NCBI RefSeq assembly: GCF_016653405.1
Contig: NZ_NHSN01000008.1
Location: forward strand, 1 to 64,000
DNA: 64,000 nt
Direction of reading: 5' to 3'
From: Halorhodospira halophila
GTDB lineage: Bacteria; Pseudomonadota; Gammaproteobacteria; Nitrococcales; Halorhodospiraceae
The notes under the pieces were generated by a model, which saw only the letters and a program-made list of their open reading frames with translations, ran no database searches and was not told the origin of the DNA. This document shows positions 1 through 64,000 of the stretch, piece by piece (within the stretch, counting starts at the first letter, position 1; every line of letters begins with the position of its first letter). The position numbers were made by a program, and so were the translations under genes.

Positions 1-98
1 GCAAACCCTTGCGAATGATGTTTGGCACTACAGCCTCTCACGGTGTGGCGCGCAATAAGTCTCTGACGCGCAAAGAGAGCCGCCGCTAGTACCCGGGC

Positions 99-1520
99 TC
101 AACCGGCCGTTACCTGTTTAACTTGGGGGGGCAGGACATGCTCGATGGTAAGAATGCTGGGCTCGTAGGAGGCAGCCCCGTCGGAAAGGAAGGAATCAAG
201 ACGGAGAAGCAAATAATTCCGCCGGCGTGCGGTCAACCTATAGATTTCACCATTCAGAGCCCATCGCATGCTGGCCTTTTCATAATCTGTCAGTTCCACT
301 GCCTGCACCGGATTTCTGGGCCCGTGCTCCCCTTCCAACGCGGCAAGGAGCTCTGCATAGCGTTCGATCCGCTGGTTAATATTGCGGGCACAAATGTGCA
401 TGTAGGCAGCCAAGCGCTCCAGCCGCTGAAAGAACCACAGCGCATATTCGGGTTCGTGCCGAAATCGGGAAAGGAACAGGATGGCGGGCGGGACCCAATC
501 AGAGTTGTCGATGCGGTTGAGCCATCGAAGATAGGTATTCACCCCTTCCGCATTGCTTTCCGCCGAATAATTGCAATGCCGAGTGATGAACTGGGCCTCG
601 GAGTAGGGCTCCAGAACGTCTTCAATGAGCTTAGACGGAGAACTCATCTGACTCTGAACCTGGTCCCGGAACTCCTCAAGCAAGGTCTTCTTGGCCTTGC
701 TCTTGGCAAAAATCATCCGGGTATAGGCAAAAAGGTCATTGAAACCAGCCCGGCCGACCTTGGCCTCCATTGCCTCCCAGCGATCCGTGTAGTCCGCCTG
801 CTCCGCTTCCGGCAGCTGGCCAATTATCTGGGCCTTGACGATATCCGTTGGCTGCAGATCCAGCCCCCGGTTGTTCATGACTGAAAAGACACGGAAGGCC
901 GATTTTTGGTTTGGCGTGGAAACCGCCACTAAATAGCAACGCTGAAGTAAGAAACTAGCAAATTGTTTCAGGGATTCGGAGCCCTCACCAAACCGAATCT
1001 CCAGACGCCTCAATAACAACCGGCTATTGACCTGAATGTTCTGCTGGGCTTCATTATCCAGGGAGGTTTGGTCCAAACTCTCCAGACCTTCGAAATCTAA
1101 TTGCTGCACATATTTGCCAAAAAACGCCTGATCCCGCGGTCGCAAGCTGAGCCTGGGCTTGGGCTCAAGCCCCTCCAGAGGATTGCCCGGTTCCTGGATA
1201 TATTGGAGAACGGTTGACCGTAGCTCACCCGAAATCTTCGAAGCGATAGCGGCCAGGAGGATTGTGAGGGTAGTCAGGCGCTGCTGGCCGTCGATAACCT
1301 GGGCTTGGGGTTCGGCCTCCTGCTTGATCAGCACAATGCTGCCCAGGAAATAGTCGTCTTCTGCTTCGGTCCGATGGAACTCGTAAAGGTCGTCGAAAAG
1401 CTCCAGGGTTTCGTCGTCAGTCCAGGCATAGGGGCGCTGGTACGCCGGGATCTCGTACTGGAACTCGGCGCTGAAAATTTTCGCAAGTGGGTACTCCGCC
1501 CCACTGATCTTTTTGCTCAT
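99..1520 (-). CDS. DUF262 protein (GmrSD/BrxU-like), C-terminally truncated
   Basis: The N-terminal half matches the DUF262 (GmrS-type) nucleotide-dependent restriction domain: an IPxYQRPYxW segment near residues 24-33, the DGQQRLTTL motif near 77-85 and an FxxMNNRGxxL segment near 210-220. GmrSD/BrxU proteins restrict modified DNA and BrxU is known inside a BREX island. The C terminus shows IEHVLP, the opening of the DUF1524 HNH nuclease domain, then stops eight codons later, so the nuclease half is missing. A run of seven G (plus strand) lies at 125-131 just at the break, but no other frame restores the domain. It is last in the visible BREX operon. Likely a broken gene, or one cut by an insertion whose edge lies near base 100. 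Confidence 0.8.
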   Translation of the reverse strand: MSKKISGAEYPLAKIFSAEFQYEIPAYQRPYAWTDDETLELFDDLYEFHRTEAEDDYFLGSIVLIKQEAEPQAQVIDGQQRLTTLTILLAAIASKISGELRSTVLQYIQEPGNPLEGLEPKPRLSLRPRDQAFFGKYVQQLDFEGLESLDQTSLDNEAQQNIQVNSRLLLRRLEIRFGEGSESLKQFASFLLQRCYLVAVSTPNQKSAFRVFSVMNNRGLDLQPTDIVKAQIIGQLPEAEQADYTDRWEAMEAKVGRAGFNDLFAYTRMIFAKSKAKKTLLEEFRDQVQSQMSSPSKLIEDVLEPYSEAQFITRHCNYSAESNAEGVNTYLRWLNRIDNSDWVPPAILFLSRFRHEPEYALWFFQRLERLAAYMHICARNINQRIERYAELLAALEGEHGPRNPVQAVELTDYEKASMRWALNGEIYRLTARRRNYLLLRLDSFLSDGAASYEPSILTIEHVLPPQVKQVTAG

Positions 1521-1565
1521 ACGAACCTGCCCTTCGGTATCAGTAGGTTCGGTTATTCCTGCCCG

Positions 1566-1664
1566 CTATTGGTCAGGCCGCATCCAAGCCCAGGCCTCTC
1601 GGCTACATTGCAACTTGGACTCTTCGCCGCCTTCGATCCGCTCCAGGATGTCCATCCAGTCCAT
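1566..1664 (-). CDS. Short ORF, possible AlbA_2-domain N-terminal remnant
   Basis: A 32-codon frame starts with ATG about ten bases after the upstream TrlF-like stop, with a GGGAG-type ribosome site. Its first residues (MDWMDILERIEGGEES) resemble the start of AlbA_2 DNA-binding-domain proteins, where an 'I..GE.S..EFK' pattern is usual, but the key Phe is Cys and the frame ends soon after. It may be the stump of a deleted accessory gene, or simply a chance frame. Function unknown. Confidence 0.25.
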   Translation of the reverse strand: MDWMDILERIEGGEESKLQCSREAWAWMRPDQ

Positions 1665-1673
1665 AGGCACTCC

Positions 1674-4433
1674 CTAGAACCCGTATTTCAGGCGGCGCAG
1701 CCGAAAGGCCTCATCCCCACCATCCACGGTCCGCACAATGGCATCGCGCACTTCCGGTTCCTCGATGGCCCCGGCGCAGGCCACCCGACCGTGACTGCCG
1801 CTGGCTTCAAGCTGGATCACTTGGTCGGCATCCCCGTTCACCACGATGTTGGCGTTGTGGGTGGCCACGATGATCTGCCGCTGCCCCTTGAGGCTCCGAA
1901 GAGCCGGAAGGACATCCTCGAACAGGAAGCGGTTGTCGAGCTGATCCTCCGGCTGATCGATCACCAGGGGCCGCTCGTCGGCGGTCTTGAGCAGGAGGGA
2001 GAGGAGCACACTGACGCGGCGGCCACCCGACAGCATTTCCAGGCGACGGTATTCCCCTTCCGAGCCCTCCACTTGGTGCTCAAGGACATACCGGTCCGGA
2101 TTGCGCAGAGCCTCCAGTTCCCGTTTCTTCCCTGGCGTCATCTGCTCCCGGAAGCTTTCCTGCACCGAGGAAGACATCCCCCAATCAGCCAGCCGATCTT
2201 CCGCCAAAGCCCGGACCAGCCCGTCCGGCGAAGGGCGGGCTTCCTCAGCGAGCCCATTCCACCACCGGCTAATTCCTTTTTGCTTGAGGCCCTGAAGAAA
2301 CCTGTCCAATGGCTCACTGCGACCATTTTCGATCCGCCGCGCCCGGATACGGCCCTCGAAATCGATGGCAATGCGAGCCATGACCCGGTCGAAGGCCTCC
2401 CGCTGCTCGCGCACGACATCCTGGCGCTCCGCCAACAGGCTCCGGAAGCTGGCTTCCGCATTCTGGCACTTTTGCTGGACCTTCCGGAGGTTGTCCCGGT
2501 AGCTCTCCAGGAGCGAAGCCTGCCGGTTAAGGGACGTGAACTCCTGGATACGGCTGGCATTGAACCCTTGTTCGGCCAAGGCCCGTTCCACGGAGGTCCG
2601 AAGCTCCTTTTCGCGAGCCTCCAACGCCTGCACGACGTTTCCGGTTCCCTCGCGCCAGGCTTCCAGCTCCTGCCGCAGGGCATGCAGACTATGCTGGATA
2701 GCTTGCCAGCGGCGTCCGCTTTCCTGGGGATCCGCTCCCTGTTCCTGTAGGTGACGGACCAGCGCCTCGTCTGTCTCGGGCAGCTCGAGGCCTCGGGCTT
2801 CCTCCACCAGCGAGCCCAACTTGGCCTGGACGTCCTCCCCGCCTCGCAGGGCCTCCTGCCACTGCTGGCGTCGCTGGGAGACGGCATGAAGATCCTCCAC
2901 CCCGGCCTCGGAAAAGGCCTCCAGTTCCTTTTGCGCCCCCTGAGCCCGCTCGAAGGCCTGCTGGGCCTCCGCCTGCTCCTCATCCAGCCCATTCAACTGG
3001 TTGGCCAGCCGCTTGGCCTCGTCGTCTATACTACGGAGGCGTTTTTCCCGCTCTCGGATGCTTTGGGCTTCCCTGGGAACCAACCGGGCCAGAATATCTT
3101 CCACAGAATCCGGCTGGTCGGCGAGGCGCTGCAGCTCGTTCTGGGTGTAGAAAACCGCCGGCCACTGCTCGTGCAGGGGACGGGTGCGATCCTGGCCCGG
3201 ACAATCCAGGCTTACTTCCGCGGAGCCGGCCCGGAGACGCTGCCCACCTCCTTCCACCTGCTTACGAAGGCTTTCATAGTGCGGCAGAGGGGCATCCACA
3301 TGGGCTCGCAAACCATCGAGCAGGGTGCTCTTTCCCGTCATGCTGCCGCCAATGATGCAGGTTAGGTCGGGGCTAAATTCGAAAACGGCCTCTTCGCCCT
3401 CGGCCCCGAAGAATGAGGCCGACCCGTGCACGGTGACCGAGCGCAGCCACGGTCGTTCGCTCGTCGTCACATCAGGGGGATTGGCAAGGGGGCGAAGCTC
3501 GCCGGATTCATCCCGCTCGAAGCCGATCCGGACGCGGGATTCACTGGCGATAAACGCCTGGCGCAGGGCCTCAATCGTCGGGGAGGCCAGCTTTAGCCAG
3601 GTATGGCGTTCCCCGATTCGGTCGACCGTATAGGCGTCGCTGTTGTGGCAGAAGGCTTGGCGATGGTCCTCCATTCCCTGTACCAGCCAGTGCCTACCAT
3701 CCACGGTTTCTTGGGGAAGTTTATTGTCCCCAAGCTCAAGGCCCCGAACCTCTTCGTGCTCAAAGAGTTTTAAAATCTCTCCCTTCTTAGCACCTAGCAA
3801 ACCCGTTTCGTTATCGATATGGGGGGCAAGGACCAGATAATGCCAGAGATATGAACCATCCTCCCGCTGACCACATTCCCGCTCAACAAAATCTCTAAGG
3901 TTGTTGAAGCCGTCCTTCGCTGTATTGCTAGAAACCCGCAGGCTAGTCCCGTCCCACGGGGAGGCACCCCCCATCAGGACATCAAACAGCCTCAGATACC
4001 GATCGCGCCCGATTTCCGGGTCGAACAAGAACAGAAGATGCAACCCCTTTTTTCCGTCCTTGAAGCTCGGCTCGAAACCTGGAAAAACAGCATAGATTTT
4101 GTCGCGGAAAGCTACGCCGTCATCATCGGAGCCGGATCCCCACTCCTCCAAGATCCGCCACACGGCGCTCGCATCCGAGCCACTACCCGCTCGGGGGGAA
4201 TGCGGCGTAACCCCCAGTACATGAATCTTGTTGGCAATGGCCGCTTGCAGATAACGGCGGGCATAAGCCTGGAGGGCTTCCGGATTACCGGGATCCGCGT
4301 TCAGCCCATCTGGCCATTTCGCGAGCCCACCCGGATGGTCATCAATGGTATGCAGGTGGAGGTCGGCCTTGAACCAGCGGGCCCCGGGGACCTCCTGGTG
4401 CCAACGACTGTCCGCGTTTCGGTAACCGCTCAT
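1674..4433 (-). CDS. TrlF-like PHP-domain / SMC-type AAA ATPase
   Basis: A 919-residue protein. Residues 24-29 read DLHLHT, the metal-binding opening of a PHP phosphoesterase domain, with a second PHP-type segment (VLGVTPHSP) near 72-80. An ABC/SMC-type ATPase follows: Walker A GGSMTGKST near 362-370, a long charged coiled coil from about 440 to 720, a signature LSGG near 797, and Walker B with the DQPEDQLD loop near 824-831. This is the layout of TrlF-family ATPases, often found in defence islands. Its start overlaps the pglX stop by four bases (ATGA), so it is translated with the BREX genes. Likely a nuclease-like accessory of the BREX locus; the substrate is unknown. Confidence 0.8.
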   Translation of the reverse strand: MSGYRNADSRWHQEVPGARWFKADLHLHTIDDHPGGLAKWPDGLNADPGNPEALQAYARRYLQAAIANKIHVLGVTPHSPRAGSGSDASAVWRILEEWGSGSDDDGVAFRDKIYAVFPGFEPSFKDGKKGLHLLFLFDPEIGRDRYLRLFDVLMGGASPWDGTSLRVSSNTAKDGFNNLRDFVERECGQREDGSYLWHYLVLAPHIDNETGLLGAKKGEILKLFEHEEVRGLELGDNKLPQETVDGRHWLVQGMEDHRQAFCHNSDAYTVDRIGERHTWLKLASPTIEALRQAFIASESRVRIGFERDESGELRPLANPPDVTTSERPWLRSVTVHGSASFFGAEGEEAVFEFSPDLTCIIGGSMTGKSTLLDGLRAHVDAPLPHYESLRKQVEGGGQRLRAGSAEVSLDCPGQDRTRPLHEQWPAVFYTQNELQRLADQPDSVEDILARLVPREAQSIREREKRLRSIDDEAKRLANQLNGLDEEQAEAQQAFERAQGAQKELEAFSEAGVEDLHAVSQRRQQWQEALRGGEDVQAKLGSLVEEARGLELPETDEALVRHLQEQGADPQESGRRWQAIQHSLHALRQELEAWREGTGNVVQALEAREKELRTSVERALAEQGFNASRIQEFTSLNRQASLLESYRDNLRKVQQKCQNAEASFRSLLAERQDVVREQREAFDRVMARIAIDFEGRIRARRIENGRSEPLDRFLQGLKQKGISRWWNGLAEEARPSPDGLVRALAEDRLADWGMSSSVQESFREQMTPGKKRELEALRNPDRYVLEHQVEGSEGEYRRLEMLSGGRRVSVLLSLLLKTADERPLVIDQPEDQLDNRFLFEDVLPALRSLKGQRQIIVATHNANIVVNGDADQVIQLEASGSHGRVACAGAIEEPEVRDAIVRTVDGGDEAFRLRRLKYGF

Positions 4434-7400
4434 GTCGCTTCCCCCTTTTCCGCCTGTTTTCGGGCCGCCTGCTTGTCGGCCAGGCTCAGGTGGTGGTCGT
4501 TGATGCGGTCACCCTCTTTGCCCCCGTATTGCGGTCCCAAGTGGTACCAGGGGGCGGACTCCACGTCCCGGCCCCGGTCCTTTTTCCAGTTGATGTTGGG
4601 CTTATCACGCAGGATGCCGGCGCCCTTTTTCCGGACATCTTCCACTGTCATGAAGGGTCGGATGTTGAGGCGAACGCCATCGTTGAGGTCCGGATTCCAG
4701 CCGATGGGCTGCTCTCCGAGCGGCTTCCAGCGGACGAAGATGTCGTAGGGGGCTTCGCCTTCCAGAATCAGCTCCAGGCGCTTCTGGAGCTGCTCCGCCG
4801 CCGCAAGGCGCTCTCCGGCCCCATCAACGCCCTGATCCTGATCCTGCTTTTGGCGGGCGATCCAGTCGCCCAGGTAGGTGTAGGTCAGTGTCTCGAGGTT
4901 CTTGTAGCCGAGCTTGTGGTAGTTTACCAGGACGGAGAAGCCGTCTTTGAGGCCGTCCCAGAGGTGCCAGATGAAGGGACGCTGCTGGAAAAGCTTGCAG
5001 TGCTGGGCGAAGAACTTGTCCCGCAACCAGGATTCCAGGGTTTTGCCGCCGTGGTCGACGCTCTGGAGGAGCCGGCTTAGGACATCGTTGGACCAGTCGT
5101 CGCCGTAGGCGGCGGCGAGCAAGTTCAAGAGCCGGTCCCCGGCCGCGGCCTCACCGCCCACCGGGGGAATGCAGACGATGCCGTCGTTATCGGTATAGGG
5201 GCGGAGCGCCTCGCAAGCCGCCACCCACTCCCGCTGCTCCGGCGCCAGCTCCATGTCCGGATCATATTCGGCTGGCCACCGGTAGCCCAGGAGGCGGGCG
5301 ACGGCCACCTGGAGAACCGTATCGTCGGTGCGCTTGTCCCCGTAAGCAGTCCACTTGGCTTCCTCGTCCCAGACCACCGAGCCGCAAGGGTGGCCGTGGA
5401 AGATCCATTGGGTGGGATCGTTAGAGTAAGGGTACGGAAGGCCTTTAGGGTATTGTTCTTCGGCGACTTTGGTCCAGTAGTCAAGGTCGAAGGGGACCTT
5501 TACCAAGGTAGGGTATGTCACCTTTAAGGTTTGATCTAAAGCTCGAACTGCTCGATTATACTCCGGGGACGAGCAGAAACACCATAATGGCAATAAGTGT
5601 TTAGACTCCTTTGGGACCAAAACTGCCGTATTATCATCAAAGGCGTTGCCCGTATATATAGTAACAGGCAAATGTCGCATCTGCGTTACTGCTATACCGC
5701 ATTTTTCCCAAGCTTCGAGCCCGGTAATAACCACCGGTGCCTTAGTCTGTTGGCGGGCCTTTAGGGCCCCTCTGCCTTCTTCCCATAAAAGAATATTATT
5801 CTTGCCTGAAAAATGTTTGGTTTCTCGAATTGTCGTCTGCTGATAAACCCATTTTCGGGTTTTAGCAGGAAGTTCCCAATAGCACTTTCCGAAGTAGGCA
5901 TAATCAGTAGTGGAGATCCCATGGTATGGATAAGCAATTACTGAAAGGAACTCTGTATGTTCATATTCAACAAATTGAACTGCAGCATCTGGATTGCCCA
6001 ACTGCTCCCTCTGCTCGACCTCCTTCACCTCATCCGCAACCAACTCCGCTGCTTTGTCCCGTGCGGTAGGCGCTTCGGCCACATCCAACCCACGAATCAA
6101 GTTCCCGCTGGCTTCCTCGCCAAAAAGCCCTTCTACATCCTGTGATTCGGTACTACCCCGCCCCAAAGTCAGCAGTATCCCCTTGACCACCTCACCACTG
6201 ATGGTCTCAAACGCCCCTGCCCCCAACCGTGCCACTAAAAGCCAGCGTTCCTGCTTCAGCAGCTTCTCCCGGAGCTTCTTATAGCTCGTCAGGAACAACC
6301 AGTTCTGCGGCAGCACGAGGCTAGTGGTGCCCTCCTCCCCGCAGAACGCCAAGCACCGCTCCAGGAAGACGGTGGCCAAGTCGTTCTTGGCCGCCGGATA
6401 GTTGCTCCCGCAAAAGTCCCGCAGCCGTTCCGACTGCTTACCCCTTTGCAGGTAAGGCACATTGGTAATCACCCAGTGGTATTGCCCCGCCAGCAGCGTG
6501 GCCGCCCTCGCCACCCCCTGGGCCGCCACGCCCGCCTCGAACTCCTCGTCACTATGCCCATTGGCCGCCAAAGCCTCTTGCAGGGTCTGCTCCAGCTCGG
6601 ACCACTCCACCACCTTGGCGGCATCGCTGCGGGCCGGGTCGATGAGGCTGCCGAGCACCGGGGCGTTGCTGAAGGTTTCGTGGAGCCAGTCCATGCCGAT
6701 GCGCAGGTTCCGGCGGTCCGGGGCGAGCTGCTTCCATTCCTCCTTGGCCACGCCCACGGAGAGGCCGCTGCAGGCGAGGTTTAGCTCGGGGAGGGACCGA
6801 TAGCCGCCCGCTTCGGGATAACGCCAGGCGGTCAGCGCCAGGGCAAAGGCGGCCAACTCCACGCAGCGCTGGTCGATCTCCAGGCCGTGCAGGTTCTCGG
6901 CCAGCACCCGATCCACGGCCTGGCGGGCCTCCAGGCCCTCCAGCTCCATGCGCATGGGTACCAGCATGAAGAAGGCGGCCACCAGGAAGTGGCCGGAGCC
7001 GCAGCAGGGGTCCATGACTCGAAATTCGGCCAGGTTCTCCGGCCATTGGTCGAAGGTGCCCGCAGCAGGCGTCCAAGTACCGTCCTCCTGCTGGACGAAG
7101 CGCAGGTAGGTCAGCGGTACGCCGGGCAGAGCCGCCTTGTTTCGCAGCTCCTGCTCACTGGCCGCAGTTCGGAAGTCGTCCTCACCCAGGCGCCGCGCCG
7201 CCCACCAAGCACCCAGGCCGTTGTCGAGCTGGAAGGCCACCATGTAGGGCTCGGTGAACAGCTGGGTAACGGCGGGCAGCTCCCGCTCGCCGATCTTGAC
7301 CTCGGCCGCATTAATTTCGTCTTTCCGGGCGGACTGCCAGAACTGGTAGACCCAGCCCAGGGCGTCGGAGGCGGTGAATACGGCCTGGGGCAGCTCGGCG

Positions 7401-7954
7401 ATCAGCCGTTCCAGCCGCTGTTCGTGCTCCGGCGGCAAGGCCAGCTCCAGCGCAGGGGAGTCGGCGCGGAAGATCTGCGGCAGCATGCCGGAGGCGTAGC
7501 GGGCGGCCAGCTCCCAGCCGTTGCGGGCCCCCTCGTCGGCGGCCAGGTCCTCGCACTCCTCGAGGGTGATGGCCACCGGTTCGTCGGGATCCGGGTACAT
7601 GAGTAGGTCGTTCTCGGCCAAGAAGCGGGCGAAGAGCATGCGATGCCAGTGCTCGTAGGCCACCTCCTCCACCAGGCGCTCGATCTCCTGGGTTTCCTTC
7701 TGCGGATGGCGGTGATCCCCGAGCTGGCGACCGTGGGCACGAAGCCGCCGGCGGCGTTCGCGCTCCGCCTCGCTGAGGTGCGGGAACGGGGCCGCCTCCC
7801 CTACGCCGAGCTGCTCCAGGGCGGCTTGACCCCCCGTCTCGGCGGTCTCCCGTGCCTGTATGATGGTCTTTTCCAGCTGGCTGCGTAGATCTCGATCCAG
7901 GGGTTGCATCCACTTCCTCTCGGGGCGTTTTCCGTCGTCGTCAGCCATGGTCAC
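4430..7954 (-). CDS. pglX: BREX adenine-specific DNA methyltransferase PglX
   Basis: A 1,174-residue class-1 N6-adenine methyltransferase. The SAM-binding motif DPCCGSGHF sits at 315-323. Motif IV reads NVPY at 498-501 where most N6-adenine enzymes have N/D-PP-Y/F; the adjoining LQRGKQ context suggests a natural PglX subfamily rather than a lesion. The length and position directly after brxC are typical of PglX, which methylates the host BREX site and is needed for defence. The listed start is GTG; an in-frame ATG two codons later is equally plausible. The gene follows brxC by 21 bases and overlaps the TrlF-like gene by four. Confidence 0.9.
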   Translation of the reverse strand: MTMADDDGKRPERKWMQPLDRDLRSQLEKTIIQARETAETGGQAALEQLGVGEAAPFPHLSEAERERRRRLRAHGRQLGDHRHPQKETQEIERLVEEVAYEHWHRMLFARFLAENDLLMYPDPDEPVAITLEECEDLAADEGARNGWELAARYASGMLPQIFRADSPALELALPPEHEQRLERLIAELPQAVFTASDALGWVYQFWQSARKDEINAAEVKIGERELPAVTQLFTEPYMVAFQLDNGLGAWWAARRLGEDDFRTAASEQELRNKAALPGVPLTYLRFVQQEDGTWTPAAGTFDQWPENLAEFRVMDPCCGSGHFLVAAFFMLVPMRMELEGLEARQAVDRVLAENLHGLEIDQRCVELAAFALALTAWRYPEAGGYRSLPELNLACSGLSVGVAKEEWKQLAPDRRNLRIGMDWLHETFSNAPVLGSLIDPARSDAAKVVEWSELEQTLQEALAANGHSDEEFEAGVAAQGVARAATLLAGQYHWVITNVPYLQRGKQSERLRDFCGSNYPAAKNDLATVFLERCLAFCGEEGTTSLVLPQNWLFLTSYKKLREKLLKQERWLLVARLGAGAFETISGEVVKGILLTLGRGSTESQDVEGLFGEEASGNLIRGLDVAEAPTARDKAAELVADEVKEVEQREQLGNPDAAVQFVEYEHTEFLSVIAYPYHGISTTDYAYFGKCYWELPAKTRKWVYQQTTIRETKHFSGKNNILLWEEGRGALKARQQTKAPVVITGLEAWEKCGIAVTQMRHLPVTIYTGNAFDDNTAVLVPKESKHLLPLWCFCSSPEYNRAVRALDQTLKVTYPTLVKVPFDLDYWTKVAEEQYPKGLPYPYSNDPTQWIFHGHPCGSVVWDEEAKWTAYGDKRTDDTVLQVAVARLLGYRWPAEYDPDMELAPEQREWVAACEALRPYTDNDGIVCIPPVGGEAAAGDRLLNLLAAAYGDDWSNDVLSRLLQSVDHGGKTLESWLRDKFFAQHCKLFQQRPFIWHLWDGLKDGFSVLVNYHKLGYKNLETLTYTYLGDWIARQKQDQDQGVDGAGERLAAAEQLQKRLELILEGEAPYDIFVRWKPLGEQPIGWNPDLNDGVRLNIRPFMTVEDVRKKGAGILRDKPNINWKKDRGRDVESAPWYHLGPQYGGKEGDRINDHHLSLADKQAARKQAEKGEAT

Positions 7955-7975
7955 TTGAACCGAAGGAGGCGGTGC

Positions 7976-10900
7976 CTATCGGGGTCGGATGGGCCCGCGG
8001 GCCAGGGCTTCCACCAAACGGCTACGCACCTCCTGGAGCCACTGGTCCACTTCCGCCTCACTCTGCAGCGTGCGCCTGGGCGTAGCCACCTCTTGCACTT
8101 CCGGCTGCAGGAGTTCGGCGGCCTCCTGGGCAACCTCCTCGAAACGGGCCGGTAGGGCCGCGACCCGCTCGCTCAGGGCATCTAGGGGCTGGCGCCTCAA
8201 GGTCTCCAGGATCTCGTCTGTCGAGCCCACCTGGATCGCCGGCCAATCCGCATTGGTAAGGCGCTGCTGGGCCAGAAGCTGATTGCGCTGCTCCGGCTGC
8301 AGCTGTTGCCAGCTCTCGTCCTGCTCGAGCCGCTCCATGCCGGCCTGGTGGCGCTGGGTGAACTGCTCGGCGAGTTGATTGAGCCGCTCGCGCAAGGCCT
8401 GGCTGAACCGGTCGATCAACGGCTCGACGGGATCGGGATCGGTCAATAAACGGCGGTGGTCGCGGATGGCCTGGACCTGGCTGAGCAGGGCCTCGCCATC
8501 CGGCAGCTCACTAGCCGGCTGGGCCAACTTCTCCAAGGTCTGCCAACGGGGGAGGCGCTCCTCAATCGCTTCACCCCGCTGCCGCCAGTCCTCGATGGCC
8601 TGCTTGATCTCGTCCCGCCGGTTATAGATGGCAAGGAGTTGCTCGTTGCCAGCGCTCAGGCGGATCTCCTCGAGGAACGCCGTATCGGGCCTTTCGGGTG
8701 ACGGCGGCTCGCCACCGGCCCTGTCGGCCAGGTTGTTCAGCCGCTGGATGAACTCTCCGGCGACGCTGCCTTCGGCACCTTGGGCCACCGACATCCCCAA
8801 CTTCTGGAACACCTGCCGGATCTGAAGTCGCTGGCTGGTGGATATGGTGGTCGCCTCCACCTTAAAACGCGTCTTACCGATCGCTTGGCTATTCAGCTCC
8901 GCGGGCTCGACAGCACGGCCGTTTTCGTCTTCTGCGCGGATATCGCCGGACACCAGCAGCGCCTGGAGGGCGCCGTGCACGGCGTCGCGGGGCCAACCGT
9001 AAGGGGGCGCCTCAAAGTGCGCCCGGATCTCGGCCCCCTTCTTGCCCGCGGCGATATAGGCAACCACCTCCTTGCACACCGGATTCTTGGCCACTTCGCC
9101 CTCGTACCCCACGGCCTGCAAGGCATCCGGGACCCCTTTGCGAGCCTTGTCATAGACCTTATCCCACCCCTTGTGGTCGGCCAGGTGGAATTTGGGATAG
9201 AGCCGTTGAAGGGCATTACGAGCAGCCTCTTCCACCGCCGCAGCTAGATTGTTCCCGAGCACCTCGTTGCCGCCTCCCTGGAAGACCCGACCCCCGGAAA
9301 GGGCCTCATCGAGGAGCTCGCTGATGCGAGTCTCAGCTTGGTTGCGTGTAGTCTCCATGGCCGCCTTGGCCTCGGTACCAGCTGGCCCTTCCGGCGTTCC
9401 CCGCTTGTCGAGCGTAGCCTGGGCGGCCTTGTAGTCGATGAGCTGGTTATGCAAATCGTCCACAGACCGCTTGGGGATAAATACAAAGACGGTCGGAGAC
9501 TGGCTCCCCGCCTGGCGCGCATCAGCCAGGACGGAATTCTCATCCGTCACCCATCCGCTACGGACCCAGATACAGACCTTTTCTTGGCTGTCCTTGGGCA
9601 GATCCGATTCGAAAATGGGGTGGAGGACGCGAGGAACCTTGGCCTCACCCTGATTCAGCGAAGATCGCCCTACGGCCTCCTGGAAACGTCGGCGGAGGCG
9701 ATCGTCCCGCTCAGCATGGATGCGATGAGCCTGGCTGTTCAGGTCGCCACGCTGCCTTAGAAACTCATCCTGCCAAGCCTGGCTCTCCTCTGTCTGGATA
9801 CGATATTCGTCCCCGACACGCAGCAGGAGCTCGCAATCGTCCATGAGCGCCGGTAGCTTGGCGCGAAGGGAACCGCTCCCTTCCCCGAGCTCTTCCACCA
9901 TTAGGTCAGCGACAGTATCCACATCTGCCCGCAAATTGGTTTCTTGGCCCTCAGAAGCAACTTTGTTGATCAAGAATACCAGGGCACAGGCTCTCGCCTT
10001 GAGCTGCTCGTCTTCAGAACCGTAATACCAAGACAGGGTCTGATCATGGACGTTCCGGGGCAGGATGCGGGCCTGGAGGAGCCGGTCGGCGGTATCAAAG
10101 TAGAGGTAATCCCCGGCCACCACGGTGCCCAGTGGTTCATCCAGATTGGTCTGAATAGCCTTATGGACCATACTCAGCTGGTTGCGAAGCTGGCTCTCGG
10201 TACCGGTCTGGTCGAGCACCCGGAGGGCTCGCTCCCAGAAGCGGCGCCGTACCGGCAGGATGGGGTAATCGGCCGTGAAGACCTCCTTATCCGATTGCCG
10301 ATGCTCGAATTCGGTACCGGCCAGGTGCCGAGAGATCTCTCCCAGGTTCGTCTCCAAAGTTTGCTGGATCGCTTCCTGGGCCTCGGGTCTCTTAGCGAGT
10401 ATGACCTGCCGGATAACCGCGTCCACGTCCGTATCCGAAAGCTCAATGCGGACGGTGAAACGGCCCTCTAACTTCTTCAGGTTGCTCGTACCCGTAATGG
10501 CAGTTTGACCTGTGCCGACGAACATCAGCTTCCCGCCGAACTGCTTGGAACACGCTTCTACTGCCTCCTGCACCTCGATGGAGCGCTCGGTGTCCCCGCC
10601 GATATATTGCTGGATCTCATCGAGGACGATGAGGGTCAGAGGAAATTTTCCATCCCCAGCCAAGGCCTGCCTGATGGACTTAACCATCTCGTCGCTAGAG
10701 ACATCATCGACATTAGGATAGAGATGGAGCAGGACCTCTGCGCAGCTTTCCGCTTGAGGAAAGATGTTGGGCTTCACCTGAACCAGCGTTTCATGCAGGT
10801 CCTCGGATACATAGAGATTGTCCAACTCTTCCTGCCAGTCCAGCCCAGCACCCTCGATCCGGCGGCGGACTTCCTCGTAGATGCCCTCCGACTTCAGCCA

Positions 10901-11422
10901 CATGACGAAACGGGCCTGGGGGTACTGGGGCGGCAAACCGGCCGCACGGAAAATAACCGCGAGCAGAGCCAACCGCACGCTCTTGTCCCGCGAGCTGGCC
11001 CCCAAGGTCCCGGACGCGGCAAACAAGCCTCCGTGGCGTTTACCCTCATTGTTCAATTCGGTGAATAGATCGGCGACCCCTTGAGGCAGGTTGGTAACGC
11101 CCCGCGCCGCTGCCCCGTCGGGGAAGCTTTGGTCCACCCAAAGGGTACGCAGCACCTTGACCAAGTGAGATTTGCCGGATCCGAAAAAGCCACTGACCCA
11201 GACGGCAGGCTGCTCCGCTTTATCAATATTCTTCAGGAAGGTGTCCAGGATATGGGCCATGCCCTCCCGGTATTGGCCGTCGCAAACAAAGGTCTCCAGC
11301 TCATAGCGGAGTACCGAAAGCGCCTCGGAGGTGGTGGCGTCGTTAACATTGGCGACGCCTTCGTTGGCTAGCTTGCGCTCGGCGGGATCGGTTAAATAGA
11401 TGTCCCGGTTTTTCATCACCAT
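7976..11422 (-). CDS. brxC: BREX P-loop ATPase BrxC
   Basis: A 1,148-residue protein with an N-terminal AAA-type P-loop (GFFGSGKSH near 78-86) and a Walker B-like VLDEIQQY near 260. This matches BrxC/PglY, the large ATPase common to all BREX types (DUF6079-like family), which is needed for both methylation and phage exclusion. The C-terminal half is rich in Glu/Gln/Arg helices. It lies ten bases after brxB and 21 before pglX, in the standard brxA-brxB-brxC-pglX order. Confidence 0.92.
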   Translation of the reverse strand: MVMKNRDIYLTDPAERKLANEGVANVNDATTSEALSVLRYELETFVCDGQYREGMAHILDTFLKNIDKAEQPAVWVSGFFGSGKSHLVKVLRTLWVDQSFPDGAAARGVTNLPQGVADLFTELNNEGKRHGGLFAASGTLGASSRDKSVRLALLAVIFRAAGLPPQYPQARFVMWLKSEGIYEEVRRRIEGAGLDWQEELDNLYVSEDLHETLVQVKPNIFPQAESCAEVLLHLYPNVDDVSSDEMVKSIRQALAGDGKFPLTLIVLDEIQQYIGGDTERSIEVQEAVEACSKQFGGKLMFVGTGQTAITGTSNLKKLEGRFTVRIELSDTDVDAVIRQVILAKRPEAQEAIQQTLETNLGEISRHLAGTEFEHRQSDKEVFTADYPILPVRRRFWERALRVLDQTGTESQLRNQLSMVHKAIQTNLDEPLGTVVAGDYLYFDTADRLLQARILPRNVHDQTLSWYYGSEDEQLKARACALVFLINKVASEGQETNLRADVDTVADLMVEELGEGSGSLRAKLPALMDDCELLLRVGDEYRIQTEESQAWQDEFLRQRGDLNSQAHRIHAERDDRLRRRFQEAVGRSSLNQGEAKVPRVLHPIFESDLPKDSQEKVCIWVRSGWVTDENSVLADARQAGSQSPTVFVFIPKRSVDDLHNQLIDYKAAQATLDKRGTPEGPAGTEAKAAMETTRNQAETRISELLDEALSGGRVFQGGGNEVLGNNLAAAVEEAARNALQRLYPKFHLADHKGWDKVYDKARKGVPDALQAVGYEGEVAKNPVCKEVVAYIAAGKKGAEIRAHFEAPPYGWPRDAVHGALQALLVSGDIRAEDENGRAVEPAELNSQAIGKTRFKVEATTISTSQRLQIRQVFQKLGMSVAQGAEGSVAGEFIQRLNNLADRAGGEPPSPERPDTAFLEEIRLSAGNEQLLAIYNRRDEIKQAIEDWRQRGEAIEERLPRWQTLEKLAQPASELPDGEALLSQVQAIRDHRRLLTDPDPVEPLIDRFSQALRERLNQLAEQFTQRHQAGMERLEQDESWQQLQPEQRNQLLAQQRLTNADWPAIQVGSTDEILETLRRQPLDALSERVAALPARFEEVAQEAAELLQPEVQEVATPRRTLQSEAEVDQWLQEVRSRLVEALARGPIRPR

Positions 11423-11431
11423 GAATCGCCC

Positions 11432-11983
11432 TTATCTGCCTTGGTCCGGGGTAATCGGGGTGGCGTGGTAGTTCCAGCCGTCGTAACCGTCCAGCAGCCG
11501 GTAGTTATTCTCTTCATAGCCCCCCGGGAAGAACACCAATAACCGCCCCGCGACTTTTGGGGCCAAGATATCCACCACTTCTTTTACCTTCAGGAAACCA
11601 AACAAGCTGCCTACGCCCTTGAGGGCGATAACCGCATTTTCGTCAGCCAGATCTTCGCTAAGCAACTCTTCGAAACGTCCTACGATATAAGACCGGTATC
11701 TCGGTAGCAGCATGGACAAAAGGTGAGGGGACCGGAAGTACTTTTCCTTGTGCCGTTGCGAGGCCATCCACTGCGGAAAAGTATCGGTCAGGTCGAATTC
11801 AGCCCATCCATGACCAGCCTCTCGTGTGGCCAGCTCAAACTCACCGATTTTAGCCCGCAGCCTTAGCTCTTCCTGCTCCGGATAGACGCAAAACATAACC
11901 CGCTGGACAGCGGCTGTGTCATCCCGCCACGGGAGCTCGATAAAGGACCGGTAGGACTGGATCAGGCGCTGGGTCTTGCTCAT
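11432..11983 (-). CDS. brxB: BREX protein BrxB (DUF1788)
   Basis: A 183-residue protein of the usual BrxB length. It has the DUF1788 hallmarks: a conserved hydrophobic core (FGFLKVKEVVD), then LLVFFPGGYEENNYRLLDGYDGWNYH near the end, here cited only by its start, and a short polar tail. BrxB is an essential BREX component of unknown biochemistry. It sits ten bases after brxA and ten before brxC. The ATG start follows a GGAACTCC-type complement region with a modest ribosome site. Confidence 0.9.
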   Translation of the reverse strand: MSKTQRLIQSYRSFIELPWRDDTAAVQRVMFCVYPEQEELRLRAKIGEFELATREAGHGWAEFDLTDTFPQWMASQRHKEKYFRSPHLLSMLLPRYRSYIVGRFEELLSEDLADENAVIALKGVGSLFGFLKVKEVVDILAPKVAGRLLVFFPGGYEENNYRLLDGYDGWNYHATPITPDQGR

Positions 11984-11993
11984 GGAGTTCCTC

Positions 11994-12752
11994 TTAATCG
12001 CCCTGATGCAGAATCTTGGGAAAGCCCACCTCGATCACCTGACCGATGCGCTTGAACACCATCCACCCGCGCCGGGAAGCCTGCTCCGCCAGATCCATTA
12101 TCTTTTCCGTATCGCAATCAAGGAGTTGGGCGTACTCCGTTTCCAGAAGCAATTCGCCACGCACACCCATTAAATGACCGATAAAAAGGGCATAAGCAGC
12201 AGATCCGGGTGTAGGGGCCGGCTTTGATCGAATCTTCCGATACCGACCCTGCAAAAGGCCGGCCTTGGTAAAAGTGGCATTAATATTCTGAGCGACCGAC
12301 TTGCGCGTCGCCTCACTGAATCGATCGGGGTAATTATCAGATAAAAAGCCTTGAAGATCCTCTGTAGTAATCCGTTCACCCTGTTTCTGGCGAAGAATAA
12401 AGGGAGCGCCCGCCCGTAAGACCTCATCGCGGGCAAAGGCACACAACAAAGCTAACAACCGGTGCCCGTCCGGATCCAGTTGCCAGAAAAATTGAAGACC
12501 CCGGAAAAGCGGCACCGATGAATCCAGGGCATATAACTCAACCAAGTGACGGCAGGTAAGGATACGGCTCCTACCGGACCTTTTGCCTAAGCAATTCTCT
12601 TCCTCGATGGCGTAACGGTAGGCTTCAGGAGGAACCTCGCGCTCAGGGAATTTAGCCAGTAATTGCTCAAGTTCCGTCAGCATCATAGAGCGCGCCCCGT
12701 GAGCACCACCGGTGCTGACGCGAAACCCCTGCGACTCCAACTCGCTCATCAT
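11994..12752 (-). CDS. brxA: BREX protein BrxA (DUF1819)
   Basis: A ~252-residue protein in the BrxA (DUF1819) position, first of the core BREX genes. Its middle (RSRILTCRHLVELYAL, then the FARDEVL helix) and a C-terminal block resembling winged-helix DNA-binding segments fit BrxA, which binds DNA. The chosen ATG lies nine bases after GGGA. A GTG at 12830 in the same frame would add 26 residues and would overlap the upstream SbcC-like stop as GTGA; I prefer the shorter form because the extra residues look unlike the family, but coupling makes the longer form possible. Confidence 0.8.
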   Translation of the reverse strand: MMSELESQGFRVSTGGAHGARSMMLTELEQLLAKFPEREVPPEAYRYAIEEENCLGKRSGRSRILTCRHLVELYALDSSVPLFRGLQFFWQLDPDGHRLLALLCAFARDEVLRAGAPFILRQKQGERITTEDLQGFLSDNYPDRFSEATRKSVAQNINATFTKAGLLQGRYRKIRSKPAPTPGSAAYALFIGHLMGVRGELLLETEYAQLLDCDTEKIMDLAEQASRRGWMVFKRIGQVIEVGFPKILHQGD

Positions 12753-12826
12753 CGTATGCTTTCCCGTAACGGTTCCGAAGGGCCATGGGGCCGCTTCATT
12801 CGGAGTCGCACAATGATATTGCACTA

Positions 12827-15472
12827 TCACCCCATCCGAAACTCCACCGCCCCCAGCGACAGATAGTCCATGGGCCGGCAGGTGAGCACCAGGACCTGGT
12901 GCCGCTGGGCCGAGCGGGCGAGGAGGTGCTTCATGGTGTCGAAGCGCTCCTGGTCGGCGTAGACCAGGGCGTCGTCGAGGATCACTGGGGGCGCCTCGCC
13001 GCCGGCCTCGGCGAGCAGGTCCGCGAAGGCCAGGCGGGTGAGCACCGCCACCTGCTCCCGGGCGCCGATGCTGAGCTGGGTGAAGGCCTCCGCCTGGCCG
13101 CCCCGCTGCAGCCCCTCCACGGCCAGGGTGTCGCTCAGCACGGGCTCGGCACCGGGGAACAGGTAGCGCAGGTACGGGACCAGGTAGCGGTTCAGGGGGG
13201 CGAGGTAGGCCTGCCGGGCCTCCCGCGCGGCCTCCTCCAGGGCCCCGGCGGCCCGCCAGACGGCCGCCGCCTCCCGCTCCACGGCGGCGGCCTGCCGCTC
13301 GGCGGCCTCCTCCTCGCGGGCCAGCTCGGCCACCTGCTCGCTGAGGCCCTCGTCGCCCGTCTCGCGCAGGGCCCGGCGCAGGCCGTCGGCCTCCCGCTCG
13401 AGCTCCTGCTCGCGCTCCTTGGCCTTGGTCACGGCGGCCCGGGCGTGGGTCACCTCTGTCTCGATGGCCTCCGGGTCCAGGGCGTCGAGGGCCTCCCGCG
13501 CCTCCCGGGCCGCCACCGTGGCCGCCTCCTCCTGGCCCTGCTTGTCGCTCAGGGCGCGGGCGAGGGTCTCGTCGTCGGCCTCGGCGCGGGCCTCGTTGAG
13601 CTGGCGCTGGTGCCGCGCCCGGTTGCGCTGGATCTCCTCCAGGCGGGTGCGGGCCTGGGTCAGGCGGTTGTCCGCCGCCTGGACGGTCTGCTGCTGAGCG
13701 TCGAGGGCCTGGCGCGCCTGGTTCCGGGCGGTCTCCGCGCCCTCGCGCTCTTGGCGGGCCTGCTCGCAGGCCGCCGCTAGCGCCTCGCCCTCGGGGTCAT
13801 CCTCAGCGGGCGTGGGCAGGCCGGCCAGCTCGGCGTCGAGCTGGTCCAGGCGCTCCCGGAGGCCCGCCAGACCGCCCGTCTCCTCCGGGGCCAGGGCGGC
13901 GAGGCGCTGGGCCTGGTTGCTGGCCTCCTGCTCGTGGGCCTGCTTGCGGGCGAGCTGGTCCTCGGCCTCGGCCAGGGTGGCCACGCCCAGCGCATCGAGA
14001 GCCGCATCCCGCTCCCGCCGGGCGCGGCGGGCCTGCTCCTTCTGCTCGGGCAGCTCGGCGCCGCCGGCCTGCACCTGGATCCGCCCGACCCCGTCCAGCA
14101 TCACCTCGGCCTCGCCGGTGATGCGGTAGCCGGTGCCGTCGCCCTGGGCCTCGCCGGTCACCTGGTAGGCCACGTTGACGGCCAGCTCCATCTGGGTGGC
14201 CGCGCCCTGCAGGCGGGCCTCGGCCTCGCCGAGGGCCTGCTCCTGGCCGCGCAGGGCCTGGAGGGCCTGGTCGGTGACGGCCAGGGCGTTGGCGGCCTTG
14301 CGGGCCTCCCGCGCCGCGGCCTCCGCCGCGGCGGCCTTGGCCAGGGTGTCGGCGACCCGGTTACGCTCGGCCTGCACCGTCTGGCGGCGCCGCAGGCCCT
14401 CGAGGTGGCGCTCCCGGGCGCGGTGGCGGTCCAGGGCCGTCTCCGCCGCCTCCAGGGCCCGGGCCAGGCGGTCCCGCTCGGCACCGGCCTGCTCGGCCTC
14501 CCCCTGGCGGGCGGTGACGGTCTCCTCGGACTCGGCCTCCTGCTCCGCCAGCTCGGCCACGGCGTCGCGCAGGGTCTGCCGGCCCTGCCAGCGCTCCTGG
14601 GCCTGGGCCCGCTCGGTAGCGGCGAGCTTGGCCTGCTGCTCGGCGTCGTCAACGGCCCGACGGCGCTGATCCAGCTCCTGCTGGCGCGCCTCGGCCGCCT
14701 GCTGGCGCGTTTCCATCTGCGCCACCACGCCCTCCGCGCGCATGCGTGCGCGCTCCTGCTCCACCCGCTCCAGCCGCTCGCGGCGCTCGGCCTCCTCGTG
14801 GAGCCGCTGCTCGGCCGCCTCCCGGGCCGCCCGGGCCCGCTCCTGGGCCGCTCGGGCCTCCTTCAGCTCGCCCCGCGGCTTGCCGGCCTTGGTCCAGAAC
14901 CGGTCGCGCTCCGTGGCGAACTCCTGGAGCAGACGGGGGCCGACATCACCTCCGAGGACCTCGCCCACCTCCGTGTCGAGGACGCCCGCGAGCGAGTCGC
15001 GGGCCGTGGCATTGGGAACGACGGGCTCGAAGGTCTCGCCCTGGGATACCCACAGCAGGCCCCACAGGCCGTGGTGCTCGAGCTTGCTAGCCCCCTTGCC
15101 GGGGCGCTGGAAGCCGAGCAGGGCCTGGAGCTGGTCCTCGGCCGCGTCGTCGGCCCAGGCCTGCCCGCCCCCGCGCAGCTCGGCGGCGGGCTTGCTCACG
15201 AAGCGCTTCCAGAGGCGGTATTCCGTGCCGTCCACGGTGAAATCCAGCTCCACCTCGGGCGCCACGGCGGCGCCCAGCGGCTGCATGGCGCGGGCGGCTT
15301 CCCCCATCAGGCCGTGCTTCTCGAACAGTGCGGCGCGGATGGCCTCGAGGAGGGTCGACTTGCCCTCCTCGTTGCCGCCGCCGATGACCGCGAGGCCAGA
15401 CGGCAGCTCGGCGATCTCCACGGGCCCCATGAGCTTGCGGAAGTTGGTGACGCGGACGCGCTGAAGCTGCAC
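12827..15472 (-). CDS. SbcC/YhaN-like SMC ATPase
   Basis: An 881-residue Rad50/SbcC-type ATPase. The N terminus opens RVTNFRKL, followed by Walker A GGGNEEGKST near 32-41; the centre is a long Ala/Glu/Arg coiled coil; the C terminus has the signature LSIGAREQ and Walker B PPVILDDALVY. No CxxC zinc hook is visible in the coiled coil, which sets it apart from true SbcC and fits YhaN-like proteins. It partners the SbcD-like nuclease three bases upstream. Its stop overlaps a possible GTG start of brxA, so the pair is in the BREX transcript. Very GC-rich with strong codon bias compared with brxA-brxB. Confidence 0.85.
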   Translation of the reverse strand: MQLQRVRVTNFRKLMGPVEIAELPSGLAVIGGGNEEGKSTLLEAIRAALFEKHGLMGEAARAMQPLGAAVAPEVELDFTVDGTEYRLWKRFVSKPAAELRGGGQAWADDAAEDQLQALLGFQRPGKGASKLEHHGLWGLLWVSQGETFEPVVPNATARDSLAGVLDTEVGEVLGGDVGPRLLQEFATERDRFWTKAGKPRGELKEARAAQERARAAREAAEQRLHEEAERRERLERVEQERARMRAEGVVAQMETRQQAAEARQQELDQRRRAVDDAEQQAKLAATERAQAQERWQGRQTLRDAVAELAEQEAESEETVTARQGEAEQAGAERDRLARALEAAETALDRHRARERHLEGLRRRQTVQAERNRVADTLAKAAAAEAAAREARKAANALAVTDQALQALRGQEQALGEAEARLQGAATQMELAVNVAYQVTGEAQGDGTGYRITGEAEVMLDGVGRIQVQAGGAELPEQKEQARRARRERDAALDALGVATLAEAEDQLARKQAHEQEASNQAQRLAALAPEETGGLAGLRERLDQLDAELAGLPTPAEDDPEGEALAAACEQARQEREGAETARNQARQALDAQQQTVQAADNRLTQARTRLEEIQRNRARHQRQLNEARAEADDETLARALSDKQGQEEAATVAAREAREALDALDPEAIETEVTHARAAVTKAKEREQELEREADGLRRALRETGDEGLSEQVAELAREEEAAERQAAAVEREAAAVWRAAGALEEAAREARQAYLAPLNRYLVPYLRYLFPGAEPVLSDTLAVEGLQRGGQAEAFTQLSIGAREQVAVLTRLAFADLLAEAGGEAPPVILDDALVYADQERFDTMKHLLARSAQRHQVLVLTCRPMDYLSLGAVEFRMG

Positions 15473-15475
15473 GGC

Positions 15476-16597
15476 TCAGCCTCCCCCTTGGCGGCGGTAG
15501 GCGGCCAGGAGCATCTCCAGGGCCGTGGCATCCGCGGGCTCGCCGGCCTCGGCCCCCTGCCGCAGGCGCTCCGCGGCGGTGGCGACGAAGCCGGCGCCGT
15601 CCAGGGCGGCGAGATCGGCCTCCGAGGCGCGAGTGGTCAGCTCGGTATCGTCCACGCGCAGGTGCCGCAGACGCCCCCGCCAGGCGGCGAGAAGCTCGTC
15701 GAGGTCGGCCTTGTCGGCCAGGGTCAGGGCGCCGCGAAGGGTCAGGTCCACGACCTGGTCGGTGGTGGGCTCGCCCAGGCTGGCCAAGCGATCGCCCAAG
15801 GCGACCACGTCGTCGGCCTCGTGCAGCGGCTGGCTCAGGCGGTGCCAGCGGTAGCGGGTGGTGGCCCGGGTCTCCACCGCGGGGGAGCCGCCGTCGCCGG
15901 GCAGGGTCACGAGCAGGGCGCTACTGGGATGGCTGCTGGTGAAGCGGTCGGTCTCCGGTGTACCGGCGTACCAGGTGCGCTCGTCCACTTGCAGGGTGCC
16001 GTGCCAATCGCCCAGGGCGAGGTAGGCCAGGTTGGCTGTGGCGGCGCGATCCGGGGCGATGGGATTGGCCGCCTCCGCCTCGGCGGGCAGGAAGCCGGTG
16101 ACGCTGCCGTGGGCCAGGCCCACCGGCGTATAGCCAGCGGGGATCTCGGCCGCGTCGAGCCAGGCGGTCACATCGGCGGGCTCGTGGCGCCGCTGCAAGG
16201 GGGCCGGCAGGACGGCCAGGCCGGCCTCCTCCAGCAGGATGGGAGCGGGTTCGGTGGCGAGGTAGACGTGCTCCGGCACCGCGCCGAGCCGGCGGGCCCG
16301 ATCCCAGACACTCTCGGCCACGGCGGCGTCGTGGTTGCCGGGCAGCAGGATCCAGGGCCCCGGGAAGGCACGGAGCCGCTCGAAGACCTGCCGGATGGTG
16401 CGGTCCGAGACGGACTGGGCATCGAAGACGTCTCCGGCCACCAGGACGGCATCCACCTCCTCCGTGCGGGCCAGCTCCGCCAGGGTGGTCACGGTCTCCA
16501 GGCGCTGGTTGCGCAAGGCGGCGCCGTCGTCGCCGGGGATCGGGCCGAAGCCCTTGCCGATCTGCCAGTCGGCGGTGTGGAGGAGATAGATGGTCAT
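15476..16597 (-). CDS. SbcD/YhaO-like metallophosphoesterase nuclease
   Basis: A 373-residue calcineurin-type phosphoesterase. Visible metal motifs are HTADWQIGK near 7-15 (the second His of the usual DxH is Gln, as in a YhaO-like subgroup), AGDVFD near 60, GNHD near 92, and later GH-type motifs (LAHGS, GDWHG). The start at ATG 16597 (MTIYLLHTADW) is chosen over upstream frames because it begins right at the fold and has GGAG seven bases before. With the SbcC-like gene it should form a DNA end-processing nuclease. It is the first gene of the BREX-containing operon. Confidence 0.85.
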   Translation of the reverse strand: MTIYLLHTADWQIGKGFGPIPGDDGAALRNQRLETVTTLAELARTEEVDAVLVAGDVFDAQSVSDRTIRQVFERLRAFPGPWILLPGNHDAAVAESVWDRARRLGAVPEHVYLATEPAPILLEEAGLAVLPAPLQRRHEPADVTAWLDAAEIPAGYTPVGLAHGSVTGFLPAEAEAANPIAPDRAATANLAYLALGDWHGTLQVDERTWYAGTPETDRFTSSHPSSALLVTLPGDGGSPAVETRATTRYRWHRLSQPLHEADDVVALGDRLASLGEPTTDQVVDLTLRGALTLADKADLDELLAAWRGRLRHLRVDDTELTTRASEADLAALDGAGFVATAAERLRQGAEAGEPADATALEMLLAAYRRQGGG

Positions 16598-16665
16598 GAC
16601 GCTCCTGCGTCGGTCACTCTGTAGGCCAGTCGTGGCCGATCCGCTCAGCCGATCAGCACGCGCGC

Positions 16666-16890
16666 CTACAAGCCGTCCGGGCACGTTGAAGTTATCTTAC
16701 CAACGAGATGACCGGGCCAGCAGCCTGCTGGTGACTCCCCACAAGTTGTGTGGACGTGATTAGAGGGGGGTCGCTTCTCGCCGAGCGCTGCTGCCCGGAA
16801 CCTTTGGTAGACCCGGGCGATATCATCGATGAGTTGGAGTCCGCGCCAGATGGTTTGGGCACCCGGCTCGCGCTTGTGGCGTAGACTCAA
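16666..16890 (-). pseudogene. Possible transposase C-terminal fragment
   Basis: A 74-codon frame whose first 40 residues (KREPGAQTIWRGLQ then LIDDIARVYQRF) are reminiscent of the C terminus of IS4-type DDE transposases, after which the sequence becomes nondescript. It has no plausible ribosome site. The family call is a guess from pattern only. Confidence 0.25.
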
Positions 16891-16908
16891 TCTCTAAGCG
16901 CAACACCG

Positions 16909-17073
16909 GCCCCGGAAATCCTCGCTCGCCGGCAGGCCATCTACGCGGAAGCTAAGGCCCGTAACCCAGGCCGCTGGGGTGAGCGCCCGACCCGTAACTG
17001 GCGGCCGATTGGAGCCGTGTGGCTAAACCCGGAGCGCTCACCCGACGACGCCATCACTGAGGAGTCGTCGTGA
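16909..17073 (+). pseudogene. IS3-family-like transposase C-terminal remnant
   Basis: Reading on the plus strand, the frame ending with TGA at 17071-17073 gives ARRQAIYAEAKARNPGRW, then TRNWRPIGAVWLNPE near the end. This matches the usual C-terminal tail of IS3-type integrase transposases ('RR..v...a...P.RW ... VWLNP'). The catalytic core is absent, so only about 55 residues survive. It marks a former insertion at this junction. Confidence 0.5.
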
Positions 17074-17074
17074 A

Positions 17075-17296
17075 TCACGTTCGAAGCGACATCAAGCTTG
17101 ACAAACACCGCACCGGCGTCATGTCCAAATAGCGCATGCCCGCCTCGTAGGCGAAGGCGCGCACCTTCGCCCGCGTCACCGCCGGCTCGCTGGCGGTCTG
17201 CTCCAGCATCCCCTCGATGGCCGCCGGGACGCCGCCGCTGTCCTGCACCACGGCCCGGAGGAAGGCGGCCTGGACGCGGGGCGGCTCGAAGCGCAC
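17075..17296 (-). CDS. Short ORF of unknown function, possibly a gene fragment
   Basis: A 73-codon frame with ordinary amphipathic helices (AAFLRAVVQDSGGVPAAIEG) and a plausible codon bias in its first 55 codons; the last residues look random and run into the insertion scar. It may be the surviving 5' part of a gene cut by the IS event. No family recognised. Confidence 0.3.
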   Translation of the reverse strand: MRFEPPRVQAAFLRAVVQDSGGVPAAIEGMLEQTASEPAVTRAKVRAFAYEAGMRYLDMTPVRCLSSLMSLRT

Positions 17297-17367
17297 CGGG
17301 TTCGGGGATGGCCAGAGGTGCCAGGCGCCCTCGCCTCGCCGGTAGAGATAACCAACGGCGGGTCGAG

Positions 17368-17673
17368 TCAGTCCTCGACCTGGAAGAGACGCAGGAAGTT
17401 GGTACGTTCCAGTATCTGGGACGCCCCGTGGCAGCAGTGGCGGATGACCACCTCGCCGCCCCGCTCGATAGCGAACTCGTTCAGCAGGAGCAGCATCCCG
17501 AGCGCCGAGCTGTCCAGGTACTCCGTCTCGTGCAGATCGACCACGAAGCGCCGCACACCCTCGGCCCCCTCGTATGCCGCCCGGAAGGCCTCATGCACGC
17601 TGAAATCGAAGTAAGAAGGCACCCTCAGCACGAGGCTCTCGCCGCCTTCCTCATAGCTCGCGCGGACCGGCAT
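17368..17673 (-). CDS. STAS-domain protein (anti-anti-sigma factor-like)
   Basis: A 101-residue single STAS domain. The phosphorylatable loop reads YLDSSALGMLLLL near residues 50-62, with the Ser pair in the usual place, after a FVVDLHETE strand. Such proteins act in partner-switching regulation or as free scaffolds. The ATG has AAGGG directly before it. Neighbours are the integrase-linked HD gene (about 190 bases upstream, no gene seen between) and the IS scar downstream. No cognate kinase or sigma factor is in the window. Confidence 0.75.
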   Translation of the reverse strand: MPVRASYEEGGESLVLRVPSYFDFSVHEAFRAAYEGAEGVRRFVVDLHETEYLDSSALGMLLLLNEFAIERGGEVVIRHCCHGASQILERTNFLRLFQVED

Positions 17674-17860
17674 CCCTTATCCCTGGCGCTAAGCGCGTGG
17701 TTCCCTCCCAACGCTATAACCTTAAAGCTACCAAGGGACTGATCGCTTCGTCATCCCCTACGAACCCAGGTATTGAGACGGCGCTCGCCCGCACCCCCGT
17801 GGGCCATCCGGCGCCGGGCGCGGTACTTGCGCTGGCGCTATCTGCTGGACTTCGCCACCG

Positions 17861-18811
17861 TCAGCCCTCCCCCAGACGAGCATCCTCCGGCGCTGGTCGG
17901 TAGAAGATCCGGGCGGGCCCGCCCGCCCCCGGCCGAAGCACCCCGATCTGGCGCCACGCCGGGCTCTCCTCGAAGGCACGGCGACGGGCATCCAGCCCGG
18001 CGCTATAGCGATCTAGCTCGACGATCAGCTTCGCCTCGGGAACGCGGCTGCCGTCGACGCTGCCGTCGATGACGCTGAAGACAAAGTGCAGCATCTGCCA
18101 CGCCTGGAGGTCCTCCTCGCGCAGTCGGCAAAGCTCCCTCTCCAGCAGCGGCTTGTTCATCAGGGCGTGCTCCCGCGGCCAGTAGGGCGTGCGGCCGAGC
18201 ACATCCGGAGCCACCTTCCCCAGGTCGTGGAGCAGCGCGCCGAGCAGCACGCACTGCCGAGTCAAGTCGTCGCAGTCTTGGATGATCAGCCGGAGCTTCT
18301 CCACCAGCTCCAGGGAGTGCCGGAGCAGACCGCCCGGCTCGGTGTGGTGGCAGTCCCGGCTCGCCGCGCGCCTGACGAACGCCCGCGCCCGCCTAGGCTC
18401 GGCGAAGACCCGGTCCAGGAATCGCCACAGGGCCGGACGCTCGACCTCACTGCGCATCACGCAGTACAGCCGGCAGAGCAGCCCAGGCTCCGGGCAGAGG
18501 CGGTGGGGCAGCAGCTGGAGCGTCGAGTACGTCTCGATCGGCTCGAGCGCCTCCACGCGGTTGTACCACCCGCCGTGGGCGGCCTGGGCGCGGGTCACCG
18601 TGACCCGCACCACATCCCGCTTCTGGGGCGGCCTGGATGTCGTACCCCCACCCGTCGGCGCCCGGTATAGGACCTCGATCCGCCCCGAGCAGTCCTCCAG
18701 GTCGATCGCATGCAGGCCGGGGAGCGCGACCCGGGGCACCACCCAGGCGACGCGGTACTTGCCCGTCCAGGTGACGTAGGGCCCGGTGGGCGCACTGAGG
18801 ACCAGGGTCAC
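17861..18811 (-). CDS. HD-domain phosphohydrolase with N-terminal OB-like domain
   Basis: A 316-residue protein. The first ~110 residues look like an OB-fold nucleic-acid-binding region. An HD domain follows: CHHTEPGGLLRHSLE near 155-169 and ALLHDLGKVAP near 191-201, the metal-binding His and His-Asp pair. This layout resembles YhaM-type 3'-5' exoribonucleases and the HD part of TraI/MobH proteins. I favour the nuclease-like reading because no relaxase motif region is visible. Its start overlaps the next upstream gene by four bases, so it is co-translated with it and probably with the integrase. Confidence 0.65.
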   Translation of the reverse strand: MTLVLSAPTGPYVTWTGKYRVAWVVPRVALPGLHAIDLEDCSGRIEVLYRAPTGGGTTSRPPQKRDVVRVTVTRAQAAHGGWYNRVEALEPIETYSTLQLLPHRLCPEPGLLCRLYCVMRSEVERPALWRFLDRVFAEPRRARAFVRRAASRDCHHTEPGGLLRHSLELVEKLRLIIQDCDDLTRQCVLLGALLHDLGKVAPDVLGRTPYWPREHALMNKPLLERELCRLREEDLQAWQMLHFVFSVIDGSVDGSRVPEAKLIVELDRYSAGLDARRRAFEESPAWRQIGVLRPGAGGPARIFYRPAPEDARLGEG

Positions 18812-19080
18812 GTCACCGACTCCACCCGGCGCTGCAGCCGGTCCACGAGCAGCCGGAACAGGGCCTCCGCGACGGCCCGGTCCTCCAGGTCGAGCTGCCG
18901 GAGCAGCCAGTCCTCAACGGCGGCCTGCAGCGGCTGCCCCGGTCGCGCCTCTACGACTTCCCGCAAGCGCTCCGCATCCTCGCCGGCGAAAGTGTCGAGC
19001 AGGATCTGCGCCATCTGCTCGATCACCTCCGGCACCACATAGGCCTCGTACCCCGGGGCCTGGAGCTGAGTCATCCGCAT
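18808..19080 (-). CDS. Small protein of unknown function
   Basis: A 90-residue acidic, helical protein with no recognised domain. It overlaps the HD gene downstream (four bases) and shares a base with the end of the integrase gene upstream, so the three are likely one transcript. Real gene status rests on this tight packing and codon bias. Confidence 0.6.
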   Translation of the reverse strand: MRMTQLQAPGYEAYVVPEVIEQMAQILLDTFAGEDAERLREVVEARPGQPLQAAVEDWLLRQLDLEDRAVAEALFRLLVDRLQRRVESVT

Positions 19081-20336
19081 CAGGCCTCCTCCTCATCGTC
19101 GTCGCCCAGGACCATGCCGGCCGTCTCGGCCGGCCCCAGCTCCGCGGCGAGCAGCCGCTCGATCGCCGAGCCGTCGCGCCGGGTCAGGTTCGGCACGTAG
19201 CGCGAGTACACGGTGAAGAGCATCTTCGTGTCGCTATGCCCCATCTGCCGGGCGATCCACTCCGGCGACTCGCCCGAGGCGAGCCAGAGCGTGGCGGCGG
19301 TATGCCGGGTCTGGTACGGCCGGCGCCGGCGCAGGCCCACCGCCTCGAGGGTGGGATACCAGACGCGGTTGGAGAGGTTGTTGTACTGGATCGGCCCGCC
19401 CTTGGGGGACTGGAAGACGAAGGCCCGCTCGTCACCGCCGGTGCGCTCGTACTGCTTGCGCAGGGCGGCCTCGACCTGGCTGCTCATGTCGATGTAGCGC
19501 TCCGAGGCCGTCGTCTTGGTGGACTCGGCGTGCCGCCCCTTCACCAGGGTCTCGCGGACATGGATCTGCTTGCGCTCCAAGTCGACGTAGCGCCAACGCA
19601 GGCCGTCGATCTCCGAGGTCCGCAGACCGGTGAAGAAGCGCACCAGGAAGTACTCCCGGTAGGTGGCGTCGACCGTCTCGAGGAAGCGCTTCACCTCCTC
19701 GAGCGACAGCGGATCGATCTCGGTCCGCCCCTGGCGCAACGGCTTGATCGCCTCAGCAGGATTGGTAACTTCGTAACGGTCGGCGGCTTCCGCAAGGATC
19801 TGTCGCAAGAGCGCCATGACCTGGTTCACGCGACTCGGCGACAGGGCCCTCCTCTGGCTATCGCTTGGTGCTTTGGCGAGCTTGGCGCGATAGTCGAGGA
19901 GCTCTCCCTTCGTGAAGTCGCCGACCCTCTTCTGCCCGAAGGCCGGCAGCAGGTGCTTGTTGAGGATGTCCCGGACCTTGTCCTGATAGGACGGCTTCCA
20001 GGTCACCTCATACTGGTGCAGCCACTCCTCAACGAAGGTCGAGAAGGTCGGCGTCTCCTCTCCAGCCTCAGCAGTCCGCCCGGCGGTGACGGCCTGCACC
20101 GAGGAAGCACTCTCCTGCGACGCCGCCGCGAACTTGTTGGCTCGGGGGCTGCTCGGGAAGTACGCCGCGTAGTCGAACGTCCCTAGCTCGATCTCCGCCT
20201 CGATCTTGCGCAGGACCTGCTCCATGCGCTTGCGGTTGGCGCGGGTATCCTTGAGCCGGGTGTACTCGCGACACCGCACCCCCTTGTACCTGAAGTCGAA
20301 GAACAGGTAGCCCTTGCGCTCTCTCACGCTAGCCAT
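19080..20336 (-). CDS. Tyrosine recombinase (island integrase)
   Basis: A 418-residue phage-type integrase. Start ATG 20336 (MASVRERKGYLFFDFRYKG) gives an N-terminal arm-binding domain of the DUF3596 type, then a SAM-like core-binding domain (about 115-215) and a catalytic domain with Arg in LRTSEIDGL, the RHTAATL box, GHSDTKM and the nucleophile region YSRYV. It overlaps the excisionase-like gene by 13 bases. It should insert and excise the island, whose left end is not in view. The acidic tail (GDDDEEEA) fits a salt-adapted host. Confidence 0.92.
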   Translation of the reverse strand: MASVRERKGYLFFDFRYKGVRCREYTRLKDTRANRKRMEQVLRKIEAEIELGTFDYAAYFPSSPRANKFAAASQESASSVQAVTAGRTAEAGEETPTFSTFVEEWLHQYEVTWKPSYQDKVRDILNKHLLPAFGQKRVGDFTKGELLDYRAKLAKAPSDSQRRALSPSRVNQVMALLRQILAEAADRYEVTNPAEAIKPLRQGRTEIDPLSLEEVKRFLETVDATYREYFLVRFFTGLRTSEIDGLRWRYVDLERKQIHVRETLVKGRHAESTKTTASERYIDMSSQVEAALRKQYERTGGDERAFVFQSPKGGPIQYNNLSNRVWYPTLEAVGLRRRRPYQTRHTAATLWLASGESPEWIARQMGHSDTKMLFTVYSRYVPNLTRRDGSAIERLLAAELGPAETAGMVLGDDDEEEA

Positions 20337-20569
20337 GGCAAATCCCCCCCAGACACCATCGGAATCCCCTGCTGTGCGACCTGGCTCGGGCCCAGCATCA
20401 GCTCCTCGATCGGCTCCCACAGGTACACCACGCGACGCCCGTTGAAGGGGCGGATGTAGTGAACCCCCTCAATGAACTCGCGATCCCTCAGGACCTCGTT
20501 GATGTAGCGCGCGCAGTAGGGGATGCGCTCGGATAGCTGCCTTGCCGAGAGGTAGGTATACTGCTGCAT
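20324..20569 (-). CDS. Excisionase-like HTH protein
   Basis: An 81-residue protein (SARQLSERIPYCARYINEVL, then a basic wing around GRRVVYLW) that resembles small winged-helix excisionase or AlpA-like proteins. It sits just upstream of, and overlaps, the integrase. Such proteins steer integrase toward excision and may regulate it. Its promoter must lie in the ~100-base divergent region shared with the Cro/CI-type gene. Confidence 0.7.
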   Translation of the reverse strand: MQQYTYLSARQLSERIPYCARYINEVLRDREFIEGVHYIRPFNGRRVVYLWEPIEELMLGPSQVAQQGIPMVSGGDLPWLA

Positions 20570-20613
20570 CGTCTTAGCCCTCGTTTGTGCCTACAGGGAA
20601 CACCTTACTACGC

Positions 20614-20638
20614 CTTTGGTGCCTGTCAAGCACTAAAG
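20614..20638. promoter_or_regulatory. 25-bp near-perfect palindrome, likely operator
   Basis: Half-sites CTTTGGTGCC and its mirror AGCACTAAAG surround a TGTCA centre; reading both strands, 21 of 25 positions are symmetric. It lies midway between the excisionase-like gene and the divergent Cro/CI-type gene. A related half-site (TTTGTGCCTA) occurs at about 20584-20593. Best reading: operator of the divergent regulator. Confidence 0.6.
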
Positions 20639-20667
20639 AGTCATACAAGCACACCGGGAGAGGGACT

Positions 20668-20925
20668 GTGATCAGGTTCCGACTGCGGGAAAGGATCTCG
20701 GACCGAGAGTTCGAGCTAGGGCGCCGGATAACCTTGAGCGAGATCGCCACAAAGACAGGGATCAATAGGACCGTGCTGTCCAAGATGTCTGGCCCACGGG
20801 GCTACAACACCACGACCGATGTCCTGGAGCGGCTATGCCGCTACTTCGGCTGCCAGGTGGGAGACCTTGTGGAGTACGTGCCGGACGACCCGGAGGCCTC
20901 GGAAGAGGACGAGGGCCCTTCTTAA
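20668..20925 (+). CDS. Cro/CI-type HTH regulator
   Basis: An 85-residue protein starting at GTG 20668, chosen because GAGAGGGA precedes it by a few bases and the frame upstream does not look coded. It carries an HTH of the XRE/HTH_26 type (LSEIATKTGINRTVLSKM near 27-44), then LCRYFGCQVGDLVEYV, the classic end of that fold, and an acidic tail. It is divergent from the excisionase/integrase operon and probably binds the palindrome between them to control excision. Confidence 0.75.
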   Translation: MIRFRLRERISDREFELGRRITLSEIATKTGINRTVLSKMSGPRGYNTTTDVLERLCRYFGCQVGDLVEYVPDDPEASEEDEGPS

Positions 20926-20984
20926 GGTGGTGCTCACAGTTTCAGTCGCCCTAGCCGGCCGGCCTAAGGCCCAGGGCTCAGCTC

Positions 20985-21017
20985 GGGCCCATTTTGGGCC
21001 CCAGATGGGCCCAACCC
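20985..21017. repeat. Three GGGCCC repeats at exact 11-bp spacing (arm-type site candidate)
   Basis: GGGCCC occurs at 20985, 20996 and 21007, each followed by A or C. An exact one-turn spacing of three short repeats between the regulator and the tRNA resembles arm-type integrase binding sites at an attachment end. No gene is seen from 20926 to 21179 apart from these repeats and the tRNA promoter. Confidence 0.45.
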
Positions 21018-21134
21018 CACTAAAAGAAAGGTTTTTGGGGGCTACGTGACCTAGACCGCCCCCTTTGCCCCTATGCCTACGCAGTGCTCAGGGCAACAAA
21101 AGGATCCTTTAAGTTCAGATAGTTGCACGATCTG

Positions 21135-21162
21135 TTGACATGCGTCCGGGAGCCTGTAGAAT
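21135..21162 (+). promoter_or_regulatory. sigma-70-type promoter of tRNA-Val
   Basis: A perfect TTGACA at 21135-21140 and TAGAAT at 21157-21162, 16 bp apart, sit 17 bases before the mature tRNA start. Confidence 0.75.
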
Positions 21163-21179
21163 GCCCAAGCGTAGTCAAC

Positions 21180-21256
21180 AGGCGCGTAGCTCAGCTGGTT
21201 AGAGCGCCACCTTGACATGGTGGAGGTCGGTGGTTCGAGTCCACTCGCGCCTACCA
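21180..21256 (+). tRNA. tRNA-Val (GAC)
   Basis: A 77-base cloverleaf: acceptor AGGCGCG pairs with CGCGCCU, the anticodon arm CCACC-UUGACAU-GGUGG gives anticodon GAC, the T-arm loop is GGUUCGAGUCC-like and CCA is encoded. It stands between the integrase island (its 5' side) and thrS (its 3' side). Confidence 0.95.
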
Positions 21257-21266
21257 GATACGCTGC

Positions 21267-21317
21267 ACTGCGCCCGGTCGCGACCCCTGACTGCAGGGAT
21301 ATCGCGCCGGGCGCAGT
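21267..21317 (+). terminator. Long hairpin between tRNA-Val and thrS
   Basis: The arms ACTGCGCCCGG (21267-21277) and CCGGGCGCAGT (21307-21317) are exact complements over 11 bp, with a smaller CCCTG/CAGGG hairpin between them. There is no T-run after it, so it may be a rho-assisted tRNA end, or a leader structure for thrS, whose product represses its own mRNA in E. coli. Confidence 0.5.
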
Positions 21318-21367
21318 CATTCATGCACGTGGCCCCTCGTATCGGTCACCACTGTGGAGGCTCAGCC

Positions 21368-23290
21368 ATGCCCGCCATCACCCTCCCCGACGGCTCCGTC
21401 AAGCAGTTCGATCACCCGGTCACCACCCGCGAGATCGCCGAGTCCATCGGCCGCAAGCTGGCCAAGGACGCCATCGTCGGCCGTGTCGACGGTGAACTGG
21501 TCGATCTCGACCGCCCCATCGAGCACGATGCGCGCGTGGAGATCGTCACCGCCAACGACCCGGACGGGCTCGACGTGATCCGCCACTCCACCGCCCACCT
21601 GATGGCCCAGGCGGTGAAGCAGATCCACCCCGAGATGCAGGTGACCATCGGGCCGACGGTGGACAACGGCTTCTACTACGACTTCGCCGGTGAGCACTCC
21701 CTCTCGGAAGACGAGCTGGAAGCGATCGAACAGCGCATGAGCGAGCTGGCTGAGGCCGACCAGCCCGTGGAGCGCGAGGTCTGGGACCGGGCGGCTGCCC
21801 GGCAGTTTTTCCTTGAGCAGGGCGAGACGTACAAGGCCCAGATCATCGACGACCTGCCCGAGAGCGAGACCATCACGGTCTATCGCCAGGGCGATTTCGC
21901 CGATCTGTGCCGCGGCCCCCATGTGCCGAGCACCGGCCGGCTGAAGGCGTTCAAGCTGACCAAGGTGGCCGGCGCCTACTGGCGCGGCGACCAGAACAAC
22001 GAGATGCTCCAGCGCGTTTACGGCACCGCCTGGCCGGACCGCAAGCAGCTCAAGGCCTACCTGGACCGCCTGGCCGAGGCCGAGCGGCGCGACCACCGGC
22101 GGCTGGGCCGGACCCAGGATCTCTTCCACGTCCAAGAGGAGTCGCCGGGGATGGTGTTCTGGCACCCGCGCGGCTGGCGCCTCTACTTGGAGGTCCAAGA
22201 GTACATCCGCCAGCTGATGCGCGAGAACGGCTACCAGGAGATCCACACCCCGATGCTGGTGGACCGCAGCCTGTGGGAGCGCTCCGGCCACTGGGCGATG
22301 TTCGCCGACAACATGTTCGTCACCGAGTCCGAATCGCGGCACTACGCGGTCAAGCCGATGAACTGCCCGTGCCACGTGGAGGTCTTCAAGCAGGGCCTGA
22401 AGAGCTACCGGGACCTGCCGCTGCGCCTGGCGGAGTTCGGCTCCTGCCACCGCAACGAGCCCTCGGGCACGCTGCACGGGCTCATGCGGGTACGCGGCTT
22501 CGTCCAGGACGATGCCCACATCTTCTGCACCGAGAACCAGATCCAGGAGGAGGTCCGCACCTTCATCGATCTGGTCTACCGCGCCTACCGGGACTTCGGT
22601 TTCGACGATGTGCTCATCGCCCTCTCCACCCGCCCGGACGAGCGGGTCGGCGACGATGCGCTCTGGGACAAGGCCGAGTCGGCGCTGGCCACGGCGCTGG
22701 AAACGCACGGGCTCGACTATACCCTGCAGCCCGGCGAAGGGGCCTTCTACGGGCCGAAGATCGAGTTCTCGCTGCGCGACTGCCTGGAGCGCGTCTGGCA
22801 ACTGGGCACCATCCAGGTGGACTTCTCCATGCCGGGCCGGCTGGGGGCACAGTTCGTCGATGACGACGGCGAGCGGCGTACGCCGGTGATGCTCCACCGG
22901 GCCATCCTCGGCTCCCTGGAGCGGTTCATCGGCATCCTCATCGAGCACTACGGGGGCGCCCTACCCACCTGGCTGGCTCCAGTCCAGGCGGTGGTGCTCA
23001 ACATCACCGACCGCCAGGGCGATTACGCCCGCGATGTGGAGAGACGGCTGCTCGAAGCCGGTTTCCGCGCCGAGGCCGACTTGAGGAACGAGAAGATCGG
23101 CTATAAAATCCGCGAGCATACGTTGCAGAAGGTTCCCTACATGCTGGTTCTTGGGGACCGGGAGCTGGAAAGCGGTACGGTGGCCGTCCGCCACCGCGAC
23201 GGCACCGACCTCGGCTCCATGGAACTGGAAGAGCTCGTATCGCGGCTTGGTAACGATATCGCGGGTCACGGGCGCGAACAGGAGGATTAG
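21368..23290 (+). CDS. thrS: Threonyl-tRNA synthetase
   Basis: A 640-residue class II synthetase. Order of domains: TGS (1-60), editing/SAD domain with HSTAH near 73, catalytic core with the zinc Cys in [10 protein letters not shown], motif 2 around SCHRNEPSG, motif 3 [16 protein letters not shown], and the anticodon-binding domain (from about 540). ATG 21368 follows GGAGG by nine bases; upstream frames run through the tRNA and are rejected. The stop lies three bases before the infC start. Confidence 0.97.
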
Positions 23291-23293
23291 AGG

Positions 23294-23842
23294 ATCGCAA
23301 CGAGACCGAAACGCGGGCGTGGCGGCGGCGGCGACAACCGCCGGATCAACGAGCAGATCACGGTACCGCAGGTGCGGTTGATCGGTTCGGACGGCGAACA
23401 GGTCGGCGTGCTGCCCACCGAAGACGCCCTTGCGCAAGCCGAAAACGAGGGACTCGATCTTGTGGAAATCGATGGCAACGCGGACCCGCCGGTCTGCCGT
23501 GCCATGGACTACGGCAAGTTCAAGTTCGAGCAGAGTAAGAAGCAGCAGGCGGCGCGCAAGAAGCAAAAGCAGATTCAGGTCAAGGAGGTCAAGTTCCGTC
23601 CGGGCACGGACGAGGGCGACTTCCAGGTCAAGCTTCGCAACCTGCGCCGGTTCCTCGAGGAAGGCGACAAGGCGAAGGTGACGATCCGCTTCCGCGGCCG
23701 GGAGATGGCGCACCAAGAGCTCGGCAAGCGCCTGCTGGACCGGCTCGAGGAAGAGCTCAGCGATGTCGGTACCGTGGACCAGCGGCCGCGAATGGAAGGG
23801 CGGCTGATGGTCATGATGATGAGCCCGCGCAAGGGCAAGTAA
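23294..23842 (+). CDS. infC: Translation initiation factor IF-3, AUC start
   Basis: The full IF3 frame ([11 protein letters not shown], then NRRINEQI) opens at ATC 23294. AGGAGG at 23280-23285 lies eight bases before it, and no ATG or GTG gives a complete N terminus; the first in-frame ATG-like codons come after the conserved RINEQI segment. IF3 discriminates against non-AUG starts, and infC in E. coli uses AUU to limit its own synthesis, so AUC fits the same feedback. The product would be 182 residues, the usual size. Confidence 0.92.
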
Positions 23843-23921
23843 GGTGTCGAACCACGCTGCGGGCGCGTACCGCTAGTCAGGCGGCGCGCTCGCTTCTTTT
23901 TGTGATGAGGGGGAGGCAGTC

Positions 23922-24116
23922 ATGCCCAAGCTCAAGACCAACCGTGGCGCAGCGAAGCGCTTCAAGGTGAAGGCCTCCGGCCGGATCACCCGCGCGCGCT
24001 CCAACCACAGCCACATCCTGACCAAGAAGGACCCGAAGCGGAAGCGCCGTCTGCGCGAGCTGACTGAGGTCCACGCGAGCGATGCGCCGATGGTCCGGCG
24101 CATGGTCGCCAAGTAA
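23922..24116 (+). CDS. rpmI: Ribosomal protein bL35
   Basis: A 64-residue protein opening [16 protein letters not shown], typical L35, rich in Lys/Arg, ending MVRRMVAK. It has GGGGGAGG before the ATG and lies between infC and rplT as in most gammaproteobacteria. The 80-base infC-rpmI gap may hold the repression target of L20 known in E. coli, but I see no clear structure. Confidence 0.97.
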
Positions 24117-24134
24117 ACACGGGAGCGTTCTTCC

Positions 24135-25543
<1,409 letters not shown>

Positions 25544-25546
25544 ACC

Positions 25547-27925
25547 ATGCGTGTAAGTGAGCAGTGGCTGCGCGAGTGGGTGAACCCGTCGCTCTCGACC
25601 GAGGCGCTGGCCGAGGCACTGACCATGGCCGGCCTCGAGGTGGATGCCATCGAGCCCGCCGCCCCGGCCTTCACTGGTGTGGTGGTCGGCTCGATCGTCG
25701 ACTGCCGGCCCCACCCCGAGGCCGACCGCCTCCAAGTCTGCGACGTGGACGCCGGCGGCGAGCGCCTGGAGGTCGTCTGCGGTGCCCCGAACGCGCGCCC
25801 CGGCCTGAGCGCGCCGCTGGCGCGTGCCGGCGCGGAGCTCCCGGGCGGCCTGCAGGTCCAGGCCGCCGAGGTGCGCGGCGTAGCCTCGGCGGGCATGCTC
25901 TGCTCGGCCAGCGAGTTGGGCCTGAGCGACGAGGCCGACGGGCTGCTGGAGCTGCCCGAGAGCCTCGCCCCCGGGAGCGATCTGCGCCAGGCCCTGGCGC
26001 TGGATGACACCGTCCTCGAGATCGACCTCACACCGAACCGCGCGGATTGCCTGGGCATGATCGGTATCGCGCGGGACGTGGCGGCACGCACCGGGGCCGA
26101 GATGCACACCGCCGAGCCGCAGGCCGTGCCGGCGGCCTGCGACGAGCAACTGCCGATCACCCTGGAGGCCGAGGCGGACTGCCCGCGCTACACCGGCCGG
26201 GTGATCCGCGATGTCGATCCGCAGGCGCCCACACCGATCTGGATGCGCGAGCGTCTGCGCCGCGCCGGGATCCGGAGCGTCTCGGCGCTGGTGGATATCA
26301 CCAACTACGTCATGCTCGAGTACGGTCAGCCGTTGCACGCCTTCGACCTCGACCGCCTGAGCCCGCCGGTGACCGCCCGTCGCGCGCGCGCCGGCGAGAC
26401 GCTGACGCTGCTCGGCGGCGAGCAGGTGGAGCTCGACGAAGGCGTGCTTGTCATCGCCGATGCTTCCGGCCCCGTGGCCTTCGCCGGCGTGATGGGTGGC
26501 GAGCCCACCGCCGTGGGCGACGCGACCACAGGCATCTTCCTCGAAGCAGCCCATTTCCATCCGGCCACCATCGCCGGTCGGGCCCGACGCTACGGCCTGC
26601 ATACGGACTCCTCCCACCGGTTCGAGCGCGGCGTGGACTTCGAGACGCCCCGTGCCGCCAGCGAGCGCGCCACGCAGCTGGTGCTGAGCATCTGTGGCGG
26701 CCGCCCAGGGCCGATCAACGAGGTCGTGGCCGCCGACGCCCTGCCCCGCCGCGCGCCCATCGAACTGCGCCGCGAGCGCCTTGAAGGCCTGCTCGGCTGG
26801 TCCATCGAAGAGCAACAGGTCAGCGGCATGCTCCAGCGCCTGGGCACGCGCCCGGAATCCACTGAGGCTGGCTGGCGCGTCCAGCCGCCGAGCTGGCGCT
26901 TCGACATGGAGCGCGAGGTGGACCTCATTGAGGAGGTGGCCCGCCTCTACGGCTTCGACAACGTCCCCGAACGCCCCCTGCGCGCGCCGCTGCACGTAGC
27001 CGCGGCCCCAGAGCAGCAGCTCGACGACCGGCCCCTGCGCACGACGCTGGTCGAGCGTGGCTACTTCGAGGCCATTAATTACGCCTTCGTCGATCCGCAG
27101 CTCCAGCAGCGCCTCGATCCCGAGGCCGAGGGGCTGCCGCTGGCCAACCCGCTGTCGGCAGAGCTGGCGGTGATGCGCACCTCGCTCTGGCCCGGCCTGC
27201 TGATGGCTGCGCAGCGCAATCAGCACCGCCAACACGAACGGGTCCGGCTGTTCGAGTGCGGGCGCACCTTCCGCGGCCACCTCGACGACCTGGCCCAGAC
27301 ACCGATGCTCGCCGGCGTGGCCGCCGGCCCCCGTTACGCCGAGCAGTGGGATGCACCGCGGCGGTCGGTGGATTTCTTCGACGTCAAGGCGGACCTCGAG
27401 GCACTGATCGCCCAGACCGGCGAGCCCGCCTCGTTCACCTTCGAGCCGGCACAGCACGTGGCCCTGCATCCGGGTCAGTGCGCGCGGATCCTGCGTGACG
27501 ACAGCCCGGTCGGCTGGCTCGGGACCCTGCACCCGGAGCACGCCGACGCCTTGGAGCTCCACGGCGCCCCCGTGCTCTTCGAGATCACGCTTGAGGCGCT
27601 CAGCCGCGCCGCGCTGCCGCGTTTCCAGCCCATCTCGCGGTATCCGTCGATCCGGCGTGACCTGGCGGTACTCGTCGACGATAACGTGCCTGCCGGGGCG
27701 TTGCTTCGCACCGCCCGCGATGCGGCCGGGACGTACGCCGTCGGCAGCCGACTGTTCGACGTCTACCGGGGCAAAGGGGTCCCTGAAGGCCAGAAAAGCG
27801 TTGCCATGGGCTTGATTTTACAGGATTATTCGCGCACGCTTACGGATCGCGACGTCGATGACGTCATGGCGGGGGTGGTTTCCCGCCTGCAGCAACAGTT
27901 CGGAGCGAGCCTGAGAGGGGAGTAA
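25547..27925 (+). CDS. pheT: Phenylalanyl-tRNA synthetase beta subunit
   Basis: A 792-residue beta subunit with the expected order: EMAP-type tRNA-binding domain (about 40-150, [11 protein letters not shown]), B3/B4 editing domain (about 200-400), B5 domain (about 400-475), catalytic-like core, and the C-terminal FDX-ACB anticodon-binding domain ([17 protein letters not shown]). The stop lies one base before the ihfA start. Confidence 0.97.
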
Positions 27926-27926
27926 G

Positions 27927-28232
27927 ATGTCGCTGACCAAGGCGGATATGGCCGAGCGGCTCTTCGAAGAGGTCGGCCTGAACAAGCGGGAGGCCAAGGA
28001 GCTGGTCGAACTCTTCTTCGAGGAGATCCGCACCGCCCTCGAAAACGGCGAGCCGGTCAAGCTCTCGAGCTTCGGCAACTTCGAGCTGCGCGACAAGAAC
28101 GAGCGGCCTGGCCGCAACCCCAAGACCGGGGAAGAGATCCCCATTTCCGCCCGGCGCGTGGTGACCTTCCGCCCCGGCCAGAAGCTCAAGAGCCGCGTCG
28201 AGAGCTATGCCGGAACCCGAGAAGAGCAGTGA
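27927..28232 (+). CDS. ihfA: Integration host factor alpha subunit
   Basis: A 101-residue DNA-bending protein opening [15 protein letters not shown], with the arm tip [12 protein letters not shown] of IHF-alpha. The pheT-ihfA order is the standard gammaproteobacterial one and separates it from HU. IHF is also the host factor used by many tyrosine integrases, including those that could act at the two island ends here. Confidence 0.96.
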
Positions 28233-28569
28233 TGGCGAACTGCCGCCGATCCCGTCGAAGCGGTACTTCACCATCGGCGAGGTTAGCCAGCTGTGTGCGG
28301 TCAAGCCCCACGTCCTGCGCTACTGGGAGCAGGAGTTTCCCCAGCTGAGACCGGTCAAGCGCCGCGGTAACCGGCGCTACTACCAGCGTCACGATGTCAT
28401 ACTGATCCGCCGCATCCGCGCCCTGCTCTACGAGGAGGGTTTCACCATCGGCGGTGCCCGCCAAAAGCTCGAGAGCGGCGAAGAGCGCGAGGACGTGGCC
28501 CAGAGCCAGCAGATCATCCGGCAGATGCGCATCGAGCTCGAGGGCGTGCTCAACATCCTCAAGCGCTGA
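28207..28569 (+). CDS. MerR-family regulator adjacent to ihfA
   Basis: A 120-residue protein with a MerR winged helix ([20 protein letters not shown] near 19-38) followed by a short helix, no ligand domain. It overlaps ihfA by 26 bases. This conserved neighbour of ihfA is of unknown target; it is not one of the named metal regulators. Confidence 0.9.
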
Positions 28570-28573
28570 TCCC

Positions 28574-28602
28574 TTGTGCGACGCGGTCTCGATCCGTATA
28601 CT
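28574..28602 (+). promoter_or_regulatory. Promoter of tRNA-Pro
   Basis: TTGTGC (28574-28579) and TATACT (28597-28602), spaced 17 bp, end 13 bases before the tRNA. Confidence 0.6.
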
Positions 28603-28615
28603 TTGCGGCCTAAGT

Positions 28616-28692
28616 CGGGGCGTGGCGCAGTCTGGTAGCGCACCTGCATGGGGTGCAGGGGGTCGCAGGTTCAAATCCTGCCGCCCCGACCA
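28616..28692 (+). tRNA. tRNA-Pro (GGG)
   Basis: A 77-base cloverleaf: acceptor CGGGGCG pairs with CGCCCCG, anticodon arm CUGCA-UGGGG-UGCAG region gives GGG, T-arm GCAGG-UUCAAAU-CCUGC and an encoded CCA. Phage sequence begins right after it, so its 3' half is the likely attachment core. Confidence 0.95.
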
Positions 28693-28727
28693 TATATTCA
28701 AGCACTTACCGGACCCGCGACCAGGGC

Positions 28728-28760
28728 GGGTCAAAACTGGGACAAAACCGGGACAAAACG
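28728..28760. repeat. Three tandem 11-bp repeats at prophage edge (arm-type site candidate)
   Basis: GGGTCAAAACT, GGGACAAAACC and GGGACAAAACG follow each other without gaps, 36 bases after the tRNA-Pro end. Tandem one-turn repeats beside a tRNA attachment site are what arm-type integrase binding sites look like. The integrase itself is not in view and would be at the right end. Confidence 0.6.
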
Positions 28761-28783
28761 GCCGGACGTCAGGGAAGACGCCT

Positions 28784-29203
28784 ATGATTGACGAAACCTA
28801 CCTGCTCAACCTCCTGCGCGAGCTTCGGGTCACCGGAGGGTATCAGGGCATGGGCTCAACGGATCTGGCTGACAGGCTGGGCGCTTTTGAGTACGAGCCG
28901 GAAGACGGAGAAGAAGAGCCCCACAAGTTCCGATACCACATAGAATCCGCTCTTCAGGCAGGCCTCATAACGACCGGGGATGGAAGCACGAACTGGGGGC
29001 TGAAGGTCGGAGCGGACGGTCATTGGCAAGTGGCTAACAAAACGCTCTGGCTTTCTCCCCACGGCGACCATGCTCTTCGGCAGCTTGAAACGCCACAAGG
29101 GATGCAGGCTTTTCGTGACGGTGTTGCGAAGGGCGGGGCAGCCGCTGGGTCCGAAGCTATCCGTCAAGCTGTGTCTTACATGGCGCGCGTCGTAACCGGA
29201 TAA
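28784..29203 (+). CDS. Hypothetical protein, possibly DUF2513-like
   Basis: A 139-residue protein starting MIDETYLLNLLRELR. The first 80 residues resemble small 'winged' DUF2513-type phage proteins in which a helix is followed by a FxYHIESALQAGLI segment, a weak likeness. It is the first gene of the prophage left edge, on the strand opposite the late operon. Function unknown. Confidence 0.55.
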   Translation: MIDETYLLNLLRELRVTGGYQGMGSTDLADRLGAFEYEPEDGEEEPHKFRYHIESALQAGLITTGDGSTNWGLKVGADGHWQVANKTLWLSPHGDHALRQLETPQGMQAFRDGVAKGGAAAGSEAIRQAVSYMARVVTG

Positions 29204-29300
29204 CTGAAGCGAAGGGAGTTGGTCGCTCCCGCGGCCCGTTTCCATGGCGCGCCAGCCTATGTAAAGGTGATGGCTCTAGCCTTTGCAGAAGGACCTGCCG

Positions 29301-29807
29301 ATGAAGAGACTTCTCGCCCTCGCGCCCATTGCCCTGGTTTCCATGTCGGCGCACGCAGGGCATGGGATGTTTTCCCTACAGTACTCCGCGCTCTCCTATA
29401 CGGACGAATGGTCCGGCCAGGAGCTGAACCCCGACGCGGCAGTGGTTCGAGCAGGGCACCTGCCTACCGAGCACGTCGGGATCGAAGGCCGGCTCGGGAT
29501 CGGACTCAGAGACGAGACAGTCGGCGCCGCCGAGGTAGGGCTTTCCCATCTTCTCGGGGTCTACGGGCAGGCGCGCGCGCCCTTTGATCCCGTCACACCG
29601 TACTTCGTGGCCGGGCTTACGAGAGCCCAGGCCGAGTTTTCGGATCCAGGCGGGTCAATGACGGAGGCGGACTCCGGCTTCTCTTTCGGGGTAGGAGTCG
29701 ATATCGTCCCAGACGATCTCGGCCTCAACCTTGAGTACATGCAGTACCTGGACGAAACTGGGTACGAGTTCGAGGCCTTTTCCGCCGGGCTGGTCGTCAT
29801 ATGGTGA
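29301..29807 (+). CDS. Small outer-membrane beta-barrel protein (lysogenic-conversion candidate)
   Basis: A 168-residue protein starting at ATG 29301, with AGAAGGA twelve bases before. It has a clear signal peptide (MKRLLALAPIALVSMSAHA) and then alternating strands typical of OmpX/Ail/Lom-type eight-strand barrels, ending in an aromatic residue (VVIW) as barrel proteins do. Phage-encoded barrels can alter the lysogen surface or block superinfection. An expressed role in the lysogen is inferred from its position at the prophage edge, outside and opposite the late operon. Confidence 0.65.
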   Translation: MKRLLALAPIALVSMSAHAGHGMFSLQYSALSYTDEWSGQELNPDAAVVRAGHLPTEHVGIEGRLGIGLRDETVGAAEVGLSHLLGVYGQARAPFDPVTPYFVAGLTRAQAEFSDPGGSMTEADSGFSFGVGVDIVPDDLGLNLEYMQYLDETGYEFEAFSAGLVVIW

Positions 29808-29811
29808 GCGG

Positions 29812-30114
29812 ATGAGCGATCTCTGGTTCGCGGCATCTATCATTACCCTGGTGATCGCCCTCGGCGTCATCTCAACCCTGGGCTATGACCGCGTCGCGGC
29901 GTGGGCCGAGCGCCCGAACACCTGGGCGAAGCGGGCCGGGCGAGGCCTCGTTTCCGCCGGGTACAGTGTCGCGGCCGTGGCCGTCATCACTGCATCGGTC
30001 GCCGGCGCCATCCACCTCCAGACCGAAAGCCAGGAGCAGGACGACATCCAGGAGATCAAGGATTTCCTCGACGAGGAGCCGACGCCCATACCGCTTGAGG
30101 CCGTCCCATCGTGA
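29812..30114 (+). CDS. Small membrane protein, two TM segments
   Basis: A 100-residue protein from ATG 29812 with two hydrophobic segments (about 5-24 and 50-70) and an acidic C-terminal tail. It starts four bases after the barrel gene stop and overlaps the next gene by four bases. No family recognised. Confidence 0.6.
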   Translation: MSDLWFAASIITLVIALGVISTLGYDRVAAWAERPNTWAKRAGRGLVSAGYSVAAVAVITASVAGAIHLQTESQEQDDIQEIKDFLDEEPTPIPLEAVPS

Positions 30115-30413
30115 ACGAGAACAGCGGCGAACTGGCTGATATCACCCGGGCGCTGCCGTACATCATCGCCGCCCCGTTTCTTTGGGGCGCGGCCATGTCG
30201 GCCTGGTTGTGGGTGATCCGTCTCGGCGGAGAGTATCTGCCGGGATTCCTGCAGTGGGCGTGGGCGATCGTAGCGGTGGCCGGCATGCTCGCCATTGCCG
30301 TGATGCCGATCTTCTTGGTGCCAGCGCGGCACGACCCCAGGGGAACGATTGGCGGCGTCCTGTTTGTCGCCTGCCCCCTGCTGGTCGTGCCGGTGGCCCT
30401 CTCCTTCTACTGA
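30111..30413 (+). CDS. Small membrane protein, three TM segments
   Basis: A 100-residue protein with three hydrophobic stretches (about 15-37, 45-67, 78-99) and few charges. The start overlaps the previous gene by four bases (GTGA), so the barrel and the two membrane proteins form one unit. It converges with the polyvalent gene and overlaps its end by seven bases. Superinfection exclusion is one possible role; nothing in the sequence proves it. Confidence 0.6.
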   Translation: MNENSGELADITRALPYIIAAPFLWGAAMSAWLWVIRLGGEYLPGFLQWAWAIVAVAGMLAIAVMPIFLVPARHDPRGTIGGVLFVACPLLVVPVALSFY

Positions 30414-33400
30414 GGTCGGAGCAGACCCTGCCTCATCATGCGAAGGCGGCGCTCGCCCTCGCCCATGGGCTCGTCGCCACGCTCGTGCTCCCAGTCCTGG
30501 CGCATCTCCTGCAACGGGTCATCTTCCGGCATGAGGCCGGCCTGCTGCGCAGCCTCCCGGAACCGCTCGTCGGTTTGCCGGATGCGCTGGTAGGCCTCCG
30601 GGCCGACCCGGCCCTCCACCCAGCGCAGGAAGTCCCGGCGCTCGGCGTCAGAAGGTGATTCGATGACCCGGGCCGGCTGATACGCCCGGACCGAGGCCTG
30701 GATGGCGCGCATCGTGCGGTCGAAGTCGTTGCGCGTCTCCGCCTGCTCCAGGCGCTCTACCGCGATCTCCCGCGCCGCCTCGGCGTTGCCGAGCAGGAGC
30801 TCCTTGTTGATCCGGCGCGTGATCGGCGTCATCTCGGAGTGAGCAATCCGATCCGGGGCTCTGCGTCGGCGCTCGATGTTGGCCTCGTCGGCGTACCGGC
30901 GGACCATCTTGCGCACGTACGAGCGATCCCGCTGCACGGATTCCCACTCGGCCTGGCGCCAGTCGGTGACCTGGTTAAGCGCGATGAGCGCGGCCCGGTT
31001 GCCCGTGCGGTACTGAGAGCTAACCCCTTCCAGGAAGTCGTGCGCATCCCGCCAGTCGAGATATCCGCCCTGCTCGAAGAACCGCATGCCCATATCCACG
31101 GTCTCAGTGACCGGGGACAGGCCGGGCGGGTCCAGCGGGCTCTTCACGCGCTGGCGATCAGCCACGTCGTGGAAGAACTGCGCGTAGTTGCCGAAGAAGC
31201 CCAGGCTGCCCACGGCCATGTTGGAGTGCCAGAAGCGCCAGGCGCCCAGCACCGCGGCCTCGGCCCACTCGCCGCTGGCGAGCTGCTTCTCGATTTCCTC
31301 CCACTCCGGCCCTGGGTCCTGGTAACCGAACGCGCCCTCTCGGATCATCGCGAGGATCGACCCGCCAACAGCGCCTACCATGAAGAACCGGATCAGCGGC
31401 GTGATCGTGCGGACCCGCTTCTGGTGCATCTCGCCACCGATCTCGACGTCGACGATCTCACCGCCTTGGAACAGGCTATCGATCGCCGGCTTGAGGTGGT
31501 GGCGCCAGAACATCCGGGAGAGCTGGGTGCCGAACTTCTGGTACTTGAACAGGAAGCGCCCGGCCGGCGTGTCCGTGAACACGGGCACCTGGTTGACCCG
31601 GTACGACCCCTGCGTCAGGTTCACGCCCTTGCGCAGGAACCGGTCGGTCTCCGGCCCCTCCCCGTTCTCCTCGAGCAGGCGCCGGTAGTCGAACCCTTCG
31701 CGCTGGAAGAACGCGATATGGCGCAGGCTGCGCTTGCTGCTCGGGTTTCTGTTCCACAGCGCCAACGACTGGTCCAGGAATGCCTTGGCCGTGAGCATCG
31801 CGTGACTGCGGATGAACACCTCTGCCGGCGTGTACCCGCCGAGCTTGAGCATGGTGGAGGTGAACTTCGATAGCCGCTCGGGCACGCCCTGCTGCTGAGC
31901 GTCATGGAGCACGGTCAGAAAGTCATGGACAAGGATCCCCTTCTGCGTGCCCATGTCCAGCGTCTGCCCGAAGCGCGACACCTCGTGGGCGAGGGCCTTG
32001 ATGCCCGGCCAGGCCCCGTAGAGCTGGAAGTTCAGCCCAGAGCCGCCGATCAGGTTGAGCACCGCCGTCGCCGGGTTGCCGAGCATCGCACCCGTGGCGA
32101 AGGTGTTGGTCACGCCCATGAACTGGGTCAGCATCGACGTGTCGATGTTGTTGTAGACCCGCTGCTGGACCTGATCGATATACCCCTGCGTGTGGTGGTC
32201 CGTGGTCAGCTTCTTGGCCTTGTCGAAGATATCGCCCTCGGGGTCGACCTCGGCCTGGCCGAAGAACTCCACCTGGCTGATCCGGTCCGCCCAGCGGTCC
32301 TTGTAGATCATCGCCGCGTCCCAGGAGTAGTCGTAGAACCACTCGGGCAACGGCTCCTTGCGGGCTTTCTCGATGCCGGCGAAGTAGTCCGAGCCCCGCT
32401 CCCGGGCGAAGTGGTTGTTGATGTAGCGCTCGGCCTCGCGCGGGTGCTGGATGTAGCCTGCCGCGAGCAGCTCTTCCTGGATGCGCGCCCAGGTCTCCGG
32501 CTGCCCCTTCGGGTGCATGAGCGCCTGCTGAACCTCCTTCTTGAGGACACGGGGGAAGAAGTCGCGGGCCTGGCCGATATCGCGCCACCCGCCCTTTCTC
32601 GGCAGATCCGGGTGCGAGTGCAGGAGCTCCGACTGGGGGTTCTGCCGGCGCACCAGCTCAGCCCACTTGGCCGGCTGCTGCTTCCGCGGCACGCCGCGCA
32701 GCTGCCGCTCGCCCGCTGGGCCAACCCGCTCGCGCACGGCGTTCCAGTCGATCATGTTGTCGTCCCAGACCTTCACGCCGACCTCGCGGTTCTGGTCGCC
32801 GGTCAGTCGCGCCACCTTCTCCCAAGCGTGAATCAGCCCGCGCACTGCCTCCGGCCCCTCCTCGCGGATCTGCCGGGCCTCTTCCTTGCGGCCGTTCTCC
32901 TTCGCTGCCTGGTAGCGCTCGAAGAGGCGGAACGTCTCCCGGTACGCGCGGCGGTTCAGGCGGCTCGGGACCTGCTGCATGGCCGGGCGGATGATCGAGT
33001 TCACCTCGCCGAGCCGGCGGCGGCTGGCATCGAAGTAGCCGTCGATCGCATCCGCCAGGTGGCGCAGCTGGGGCTGCCGGCGGAGCACGTCCGCAGCTCC
33101 TTCCCAGAACCCCCGGAGCCGGGCCAGCTCCGCGTACCGGTTTTCGATCGCCGGCATGTCGTCGAACTGAGGCTCCGCCGGGTCGGTCGTCTGGCCGCGG
33201 CCAATCTGCCTGCGCTCAGGCATGGCGTACCGGATCACGCTCATCCGGGACGGCTGACGCGGGGCCATGTCCATGCCGCCCTGCTCCACCGCCTGCCGGG
33301 CCCGCTGCAGGATCTCCGCCAACTCTGAGTCGGTCAGGTTGACCCGCATACCGGCGCGACGAGCCCAGTTGCGGACAGCCTGGATGAAGCGGCGGACGAT

Positions 33401-36400
33401 GCCCTGGCGCTCGCCCAGGCGATCGCCCATCTCGGCCATCCGGGCTAGCTTTTCCTCGGCGACGAGGTGCCGGTGCTCCCGGTTGTCTGGGTTGAAGTCA
33501 CCCTGCGGGAAGTAGGTGTCGATGACATCCTGCAGCCCGGTGCGGCCGTACGACGCCCAGACCTGGTTGAGCAGCGGGTTCAGCTCCTGGCCGAGCATGC
33601 GCCGTAAGCCATAGTGACCGATGCTCTCGTGCAGCAGCGTCCTCTCGAGGTCCTGGATCGTCCGGTGGCGACTGGCGACCAGGTAGACCTCGCCCTGGTG
33701 GTAGACGCCTCGAACATCCGCAAGCGCTCCCTCCTCGAACGCCTGCCGGGCGACTGCGGCCGGAAGGTCCAGACCCGTCTCCACCACGCGGATGGCCGGG
33801 GCGTCCGCCCAGTTGGCCGTCACCTGGTCGACGTGCGCCTGGCCCTCGCTTGCGCTCATCTGCGACGGGGATTCCGCCAGGTGCGCCGGGGCGCGGTGCT
33901 CAGTGCCGCGGAACACCACGATGGCATCGGCGTCACCGACGTCCTGGGTCTGCTCCGGCGCAGTCTCGGCCCGCTCGTCTGCGCTCATATGCTGGCGATG
34001 CTGGACGTTGCGGGCCTCCACCTCACCGTAAAGGGCTCGGTACAGGCGCTCGGCCTCGCTCCGGCTCACGCCTTGCTCCAGGCGCTTGCGCTCCTGGTCG
34101 AGCAGGTTGGCGCGCTGCAGCCGCTTAGTGTCCTGCCGAGACAGCCGGCGCCGGGCGTTGCGCGCCCGGTTCTTGATCTCGTTGCGGCTGTACTGCTCCA
34201 GGATGGAGCGCACATCGGGGCCAGCTTCCCTTTGCATCTGGCCAGCCAGGAACGCGCCCACGTCCTGAGCCCATTGCAGGCGGCCACGCTTCGGCGGCTC
34301 GCCCGCATGGTCGTGCGCGGCGGACTTGTTCTCCTGGTAGACCTCGCTGCGGAGAACCTGGCGCGGCTGCTTCACGTTGCGCAGATCCGAGATGGTCTCG
34401 GCCTGCGTCCAGACGCCCATCTCATGGATCGCGCTGGCATGCTCGCGCAGGGCTTGGTACGCGCCGGTGTCAGCCATCTCACGGCCGATCTGCCGGCTGA
34501 TCTGGCGAGGTGCTTGGTCCGAGTTGCCACCCTCTGCAAAGCCTTCTCGCACCTGGATGGCGTGCTGGACTTCGTGCAGGATCGTTGAGAGAATGCGGCG
34601 CTCGATCCCCTGCTGCCCGGCCACTTCCCCGGATTCAAGCTGAGCGCGCAGGCGGCTCAGCTCGAGGTCACGGAACCGACGCTGATGTTTGATGGCGTCT
34701 TCGACGGTTGCATACGGCGACCCATAGGGGTTGTCGACCTGCTTCGACAGCTCGAAGTTCTCGCGACCCTCGGCCTCCACGTCTTGGTTTTCCAGCTTCT
34801 CAATCCGTTCACGCAGAAACTTGAACGCATCGCCGTCCTCGGCGTAGCTGTCGATCTTCCGGCGGAGGTCGTCCGAAAGGCTGATCATGTCCACTGCCGG
34901 CGAGTACGAGCTGTCCCTGGAGCGCGAGGTCGCCACATCCATGTCCGCCAGACCGGGGTAGGCCGCGAACAGCTGCGGATGATCCAGCAGGTCGCCCAGA
35001 CGTGCCTGCCGCTGCCAGCCGCCCTCGAACCTTTCCAGCGCCTCCAGGTTCACGCTCGCCTGGCTGTCATCGATCTCGAACCGCCACCGCTCATCCGGGC
35101 CACGGTGCCAGCCGGTCTCCCGGCGCACGGTCTCGGCATTCTCCCCGGCCTCGAGGCGGCGCACCGCGTCGGCGAGACTGTGATGATCGGCCGTCTCGGC
35201 GCGCTCGCCGCCAAAGGCGTGGCGCGACCCCTCTGTCTGGGCCGATCTAAAAACCTCTTCATCAACAACAACATCGTTGTCGGCGATTACCGACGCGCCA
35301 TCATCAAGCGCCGCTTGTAAGTCGAAAGTGTCGGCGTGCTCTGGATCGATTTGCAGCCTATCCCTGGGCACCTCCACCTCAAAGACCACACCCTCGGCGT
35401 CTGGGTCGTTTGCATCCGCGAACTCTTGTGCCACATCACGCCTCGGCGTCAATGAGACGCCGCGAACCCCCATGTATGGTCCGCCCGACTTAATATCCCC
35501 GGAAGCGCGAATGGCGTCCGCCCCCTCTTGGTCTGTACCGTGATACAGGGTTACTAGATCCTCCCCTTGGCCGGAGACTATCGGATCGCCACGTCCCTCT
35601 CTCGTTTCTAACGAGTGCCGCGGAGCTTCCGCGCGCTCTGCCGGGGTTGTCGTGTCCCCCGATTCCAGCCACGCCTTGAAGTCGTCCAGGGAGAGCTCGC
35701 GGATCCCGCCCAGGCCCTGCCAGCCGTCCTCGTAGTTGGCCAGATACCCGTCGCGCGCGGCCTGCTCGTCCGGGTATCCGAGCATGACCTTGTGCTCATC
35801 GAACGCGCCGCTCTCGGGGTCAACCTGGTCGACCACGAACACCGGGAGGTCAGGGTCGTGCGCCTGCTCGCCCAGGAATACATCGACGTGGTCACCGTCG
35901 GCACCCTCGCTTCGCCGGATATAGCCGTAGTGGTCAGCCATCGTGGTTTCCCACGAGGTGCCGTCCGGCGCCGTTCCGCTGCGCGTCGAGCCCCTGGGGT
36001 TCTCGATGCTGATATCAAGGCCGTGCAGGGACAGTCGGCCCTTGCGGTAGTTGCCCGCCTCGGCCTGGGCCTCGGTCGGGTCGGTGTCAGTCTCCGCCGC
36101 CGCCTGATCGATGCGGCCCTGGGCTTTCCCAGCTTCTGTGCGTGATGGATCCGCGTCGGTGTCGTGACGCACGATGTCCTGATCGATGACGACCACTTCC
36201 TCGCCGGTCGGCGTGATAGCGGCATCGTAGCCAGCCTCTCTTAGCTCTCGAGCGATAACGCTATCGCTGCCGGCAAGCGCGTCGTCGGATTTCACGATCA
36301 GGGGGCTTGACGGGGTGATGCGGTACGGAGCCGCTTCTGTCCTCCCCATGGTCTCAGCGTACTCGCGGCTTGCGCTAAAGTAGGCCGGCTGTTCGTCATT

Positions 36401-39400
36401 GGCCGTAGGGACAACCCCTTCTTGCGACGCCATTCCGCTGTGGTAGTAAATCTGACGGCCTAATGCGTCCGCGAGGGCCTGGTAGTCCGCGTCCGGAATT
36501 TTGAGGCGGATTTGCTCTGTCCAGCCGCCCTCATCCTCCATCGCCTCGATAGCATCGAGGTTATTGTTTTCGTACTCGAAGTACGCCTCCTCGTTGAAAA
36601 CGACGGAGCCATCATCTCTCTGCGTGAAGAAGCGGGAATCGTCTCCACGGTCGGGCCGGGTCGCGGGGCCCGTCGTGCGCTCTCGGGCGAACATGGGACG
36701 GCCAGCATCCGCGCCCGAGCCTGCACCTTCGACAAACTCGGGGCGACGAACTTCTTGCTGCAGGCCTGACTGCTCGGCAAAACCTCGCCCGCCCTCGTAA
36801 ACCGCCAGGACACCCTGGTCGGACCGCATCACAACGGCGTTGGAGTCACTAATCTGCGGAGCGATTTCCGACAGCAGTTCGTGGGCAATGCCTGCCTGGC
36901 GGCGCCGATCATCCGGATCAAGCTGCTCATCCAGTCGGACGACGGTCACAGCCCCGTCATCTGCGTAGTTCTGGCGCTGAACCTTTTGCGGCCTCACGCC
37001 CTCGCCTCTGAGGAGACGCCCCAGCGGCGCGGTGTAGCGGCCTCGCTTATCCGCGCTGATCGTTCTTTGCGGATCAGCGGCTGGTTGAGCGGCCTCGGTC
37101 TCCGGGGCTTCGCCCCTATCTGCTGTGCGCCCCTCTCGGGCAACCCCCGGCCGGCCGGCAACGTCCTCGACGTCCATCTGCGCCTGGCTGCCGTCGAACA
37201 GGCCGCCCGGCCCTTCACCCGGGTCTACGGCGTCGCGATCTCGCCCGGCCAGGCGGTCATCCACGGTGCGCTCGGCGTCCGCGCGCTGCTGCGCCTGCTG
37301 ATCCACGGGGCCAAGCAGGTCCTCCTGGCCGGCCTCCGCCTCCTCCGTGGTGGGCTCAGCCACCGGGTCGACACCTGGCTCCGGCGCCACATCATCCCCG
37401 AGCTCGCGCCGGATCTCGGCGACCAGTTCCGGGTCCGTCTGCCAGTTTGCCCAGCGCTCACGCTCTTGCTGCAGCTGCTCGATGCGCTGGTTCACGGCCT
37501 CGGGGTCGCTGACGTCGACACCCTCGGATCGCGCCACATCCGGGCGCCGGGCGGCACCGCGGATGGCGGAGAGGCGCCGGCCGATCTCCGACTGCCGGCG
37601 AGAGGCCACCCGGGACATATCGCGAGCCCGCTCCATGGCGGACTCGTCGAGGCCGAACATGTCGCCCTGCTGGGGGTCGGCGCGCTCACCCATGGACTGG
37701 ACGGCGCGTATGGTGTTGGCCGCCTGCTGGATGCTTCGGCCATCACGGAGCTCGGCCAGGCCGAGCGCCTGGAGGGAGTCGTCGCCGGGGGCGGCGTTGG
37801 CGATCTGCGCAGCCGCCTCGTCGGTTACTTGGTCGGCCGCGTGCGCTTCAGCCAGTACGTCGCTACCTCGCTCGGCGATCTCGAACCCGCGGCGCCCTTT
37901 TGCCCGCGCTGTGAGGCCTTCTTGGTCCGCTTGCTCGCGCGGGATGTTGTGCGACCGGAAGAATTGGACATAGTCCTTCACCTCGCCCTGTCCGTCTCGG
38001 ATGTTGAGGATAGCATCGAGCGCCCGGGCGTCCTCCGCCGTGAAGCCCTCATCCTCGCGGTGGATCTGCGCAGGGATGGTCTCCTCGCCCGAGCGCCGGG
38101 CCAGGTCCAGGCGATGCCGGCCGGTGACCACCTCCTGAGAGCCGTCGCTGCGCTCCCAGATCTGGATCGGCGCAACGCCCCGCCGGTCGAACTCGCCGCC
38201 GAGGGGATCCACGACGCCGGTGTCTTCATCGGCGCCCGCCTTGAACTGCGGCACCTCGTCGGAAAGGCGCAGCCGCTCGACGGGAACCTCCTGGACCGGC
38301 AGGCCGTCGGTGACGCCCTGGTCGGCCGGGGCCGTTTCCTGGGCGGGGCCTTCCTCTACGCCAGGCGCATCGACGTCCGCGGCCTCCACAGGGGCGGCCG
38401 CCGGGTCTGCTACATCGGGGGCACCCATAGCCTCCGGCTCTCCCGGGGCCTCAGCTGCCGGGGCCTCGGCAGGCATTGCCGCATCCGGGCGGCGCAGCAC
38501 CCAGCCGTCTGCGGCCTGGGCCGGCTCGTAACCCTCGAGGCGGCGGCCGCGGGCGGCCAGGCGGGCGGCGGTCTCCGTCGGGTAGGCCGTGCCGTCAGTG
38601 CGGCGCACCTCGTCGCCTTCAGCTGGATCCGCGGGCATGGACTCCGGCTGCGCCTCCGGGTCGGCCAGGTGCTCCCGGGTCATCCGGTCGACCTCAATGT
38701 CCGGGGCGCTCTCCGCCTCCGGGGTCTGCGCGGCGATGCCTTCCGGCTGCTCGGCCTCAATGCGCTGCCCGGCTTGGTCCGGGGTCGGGTCGGTCGCCTG
38801 CGTGACCTCCATGAGATCGAGGATGGTATCGGCGGCCTCGTCCGGGCCGAGCTTAGACAGGCCGTCCCGAGCGCGCTGCAGCTCCGGGTCAGACTCGACC
38901 ACGCTGTCGAGCTCACGCTCGAAGTCGGTCGGGTCGCCCTCCCAGAGGCCGCGGCCACGCTCCACTGCAGCACGGCCCGCCTGGGTGATCCCCGCCGAGC
39001 CCGCACCAATGCCGGCCCGGTAGAGCACGTCGTCGAACAGCTCCTGCTGCTCGTCGTAGCTCATCTGGCCCCAGTTCTGGACCAGCGCGCCCGCGCCCTC
39101 GACCCCGGCCTCATTGGCCATGGAGCTGACAATCTGGCCGCCCGCGCGGTCGAACAGCTTGCGGCGCGCCTCCTGCGGCATGCTCCTGAGTAGGAAGCCA
39201 ATGTTCGCCACCTGGACCGCGCCGCCGCCGAGGCCAAACTGCCGGGCCACCGACTGCGCCTCCTCGTCGTCGAGGCCATGGGCCTTGGCGCGCTCGAACG
39301 CCTCATCTGCGCCGGCAGCGGCAGCCGTGGGCACGGTGGCGCCGTACTGGCCGCCCGTGGTCGCCCAGCGCTGCCCACGCTGACCGGCGCCGGCAACCCG

Positions 39401-39922
39401 GGAGAGACCGCGAGCAGCCGCGCCGCCCCCGCCGCCGAGCGGGAGGAACATCGCCATGGAGCCGACGCCGCGGCCCAGGTCTGTGGCGGGGTCCGCCTCG
39501 TACATCGGGTCGATGTCGATATCCTCGGCCCGGTCGATCAGGGCCTGGCCGGTTTCCGCCAGGCGCCCCTCGCCAAGATCCTCGGGCGATGAAATGGCCC
39601 GGTCTGCGCCGCGCAGGGCGCCGCCGGCAGCGCCAAGGAGGCCCTGCGGGACGCCTTGCCCGAAAGCCTTGGCGCGGCCCGCGGCCGTGCGCTCGGGGGC
39701 TTCATCCCCGCGAGCGAACGACGCGATCTCTTCGTCCTCGAAGGCATCGGGCTGAGAGGCGGGAACAGACGGGGTCTGCTGCTCACCCTCCTGGGCGAAA
39801 CCCAGAATCTCATGGTCGATGTCGTCCAGGCGCTGCTCGCCGCCCTCCTGGGGAGCCCCTTCTGCAGAGGCCTGGTCGCCCTCGGCCGCAAAGTCGAGGA
39901 TCTCGCGGTCCAGCTCGTCCAT
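30407..39922 (-). CDS. Giant phage polyvalent protein / internal virion protein (3,171 aa)
   Basis: A mosaic protein as described for phage polyvalent proteins, which are injected with DNA. In order: acidic repeat-rich head (1-60, two IDHEILGFA-like units), Gly-rich helices (80-350), a ParB-like domain (about 545-620, VTGRHRLDLARR), low-complexity linkers, an ADP-ribosyltransferase-like stretch (about 1155-1255, IYYHSGMAS...PAYFSASREYAETM), a pyrophosphatase-like polyvalent domain (about 1295-1425, YGYIRRSEGADGDHVDVFLG), a second ART-like domain (about 1455-1560, LYHGTDQEGADAI), a zincin with HEVQH near 1783, a second zincin (LLHESIGHYG near 2096), and ~1,000 helical residues with hydrophobic patches (e.g. 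FMVGAVGGSILAMI) resembling podovirus ejection proteins. It is the last gene of the late operon. Domain names other than ParB and the zincin motifs are pattern-based. Confidence 0.85.
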   Translation of the reverse strand: MDELDREILDFAAEGDQASAEGAPQEGGEQRLDDIDHEILGFAQEGEQQTPSVPASQPDAFEDEEIASFARGDEAPERTAAGRAKAFGQGVPQGLLGAAGGALRGADRAISSPEDLGEGRLAETGQALIDRAEDIDIDPMYEADPATDLGRGVGSMAMFLPLGGGGGAAARGLSRVAGAGQRGQRWATTGGQYGATVPTAAAAGADEAFERAKAHGLDDEEAQSVARQFGLGGGAVQVANIGFLLRSMPQEARRKLFDRAGGQIVSSMANEAGVEGAGALVQNWGQMSYDEQQELFDDVLYRAGIGAGSAGITQAGRAAVERGRGLWEGDPTDFERELDSVVESDPELQRARDGLSKLGPDEAADTILDLMEVTQATDPTPDQAGQRIEAEQPEGIAAQTPEAESAPDIEVDRMTREHLADPEAQPESMPADPAEGDEVRRTDGTAYPTETAARLAARGRRLEGYEPAQAADGWVLRRPDAAMPAEAPAAEAPGEPEAMGAPDVADPAAAPVEAADVDAPGVEEGPAQETAPADQGVTDGLPVQEVPVERLRLSDEVPQFKAGADEDTGVVDPLGGEFDRRGVAPIQIWERSDGSQEVVTGRHRLDLARRSGEETIPAQIHREDEGFTAEDARALDAILNIRDGQGEVKDYVQFFRSHNIPREQADQEGLTARAKGRRGFEIAERGSDVLAEAHAADQVTDEAAAQIANAAPGDDSLQALGLAELRDGRSIQQAANTIRAVQSMGERADPQQGDMFGLDESAMERARDMSRVASRRQSEIGRRLSAIRGAARRPDVARSEGVDVSDPEAVNQRIEQLQQERERWANWQTDPELVAEIRRELGDDVAPEPGVDPVAEPTTEEAEAGQEDLLGPVDQQAQQRADAERTVDDRLAGRDRDAVDPGEGPGGLFDGSQAQMDVEDVAGRPGVAREGRTADRGEAPETEAAQPAADPQRTISADKRGRYTAPLGRLLRGEGVRPQKVQRQNYADDGAVTVVRLDEQLDPDDRRRQAGIAHELLSEIAPQISDSNAVVMRSDQGVLAVYEGGRGFAEQSGLQQEVRRPEFVEGAGSGADAGRPMFARERTTGPATRPDRGDDSRFFTQRDDGSVVFNEEAYFEYENNNLDAIEAMEDEGGWTEQIRLKIPDADYQALADALGRQIYYHSGMASQEGVVPTANDEQPAYFSASREYAETMGRTEAAPYRITPSSPLIVKSDDALAGSDSVIARELREAGYDAAITPTGEEVVVIDQDIVRHDTDADPSRTEAGKAQGRIDQAAAETDTDPTEAQAEAGNYRKGRLSLHGLDISIENPRGSTRSGTAPDGTSWETTMADHYGYIRRSEGADGDHVDVFLGEQAHDPDLPVFVVDQVDPESGAFDEHKVMLGYPDEQAARDGYLANYEDGWQGLGGIRELSLDDFKAWLESGDTTTPAERAEAPRHSLETREGRGDPIVSGQGEDLVTLYHGTDQEGADAIRASGDIKSGGPYMGVRGVSLTPRRDVAQEFADANDPDAEGVVFEVEVPRDRLQIDPEHADTFDLQAALDDGASVIADNDVVVDEEVFRSAQTEGSRHAFGGERAETADHHSLADAVRRLEAGENAETVRRETGWHRGPDERWRFEIDDSQASVNLEALERFEGGWQRQARLGDLLDHPQLFAAYPGLADMDVATSRSRDSSYSPAVDMISLSDDLRRKIDSYAEDGDAFKFLRERIEKLENQDVEAEGRENFELSKQVDNPYGSPYATVEDAIKHQRRFRDLELSRLRAQLESGEVAGQQGIERRILSTILHEVQHAIQVREGFAEGGNSDQAPRQISRQIGREMADTGAYQALREHASAIHEMGVWTQAETISDLRNVKQPRQVLRSEVYQENKSAAHDHAGEPPKRGRLQWAQDVGAFLAGQMQREAGPDVRSILEQYSRNEIKNRARNARRRLSRQDTKRLQRANLLDQERKRLEQGVSRSEAERLYRALYGEVEARNVQHRQHMSADERAETAPEQTQDVGDADAIVVFRGTEHRAPAHLAESPSQMSASEGQAHVDQVTANWADAPAIRVVETGLDLPAAVARQAFEEGALADVRGVYHQGEVYLVASRHRTIQDLERTLLHESIGHYGLRRMLGQELNPLLNQVWASYGRTGLQDVIDTYFPQGDFNPDNREHRHLVAEEKLARMAEMGDRLGERQGIVRRFIQAVRNWARRAGMRVNLTDSELAEILQRARQAVEQGGMDMAPRQPSRMSVIRYAMPERRQIGRGQTTDPAEPQFDDMPAIENRYAELARLRGFWEGAADVLRRQPQLRHLADAIDGYFDASRRRLGEVNSIIRPAMQQVPSRLNRRAYRETFRLFERYQAAKENGRKEEARQIREEGPEAVRGLIHAWEKVARLTGDQNREVGVKVWDDNMIDWNAVRERVGPAGERQLRGVPRKQQPAKWAELVRRQNPQSELLHSHPDLPRKGGWRDIGQARDFFPRVLKKEVQQALMHPKGQPETWARIQEELLAAGYIQHPREAERYINNHFARERGSDYFAGIEKARKEPLPEWFYDYSWDAAMIYKDRWADRISQVEFFGQAEVDPEGDIFDKAKKLTTDHHTQGYIDQVQQRVYNNIDTSMLTQFMGVTNTFATGAMLGNPATAVLNLIGGSGLNFQLYGAWPGIKALAHEVSRFGQTLDMGTQKGILVHDFLTVLHDAQQQGVPERLSKFTSTMLKLGGYTPAEVFIRSHAMLTAKAFLDQSLALWNRNPSSKRSLRHIAFFQREGFDYRRLLEENGEGPETDRFLRKGVNLTQGSYRVNQVPVFTDTPAGRFLFKYQKFGTQLSRMFWRHHLKPAIDSLFQGGEIVDVEIGGEMHQKRVRTITPLIRFFMVGAVGGSILAMIREGAFGYQDPGPEWEEIEKQLASGEWAEAAVLGAWRFWHSNMAVGSLGFFGNYAQFFHDVADRQRVKSPLDPPGLSPVTETVDMGMRFFEQGGYLDWRDAHDFLEGVSSQYRTGNRAALIALNQVTDWRQAEWESVQRDRSYVRKMVRRYADEANIERRRRAPDRIAHSEMTPITRRINKELLLGNAEAAREIAVERLEQAETRNDFDRTMRAIQASVRAYQPARVIESPSDAERRDFLRWVEGRVGPEAYQRIRQTDERFREAAQQAGLMPEDDPLQEMRQDWEHERGDEPMGEGERRLRMMRQGLLRPQ

Positions 39923-39925
39923 CGG

Positions 39926-41350
39926 TTACCTCGCCTGCTGCTCTTGGGCGTAACGGCGCGCCCAGTCGCGCACCACGCTCTCGGCTTCGGGCGCGAGAAG
40001 CCCCTCGCGGGCCGCCCGAACGGCCTCTGCCAGTTCGCCGCGCTCAGGGCGCTCCCCTTGAGCGACCTTGTCGAAAAACGGTTTGGCCCGGCGCAGCTCG
40101 CCGCGCATCTGAGCGCTCGAGCCAACGCCAAAACCCCACATGCCGCGCTGGGTGACGCGGGCATCTTGGTCGGCGAACCGCGGCACCTCGATGCCACCCT
40201 CGGTCTCTCGCATGCCCTGAAGATCCTCGGGGAGAGTAGGACGCCCAGTGCTCGCCGGCCCCGCTTGCGGCTGCTCCCGGCGAGGCTGTTGCGCGGGCTG
40301 CCCGGCGCGCAGGCCTCGCTCATGACCCAACTGGGCCGCCGCGTACTGCGTCGCGTGCGCCGGATCGTCGTCCGGCAAGTTCTGCATGTAGGGTGATCGC
40401 TCACGCATGCCGGAAAGGTCCAGACCTCCACTCTGCGGATGACCTTGGGGCTGCCCTTGCGTCTGCGGTTGCCCCTGGGGCTGCCCCTGCATTTGGGGCC
40501 GCATATCCCGGACAAACACGCCGGTCGAGGGATCGACGCCGTACTCCTCGGTAGCGAACTCCCGCAGCGTGGGCACACCCTCGCCGGCGCGCTCGCGTAG
40601 ATACCGGTCACCAGCCTCTTCGCCCTGCGTCTGGTAGACGGCCATGAGCTCATCGCCGTCAATGCCGTACCGGTTGGAGTAGTCGCTGCGCATCTGCGCC
40701 CAGACCGAATTGGGGGCCTCGGTCCCCGGGGCCCCGGGAGCGCCACCCCCGCCCTGCGCGGCCGGCCCCTCGGCGTCGATCGAGTGCCACTGCCCGTCCG
40801 GGCCTACCTGGCCATACCCGAGCTCCGGGTGCATGTGAGGGTCGCTGTACCGGTCCGACCCCGCAAGCTGCTCCTGAAGAAGCTCCGGATTCCGGGCGAT
40901 CGACATCTGGGCGCCAAGCTCCTCCACGTCGAACTCTTCCTGGTTCCCCTCTTGGTCGCGGAGGCGAAGGATCTCGCGGCCGTCTTCGGTGCGCTCGATG
41001 CCCCCTTCGACGATGGGTGGCTCCTCGGTGTTGACCTCGTTGTGCCACCCGATGAGGCCGTCAACATCCCGCTGCGCCAGGGCCCTCAGACCCTGGTCGT
41101 ACATCTGCTGGCGCCTCGCCTCCTCGACCTCCATGCGCGAGGCATCAACCTTGAGCCCGGTCTGCTCGCGCTCCATCGGGCGCATCGTCTCCCGGTGGGC
41201 CATCTCGTTCCGAGTCTGCTCAAGACCCAGCTCCCCCTGATCCATCTGCAATCCATGAGCCTGCTCGGCGCGCTTGTTCTGCTGGCGCTGCATGCGCCGC
41301 TGCTGGCCCGCCTGCAACCCCTGAGCGAAACCCTGTCCCATCTGTGGCAT
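39926..41350 (-). CDS. Probable internal virion protein, Gln-rich
   Basis: A 474-residue protein with Gln/Arg/Glu-rich helices at the N terminus (MQRQQNKRAEQ) and a PQGQPQ-type repeat near residues 285-310. Its place between the gp14-like gene and the giant protein is that of podovirus internal core (ejection) proteins. No enzymatic motif seen. Confidence 0.6.
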   Translation of the reverse strand: MPQMGQGFAQGLQAGQQRRMQRQQNKRAEQAHGLQMDQGELGLEQTRNEMAHRETMRPMEREQTGLKVDASRMEVEEARRQQMYDQGLRALAQRDVDGLIGWHNEVNTEEPPIVEGGIERTEDGREILRLRDQEGNQEEFDVEELGAQMSIARNPELLQEQLAGSDRYSDPHMHPELGYGQVGPDGQWHSIDAEGPAAQGGGGAPGAPGTEAPNSVWAQMRSDYSNRYGIDGDELMAVYQTQGEEAGDRYLRERAGEGVPTLREFATEEYGVDPSTGVFVRDMRPQMQGQPQGQPQTQGQPQGHPQSGGLDLSGMRERSPYMQNLPDDDPAHATQYAAAQLGHERGLRAGQPAQQPRREQPQAGPASTGRPTLPEDLQGMRETEGGIEVPRFADQDARVTQRGMWGFGVGSSAQMRGELRRAKPFFDKVAQGERPERGELAEAVRAAREGLLAPEAESVVRDWARRYAQEQQAR

Positions 41351-41353
41351 GCG

Positions 41354-42148
41354 TCACCCCACGTTGCTTTGCGGCATTTGCCCGAACCCGAACCGGGTAT
41401 CGCTCCGGGATGAAGGGGAATGCAGCCCCCAGCCCGGCTGCGCTCCCTGTGATTGCCCAGAAGCGTCGTCCTGGCCGGTAAACAGGTTCCAGCTGGGCAG
41501 CCCGTCGTCGTCGTCCAACGCGGACGAGAAGTGATCGACCGCCATCCCGTACATCTGTCCGGCGCCCTGGGAGTGCTGGGCGGCCAGCCCGCCGTGCACC
41601 TGGGCCTGCTGGCCTCGCATATTGCTCAGGTTTTGGTGGGCCTGGGACCTAAGGCCTTCTGCGGCCTGGCGCTCCTGTTGGCCGACCTGGAACACCGATC
41701 CGCGTAGGGCGTCAGTGCGCTCCGCAGCGCTACGCCTGGCCTCGCCACGCGCCTGAGTCCGGGCCGTCGCTTCTTGCAGGCCCGCCATGCGGTCCTGCCC
41801 CTGAAACTGGCCGCTCGTAGGGTCGACGCCCCGGCGCTCCATCTCTCGGCGATGCTGGTCGCGCTCCCTTCCGGCCGCCAGCGCCACGTCAGTGTCGGCG
41901 CGGGCGAGGTGGCCCTCGGCCCGGGGGTCAATGCCCTGCTCGGCCTGCGACACCATCTGGTCGCGCAGGCCGCCGTACGTCTGCTCGTAGTCACGCCACC
42001 GCTCGCGCGCGAAGTCGAGCTGATCCTGGCCCAGCTGAGTCTGCTCCTTCATGGCCTCGACCATGTCCTCCCGGGCATCCGCCGCCTGCTCTTGCTGACG
42101 GTGCCCGAGATACCCTGATACGCCGGCAACCACCAATGTGCCCAGCAT
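41354..42148 (-). CDS. Internal virion protein (T7 gp14-like position)
   Basis: A 264-residue protein starting at ATG 42148 that overlaps the upstream stop as TAATG. It opens with a short Gly-rich hydrophobic stretch (MLGTLVVAGVSGYLG), then a long Gln/Glu/Arg helix (QLDFARERWRDYEQTYG), a pattern found in gp14-type ejection proteins. The residue composition and place support a virion role; no direct homology can be shown here. Confidence 0.6.
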   Translation of the reverse strand: MLGTLVVAGVSGYLGHRQQEQAADAREDMVEAMKEQTQLGQDQLDFARERWRDYEQTYGGLRDQMVSQAEQGIDPRAEGHLARADTDVALAAGRERDQHRREMERRGVDPTSGQFQGQDRMAGLQEATARTQARGEARRSAAERTDALRGSVFQVGQQERQAAEGLRSQAHQNLSNMRGQQAQVHGGLAAQHSQGAGQMYGMAVDHFSSALDDDDGLPSWNLFTGQDDASGQSQGAQPGWGLHSPSSRSDTRFGFGQMPQSNVG

Positions 42149-42753
42149 TACGCAGACCTCCCGATATCGCGCATTTTCTTTTCGTAGAGCCGCTCCCATT
42201 CGCTAAACGAGTCCGGCTCGTCGTACAGGTATTGCTTCACCCTTTGGATGGTTCCGCCTTTGATGGTTGCTCCATAGCAGGTCTTGTACTTGCCCCGGCG
42301 CGGCGGAAGTCCGAACTGGTCCTCGATCTCCCGAGGGGGGCCTACGAAGTAGATGTCCTTGAAGGCCATTATGCCTTGTGGCGCCGGCCTACCCCACTCC
42401 TCATCATTGATGGACTCGGCAATAACCGTCGCCTTGTTTGGAACCCATCGAGGGATGTCGCGGGGAAGGCGATAGATCCTCGCATAGGAAGTCTTGCTTT
42501 CGATGCAAAACTTCCTCGCAAAACACATGACGTCGGGGCTGAAAAAGTTTTTCAGAGCGATACCTGGAAGCAGGGCGGTGATGACCTCCTCATTCAGAAT
42601 GGCATGGCGGGACGGCATCGACAGCGCGACATACTGCCCTGTTCGCTCTCTCGGAAAATGCCGGCGAAGCACATCTGCGGCTTCTTGGAAACCCGGGCTA
42701 CCAAAAGCGTACGACGCTCGAAACCCATCTCGAGTCGCCTGGACTTCCGTCAT
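42148..42753 (-). CDS. Hypothetical phage protein, possible acyltransferase-like fold
   Basis: A 201-residue protein from ATG 42753 (ATGA overlap with the gene before). Helix-strand composition with several aromatic residues (DIPRWVPNKATV, MAFKDIYFVG). I do not recognise a family; its place among tail and internal virion genes suggests a structural or assembly role. Confidence 0.55.
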   Translation of the reverse strand: MTEVQATRDGFRASYAFGSPGFQEAADVLRRHFPRERTGQYVALSMPSRHAILNEEVITALLPGIALKNFFSPDVMCFARKFCIESKTSYARIYRLPRDIPRWVPNKATVIAESINDEEWGRPAPQGIMAFKDIYFVGPPREIEDQFGLPPRRGKYKTCYGATIKGGTIQRVKQYLYDEPDSFSEWERLYEKKMRDIGRSA

Positions 42754-42959
42754 TCGATCCACTCCGCCGATCGTAGGCGCGCCGCGAGCTCCTGCTCGAT
42801 ATCGACATTATCCGGAAGATCGATCGTTGCCGTTAGCTTCTTGGCGCGCCCGCTTCCCGGTCCGTCGATTGGCCCTTCGACCCACACCACCCGGTAACAC
42901 ACGCACACGTACCCTTTCCCCAGGTTTCGGACGCGAACAATCTGGAACGAGGAAATCAC
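42750..42959 (-). CDS. Small phage protein of unknown function
   Basis: A 69-residue protein with GTG start overlapping the upstream stop (GTGA) and its own end overlapping the next start (ATGA). Two beta-rich segments, no recognised family. Tight coupling supports a real gene. Confidence 0.6.
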   Translation of the reverse strand: MISSFQIVRVRNLGKGYVCVCYRVVWVEGPIDGPGSGRAKKLTATIDLPDNVDIEQELAARLRSAEWIE

Positions 42960-43900
42960 CGGTATCTCTCCAGAGGCGTCCGCAGGATGGGCACATCGAA
43001 GGTGTTGAGGGTTTCGTCTGTGTACGGGGGGAGACCTTGCTGAACCCTGTACGAGTAATCATCGAAGTCAGCGCGGAGGCCGCCGATTCCAAACGTCGTC
43101 TCTTCTTCGTAGTCGCTTACACAGCCGAAATCCACGGTGATCCATCCCGCTTCCAGGTAGTCACCGTTCCTACGGATGCCGCTTCGGTAGAATGCCCAGT
43201 ACACGGACACCCAGGCTTCATAGACCATGCGGCCTACGCATTCGCCGTAAGCGTCGATGTCTTCGCAGTACTCGTCCTCGTCCTCGAACATGCCCTCGCG
43301 GTAGGTCTGGGCCATGCTCGAGAAGAAGTAGGCCGGCTCGGACTCGACTTCGGGGGACCAGTATCGGTTTTGCTCCGTGGGTTGCAGCTGATTCCCGGCA
43401 GACGAGTTGGAGGACCGGCAGTGCTTGGCGCTCAGCCCACTGATCGCGCTCCCCAGAACACCCGACGGGGGCGATGCCATTGTGGTGTCGGTGATAATTA
43501 AAGGCTGCAGGCGGGAGTCGAACGTCTGCCCCCCGTCTTCGTCGTACACCACCATTCCCCAGCCCTCATCGGGCTCGGCAAATGCCCGCACGTCAGCAAA
43601 GGCATGGACCTCGGGGCGCGCGGACCCTGTGCCGGAGCGGATGATCTCCACATGCCAGATCCCGCTCGACGACTCGCGGATCGACGCAATGCCGTAGTAG
43701 TCCGACGTCGGCATAGTGAAAAACGGCATCGGCGCCACGGGAGAGCGGACCTCGTAACCGAATCGGCGGTATCCGCCGTGGGTGTTGAAGCCGCTCATCT
43801 GGCCGAGGTAAGTCGCTTCGCCCAAGTGGTGCAGCGTCCGAGAGTCCGACGACACTAGCACCTGACCAGCATCGTTGACGGCCGTGAACCCGAAGCTCAT
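42956..43900 (-). CDS. Tail-associated protein (DUF6453-like N terminus)
   Basis: A 314-residue protein opening MSFGFTAVNDAGQVLVSSDS, close to the pattern 'G....N..G.v.idS....l' seen in DUF6453-type phage tail proteins. Mostly beta-strands and aromatic residues; four or more Cys in the middle. It overlaps its neighbours by four bases on both sides and lies downstream of the J-like tail gene, where tip or fibre components are found. Confidence 0.6.
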   Translation of the reverse strand: MSFGFTAVNDAGQVLVSSDSRTLHHLGEATYLGQMSGFNTHGGYRRFGYEVRSPVAPMPFFTMPTSDYYGIASIRESSSGIWHVEIIRSGTGSARPEVHAFADVRAFAEPDEGWGMVVYDEDGGQTFDSRLQPLIITDTTMASPPSGVLGSAISGLSAKHCRSSNSSAGNQLQPTEQNRYWSPEVESEPAYFFSSMAQTYREGMFEDEDEYCEDIDAYGECVGRMVYEAWVSVYWAFYRSGIRRNGDYLEAGWITVDFGCVSDYEEETTFGIGGLRADFDDYSYRVQQGLPPYTDETLNTFDVPILRTPLERYR

Positions 43901-44181
43901 CGCATCAGCACCAGAATCAGCTCGTCTTCGCTCCCCCCGCCGATATCAACCTGACCACTGGATGAGTCGACGCTCACATCGTGAGCCACGGCCTTGCGGT
44001 CCGTCGGTGGTGGGTTAATGAAGACCTGCGCGACCCTGACTTCCCGGCCGATGAGGACCGGTCTCGTGATTGACTGCGACGCCCCTCCGGGAACCGTCAG
44101 GAGAGCCACTTGGTTCCAGGTCACGTCCTGGGTCGAGTAGGCGAGCACCCCGCCCTCTCTCCGCGTCTCCAGGCCGAACAT
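43897..44181 (-). CDS. Small tail-associated protein
   Basis: A 94-residue beta-rich protein starting at ATG 44181 (TGATG overlap with the gene before; GGGAGG precedes it). It is usual for a ~100-residue gene to sit between J-like and DUF6453-like genes in such phages. Function unknown. Confidence 0.6.
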   Translation of the reverse strand: MFGLETRREGGVLAYSTQDVTWNQVALLTVPGGASQSITRPVLIGREVRVAQVFINPPPTDRKAVAHDVSVDSSSGQVDIGGGSEDELILVLMR

Positions 44182-45263
44182 CACAGCCTCCCGATGCGCA
44201 CGCGCAGCGTGCCGTTGCCGTCGTAGACGCTGATCCGGTCGTTGCTCACCGACATCGCGCCATCGTCCCGACTCCGGGTGATGGTGACGTTCCCGTTCGG
44301 GTCCACCTGGAATCTGCCGTCGCCGATGTCGATCTGACCGGCTGTGATCGAGCCCAGGTTGGCGCTGATCGCGCTCAGGGCGTCGGCGGTGATCTTGTCG
44401 GCGGCCACGCTTCCGATCTTCGCGTTCTCAATCGAGGCGTCGGCGATGTAGGCGACGTTGATAACCACTGCCTCCTCGCCGTCGACCTCACCAATCAGGA
44501 ACGGGACGCTATCCTTCGCCGGGACCGTGAGCCAGGTCACGGAACCATCCTCGACCTCCAGGCCGGGATCGCTCGGCCATTCCGGCTCGACAGGCCCGCT
44601 GACCCCGGGCGCGATGCACCGGAGCATCACGTCGCCCTCATCCGGCGCGACATAGTTGAAAGCGCGGTACTGGTGATCGGGGCGCCATCGTTCAGCGAGC
44701 AGGTTCTCCATGATGTTCTCGGGCGAGCGCGACGTCTCCCCGGTCACGGATTCGCTGACCGGACCCTCGACGCCGGCGTCGCTGACATGCTGGACCCAGT
44801 AGCGATGCACAGCGTTTTGACCGACCGCGTTGGAGTACAGGACGCCGGTGCTGGAGCCGATCCGAACCGCCTGGCCAAAGTCCTCACCCTCTCCGGCGCG
44901 GTAGATGACCGTGCGGCTGTGGTTTGCATACCCGGGCTGGTCCCAAGAAAGGATGATGGTGCCGAACGCTCCATCCGCTTCAACGCCGCTCGGCTGCGGC
45001 GGAGTGGTGACCGTGTCCAGCTGTCCGCGCGGGATCAGGAGGTCAGTTGCTGACATGCCGGCCCGGCGGGCCGCCACCTCTCGGACGCTGGCCAGATCCA
45101 AGTCCGCCGCCTCCCGGAGCGTCAGCGATTTGTCGAGCGGGTCACCGCGGTCACCGCGGGACACCTCGACCGTCTCCTTGACGGCTTCCAGGAACTCGCG
45201 AACCTGGGGCGAGGCATCTTTCGGGACTGCCGGCATCTTGCCGGTGCGCGTCTTCTGACTCAT
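44181..45263 (-). CDS. Tail tip / fibre-like protein with FN3-type and J-like C terminus
   Basis: A 360-residue protein. An FN3-type beta domain lies at about 90-165 (TTPPQPSGVEA...IILSWDQP), followed by a C-terminal part (from about 265) of ADKITADALSAISANLGSIT, the pattern of lambda J-type/DUF1983 tails that trimerise and carry the tip. ATGA overlap with the gene before. It is probably part of the host-contact apparatus together with the DGR target upstream. Confidence 0.7.
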   Translation of the reverse strand: MSQKTRTGKMPAVPKDASPQVREFLEAVKETVEVSRGDRGDPLDKSLTLREAADLDLASVREVAARRAGMSATDLLIPRGQLDTVTTPPQPSGVEADGAFGTIILSWDQPGYANHSRTVIYRAGEGEDFGQAVRIGSSTGVLYSNAVGQNAVHRYWVQHVSDAGVEGPVSESVTGETSRSPENIMENLLAERWRPDHQYRAFNYVAPDEGDVMLRCIAPGVSGPVEPEWPSDPGLEVEDGSVTWLTVPAKDSVPFLIGEVDGEEAVVINVAYIADASIENAKIGSVAADKITADALSAISANLGSITAGQIDIGDGRFQVDPNGNVTITRSRDDGAMSVSNDRISVYDGNGTLRVRIGRL

Positions 45264-46903
45264 CCCTGGACCGCCTCCACCGCCTCAGCGATCAGCACCT
45301 GCTGGACATGATCCGTGCCCTCCAGCTCGATCTCGGCGTCAATGGCCACGTATCCCGACGGGAGCGGGAAAAGGCGGTTGGTGTCCACGCTCTTGTCCGC
45401 GCGCAGCTGCCCGCCGGCATACAGGCGAAAGCTCAGATCGTTGTAGCTGACGGCTTCCACCCGAGCCATTGATAGGTTGATGGGGCGCCGCCAGGAATAG
45501 AGCTTGGAGCGCCACCTGTAGCGCATCGGCGCACCCCCTTTGTCCCACTCGAGCAGGGCGCCTGTGTCGGTGAGCAGATATAGCGTGTCGTCGAGGTGGT
45601 CCCGGTGCCCGGCCACGATGCCGTCGACCTCAATCTCAACCAGGCCGCTACGCTCATCCCGGGGGTCGAGAAAGAACGCGCCCCCGTCATAGAAAGCCAG
45701 ATACCCGCCGCGCCACTCGTACGCATGGATGGTGTCCGGCTTGTACTCCGCCCAGTCCCGGGGCGCGAGCAGGCCCTCAGTGATGACGCGCGCCCCACTC
45801 GAGCGGTCCACCATCACCAGGCCGTCCGGTGCGGGATAAACGACCGCATAGCCCAGGGACACGATCCCGCGCTTTGATAGGCAGCCCTGATTTACTTCCA
45901 GGCGAGTCTGCTGCATGCCACGGGGGTCGGATCCGGTCAGCAGAACCGGCTCGTTCTCCGTGCACACCACGACGTGCTGGTCGAACACGCCCAGCCCCAC
46001 CACCCTGTCGGACACGGTGACCTGATAGCTGCCGGGCCAGGCGTGAGGCATGTACGCCTCACTGACCCACACCCCTTGCCCCTCAAAGCCGGCGAGCATG
46101 CCGTTCGGCAGATTCACGAGACCCTGCAGCCCCTCGGGCGGCGGATCCCACTCGACGCTTGGCAGGGGCTCCCCCAGGGCGCCGCTGTCCACCGTGTCTT
46201 CGTACTCCGTGACCGACGCGTCGATCTCGTCCACGAAGAAGAACTCCGCCTGGCTGGTGCCGGCCTCCGTGCGGTAGATGCGGATGCGCTCGATCAGCCG
46301 ATCCGACCCCGCGCTGCTGTCGACGTGGATGTCACCCACCGTGACGCCCTGCCCCGGGGCCGCCGGAGCATTCCCACTGGGCGGGCTCGGCGGACCTTCC
46401 TCGCCAAGGGCGGTGACGTAGGTGTAGACGTAGAAATGGTCGCGCAGATCTGCTTCCTCGGCGTCCTCATCGGGCTCCATGGGCTCCGCCGTAGGCGCGG
46501 CGCTCGGAGCCGGAACGCCCAAGGCATAGCTCGTCACCGGATACTCATCGGCTCCGCCTTCATAGACCGCGGGGGTGTAGCTCATCCGCGGCCCGCCATA
46601 CCGCTCATCGCCCGTCCAGTACACGCGCCGTCGCGCGTCCTCATTCAGGGGCGAGGTGGCAACGTCCACATCGCCCGGGAAGCGCAGCCAGTAGGAATCG
46701 TCCCCGGCCCTCCACAGGGCGAACGAGCCGACGCTATAGCCGGGCAGTTCCAGCGAGCCAGCCTCCCGTGGCTTTCGGAACGGCCTCAGCTCTCCAGAGT
46801 CGAGCAGGCAGTTGACCGCCTTCTGCGCCTGGTATGCTTCCAGCAGGCGGGGCCCTACCCGCGGCGCCATCCCGCCGAAAACGCGCACCGCGCGATGCTC
46901 CAT
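45260..46903 (-). CDS. Tail tubular / stopper-like protein
   Basis: A 547-residue beta-rich protein. The middle carries LPNGMLAGFEGQGVWVSE, PHAWPGSYQ, then a GCLSKRGIVSLGYAVVYPAP segment and PDGLVMVDRSSG, all typical of the podovirus tail protein family that follows the DUF6682-like adaptor (tubular B-like). The start overlaps the reverse transcriptase stop (TGATG), so the RT and this structural gene are translationally coupled. Confidence 0.7.
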   Translation of the reverse strand: MEHRAVRVFGGMAPRVGPRLLEAYQAQKAVNCLLDSGELRPFRKPREAGSLELPGYSVGSFALWRAGDDSYWLRFPGDVDVATSPLNEDARRRVYWTGDERYGGPRMSYTPAVYEGGADEYPVTSYALGVPAPSAAPTAEPMEPDEDAEEADLRDHFYVYTYVTALGEEGPPSPPSGNAPAAPGQGVTVGDIHVDSSAGSDRLIERIRIYRTEAGTSQAEFFFVDEIDASVTEYEDTVDSGALGEPLPSVEWDPPPEGLQGLVNLPNGMLAGFEGQGVWVSEAYMPHAWPGSYQVTVSDRVVGLGVFDQHVVVCTENEPVLLTGSDPRGMQQTRLEVNQGCLSKRGIVSLGYAVVYPAPDGLVMVDRSSGARVITEGLLAPRDWAEYKPDTIHAYEWRGGYLAFYDGGAFFLDPRDERSGLVEIEVDGIVAGHRDHLDDTLYLLTDTGALLEWDKGGAPMRYRWRSKLYSWRRPINLSMARVEAVSYNDLSFRLYAGGQLRADKSVDTNRLFPLPSGYVAIDAEIELEGTDHVQQVLIAEAVEAVQG

Positions 46904-47928
46904 CAGGCCGCCTCCCTTATGAGGACAACGTCGTCGATAACGGATTGAGTGACTCGGGCTGCGTCGCAGTGCTGGGTATGCCCCACAAAGCTGGCAACCC
47001 GCTGGCGCACCTCCTCAAGGCTCATGCGCCCCTCTCCGTACAGCCGGGCTGCTCGCTGCAGGCGGCGCCGGGCCGCCACGATGTTTTTCCGTCGAGGCAA
47101 CATGTGCGTCGACCAAGTTCGGTATCCGGCCCAGTCGACGCCCTGGGTGGTGGGGTAGACCAGGGCCTTGCTGAGCTTGAGCCCGAGCTCGTCGCGGAGC
47201 AGATCCTCGAGCAACCGCTTTGTCCGCCACGCCTCGTCCTTGCTCGTCAGCAGCAGAACGGCATCGTCCATGTACCTGGCGTACCCCTTGACCCCCATCT
47301 CGTCCTTGACCATGTGATCGAGCCAGTCTAGGTAGATGTTGCCGCTGAGCTGGCTGGTCAGCGCGCCGATGGGCAGCCCCACGTCGCGGCCAGCGCCCCG
47401 GATGATGCGCTCCCAGATGGTCAGCACGCGCCGGTCGGAAATCGTGCGGGCGATCTGCTCCAGGAGACGGTCGTGCTGGATGCTCGGGAAGTACTTGCTG
47501 ATGTCAATCTGGAGCGCGTAGACCCGGCCCCAGCGCGCCTCCGCCCTACGCAGATGGCGCTGCATATCGGCAGCGGCCCGGTGCGTTCCTCCGCCCTTTC
47601 GGCACGCATAGCTGTGGCGGATGAAGCGCCGCTCGAAGTGCGGCTCTACGGCGGCCACCAGTGCGTGGTGGACGATTCGATCCCGGAAAGTCGGGGCTTC
47701 GATAATCCGGTATTTCGGCTCGTAGACCGGGAAACTGGTAAACGGATCCGGTTGCCACGTTCCGGATACGAGATGCTGCTGTATCTCAACCAGACGTTCT
47801 TCCCAGCGGGCGTGGAAATGCACCGCCTTCGGCTGATCCCGCTTCCCTTTTCGACACCGCTCATATGCAGAAGTCAGTGCAGGCCATGAGGCGACCTGCG
47901 GCCACAGTCCCGTGACCGTCCTGGGCAT
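46903..47928 (-). CDS. DGR reverse transcriptase
   Basis: A 341-residue RT. Motif A is LQIDISKYF with Asp142, the catalytic box is YMDD at 219-222, and the segment IGALTSQLSGN at 187-197 holds the [LIV]GxxxSQ signature that marks diversity-generating retroelement RTs as against group II intron or retron enzymes. It makes mutagenised cDNA from the template repeat RNA, with Avd. ATG 47928 follows GGGAGCGGG. It lies after avd and the TR in the late operon and its stop overlaps the next tail gene. No maturase or endonuclease domain follows, excluding a group II intron. Confidence 0.95.
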   Translation of the reverse strand: MPRTVTGLWPQVASWPALTSAYERCRKGKRDQPKAVHFHARWEERLVEIQQHLVSGTWQPDPFTSFPVYEPKYRIIEAPTFRDRIVHHALVAAVEPHFERRFIRHSYACRKGGGTHRAAADMQRHLRRAEARWGRVYALQIDISKYFPSIQHDRLLEQIARTISDRRVLTIWERIIRGAGRDVGLPIGALTSQLSGNIYLDWLDHMVKDEMGVKGYARYMDDAVLLLTSKDEAWRTKRLLEDLLRDELGLKLSKALVYPTTQGVDWAGYRTWSTHMLPRRKNIVAARRRLQRAARLYGEGRMSLEEVRQRVASFVGHTQHCDAARVTQSVIDDVVLIREAA

Positions 47929-48117
47929 CCCGCTCCCTTTCTTCCGGTGGGTAAAAGGCCCGCCGCCACTTTCCCCGGACAGGTACTCGCCGCGACGGGG
48001 TGTTCATCTTTCCGCTTCCCTGCGGCGGTACGCAGCCCCGATTCTCTGGAATCGCCGCGGAGCGAGCCGTAGCCCCACCCCGTCGAGGTGACTTTGCCAC
48101 CAGGCGACCCTGGAGGG
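47929..48117 (-). ncRNA. DGR RNA spacer between TR and RT
   Basis: The 189 bases from the TR end to the RT start hold no coding frame with a ribosome site. DGRs need the RNA just past TR for cDNA priming by the RT-Avd complex. Two hairpins are visible: GCGACCC/GGGTCGC (48104-48121, four-base loop, abutting TR) and CGATTC/GAATCG (48039-48054, four-base loop). Confidence 0.55.
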
Positions 48118-48234
48118 TCGCAGGCGCAGCGCAGCCCGACATTGCTATTCACATTCCACGGGTTATTGCGATTGACATACCGGGCGCCGGCCTCGTCCGT
48201 GTTGGACCAATTGCCGCCGGCATTGAGCACTCGC
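48118..48234 (-). repeat. DGR template repeat (TR)
   Basis: A 115-117-bp copy of the VR. On the coding strand it would read nine AAT/AAC (Asn) codons and one TAT (Tyr), the usual adenine-loaded TR. It begins directly after the avd stop codon (48235-48237). All 15 differences from the VR fall on its 24 adenines; none of the other positions differ. The last ~22 bases (coding sense) contain no adenine and are identical to the VR, as expected of an initiation-of-mutagenic-homology segment. Confidence 0.97.
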
Positions 48235-48597
48235 CTACGGCTGCGCACCTTGGGCAATTCGCGCCTGCAGGCCGCCTATCATCTTGCCAATCTCCATGAG
48301 GAGCTTCGTCGCGTGCCTGTGGGAGCGCTGGCTCAGCATTCGCCGAGAAGCTGCGATCCTCAGGCGCAGGCGAAGGAACTCCAGCTCCTCGTCGAGCGCC
48401 ATCACGGCGCCCGCTTTGCGCTTCGGTATCCGCCGAGGCGTTTTCTGGACGCGGATCGCGTTCCATTGGAGCCGGTACACGCTTCGCTTTATCTCCAGCG
48501 CTGCTGCCCACTTCTCAGCGCGCGGGAAGGAATCGAGGCGCGGCATGACCCACGCCTCGAAGTCCTCCAGGCGCTGGAGTAGCTTGAACTCCTCCAC
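48235..48597 (-). CDS. avd: DGR accessory variability protein Avd
   Basis: A 120-residue protein made of basic helices (KLLQRLEDFEAWVMPRLDSF, cited to 20), with the 'KAGAVMALDEELEFLRLRLRIA' type helix, here cited only in part, of the Avd four-helix bundle family. Avd forms a pentamer, binds the DGR RNA and directs cDNA synthesis with the RT. It starts with GTG 48597, 21 bases after the target stop, and ends exactly at the TR. Arg/Lys-rich, as needed for RNA binding. Confidence 0.92.
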   Translation of the reverse strand: MEEFKLLQRLEDFEAWVMPRLDSFPRAEKWAAALEIKRSVYRLQWNAIRVQKTPRRIPKRKAGAVMALDEELEFLRLRLRIAASRRMLSQRSHRHATKLLMEIGKMIGGLQARIAQGAQP

Positions 48598-48618
48598 GAC
48601 AGGGACCCAGGGATCAGA

Positions 48619-49629
48619 TCACAGAGAATCGCAGGCGCAGCGCAGCCCGACACTGCTAGCCACACGCCACGGGTAAGCGCGAAGGACACACCGGGCGCCG
48701 GCCTCGTCCGTGTGGGACCAATAGCCGCCGGCACCGAGCACTCGCAGGTCGGTGCCATACGCCTGGCCGTGGTCCTCGCTCTCGTCCTTGCCGGCGTTAA
48801 CACTGTCCGTGTAGTTGTTCGCCTCGGCCTCCAGGAACAACTCGGCAAGCGTCTGGCGCAGATTCCCGGAGGGCTGGTCGAGGTTAAGGCAGCTGACCGC
48901 CTCGAACCCGTAATCGCTGTGCTCGCCTGTGCTGACCCTTCCTCCGGCGTCGGTCGATCCCTGCGGCACCCCATACGCGGCGGCGTGCCACTCCTGTGCC
49001 GTAGGCAAACGCTTACCGGCGTTACGCGCGAGCCTGAGATAGTCGTAGAACAGCGCATACCCCTCGGAACCGCTCAACGGCGTTGCACCGTAAGCGGACA
49101 GCGGAACCGTGTCCGGCCAGCCCTGCCCGTCCTCGCTGGCGAGGTAGATGTCCAGCCAGAGCCGATCCGGGATGATCTCGACCATGCCCGTCGGGTCGCA
49201 GGTTGGGCGATGCCGGAGGTCCCAGGCCGAGTTCGGGATGATCTTCTGATCCAGGGTGGTACTGGAGTCGTAGGCCTGGTCCAGCGTGCGGACTCGGCCG
49301 TAGTGGAAGCCGCCGATGCGCCGGCTCTCGGTCGTGCCGTGCCCGTCGGGAGCCGTCTTGTTTTTGCTCGCCACCAGCTTGGCGATGCCGGAGTCCTGTG
49401 CGACGGCGTAGATGTAGACGCTATCCCCGAGGCTCATCTCGCCGCCCAGGGTGCCGTCCTCGTTCTCGTGCGGCTCCCAGTCAAGAGTCTCTCGGATGAT
49501 GAACCCCTGCCCGTGGCCGCCGATGTTGAGCGCCATGTCAGGGACGTCGACCCTGGTGTCGCCGGACGTCTCCATCCTCCCCATGATCTCGGCGACGGCA
49601 GGCATCTTCGCTGCTTCGATGCTACGCAT
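48619..49629 (-). CDS. DGR target: FGE/C-type-lectin-fold variable protein
   Basis: A 336-residue protein. The middle and end have the formylglycine-enzyme-like C-type lectin pattern used by DGR targets (LPTAQEWHAAAYG, GGYWSHTDEAGARC, ending SSVGLRCACDSL). Residues ~296-333 are the VR. It begins MRSIEAAKMPAV, overlaps the upstream gene stop (TGATG), and precedes avd. Placed among fibre genes, it is most likely the receptor-binding tip diversified by the DGR. All Asn codons of the TR have been changed in this copy, so this allele has been through mutagenesis. Confidence 0.93.
   Translation of the reverse strand: MRSIEAAKMPAVAEIMGRMETSGDTRVDVPDMALNIGGHGQGFIIRETLDWEPHENEDGTLGGEMSLGDSVYIYAVAQDSGIAKLVASKNKTAPDGHGTTESRRIGGFHYGRVRTLDQAYDSSTTLDQKIIPNSAWDLRHRPTCDPTGMVEIIPDRLWLDIYLASEDGQGWPDTVPLSAYGATPLSGSEGYALFYDYLRLARNAGKRLPTAQEWHAAAYGVPQGSTDAGGRVSTGEHSDYGFEAVSCLNLDQPSGNLRQTLAELFLEAEANNYTDSVNAGKDESEDHGQAYGTDLRVLGAGGYWSHTDEAGARCVLRAYPWRVASSVGLRCACDSL
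48629..48745 (-). repeat. DGR variable repeat (VR)
   Basis: The 117-bp variable repeat, aligning without gaps to the TR over 115 bp. It differs at 15 positions, every one an A in the TR coding strand, changing ten codons (nine Asn and one Tyr in the TR become Gly, Tyr, His, Leu, Ala, Tyr, Arg, Ala, Ser and Cys). Confidence 0.96.
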
Positions 49630-49958
49630 CAGCTCAGCTCCTTGATCTTGTTCTCGACCTCATCGACGCTGAACCCAAGGCGATGGATCAGCGCGCGGTC
49701 ATCCTCGACGCGGATGTGCTGGACGCGCCCTTCTTCCTCGTCCTCGATGACGCGATACTCCGGCTCCTCACCGTCCGGCTCCTCACCGTCGCCGAGAACA
49801 CGGTCACGGTCATAGCGCCAGCGGCCATCCAGTAGCGCCTGCCAGTACCGATGCAGTCGATCGATATCCCGCGGGCGCAGCTCCCCGTCGAGCGCCATCT
49901 GGTGGACGCGCTCGTAGTCAGAGCGCGTAGCCAGGGCGGGGCTAGGGATCCCCTTCAT
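49629..49958 (-). CDS. Phage protein of unknown function, acidic
   Basis: A 109-residue protein from ATG 49958 (GGAGGAG nine bases before). Helical N-terminal half and acidic central stretch (DGEEPDGEEPEY). Just upstream of the DGR target, whose start overlaps its stop. Chaperone or small tail component possible. Confidence 0.55.
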   Translation of the reverse strand: MKGIPSPALATRSDYERVHQMALDGELRPRDIDRLHRYWQALLDGRWRYDRDRVLGDGEEPDGEEPEYRVIEDEEEGRVQHIRVEDDRALIHRLGFSVDEVENKIKELS

Positions 49959-49960
49959 GG

Positions 49961-50350
49961 TCAATTCTCCTCCGTGGCCAGGTATCCATCGATGATCACC
50001 AGCCTGTACTGGTTGCCGGTCTCTCGGTCCTTGCCACCGTCAGCTACCCAGCCGATCAGATCCGAGTTCAGGCGAAGCTCCACCGCGGTCCCGGATGGCC
50101 AGTTGCGCAGCGTGGTGTCGTAGGCCGCGCGCTCGACGTGGAGGGTGTTCCCGTCGCGCTTGGTGACGCGGCAGGTCTCCCAGTCCACCTCCCGGCCCTT
50201 GACCCGGTGCGGAAGGGTGATGTCGAAGAACTCCTCACCCTCCATCGGATCGGGGAAGACGCTGCCGTCGTCGACCTCGATGGTGTCGTCGCCGGTCTCG
50301 GCGTACACCGCAAGCCGGGTCACCGCGTTATCGGCTACCAGTCGTTTCAT
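49961..50350 (-). CDS. Small fibre/receptor-like phage protein
   Basis: A 129-residue beta-rich protein with the FDITLPHRVKG...CRVTKRDGNTLHVERA pattern typical of phage proteins next to tail-fibre adaptor genes. It overlaps the gene before by four bases (ATGA) and ends three bases before the next start. Probably an accessory fibre or spike module. Confidence 0.65.
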   Translation of the reverse strand: MKRLVADNAVTRLAVYAETGDDTIEVDDGSVFPDPMEGEEFFDITLPHRVKGREVDWETCRVTKRDGNTLHVERAAYDTTLRNWPSGTAVELRLNSDLIGWVADGGKDRETGNQYRLVIIDGYLATEEN

Positions 50351-50631
50351 CGTTCACGAACCCTCATGCGAAAATCGATCTGCTTGATGCGCCCGGCGCT
50401 GGTGTCCACCGTCACGCTGATGTTGTAGGTGGTCCGGTCCTTACCGCCCTCGAGCCAGAGCTTGACGTACTCGTCGTAGACCGCCTTGCTCTGTAACTGC
50501 AGGCCGCCCGATTCGTCCGGGCTTATGTCCACATGCACCTGCTGGATGCCGTCGCTGGTCTCGGCCAGCCAAGGCCGGAGATCGACGTCGTAGTCCAGGA
50601 CGTCCGACGGCTGCTTGGTGAACGTCTCCAT
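50347..50631 (-). CDS. Phage fibre-tail adaptor protein
   Basis: A 94-residue protein. The pattern 'P.DVLDYDVDLRPWLA', a VYDEYVKLWLEGG segment and TTYNISVTVDT matches the small phage fibre-tail adaptor family, which links fibres to the tail. It lies between the repeat protein and the small fibre-like gene. A single conserved domain, so the call rests on pattern recall. Confidence 0.7.
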   Translation of the reverse strand: METFTKQPSDVLDYDVDLRPWLAETSDGIQQVHVDISPDESGGLQLQSKAVYDEYVKLWLEGGKDRTTYNISVTVDTSAGRIKQIDFRMRVRER

Positions 50632-52599
50632 CTACATCTCCACTCGGATGACACGAGGCTCTTCCGGAACGACCACCTGGCGCGGTTCTCGCGCCACAAA
50701 GGCCCGGCGGCGGCCCGGGGCCATATGCTCTGCGTTGATCCGAAGAACCGCCTCGATGCTGGGCGAGGAGCGGACGCCCCCCTGGACAAAGACCTGGACG
50801 AGCACCACTGCGGAAATTCTGGCCGGCACCAGTGCGCTTGCGCCGGGAGAAGCCACCGGCTTGGTCATGTACGAAGCAGACACCGTCGGCGCCGCGTCGA
50901 CCTGGGCCTCCGGCCACGCCCTCAATCCGGGCCTTCCTACCAGGTGCAGTCGATGGGAGAACTCACCGCCGGAGAACCTGCGCCTGTCTCCTTTCCCGGT
51001 CGTGTACAGCCGGGACGACGGCCGGACCCCGCCTTCAACGGCCCGCTTTGCCGTGGCCGGCGACGCTTCGACTCGGGGCCTCGGGCCGACATGCGCCGAG
51101 GCCGTCATCCGCCGGGACGCGCCGGCGGCGACCCATAGCTCAGGCGCCACCTCTCCGGCGTGGGTGACCGGCGGCGGGATGTAAATGAACCGGATTGCGG
51201 GCGGGGCTACCGACCCCGCGGCGTACACGCGGCGGATCCCGTCTTCGCGCGTGACGGTTTCAAGCGCGCGGATCGCTGGTTCCGTGTGGATCGAGACGCT
51301 TTCGTTCCGGCGGATTCCGCCGACGCCGGCGACCGACACGTCCGGCCGAACGTCAGTGCTCGGCCTGCGATCAACCCACGGCTCGCCCTGCACCTCCACC
51401 CTCGCCCGACTCCATGAACGCGGGGTCGGGAGGTGGCGCGCCGCGATTCCGGCCCACACGGCGCCGCGCCCTTCATGGCGCGCCCGCTGGCGCACCAGCC
51501 AGCGCGACATGTTGAACCTGACCGTGGTAGCCAGGCGCAGCTGGGCAGGCTTAAACCTCAGCGCACGACCGTAGGTGTTGACCACCAAGAACGAGAACCG
51601 GATCTGGCGCGCCTGAACCCAGGCCTGCGCATGCCTGGCGTTGGCTCCGATGGCCGTCCGCCCGATGATGCTGCCGAAGCCATTGAGGGCCGCTGACGCG
51701 TGCTCGCTGGACCACAGGTCTGCCAGGCGCGCAATCCGGGGCTGACTCGGGTCCGGCCACAGGCGAGTTAGCGGAGAGGTGAGCCCCAGGGGCTTCGCAT
51801 GGCGGACGGCATCTCCAGAGACCCGCGTCCAGGTCGCGCGGACTGGGCCCGGGATCGCGTCTCGGATCAGGTTAACGACCCGCCCAAGGTCAGTGACTCG
51901 CGCCGGAACATCCAGCCACACCCGGACGCGGGTGTACCGGATGGGGTTGGCGTGGATCCGGGTGCCGTAGTGGTGGCGGGCACGCGCTACGGCAAACCGG
52001 ATCGGGTCACCTGTTACGCGCGGACGGCCCCAGACGGCTGAGGTCGGCTTGGCCAGGCGAACACCGTTTCCGGACATCGCTGGATTCGCGTCGACCTGGG
52101 CCTGGGGCTTGGCGTAGCGGATCGGGTCACCATGAACCTGGAGCTGCGGGGCCGGACCAGAGAAATCGTCCCCGACATTCCCGTTGATCGCTCCAGCGTT
52201 GACCGCAGAGCCGAGGGCGCCATGGGAACGCCCCATACCGCCGAGGTACACCTCGGAGAACGGTCGAGCCTTCCGCACCGCACTCCCGCTTATCGAACCC
52301 GAAGGGGACGCGGCACTGCGTGGCGGGTGGGCGTTATTGATGGCCTCTCCGGACAGGGCGCCGGCCGTGCGGACCCCCGCATTCGGCTTCGCTCGGCGAA
52401 CCGCGTCGCCCATGAGCCTGCCCGGCGCGGGCACCGTGGCCGTGGGTCTGCGGACCACATACGGGGATCCGCTGATATCGACCGCAACAGCGCGCCCCGA
52501 GAAGGACGCGTCGTTGACGGCCGCGCCATTGACGGCCGGCCCGTTGAGCGCCCCATCGGCCCGGAACGCCCCTGTAATAGCGCCAGCCGCCTCAGGCAC
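50632..52599 (-). CDS. Large repeat protein of unknown function (655 aa)
   Basis: A 655-residue Arg/Ala/Gly/Pro-rich, basic protein starting at GTG 52599 (AGGTGA before). It is built of degenerate 16-24-residue units such as GDPIRYAKPQAQV, GNGVRLAKPTSAV, GDAVRRAKPNAGV and GSAVRKARPFSEV in the first half, and less regular beta-like units later. No catalytic motif. It sits between the probable tail-tip beta protein and the fibre-tail adaptor in the late operon, where tail fibre or baseplate-like genes are expected. Very unlike its acidic neighbours in charge. I do not recognise a family. Confidence 0.75.
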   Translation of the reverse strand: MPEAAGAITGAFRADGALNGPAVNGAAVNDASFSGRAVAVDISGSPYVVRRPTATVPAPGRLMGDAVRRAKPNAGVRTAGALSGEAINNAHPPRSAASPSGSISGSAVRKARPFSEVYLGGMGRSHGALGSAVNAGAINGNVGDDFSGPAPQLQVHGDPIRYAKPQAQVDANPAMSGNGVRLAKPTSAVWGRPRVTGDPIRFAVARARHHYGTRIHANPIRYTRVRVWLDVPARVTDLGRVVNLIRDAIPGPVRATWTRVSGDAVRHAKPLGLTSPLTRLWPDPSQPRIARLADLWSSEHASAALNGFGSIIGRTAIGANARHAQAWVQARQIRFSFLVVNTYGRALRFKPAQLRLATTVRFNMSRWLVRQRARHEGRGAVWAGIAARHLPTPRSWSRARVEVQGEPWVDRRPSTDVRPDVSVAGVGGIRRNESVSIHTEPAIRALETVTREDGIRRVYAAGSVAPPAIRFIYIPPPVTHAGEVAPELWVAAGASRRMTASAHVGPRPRVEASPATAKRAVEGGVRPSSRLYTTGKGDRRRFSGGEFSHRLHLVGRPGLRAWPEAQVDAAPTVSASYMTKPVASPGASALVPARISAVVLVQVFVQGGVRSSPSIEAVLRINAEHMAPGRRRAFVAREPRQVVVPEEPRVIRVEM

Positions 52600-52609
52600 G
52601 GGTCACCTA

Positions 52610-53053
52610 TCAGCCGTTGTCGATCTTGGACACGACGACCGAGCCCTGGTCCCAGGTCAGTACGTCGCCCGGCTCCAGGGTGCGGGACGAGTAGAGCGGC
52701 GCGGCGAACATCAGCACATCGTCGTCCGAGCTCTCACCGTAGCGCCCGAAGATACCGAAGTGCGTAACCGTGACCTCGCCGTCCTCGATCGGGTTGAACT
52801 CGATCGACTTGGCGTTCTGGGTCTCGCCCTCCTCGGGCGAATCGAAGGCGTCGGAGACCGGATACCCTTCGTGAGCGGCATCCTTGCGCACATAGTTGCT
52901 GTCGCTGAGCTCTACGTTCAGGTCGGCACCGGGGCCAGGGTCGTCCGTAAAGAGCCCGATCATCACGCGATCCGGCGGGTCCTCGCTGGCGCCCCGGAGC
53001 AGCATGTTCAGGACCATGTTCGCGGTTTCGTGGGTATAGTAGCCAGTCGCCAT
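52610..53053 (-). CDS. Small beta-rich tail/fibre-type protein
   Basis: A 147-residue acidic protein with alternating strands (YYTHETANMVLNMLL, then VMIGLFTDDPG, FGIFGRYGES). The 'LFTDDPGPGADLN' type loop is seen in phage tail fibre-associated small proteins. ATG 53053 with GAGGGAAG before it. Co-directional with and 18 bases after the gene at 53072. Confidence 0.6.
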   Translation of the reverse strand: MATGYYTHETANMVLNMLLRGASEDPPDRVMIGLFTDDPGPGADLNVELSDSNYVRKDAAHEGYPVSDAFDSPEEGETQNAKSIEFNPIEDGEVTVTHFGIFGRYGESSDDDVLMFAAPLYSSRTLEPGDVLTWDQGSVVVSKIDNG

Positions 53054-53071
53054 CAGTCTTCCCTCATGTAG

Positions 53072-53632
53072 TTACACGAATCTGCGGGGCTGCACCCGGA
53101 GGTTTTTCTCGGTGTGCCCCTTTGCCCGTCGTGAGCGCGCCTCAACGACGCCCCTCCGGAACCGGTTGCTGAAGTATTCCGCCCCGTCGAACGAGCTCCA
53201 CGGCTTGCCCGGGATCTCCATGACGCGAGCCAGAGCCCCGTCCTGGATATACGTCCCCCAATGACTCCACACCTCCTCGGGGATCCCGCGGGACCGGGAT
53301 GCCGGCTTCAGTGCAGCGCGCACATAGACGTCGTCGCCGTCTTTGTCGATATCGGAGGCCACTGCTTCCGCTGGTGGGCGGAAGGTAACCTCCAGCAGTT
53401 TCCCTTCCTGCTTGGCCTCGGATACGGCAATCACCTCCGCGCTCGAGGTCGGCGGGTAAAGAAACAGGACACCATCCGGCTCCGGTGGAATGGGGTCCAG
53501 CTCCTCGACCCAGGCGTGACTCTCCAGAAAGAACCGCTCGGCCGCCCTTTGAAGCTGCTGCTTGACCGTCCCCTTGGGCGCGCCCGGGACGTGTGGCATG
53601 ACGCCTGGAAGCATGTCGCTCCACCGGACCAT
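53072..53632 (-). CDS. Head-tail or tail component of unknown function
   Basis: A 186-residue protein overlapping the adaptor gene (TGATG). Helix then beta-rich with basic C terminus. It follows the portal-capsid-adaptor block, where podoviruses have a second head-tail connector or tail tube gene. No family recognised. Confidence 0.55.
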   Translation of the reverse strand: MVRWSDMLPGVMPHVPGAPKGTVKQQLQRAAERFFLESHAWVEELDPIPPEPDGVLFLYPPTSSAEVIAVSEAKQEGKLLEVTFRPPAEAVASDIDKDGDDVYVRAALKPASRSRGIPEEVWSHWGTYIQDGALARVMEIPGKPWSSFDGAEYFSNRFRRGVVEARSRRAKGHTEKNLRVQPRRFV

Positions 53633-54306
53633 CAGTCGTCCTCGCTCTTACGCCGGTACTGCCGATAGGGCCTCGGGCCGACCAGCGCCTCAGCCCGGAC
53701 CTTGGTCTCTCCGAGCGCGTGGTAGAACGCCTCGTAGTAGTGGCCCATGCGAGATGGCGCGGCCTCGCTCGTGTTGAGGCTGTGCGCGAGGTAGAGCATC
53801 CAGTCGCGGACCGGGCCGATGTAGACGGGGTCCAGGTCGAAATCCGGCCAGCTGCCGTTGCCCTCTGGAGGCTTGATCGGCTCCGGGGCCTTCGCGTAGA
53901 CGAGCTCGACCTTCTGGCCTTCCGCGGCCGGCGGCGTCACGTAGAACTCCCGCGGCCTGCGGTCATCCCAGGTGTAGTGGTCGATGGGCTCATCATCGTC
54001 GGGCGACTCGGAATGCCACCCTTCGACCGACGCATCCAGCGTCTCCCTGTCGATCTGCGTCACCGGCTCACCGCCCGGGAGATTGCGGACCACGTCGATC
54101 AGCTGCAGGCCGCCACGGGGGATTGTCTGCAGCGTCCCTTTTTTCAGCTCGACCGGCTTGGTGACCGCGTTGGCGTCCGGCCTGACCAGGACAACGGCGC
54201 GGCGGGCATCGTTGTAAAACCCAACCAGCTGAGACAGGCCCCAGCGATCATGGCCGGGGTCATTGAGGATGCCGGCCGCCTGGTCGACCACGTCCCGAGC
54301 ATTCAC
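53632..54306 (-). CDS. Head-tail adaptor (DUF6682-like)
   Basis: A 224-residue protein with a helical N terminus (VDQAAGILNDPGHDRWGLSQ) that matches the DUF6682/adaptor family of podoviruses, where it attaches to the portal and starts the tail. It has a beta-rich core (DRRPREFYVTPPA). Its place, four genes before the DGR target, and next to the capsid, fits that role. Confidence 0.65.
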   Translation of the reverse strand: MNARDVVDQAAGILNDPGHDRWGLSQLVGFYNDARRAVVLVRPDANAVTKPVELKKGTLQTIPRGGLQLIDVVRNLPGGEPVTQIDRETLDASVEGWHSESPDDDEPIDHYTWDDRRPREFYVTPPAAEGQKVELVYAKAPEPIKPPEGNGSWPDFDLDPVYIGPVRDWMLYLAHSLNTSEAAPSRMGHYYEAFYHALGETKVRAEALVGPRPYRQYRRKSEDD

Positions 54307-54309
54307 CGC

Positions 54310-54612
54310 TTACGAGCCTCCCTGGTCCTCCAGAGCGCGCACCTGCTCACGCAGCGTGTCCACGCTCTGACGCTTGTCCAGATCTGTGTCGTGGTGCTTC
54401 TTCGCGTACTCCGCGAGCTCGTCCTTGGTCATGGAGTCGATGGCGGGGTCGTCTTTCTCGCCCTCCGGTGAGGCCTTGAAGTCGGGCTTGGTGCCGTGCT
54501 GGGGCTTGTCGATGTGCACCACCTCCATGTCCGCCCGGGTGGCCAGCTGCTCTGCATACGGGAACACGCGGTCCGTGCCCTTTTTGCGAAGGGCCTTGAT
54601 CTGCTCAGCCAT
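54310..54612 (-). CDS. Small head-associated protein with HeH/LEM-like segment
   Basis: A 100-residue acidic protein next to the capsid gene, ATG preceded by AGGAGG. The segment SMTKDELAEYAKKHHDTDLD resembles the HeH/SAP-like helical pair found in small capsid-associated proteins. Possible head decoration or completion factor. Confidence 0.6.
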   Translation of the reverse strand: MAEQIKALRKKGTDRVFPYAEQLATRADMEVVHIDKPQHGTKPDFKASPEGEKDDPAIDSMTKDELAEYAKKHHDTDLDKRQSVDTLREQVRALEDQGGS

Positions 54613-54663
54613 GATTCCTCCTTAGGGGGTAGCCCCGGGGCCGGAGCCCCAGGGCAGCGCCGG

Positions 54664-55581
54664 TTACTTGGCCACGGCGTAGAAGTGGCCGATCGCCTCG
54701 GGGTTGGTGACCTTGAACCCGTAGACGTTGAGGCCACGAACAAACTCGCCGAAGTACTGCTCCGACTTGATCCGCTCCGTCTTGGCGATCTGGCTCGCGT
54801 AGGTCAGGCCAGCGCTGTGACCGAACACGCAGTTGAACGCCTTGGAGCCGGTCTCATCGGAGTCGGCCAGGTTGTTGCTGCTGTAGACCTCGAACCGGTC
54901 GATCTGGCCGATGCGGCCATTGCGCATGATCGACGTGCCGTCACCGGCCAGGGAGGCGTCCTTCAGGTCGGACTTCTTGATCTTGCCCGCGAGCTTGGGC
55001 GGGAGCACCAGCCACCGGCCCTGCTGCGGGATCGACTGCTCGTCGAGCACGGTGCCCATGTCGACGATGTAGTCGAGGATGTTGTCCTTGTCGACCTCCA
55101 CCGGGGCGCCGGCCTCGCCGAGATTGATGCCGCCCGACCTCTTGCCCGCATCGGCGCCGGTATTGTCCTCGTGGGCATCGCCGTAGATCTCGCCGAGGAT
55201 CTCCGAGTCGATGCTGATCTGCATCTGCTCGGTGGCGTCGTCCGTGAATTCATCCATGAGCTCGATATCGCTCTGGACCTCGTCCACGTTGTCGACCAGG
55301 ACGTTGAAGTAGTCGCCACGGTCGATGGTCAGCTCGACGTGGTTGCCCTCGGGCACCTCCGGGTCGAGCTTCTCGCCGCGCTTGTACTTCTTGATGGTGA
55401 TGTCCGGGCGCATCCGGATCATCACCTTGGACCCCTGGTCGGAGATCTCCCCTTCCCAGTCGGTGTTGGCAATGGAGCCGAAGATGGTTGTCTCGTAGAA
55501 CTTCGTGTTGAGCTTCGCGCTCCACACCTCCGGGATGAAGTTGCCCTGATAGTCAGGGTGCCCACTGGCTCGATCCACCAT
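54664..55581 (-). CDS. Major capsid protein
   Basis: A 305-residue protein opening MVDRASGHPDYQGNFIPEVW, with a helical arm and the beta/alpha pattern of HK97-fold coat proteins (P22/N4-like class). GGAGG precedes the ATG. Neighbours (scaffold upstream, small acidic head protein downstream) leave little doubt. Rich in Asp/Glu. Confidence 0.85.
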   Translation of the reverse strand: MVDRASGHPDYQGNFIPEVWSAKLNTKFYETTIFGSIANTDWEGEISDQGSKVMIRMRPDITIKKYKRGEKLDPEVPEGNHVELTIDRGDYFNVLVDNVDEVQSDIELMDEFTDDATEQMQISIDSEILGEIYGDAHEDNTGADAGKRSGGINLGEAGAPVEVDKDNILDYIVDMGTVLDEQSIPQQGRWLVLPPKLAGKIKKSDLKDASLAGDGTSIMRNGRIGQIDRFEVYSSNNLADSDETGSKAFNCVFGHSAGLTYASQIAKTERIKSEQYFGEFVRGLNVYGFKVTNPEAIGHFYAVAK

Positions 55582-55645
55582 GGGTATTACCTCCTTCGAT
55601 GGTTATCGCCCGCAGACACCCCGACACGGCTGCTGTGTCATGGCG

Positions 55646-56653
55646 TTATCCGTGAAGTGCCTGCAGGATCTCTCGCTCTTTCGCCTTCGCTTCGTCCTCT
55701 TTGCCGCGCCACTTGCCCCGGCGGATTTCTTCCTGCAGAGCGGTGTAGTCCTCCACCGTGTAGCGAGGACGCGACGACGCCGGCTCCGGATTGCGTGACT
55801 TGCCCGGAGCGACCTGGGACTGAAGCTCCTCTTGCCGCGATTGCTTCTGCTGGCGACGGGCACCGTCGACCTGCTCGACGAAGGCGTTGAAGATCTCGGC
55901 TACGCGCGCGGCGTCCAGGCTCTGGTGGGCGCTGTCCAGGAGCTGCTGTCGGGTCTGCCCGGTCAGCCGGTCGACCTCGCCGAGCCACTGCAGCCAGTCC
56001 TGGCGCTGGTTGATCGTCTCCCACTGCGGGCAGAGGGCAGACAGCTCCCGCCAGAACCGCTGCTGGTCGTTCTCCTGCAGGCGCTGCTCCAGGCGCTGGA
56101 CGTCCTCCTGGACCTTGCTGGATTCGTCCTGCTGGGCCGGGCCGATCTCCTGCTTGGCGACCAGCTTCACGGCCTCGAGGAAGTCCTCGCCAAAGTCCTG
56201 GCGGATCTTCTCCAGGCGCTCATCCGAGATGCCCGAATCGTTCCCCTTGCTGTCCTGGCCGGACTGCTCGCTGCGGGCCTGCTCCAGCTGCTCACGCAGG
56301 CGGTCGCGCTCCTCGGTAGCCTCGCGGAGCTCCCGCTGCAGGCGGGGCACCTCGCTGTTGTACTTGCCGCGGAGCGTGTCGTGCGCCTGTCGCAGCCGGT
56401 CGTACTCGGCCTGCAAGTCGCTGCTGCCAGCGGTGTCACCCTCGCCCTGGGAATGCCCTTCAGGCTCGGTGGCCGCGTCGGCTTGGGGGTGATTCTGTGC
56501 ACCTTCGCCGCCGGTCTCGCCGGCGGTCTCGTCGCTCTCGGGGGCCGTAGCGGTATCGTCACCGGTATCCCCGTTGTCGTCGCCGCGGAGCCCTGCCATC
56601 AGCTCCTCGGCCTTCCGTTCCTGCTCGCGTACAGGCCTCGGCTTGCGTGCCAT
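55646..56653 (-). CDS. Scaffold protein
   Basis: A 335-residue protein from ATG 56653 (AGGAGG before). An acidic, Thr/Asp-rich disordered head (residues 15-85) is followed by a long coiled coil with Gln/Glu/Arg and a basic C terminus, the shape of phage scaffolds. It lies between portal and capsid, as in nearly all tailed phages. Confidence 0.8.
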   Translation of the reverse strand: MARKPRPVREQERKAEELMAGLRGDDNGDTGDDTATAPESDETAGETGGEGAQNHPQADAATEPEGHSQGEGDTAGSSDLQAEYDRLRQAHDTLRGKYNSEVPRLQRELREATEERDRLREQLEQARSEQSGQDSKGNDSGISDERLEKIRQDFGEDFLEAVKLVAKQEIGPAQQDESSKVQEDVQRLEQRLQENDQQRFWRELSALCPQWETINQRQDWLQWLGEVDRLTGQTRQQLLDSAHQSLDAARVAEIFNAFVEQVDGARRQQKQSRQEELQSQVAPGKSRNPEPASSRPRYTVEDYTALQEEIRRGKWRGKEDEAKAKEREILQALHG

Positions 56654-56698
56654 GCGGCCCTCCTGGGTGTCGCATGTGGATGTCGTCCTGCCGGACAC

Positions 56699-56722
56699 GA
56701 AAAAGCCGCCCGGAGGCGGCTA
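56699..56722 (-). terminator. Rho-independent terminator
   Basis: Stem AGCCGCC/GGCGGCT with a four-base loop, followed on the minus strand by TTTTT. It lies between the small gene after the portal gene and the scaffold gene, so it may attenuate read-through into the head and tail genes. Confidence 0.85.
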
Positions 56723-56754
56723 CACGGAATCGCTGACGGCCCGCTGGGGTGTCG

Positions 56755-56997
56755 TCAGCGCTGGCCCCGCTTGAGTGATTCGCGGGCGCCTTGCGTGTGC
56801 TCGATGAGCTCGTCGAGGGCCTGCGCCGCCCCTTGAGTCTGGCGCAGCTCCGCCTCGTCGCGCTCTTGAATGGCCGCGTTGACCTGGCGCTGCCGGCTGT
56901 CCTGCAGCCACCCGATCACGCGATCGAAGTCTGGGTTGCCGTCGAGCCGGGCCAAGGCCTGCAGGACCTCTCGCCCCGGGCGATCCATGCGCCTCAT
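56755..56997 (-). CDS. Small protein of unknown function after portal
   Basis: An 80-residue, Gln/Arg-rich helical protein. It overlaps the portal gene end by four bases (ATGA) and is directly followed by a terminator. Confidence 0.65.
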   Translation of the reverse strand: MRRMDRPGREVLQALARLDGNPDFDRVIGWLQDSRQRQVNAAIQERDEAELRQTQGAAQALDELIEHTQGARESLKRGQR

Positions 56998-59006
56998 CCG
57001 CGCATCTCCCCGGCCGGGGCGCCGTCGAGCTCGGCCTCACGCGGCGCCGGCTGTTGCTGTGCCTGCTGCTGCGCCTGCTGTTGCTGCTCCTGCTGGATGC
57101 GCTGCTCCAGGGTATCCTGGTCCGGCACCACGTCCTCGCTCGGCACGTCGAGGTCCTGGGCAATCCGAGCCAGCAGTGCGCGCCGGCCCTCGAGGCCGAC
57201 GATTTGCGAGTCCATAGGGTTCGCCGTGTGCTGCAGGAACTCCAGCCGGCGCATCTGCAGCTGCTCCTTGGCCACTAAGGCCATGGCGCCGCGGGCCACT
57301 ACCTGGGCGTCGCCCTTGATATCCGAGCTCGGGTGATAGCGCATGACCCAGTAGAAGTACCGCCGGACCGTCGGCACGATGATGCCCTGGTCGATGTGGC
57401 TGACCACGTTCTTGATCGCCTTCGACGCTGCGTTCATCAGCATCGACAGGCCGCTGGCCGTGCGGCCGCCGCCGCCCACGTCGCTTGAGCCGTAGGTGTA
57501 GGCCGGGATGCCGCTGTGCTCGTCGGCGATCTTCGAGTATTTGTCGTAGACGGCCATCAGCGCGTCGGTCATGGGGTTGGGCTGGAAGAAGTGCAGCGGC
57601 ACCTGCTTCCCGCCCTGGCCGCCCGTGGGGAACTGCATCTGCCAGATCTTCCACGGGTAGATCTGCGTCACGTCCTCCCCGGCCGGGAGAGAATCCACGT
57701 CGATGGCCACCTGGGGGCCGGACGCGATGCCCATGTTGTTCACCATGGCCCGGGCTGCGGCGTTGCAGATGTCCTGGCAGTCCGAGATCAGGTCCGGAAC
57801 GCCGCGCCCCCAGAAGCTGCCCGGCACCTTCTCAAAGCTGGCCTTGCTGTAGGGCTTGCGGCCGAGCGGATCCGGGTTAAGTTGGACCTTGATCACATGC
57901 CTGCCGATGAGCCATGCGCAGACAGAGACGTCGCGGTCCGGGTCGCCCACCTCGCTCTCCGGCATGCCCCAGTCGATGAGCTTGCTGCCGGGAACCTCGC
58001 CCCAGTACTCCAGGGCGTCGATCCAGTCCTCGTTGAGCGTTGCGGTATCGTCGTCGTTGGCCCGCGCCTCGGCGTCGTCCAGGGTCTGCGCCAGCCACTC
58101 GGTCAGGCCGCCGTCCCGGTGCTCGCGCAGCACCTCGCGAATGGCCTCCTCGTCGTACCCAGGCACGCCGATCAGGCCGTACAGGTCGGAGCGCGTCAGC
58201 CGGTGGCGCTGGATGACGTAGCCGTCGTCGACGTCCTCGGCGCCCGGGGCCGGGTAGATATCGAACGGAGAGACACGCTCGACGGTGGGGATCAGGTCGG
58301 CGTAAACCGCGGCGTCGCCCGTCTCGCTCCAAGTCAGGCGCTCCTGCTGCCGGACGACCGGCCCCTTAAGGATCGCGGCTGGAAAGTCGACCAGGTCGGA
58401 GATGACGGCATCGAACTCCCGCGACCAGCCGCCCTCATCCAACAAGCCCTCGATGGTCTCGGCCATGCGCTCGGCGCGCTTCTCCGCCTTTTTCCGGATG
58501 CCCTCTCTAAGATTGTCCCGCAGATCTGAGGTCACCTTGCGGATTTGGTCTGGCGCCACCGGGTGGCCGTGAGCCATGGCCTGCTCGGCGTCCGACATCA
58601 CCCGCTCGACGAGGCGCTGCTCCACCTCCGGCGGGAGGTCTGGCTCGCTGGTCGGTTGCAGATCCCAAGGGCGATCCCCGGCGGGCATGAGCACGTCGCG
58701 GATCCATGATTTCGCCGCCCGGCACTTCACGGCTGTCAGCATCATGTAGATCTCGCTGCCGCCCTGCTGCCGGATCGCGGCGAGCTTGTCCGGGTCGTAC
58801 TCCCCGTTGCGCTGGCGCAGGTTGGAGAGCATGCGCCGCTCGGCCCGCTGCTTGGCGCGGTGCGCGCGCTGCCAGGCGTGGCGGATATGGCCCACCAGCT
58901 GGCTCTCGATCGACTCCTGCCGGCTCCGCGCCTCCGCCTCGCTGCGGTGCTGCTGCTCAATGTCGTCGTTGCTGAGGACGACTACCAGTCCGCGTCCGCT
59001 AGGCAT
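56994..59006 (-). CDS. Portal protein
   Basis: A 670-residue podovirus-type portal. A long helical N terminus (KAEKRAERMAETIEGLLDEG) surrounds the ring region with PAAILKGPVVRQQ and a wing (IYPAPGAEDVDDGYVIQRHR), and the C terminus ends in a Gln/Ala-rich crown (QQEQQQQAQQQAQQQ) before a short acidic tail. It is between TerL and scaffold as expected. Size and layout resemble other podovirus-like portals. Confidence 0.85.
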   Translation of the reverse strand: MPSGRGLVVVLSNDDIEQQHRSEAEARSRQESIESQLVGHIRHAWQRAHRAKQRAERRMLSNLRQRNGEYDPDKLAAIRQQGGSEIYMMLTAVKCRAAKSWIRDVLMPAGDRPWDLQPTSEPDLPPEVEQRLVERVMSDAEQAMAHGHPVAPDQIRKVTSDLRDNLREGIRKKAEKRAERMAETIEGLLDEGGWSREFDAVISDLVDFPAAILKGPVVRQQERLTWSETGDAAVYADLIPTVERVSPFDIYPAPGAEDVDDGYVIQRHRLTRSDLYGLIGVPGYDEEAIREVLREHRDGGLTEWLAQTLDDAEARANDDDTATLNEDWIDALEYWGEVPGSKLIDWGMPESEVGDPDRDVSVCAWLIGRHVIKVQLNPDPLGRKPYSKASFEKVPGSFWGRGVPDLISDCQDICNAAARAMVNNMGIASGPQVAIDVDSLPAGEDVTQIYPWKIWQMQFPTGGQGGKQVPLHFFQPNPMTDALMAVYDKYSKIADEHSGIPAYTYGSSDVGGGGRTASGLSMLMNAASKAIKNVVSHIDQGIIVPTVRRYFYWVMRYHPSSDIKGDAQVVARGAMALVAKEQLQMRRLEFLQHTANPMDSQIVGLEGRRALLARIAQDLDVPSEDVVPDQDTLEQRIQQEQQQQAQQQAQQQPAPREAELDGAPAGEMRG

Positions 59007-59346
59007 GGGTCACACCGTAAGTGGGGAGGATGATGCGGCTGCTGCGCTGCTCCTCGGCGCGCTTGCGCTCGAGGTCGATCATCAGGTGGTCCATCATCTC
59101 GTCGATGTAGCGCTTGCTCGTCGAGTTGATGTCGTAGTCGATGTCGATCCGGTGCTCATCTGCGGTGACCAACCGGAAGCGGACGATGCCGTTGCGCTTG
59201 CGCGAATAGAGCACGGCCACGCCCAGGTCGTCGCGATACCCCCAGAGCTCCTTGGTCAGCCTTCGGGACGCCAGGCGCGACAGCGTCTTGCCTACCGCCT
59301 CGATGATCTCACCCACCGCCTGGTGGCCGCGCACAGCCTCAGCCAT
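58999..59346 (-). CDS. Hypothetical protein upstream of portal
   Basis: A 115-residue mixed alpha/beta protein overlapping both neighbours by 8 bases. No family recognised; the tight overlap with the portal start suggests coupling. Confidence 0.6.
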   Translation of the reverse strand: MAEAVRGHQAVGEIIEAVGKTLSRLASRRLTKELWGYRDDLGVAVLYSRKRNGIVRFRLVTADEHRIDIDYDINSTSKRYIDEMMDHLMIDLERKRAEEQRSSRIILPTYGVTHA

Positions 59347-59758
59347 CGGAGCCTCCAGGCTCTCGATCCACCTCGCCAGCCTTCCGCGCCAGTTCTCGGA
59401 TCATGGCGTTCTGGTTTTCGATAACGCTCAGAAGACGGTCTACGCGCTGGCGCTCGGCCTTGAGGTCCTGGTTCGCCTCGGCCGCTTTGCCCTCGCGTTC
59501 TGCTGGCCTGCCCTGCTGGGCCCGCTTCGGACGAATACCCTGAGCCCAGAGCGAATCGACCAGCTCCTGAGCTGCGTCAACGTCCACCCGAAACCTTGAT
59601 GCCTCCGGGTCCAGTTGCATCCCTTTCTGGTAGTCGCTCCACACCATTTCTAGGCCGGAGCAATAGCCGGTGATCTCTCCGTTTTCGGTAACCACCGGAT
59701 AAATCAGAACAGAGTGGGTGTGCCGGTCGTAATAGACTCGGAACTCCAGGTTTTGCAT
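59339..59758 (-). CDS. Hypothetical protein with C-terminal coiled coil
   Basis: A 139-residue protein from ATG 59758, the best of three nearby starts, just after the TerL stop. Beta-rich first half, then a coiled coil (AERQRVDRLLSVIENQNAMI). No recognised family. Position between TerL and portal suggests a packaging or head role. Confidence 0.55.
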   Translation of the reverse strand: MQNLEFRVYYDRHTHSVLIYPVVTENGEITGYCSGLEMVWSDYQKGMQLDPEASRFRVDVDAAQELVDSLWAQGIRPKRAQQGRPAEREGKAAEANQDLKAERQRVDRLLSVIENQNAMIRELARKAGEVDREPGGSDG

Positions 59759-59760
59759 GT

Positions 59761-61203
59761 TCACGTCCACCCCTTGCTGCCGACCCTCCGCACCGGGCGC
59801 GCGGTGCGCCCGCCGGTCAGGCCGGTCTGGATCGCTTCGTCGACCATGGTCGTCACCAGCGCCTCGGCGGCGTCCGGCGACGCATGCCCGCGCCGCTTGA
59901 TCATGTCCTTGGATTCGATCTGCAGGCGCAGCTTGTTGTCGTAGCCGTACTGAGGCGCGAGCAGGTCCTGCTCGAGTTCATCCGAGTCGGCCAAGTCGCA
60001 CTCGCCCTGGATCCACTCTCGGGTGCGCCACCAGGCCTGAGCCCGGAGGTTCACGAACTGGCGCGGATCGGATGCCTGGGCTGCGAACTGCACATCCACC
60101 ACAGGGATGCCGATCTCTCGCAGCCGATCCACCACTCCGGCGCCGACACCGGTGCCATCGACCGTGACCACGTCGGCATTCCACTCCCGGTATTGCTCGG
60201 CGACGTGGCCGGCGAGCTCCATGGTGTCGATCTCGCGGTAGATCTTCGGCAGCCACGACTTCGGGCCGCGGCGCGCGATGATCACGCTCCGGTCGTCGCC
60301 GAATCGCGCCGGGTCGACGCCAAGGATGAGCGGGTAGCGGTTGTAGACATCAGGCCCGAGCTCGAGCCGCCGGGCTGCTACGATCGCTTCCGGCTCGATC
60401 AGCTGAGACGCCGAGACCCTGGGGAACTCCCCTCGCACGCGGACGCGGATGAAGTCGCTATCCTCGCCGTGGTCCTCAACCCAGCGGTCGATCTCCTCCC
60501 GGTTGACCATCTTGGCCGAGCGGCTGTCGACCTTCCGGGTGTTCCAGCGGTGCTGGTCCGCGCCGAAGCAGCGCGCGAACCGGCCATCGGTGCGCGTCGG
60601 GTTCCCGTAGGCCATCCAGAACGCTCCGGGCGTCGTCATCGCGCCCTCGGAGACATCCCAGATGCTGTCGGCGATCGCCGATGCCTCGTCGTAGATCACC
60701 AGCACGTCGTCAGCGTGTAGGCCGGCGAACGCCTCGGGGTTGTTCTCGCTCCAGGGGATCGCATCGATGCCCCAGGTTTCCGGGGCCTCGATCGCGAAGA
60801 ACCGCGTCGCGGTCCACTTGAACCAGTGGGCGTTGAGCGCGCGCTTGTGCCAGATCGACAGCTCGCGCCAGGTCTTGCTCTTGAGCTGGCTCTGGGTGTT
60901 GGCCGTGACCACCCCGGCGCAGTGCGGCCGGGTCGACATGAACCACAGGATCAGCCAGGCGGTCTCGGCCGTCTTCCCGATGCCATGGCCTGAGCTCGTC
61001 GCGTCGCGGTAGCTGATCTGTCTCCCGGCCTGAATGTGGTCGCGCACGTCGCGCAGCTGCGCCGCCTGCCACTCGTCCGGCCCGTCCTGGTCTGCCAGGG
61101 GTGTGCCGGGCTCGCCCCACGGGAACGCCAGCATCACGTACCGAAGCGGATCATCCCAGCACGCCGCGATCTCTTGGACCAGGTCCGACTCAGCTGTCGT
61201 CAT
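59761..61203 (-). CDS. terL: Terminase large subunit
   Basis: A 480-residue packaging motor. Walker A is SSGHGIGKTAE near 71-81, Walker B VLVIYDEASA near 165-175, and the nuclease domain carries GVDPARFGDDRS (first catalytic Asp) near 290-301 and VTVDGTGVGAG near 347-357. It overlaps the terminase small gene by 14 bases. Confidence 0.94.
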   Translation of the reverse strand: MTTAESDLVQEIAACWDDPLRYVMLAFPWGEPGTPLADQDGPDEWQAAQLRDVRDHIQAGRQISYRDATSSGHGIGKTAETAWLILWFMSTRPHCAGVVTANTQSQLKSKTWRELSIWHKRALNAHWFKWTATRFFAIEAPETWGIDAIPWSENNPEAFAGLHADDVLVIYDEASAIADSIWDVSEGAMTTPGAFWMAYGNPTRTDGRFARCFGADQHRWNTRKVDSRSAKMVNREEIDRWVEDHGEDSDFIRVRVRGEFPRVSASQLIEPEAIVAARRLELGPDVYNRYPLILGVDPARFGDDRSVIIARRGPKSWLPKIYREIDTMELAGHVAEQYREWNADVVTVDGTGVGAGVVDRLREIGIPVVDVQFAAQASDPRQFVNLRAQAWWRTREWIQGECDLADSDELEQDLLAPQYGYDNKLRLQIESKDMIKRRGHASPDAAEALVTTMVDEAIQTGLTGGRTARPVRRVGSKGWT

Positions 61204-61837
61204 CCTGCTCGATCTGCCGCGCTCGCCGCCGTGCCTTGGACAGTGCCTCAGCCAGGCCGCCGGCTTCGTCGCCGGAGTCGTCGTCGATACTGTAGGCCTG
61301 GCGCTCCAGGTTGATCAGTCGCTGCATGGACTGCGAGAGGTCGCGCATCACGCCGGCGCGCCCGGGCAGCGACACCGCCTTGCGGATCGTCTGTGCCTCA
61401 CGCTGACTGGCGCCGCTCTCTTCGATGTGTTGCTCTGCCATGTCGGACAAGCCGGGCATCTTGCACTCGGCCCGGAGCTCGTCGAGCATCATCTCGACCG
61501 TCTCTCGACCGGTGCGGATATCGCGTCGATGGAGCGTCACCACCCCGACGACGCGATCCGCGTTCTCCTCGACAGCGCGCTCCTCGTCGACCCGCGTTGC
61601 CGTTGCGTCCCCGGTTGCGTCCTGCGCCCCGGACGCGTCCTCGCCGCTTCGTGACAGCTTCTCCTGGGCTCGCGTCTTGACCTTCTGGGTGAGGTCGCGC
61701 TCCCAGCCCTTTTCCTTTGCCTTGCGCCGGATCGGCCCTTCCGTGATCCCGTAGCGACGGGCGATCTCACGGACCGAGAGGACGCCGGCGCGGTACTCTC
61801 GCTCGATCGCTTCCCAGTCAGCCTTGCTCTTTGCCAC
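61190..61837 (-). CDS. terS: Terminase small subunit
   Basis: A 215-residue protein from GTG 61837 (AGGAGG eight bases before). An HTH (SVREIARRYGITEGPIRRKA) binds packaging DNA, followed by an acidic and helical oligomerisation part. It is directly before TerL, as in most phages. The Asp/Ser-rich tail is at the end. Confidence 0.85.
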   Translation of the reverse strand: MAKSKADWEAIEREYRAGVLSVREIARRYGITEGPIRRKAKEKGWERDLTQKVKTRAQEKLSRSGEDASGAQDATGDATATRVDEERAVEENADRVVGVVTLHRRDIRTGRETVEMMLDELRAECKMPGLSDMAEQHIEESGASQREAQTIRKAVSLPGRAGVMRDLSQSMQRLINLERQAYSIDDDSGDEAGGLAEALSKARRRARQIEQDDDS

Positions 61838-61879
61838 GGGGATCCCTCCTGGCCCCGCCCGGAGGCGGGGCATCTGCTG

Positions 61880-62110
61880 TTACCGGCCCGGCTTCACGGC
61901 CCTGCCGACCTCGGTCGCGGACTCTTCGCCGCTGCGCCGGGACTGGCCTGCCGAGCCGAAGCTGGCACTGCGGTCGCCACCGCGGGATCGGGAGTCATTG
62001 CGCTCGGCCTTGCCGGTCTCCTGGTGGCCGGACTCGCCGGAGCGCCGGGAGTGCTCGGCGCGGCCGGAGCGCTGCTCCATCTGCTGCGCTTCTTTGTCGT
62101 AGCGTTCCAT
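61880..62110 (-). CDS. Small low-complexity phage protein
   Basis: A 76-residue Arg/Ser/Glu/Gln-rich, apparently disordered protein. The ATG has AGGAGG six bases before, the best evidence that it is translated. Function unknown. Confidence 0.55.
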   Translation of the reverse strand: MERYDKEAQQMEQRSGRAEHSRRSGESGHQETGKAERNDSRSRGGDRSASFGSAGQSRRSGEESATEVGRAVKPGR

Positions 62111-62130
62111 GGGGTGCCTCCTGGGTTGGT

Positions 62131-62313
62131 TCAGCGTCGATGCTTTTTGGCCGCCTGCTCGATCTGCCGGCGGTCGGTAGCCCGGTGTCCGCACCGATCG
62201 CATGCCGCGTACCGGCAGCCGATTGCCTCCGCCCGGCCGGAGAGGGTTGCCCGGATGACGCTCTCGCGCGGCTCCATCGTGCCTTGGCCGCAGATCGGGC
62301 AACGCTCATACAT
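62131..62313 (-). CDS. Zinc-ribbon protein (YgiT-like)
   Basis: A 60-residue protein from ATG 62313 (AGGAGG before). Two CxxC pairs (CPIC and CDRC) form a zinc ribbon, with a basic tail. It overlaps the next upstream gene. Similar small ribbons are found in MqsA/YgiT antitoxins, but the DNA-binding half is absent. Confidence 0.65.
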   Translation of the reverse strand: MYERCPICGQGTMEPRESVIRATLSGRAEAIGCRYAACDRCGHRATDRRQIEQAAKKHRR

Positions 62314-62524
62314 CACCGACCTCCTGGTCGACCTGCCGCCTGTAGGCGACGGCGTCCGCCTTGTTCTCTCGCGCCTGCTCGGGCGTGGTCACTTCTGAGC
62401 CGCACGCTTGGCACTCCGAGTAAAGCGATGGTCTAAGTGCCGCGCGCCACCGGTGCACGATCAAGCAATTCCCTGTCCGGGCCACGAGCGGGCCGCCATC
62501 GCATACCGGGCAGCGCTCGCACAC
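62306..62524 (-). CDS. Zinc-ribbon protein (YgiT-like)
   Basis: A 72-residue protein with CxxC pairs (CERCPVC, CQACG) and a TTPEQARENKADAVAYR helix typical of YgiT-type zinc-finger proteins, where it would lead into a DNA-binding domain that is missing here. GTG start a few bases after the holin-like stop. It and the gene at 62131 are adjacent relatives. Confidence 0.65.
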   Translation of the reverse strand: MCERCPVCDGGPLVARTGNCLIVHRWRAALRPSLYSECQACGSEVTTPEQARENKADAVAYRRQVDQEVGDV

Positions 62525-62526
62525 AG

Positions 62527-62817
62527 CTACTCCACCCGCTCCTCGATAGCCTCACCGGCCGAATCGAACGGCCCGACCTCAGCTTGCGCCATCGTCCAGA
62601 TGCCGCCGCCGACCAGCGATCCGATCAAGCTCGCAATCAGAACCACCGCAGCCCAAAACCCGGCGCCGCGATCAAGCCGGCGCGCGACCTCATGGACCGC
62701 GTTTCGGATACCAGAGAGCTCCTGCAGGATCCGGTGCTGACTCTGCTCGACAGCGCTGAGGCGGCCGTCGAGTTGGCCGACGCGCTCCCAAATTTCCTTG
62801 TTCGATTCGCCCGTCAT
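62527..62817 (-). CDS. Holin candidate with one TM
   Basis: A 96-residue protein (from ATG 62817): coiled coil (KEIWERVGQLDGRLSAVEQS) then one hydrophobic segment (AAVVLIASLIGSLVGGGIW) and an acidic tail, the layout of XhlA-type/small holins. It overlaps the Rz1 gene (ATGA) in a lysis block. Confidence 0.65.
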   Translation of the reverse strand: MTGESNKEIWERVGQLDGRLSAVEQSQHRILQELSGIRNAVHEVARRLDRGAGFWAAVVLIASLIGSLVGGGIWTMAQAEVGPFDSAGEAIEERVE

Positions 62818-63086
62818 TCGCCGGCCTCGTCGGTTGTCCATTCGCGGATCGCGGCCATCTGAACCCTGCACGTCGCCAGCGCCGTCTCTAGGCGCAGCGT
62901 GTAGTCGAGCAGGTCGCGGTTGGTGTCCATGGGTGCCGGCTGTACGGCCGGGCATGTCATCCATTGCGCGGGCGGCGTGACCACCTCAGTCCTCGTCACC
63001 GTCACCGGGTCCGGCGTCCCTGTGCAGGATGCCGCGGACACGCTCAGGCAGCTCACGATCAGCCCATTGCGCAGTCTCGTCGTCAT
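62814..63086 (-). CDS. Rz1-like o-spanin lipoprotein
   Basis: A 90-residue protein with a signal sequence and lipobox ending at Cys21 (SVSAASC). It overlaps the last ~100 bases of the Rz-like gene in another frame, the usual hallmark of Rz/Rz1 pairs, though here the overlap is partial. o-Spanins link to i-spanins to fuse the membranes at lysis. Confidence 0.75.
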   Translation of the reverse strand: MTTRLRNGLIVSCLSVSAASCTGTPDPVTVTRTEVVTPPAQWMTCPAVQPAPMDTNRDLLDYTLRLETALATCRVQMAAIREWTTDEAGE

Positions 63087-63351
63087 CGCTGATCGCCTGC
63101 TCTAGCTCGTCCCGGGATTCGCGCAGCGCCTCCAGCCGCTCCAGCCTTTGCTCGGCCACGTCGCTGATCTGCTCACGGCGCTCGCGCTCGCGCTGCAGTT
63201 CGGCCTCCGACTCGCGCAGCTCCTGGCGCAGCTCCTCGCCGATCACAGCCTGACGGGCGGCCTCCTGAATCGCGTCGCGCCATGCCCAGCCGGCGGCGAT
63301 GATCGCGGCCACGACAGCGACAGCGATGGCCGCCTTGATTCGACGGGTCAC
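62986..63351 (-). CDS. Rz-like i-spanin
   Basis: A 121-residue protein from GTG 63351 (overlaps the lysozyme stop; GAGGTGAGG before). An N-terminal membrane anchor (AIAVAVVAAIIAAGWAW) precedes a long Arg/Glu coiled coil. Pairs with the Rz1-like gene to complete outer membrane disruption. Confidence 0.8.
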   Translation of the reverse strand: MTRRIKAAIAVAVVAAIIAAGWAWRDAIQEAARQAVIGEELRQELRESEAELQRERERREQISDVAEQRLERLEALRESRDELEQAISDDDETAQWADRELPERVRGILHRDAGPGDGDED

Positions 63352-63959
63352 CGCCTCACCTCCGGCCCGCGCCACCCGGCGCGCAGGTATCGGCCCTGAT
63401 ACCGCAGCATCACCTCGCGCACGTAGTCGCGGTTTTCTTCTTGAGCCGCATCGCCTCGCGTCTGAACGCCCTCAACGCTGCACCACCACCGGGCCGGATC
63501 ATCGGCCTGCGCGCGATCCCTTTGCAGCCAGCCGATGCCGCCGTTGTACGCCGAGAGCGTCATCGCCCACCTGTCGGCGGCGTCGATCTGCCCGTGCAAC
63601 CACGCGGTGTATGCGCTCATTGCGCGGATTGCCTGGCGCGGGTCGAGCGGGTCTACCGGCTCGCCGACCAGCTCGCCGATGTGCTCTGCCGTCTGCGGCA
63701 TGATCTGCGCTAGGCCCTGAGCACCGACCGGGCTCTCGGCATCCGGCCGCCACCGGCTTTCCTGATGAATCAGCGCGCCGTGAAGCGCCACCGGCCCGGA
63801 CAGGCCATGCTCGGCTTGGACCGCCCGGGTCACTTCCCGCTGCCACTGCCCGGCCTGCTCAGGGATCTCAGCCCGCGCCGGCAACGTCAGCAGCGCGAGC
63901 ACGACAGCGCCGACCAGCCACGCCAGTCGGTCGCGGCGGTCGAGTCGCTTGTCGCGCAT
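63348..63959 (-). CDS. Secreted lytic transglycosylase (endolysin, SLT type)
   Basis: A 203-residue protein. A hydrophobic signal sequence with AxA (LPARA) is followed by an SLT domain: catalytic Glu in IHQESRWRPDAESPVGAQ, then GLAQIMPQTAEH. It is the most upstream complete gene of the late block in view. Sec export would deliver it to murein without a holin, the holin then acting on timing. Confidence 0.85.
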   Translation of the reverse strand: MRDKRLDRRDRLAWLVGAVVLALLTLPARAEIPEQAGQWQREVTRAVQAEHGLSGPVALHGALIHQESRWRPDAESPVGAQGLAQIMPQTAEHIGELVGEPVDPLDPRQAIRAMSAYTAWLHGQIDAADRWAMTLSAYNGGIGWLQRDRAQADDPARWWCSVEGVQTRGDAAQEENRDYVREVMLRYQGRYLRAGWRGPEVRR

Positions 63960-63961
63960 GG

Positions 63962-64000
63962 CTACAGGCCGATGGTTGCGCCGAGACAGCCGGCAGCGAT
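63962..64000 (-). CDS. Partial C terminus, hydrophobic (gene runs off the edge)
   Basis: The last 12 codons before a TAG (63962-63964) read IAAGCLGATIGL. A hydrophobic end directly before an endolysin suggests a holin. Too little is visible for more. Confidence 0.35.
   Translation of the reverse strand: MAAGCLGATIGL

Follow-up and report, generated by a model that had tools for sequence, protein, structure and literature searches.

A 64,000-nucleotide stretch of Halorhodospira halophila contig NZ_NHSN01000008.1 (hereafter, the window) contains a diversity-generating retroelement (DGR) that we interpret, with a probability of roughly three in four by analogy with characterized systems, as a complete and probably functional BPP-1-type cassette of a temperate tailed phage whose target-site recognition seems to differ from that of the prototype. 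As a DGR, the cassette is of a well-known type, with the gene order of Bordetella phage BPP-1, and the target site represents a variant form of this type. The part of the finding worth following is a periodic element, an array of regularly spaced CTG triplets directly behind the variable repeat (VR), and the window phage lineage is a natural case of this array occurring without the hairpin described at the BPP-1 target site.

The cassette lies entirely on the minus strand and comprises a target gene ending in VR (48619-49629), the accessory variability determinant avd (48235-48597), a template repeat (TR) and a reverse transcriptase (RT) gene (46903-47928), with the RT, avd and target frames all intact. 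The 341-aa RT carries the motifs LPIGALTSQ and ARYMDD, which fit the (I/V/L)GxxxSQ and YxDD patterns of DGR RTs, and matches phage RTs of PHROG 1423. When solved structures were ranked by a profile of this RT and its relatives, the BPP-1 RT came first (8ub7, 3.5e-79) and group II intron enzymes far behind, placing the enzyme nearest to DGR RTs. The avd product (120 aa, GTG start) matched Pfam bAvd over the cut-off (5.9e-21) as well as PDB entries 4dwl and 8ub7; bAvd is a pentamer, which is consistent with the five Avd chains per RT chain in the 8ub7 series. The target protein (336 aa) was recognized by Pfam as containing the second domain of Mtd (mtd_2nd, 3e-18) and an FGE-sulfatase domain (C-type lectin-like C-terminus), and by PHROG as a tail protein. 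Its AlphaFold model had a mean pLDDT of 73, with low confidence in parts of the C-terminal half that include VR, and the top Foldseek matches of this model were five Mtd structures (1yu0-1yu4, 1.7e-17, TM 0.64-0.71). Domain sequence and predicted overall fold together support the target as a structural homologue of Mtd, the BPP-1 receptor-binding protein, with VR ending a C-type lectin-like fold that is modelled at low confidence around VR itself; by analogy, the protein would be displayed on virions as a receptor-binding trimer. A preliminary description had listed all four DGR parts in the order target with VR, avd, TR and RT, had pointed to YMDD and IGALTSQ in the RT and had suggested a likely receptor-binding tip; target, avd and RT proved intact, with matches to Mtd, bAvd and a BPP-1-type DGR RT, both motifs were found, and the Mtd matches by Pfam and Foldseek favor the suggested function. 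That the cassette is a complete DGR is, in our judgement, virtually certain.

TR (48118-48234) and VR (48629-48745), both on the minus strand, form the longest direct repeat of the region, and TR follows immediately upon the avd stop codon. Realignment on the minus strand reproduced exactly the repeat reported in the preliminary description: the ungapped alignment of TR 48120-48234 with VR 48631-48745 spans 115 bp and contains 15 mismatches, all 15 at TR adenines, of which there are 24. The repeat extends 2 bp further, to 117 bp, without a single non-adenine change. The VR thus bears an adenine-only sequence scar; by chance alone, 15 of 15 mismatches would be confined to the 24 adenines among 115 positions with a probability of about 5e-13. 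Most of the changed TR codons are AAT and AAC, and when VR is read in frame none of the possible A-to-N changes produces a stop codon; the earlier figure of 4^24 alleles is right as a number of DNA sequences. No second VR was found in the 2.86-Mb host assembly, and a TR/VR pattern search among viral contigs found neither this phage nor variant VRs of it. Between TR and RT lies a spacer (47929-48117, minus strand) that, from its position and its counterpart in BPP-1 (PMC12875486), is a putative structural region of the template RNA; a small hairpin at the TR/spacer junction (GCGACCC-TCCA-GGGTCGC, 48104-48121, minus strand) is perhaps part of the fold of that RNA.

The target is encoded on 39 viral contigs, and the order target-avd-TR-RT recurs in about 28 loci with mismatches almost only at TR adenines; as a positive control, BPP-1 was passed through the same script, which returned its known 134-bp repeat. 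An RT-pattern search of genome contigs yielded two relatives, both distant. Diversification is live among near-identical relatives. One pair (L110 and L111) shares TR and 700 flanking bases and has 13 VR differences, all at TR adenines, and in another (L139 and L140) 17 of 17 VR differences fall at TR adenines. A group of four loci that has the array and no hairpin (L084-L087) has 10-15 VR differences, nearly all at adenines.

The genomic setting is that of a prophage late operon. TGATG overlaps couple the previous gene to the target at 49629 and the RT stop to the next late gene at 46903, the latter encoding a virion protein (PHROG 511; 45260-46903, minus strand); no such overlap joins the target and avd, the target stop (48619-48621) being separated from the avd GTG (48597) by 21 nt. 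No promoter-like site was found in 46500-54700 and, given the shared strand and the TGATG couplings, the RT is likely co-expressed with the rest of the cassette as late genes. Directly upstream of the target lies a gene for a conserved 111-aa protein (49629-49964, minus strand) that is a cassette member in more than 30 relatives; its AlphaFold model is of high confidence (pLDDT 92.5), and a structure search with this model returned no PDB match. An attL site (28648-28692, plus strand), formed by the 3′ 45 bp of tRNA-Pro(GGG), is repeated exactly as attR at positions 84295-84339 of the contig (C8), outside the window, where it adjoins an open reading frame that reads by eye as a tyrosine integrase. 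Genes for terminase, a portal-like protein, major head and tail proteins, DnaB helicase, an S24-type repressor and thymidylate synthase lie between the att sites. The exact repeat and the enclosed phage genes define a 55.7-kb prophage in tRNA-Pro, and the att repeat, the integrase (called by eye), the repressor and the packaging and structural genes together are those of a temperate phage. The location inside a prophage late operon and the TGATG overlap at each cassette end, both proposed beforehand, are thereby upheld.

In BPP-1, a GC-rich hairpin with a GRNA loop sits just behind VR and is required for efficient homing, and such inverted repeats are described in the same source as nearly always present behind VR (PMC3240598). 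In E. coli the BPP-1 hairpin was important without being absolutely necessary (PMC12875486), and a hairpin of this type is no defining feature of DGRs as such. The window has no GC-rich hairpin with a 4-nt GRNA loop at 4-34 bp behind VR, nor any in the 200 bp behind it. A stem at +49 (6 bp, 3-nt loop) is at chance level, since such stems occur at 21% of random positions, and apart from isolated cases the window and its closest relatives have no perfect stems of at least 6 bp within 200 bp behind VR. Nearly all of the closest relatives are hairpin-less, with VRs that differ from TR almost only at adenines. The RT tree places the window in a supported group of 11 rows, all without the hairpin; the next branch, at weak support, is a locus that has one (L063), and hairpins are also present in the BPP-1/Mu-like clade, the Vibrio/Aeromonas clade and one further clade. 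The target site very probably lacks a hairpin.

In place of the hairpin, the CTG array (48600-48624, minus strand) directly follows VR, with triplets starting at 48624, 48617, 48610 and 48602 and hence spaced by 7, 7 and 8 nt; the window sequence behind VR is TTCTCTGTGATCTGATCCCTGGGTCCCTGTCGTG. The first CTG is the last leucine codon of the target and a gap of 2 nt separates the fourth from the avd start, a layout that relatives share with variable linkers. Among 52 non-redundant loci, which share ancestry and belong to the data in which the motif was first spotted, three or more CTGs spaced by 7/8 nt followed VR in 71%, as against 0% behind TR, 4% upstream of VR, 0% further downstream and 1.2% upon Markov resampling. 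Across 117 related DGRs, to which the same reservations apply, the figure was 62% versus 0.9% at random positions. Four units were present in 46 of 57 array loci of the RT-non-redundant set, with the unit consensus ATCTG. A five-unit count by weight matrix was rejected because the chains continued through weak units, with totals of 4-10, and we claim no number beyond "usually four CTGs". All seven Mtd homologues from loci without a detected DGR lacked the array, which is therefore no feature of the target gene as such. The array, or a shorter form of it, occurs behind most VRs of multi-VR loci. Bacillus phage BalMu-1 has a CTG array, TTG replaces CTG in Vibrio and Aeromonas phages, and only a degenerate array is found in the BPP-1/Mu-like clade. 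Where hairpins exist the array precedes them, and many relatives carry both.

We also assembled a held-out set of 11 further DGRs from genomes of the host's phylum, found by the Pfam Avd model. None of the 11 had at least three CTGs in register, which rules out CTG as a universal motif and indicates that the triplet is a lineage trait. A motif-free measure nevertheless revealed the period: identity behind VR reached 0.47 at lag 7, 0.46 at lag 8 and 0.44 at lag 15. Random positions gave 0.26-0.29 and the TR flank 0.22-0.30. The 7-8-nt periodicity had a z of 7.2 (0 of 1000 shuffles) and there was none behind TR; it was also present in loci negative in the triplet test (z 5.0). Periodicity was strong in 83 loci with avd (z 16.5) and weak in eight without (z 1.8), a contrast weakened by shared descent and by sampling, as avd was the route to most of the loci and the gene may have been lost or broken in two of the eight.

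Several other explanations bear on these observations. The periodicity could be a by-product of shared descent combined with selection of the motif after the data had been seen; the loci do have common ancestry, and the motif came from the same data and was not replicated as CTG in the held-out set. We nonetheless find this improbable, as a motif-free period of 7-8 nt appeared in a set obtained by another route while being absent from the TR flank, the period is kept across RTs of less than 40% identity, and CTG at 7/8-nt spacing ranked first among 64 triplets × 6 spacings in the 52 non-redundant loci. A decayed or silent DGR, in which VR would be a relic of earlier homing and the hairpin would have disappeared through disuse, would account for the absent BPP-1-type hairpin and for the failure to find VR variants of this phage among viral contigs. 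It sits poorly with the intact frames, the retained catalytic motifs and the lack of any non-adenine change in 117 bp. The lineage is, moreover, mostly hairpin-less and yet has scars almost only at adenines, as do the differences among the hairpin-less L084-L087, making decay an unlikely explanation.

A similarly unlikely alternative assigns the array to avd, as a signal for its translation or expression, and not to the target site. In the window and its closest relatives the array does stand directly before avd, ending 2 nt short of the start, where no clear Shine-Dalgarno sequence is seen. In the Mushu phage, however, it is inside coding sequence and follows a VR that is situated downstream of RT, 2 kb past TR; together with its presence at most VRs of multi-VR loci, this argues that the array is not simply an avd start signal, as does its position ahead of the hairpin in hairpin-bearing clades. 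The CTGs might also be start sites for lagging-strand primase that place an Okazaki fragment end beside VR and so aid cDNA integration. CTG is the start site of E. coli DnaG (PMC5429622), and in the target orientation that BPP-1 prefers, the sense strand lies on the lagging-strand template (PMC12875486). This idea is weakened by the TTG arrays of the Vibrio and Aeromonas phages and by the Bacillus case, where the primase uses CTA and BalMu-1 still has CTG; priming also needs no strict 7-8-nt spacing, and altered DnaG activity left BPP-1 homing unchanged, a result that its authors call inconclusive (PMC12875486). We rate it as very improbable.

The reading that we prefer, a functional DGR with a distinct target site, would operate as follows. 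By homology with BPP-1, an RT-Avd complex would copy TR RNA into cDNA with errors at adenines, the cDNA would replace VR, and progeny would bear Mtd-like receptor-binding proteins whose ligand-binding face is randomised. The array, being located behind VR and never behind TR, would be the recognition element that distinguishes the two. From these sequence patterns it is probably part of target-site recognition, and a function in homing seems reasonably probable; the window lineage, which has the array and no hairpin, suggests that recognition by way of the array can do without the hairpin. In BPP-1, the stretch matching the array position falls in the 21-bp part of IMH that differs from TR and sets direction (PMC3240598). 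A period of 7-8 nt misfits the helical turn of duplex DNA; it would be compatible with a single strand draped around a subunit ring, for example the Avd pentamer, so one could speculate that each subunit reads one unit of single-stranded array; that Avd is the reader is a tentative proposal and rather doubtful. We see about even odds for the general statement that avd-type DGRs have undescribed pyrimidine-T-G direct repeats with a 7-8-nt period, behind VR and never behind TR, which mark the target, can replace the hairpin and may be bound unit by unit by Avd subunits.

Known systems share much of this organization. BPP-1 (mtd-avd-TR-brt) resembles the cassette in part order, in TR directly following avd, in its Mtd-type target, in its late operon and in its tRNA att site, with an RT that is 36% identical; it differs in having the GRNA hairpin, in a CTG array that is only degenerate, in a cassette near the end of the late operon rather than mid-operon, and in that the 111-aa gene was not found there. 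Aeromonas phage phiARM81mr and Vibrio phage 1F273_PE002 have sizes of 55-60 kb and likewise carry target-avd-TR-RT within their structural operon, but their target proteins differ and they combine a TTG-type array with a hairpin. The nearest named target (45%) belongs to the Mu-like Chromohalobacter phage YPCBV-1, which also has the small upstream gene, avd, TR and RT; unlike the window phage, it has a contractile tail, a cassette at its genome end, a hairpin and a degenerate array. The array itself resembles the DGR hairpin/cruciform (PMC3240598) in lying directly behind VR and being absent at TR, and differs from that inverted repeat in consisting of direct repeats with a period of 7-8.

Word searches of open papers on DGRs brought up no description of direct repeats of this type, and a 2026 study calls the cDNA integration of DGRs "still mysterious" (PMC12875486). 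A conserved, regularly spaced array in a hairpin-less lineage offers a concrete sequence to mutate for the question of how VR is told from TR. If the array is a recognition element, it would make it easier to direct DGRs to genes of choice for protein evolution, and genome searches for VRs and orphan targets gain a new signal to work with. CAGA, tested as a pairing partner of the array, occurs in the spacer behind TR in 56% of loci, compared with 13-14% in shuffles, and is also present in 37% of loci without the array.

Immediately upstream of the Mtd-like target, the minus-strand gene of a small protein of 111 aa (49629-49964) adjoins the cassette. This gene was retained directly 5' of the target in more than 30 relatives, and likewise in a Mu-like phage. 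Searches of the protein against Pfam and PHROG returned no match, nor did a PDB structure search with its AlphaFold model, which was predicted with confidence (pLDDT 92.5). The protein is perhaps a docking partner or chaperone of Mtd.

Within the host's genus, different DGRs occur in two more species (L063 in genome G005 and L064 in G003). One of these combines a reverse transcriptase related to that of the window (51%) with a hairpin; an Mtd-like target was not found in this DGR, and the parts of the cassette therefore seem to recombine. At another locus (L045:6944-7193), VR and TR are separated by just 155 bp and a profile search revealed no avd between them or nearby, making this a possible avd-less derivative. 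On a further contig, the Mtd-like gene occurs in two neighbouring copies (L032:4890-7053), with no avd, TR or RT detected in the surrounding stretch.

Behind the template repeat, the motif CAGA was enriched in the 3' flanks of the relatives' TRs, occurring within 45 nt in 56% of cases compared with 13-14% in shuffles. In the window, a short hairpin (48104-48121) starts where TR meets the spacer. The junction hairpin and CAGA may both belong to the structure of the template RNA.

The late operon ends with the minus-strand gene of a giant phage protein of 3171 aa (30407-39922), which contains inorganic-pyrophosphatase-like and LPD23 domains. The prophage also encodes a thymidylate synthase beyond the window on contig C8 (L005:17974-18816); Bacteroides phage jmh42_hp, too, has ThyA near its DGR. 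To the left of the prophage, the host DNA (1-16700) is occupied by a BREX-like defence cluster on the minus strand, comprising BrxA, BrxB, BrxC, PglX, a TrlF/Ppl-like ATPase and an Orf5-type protein.
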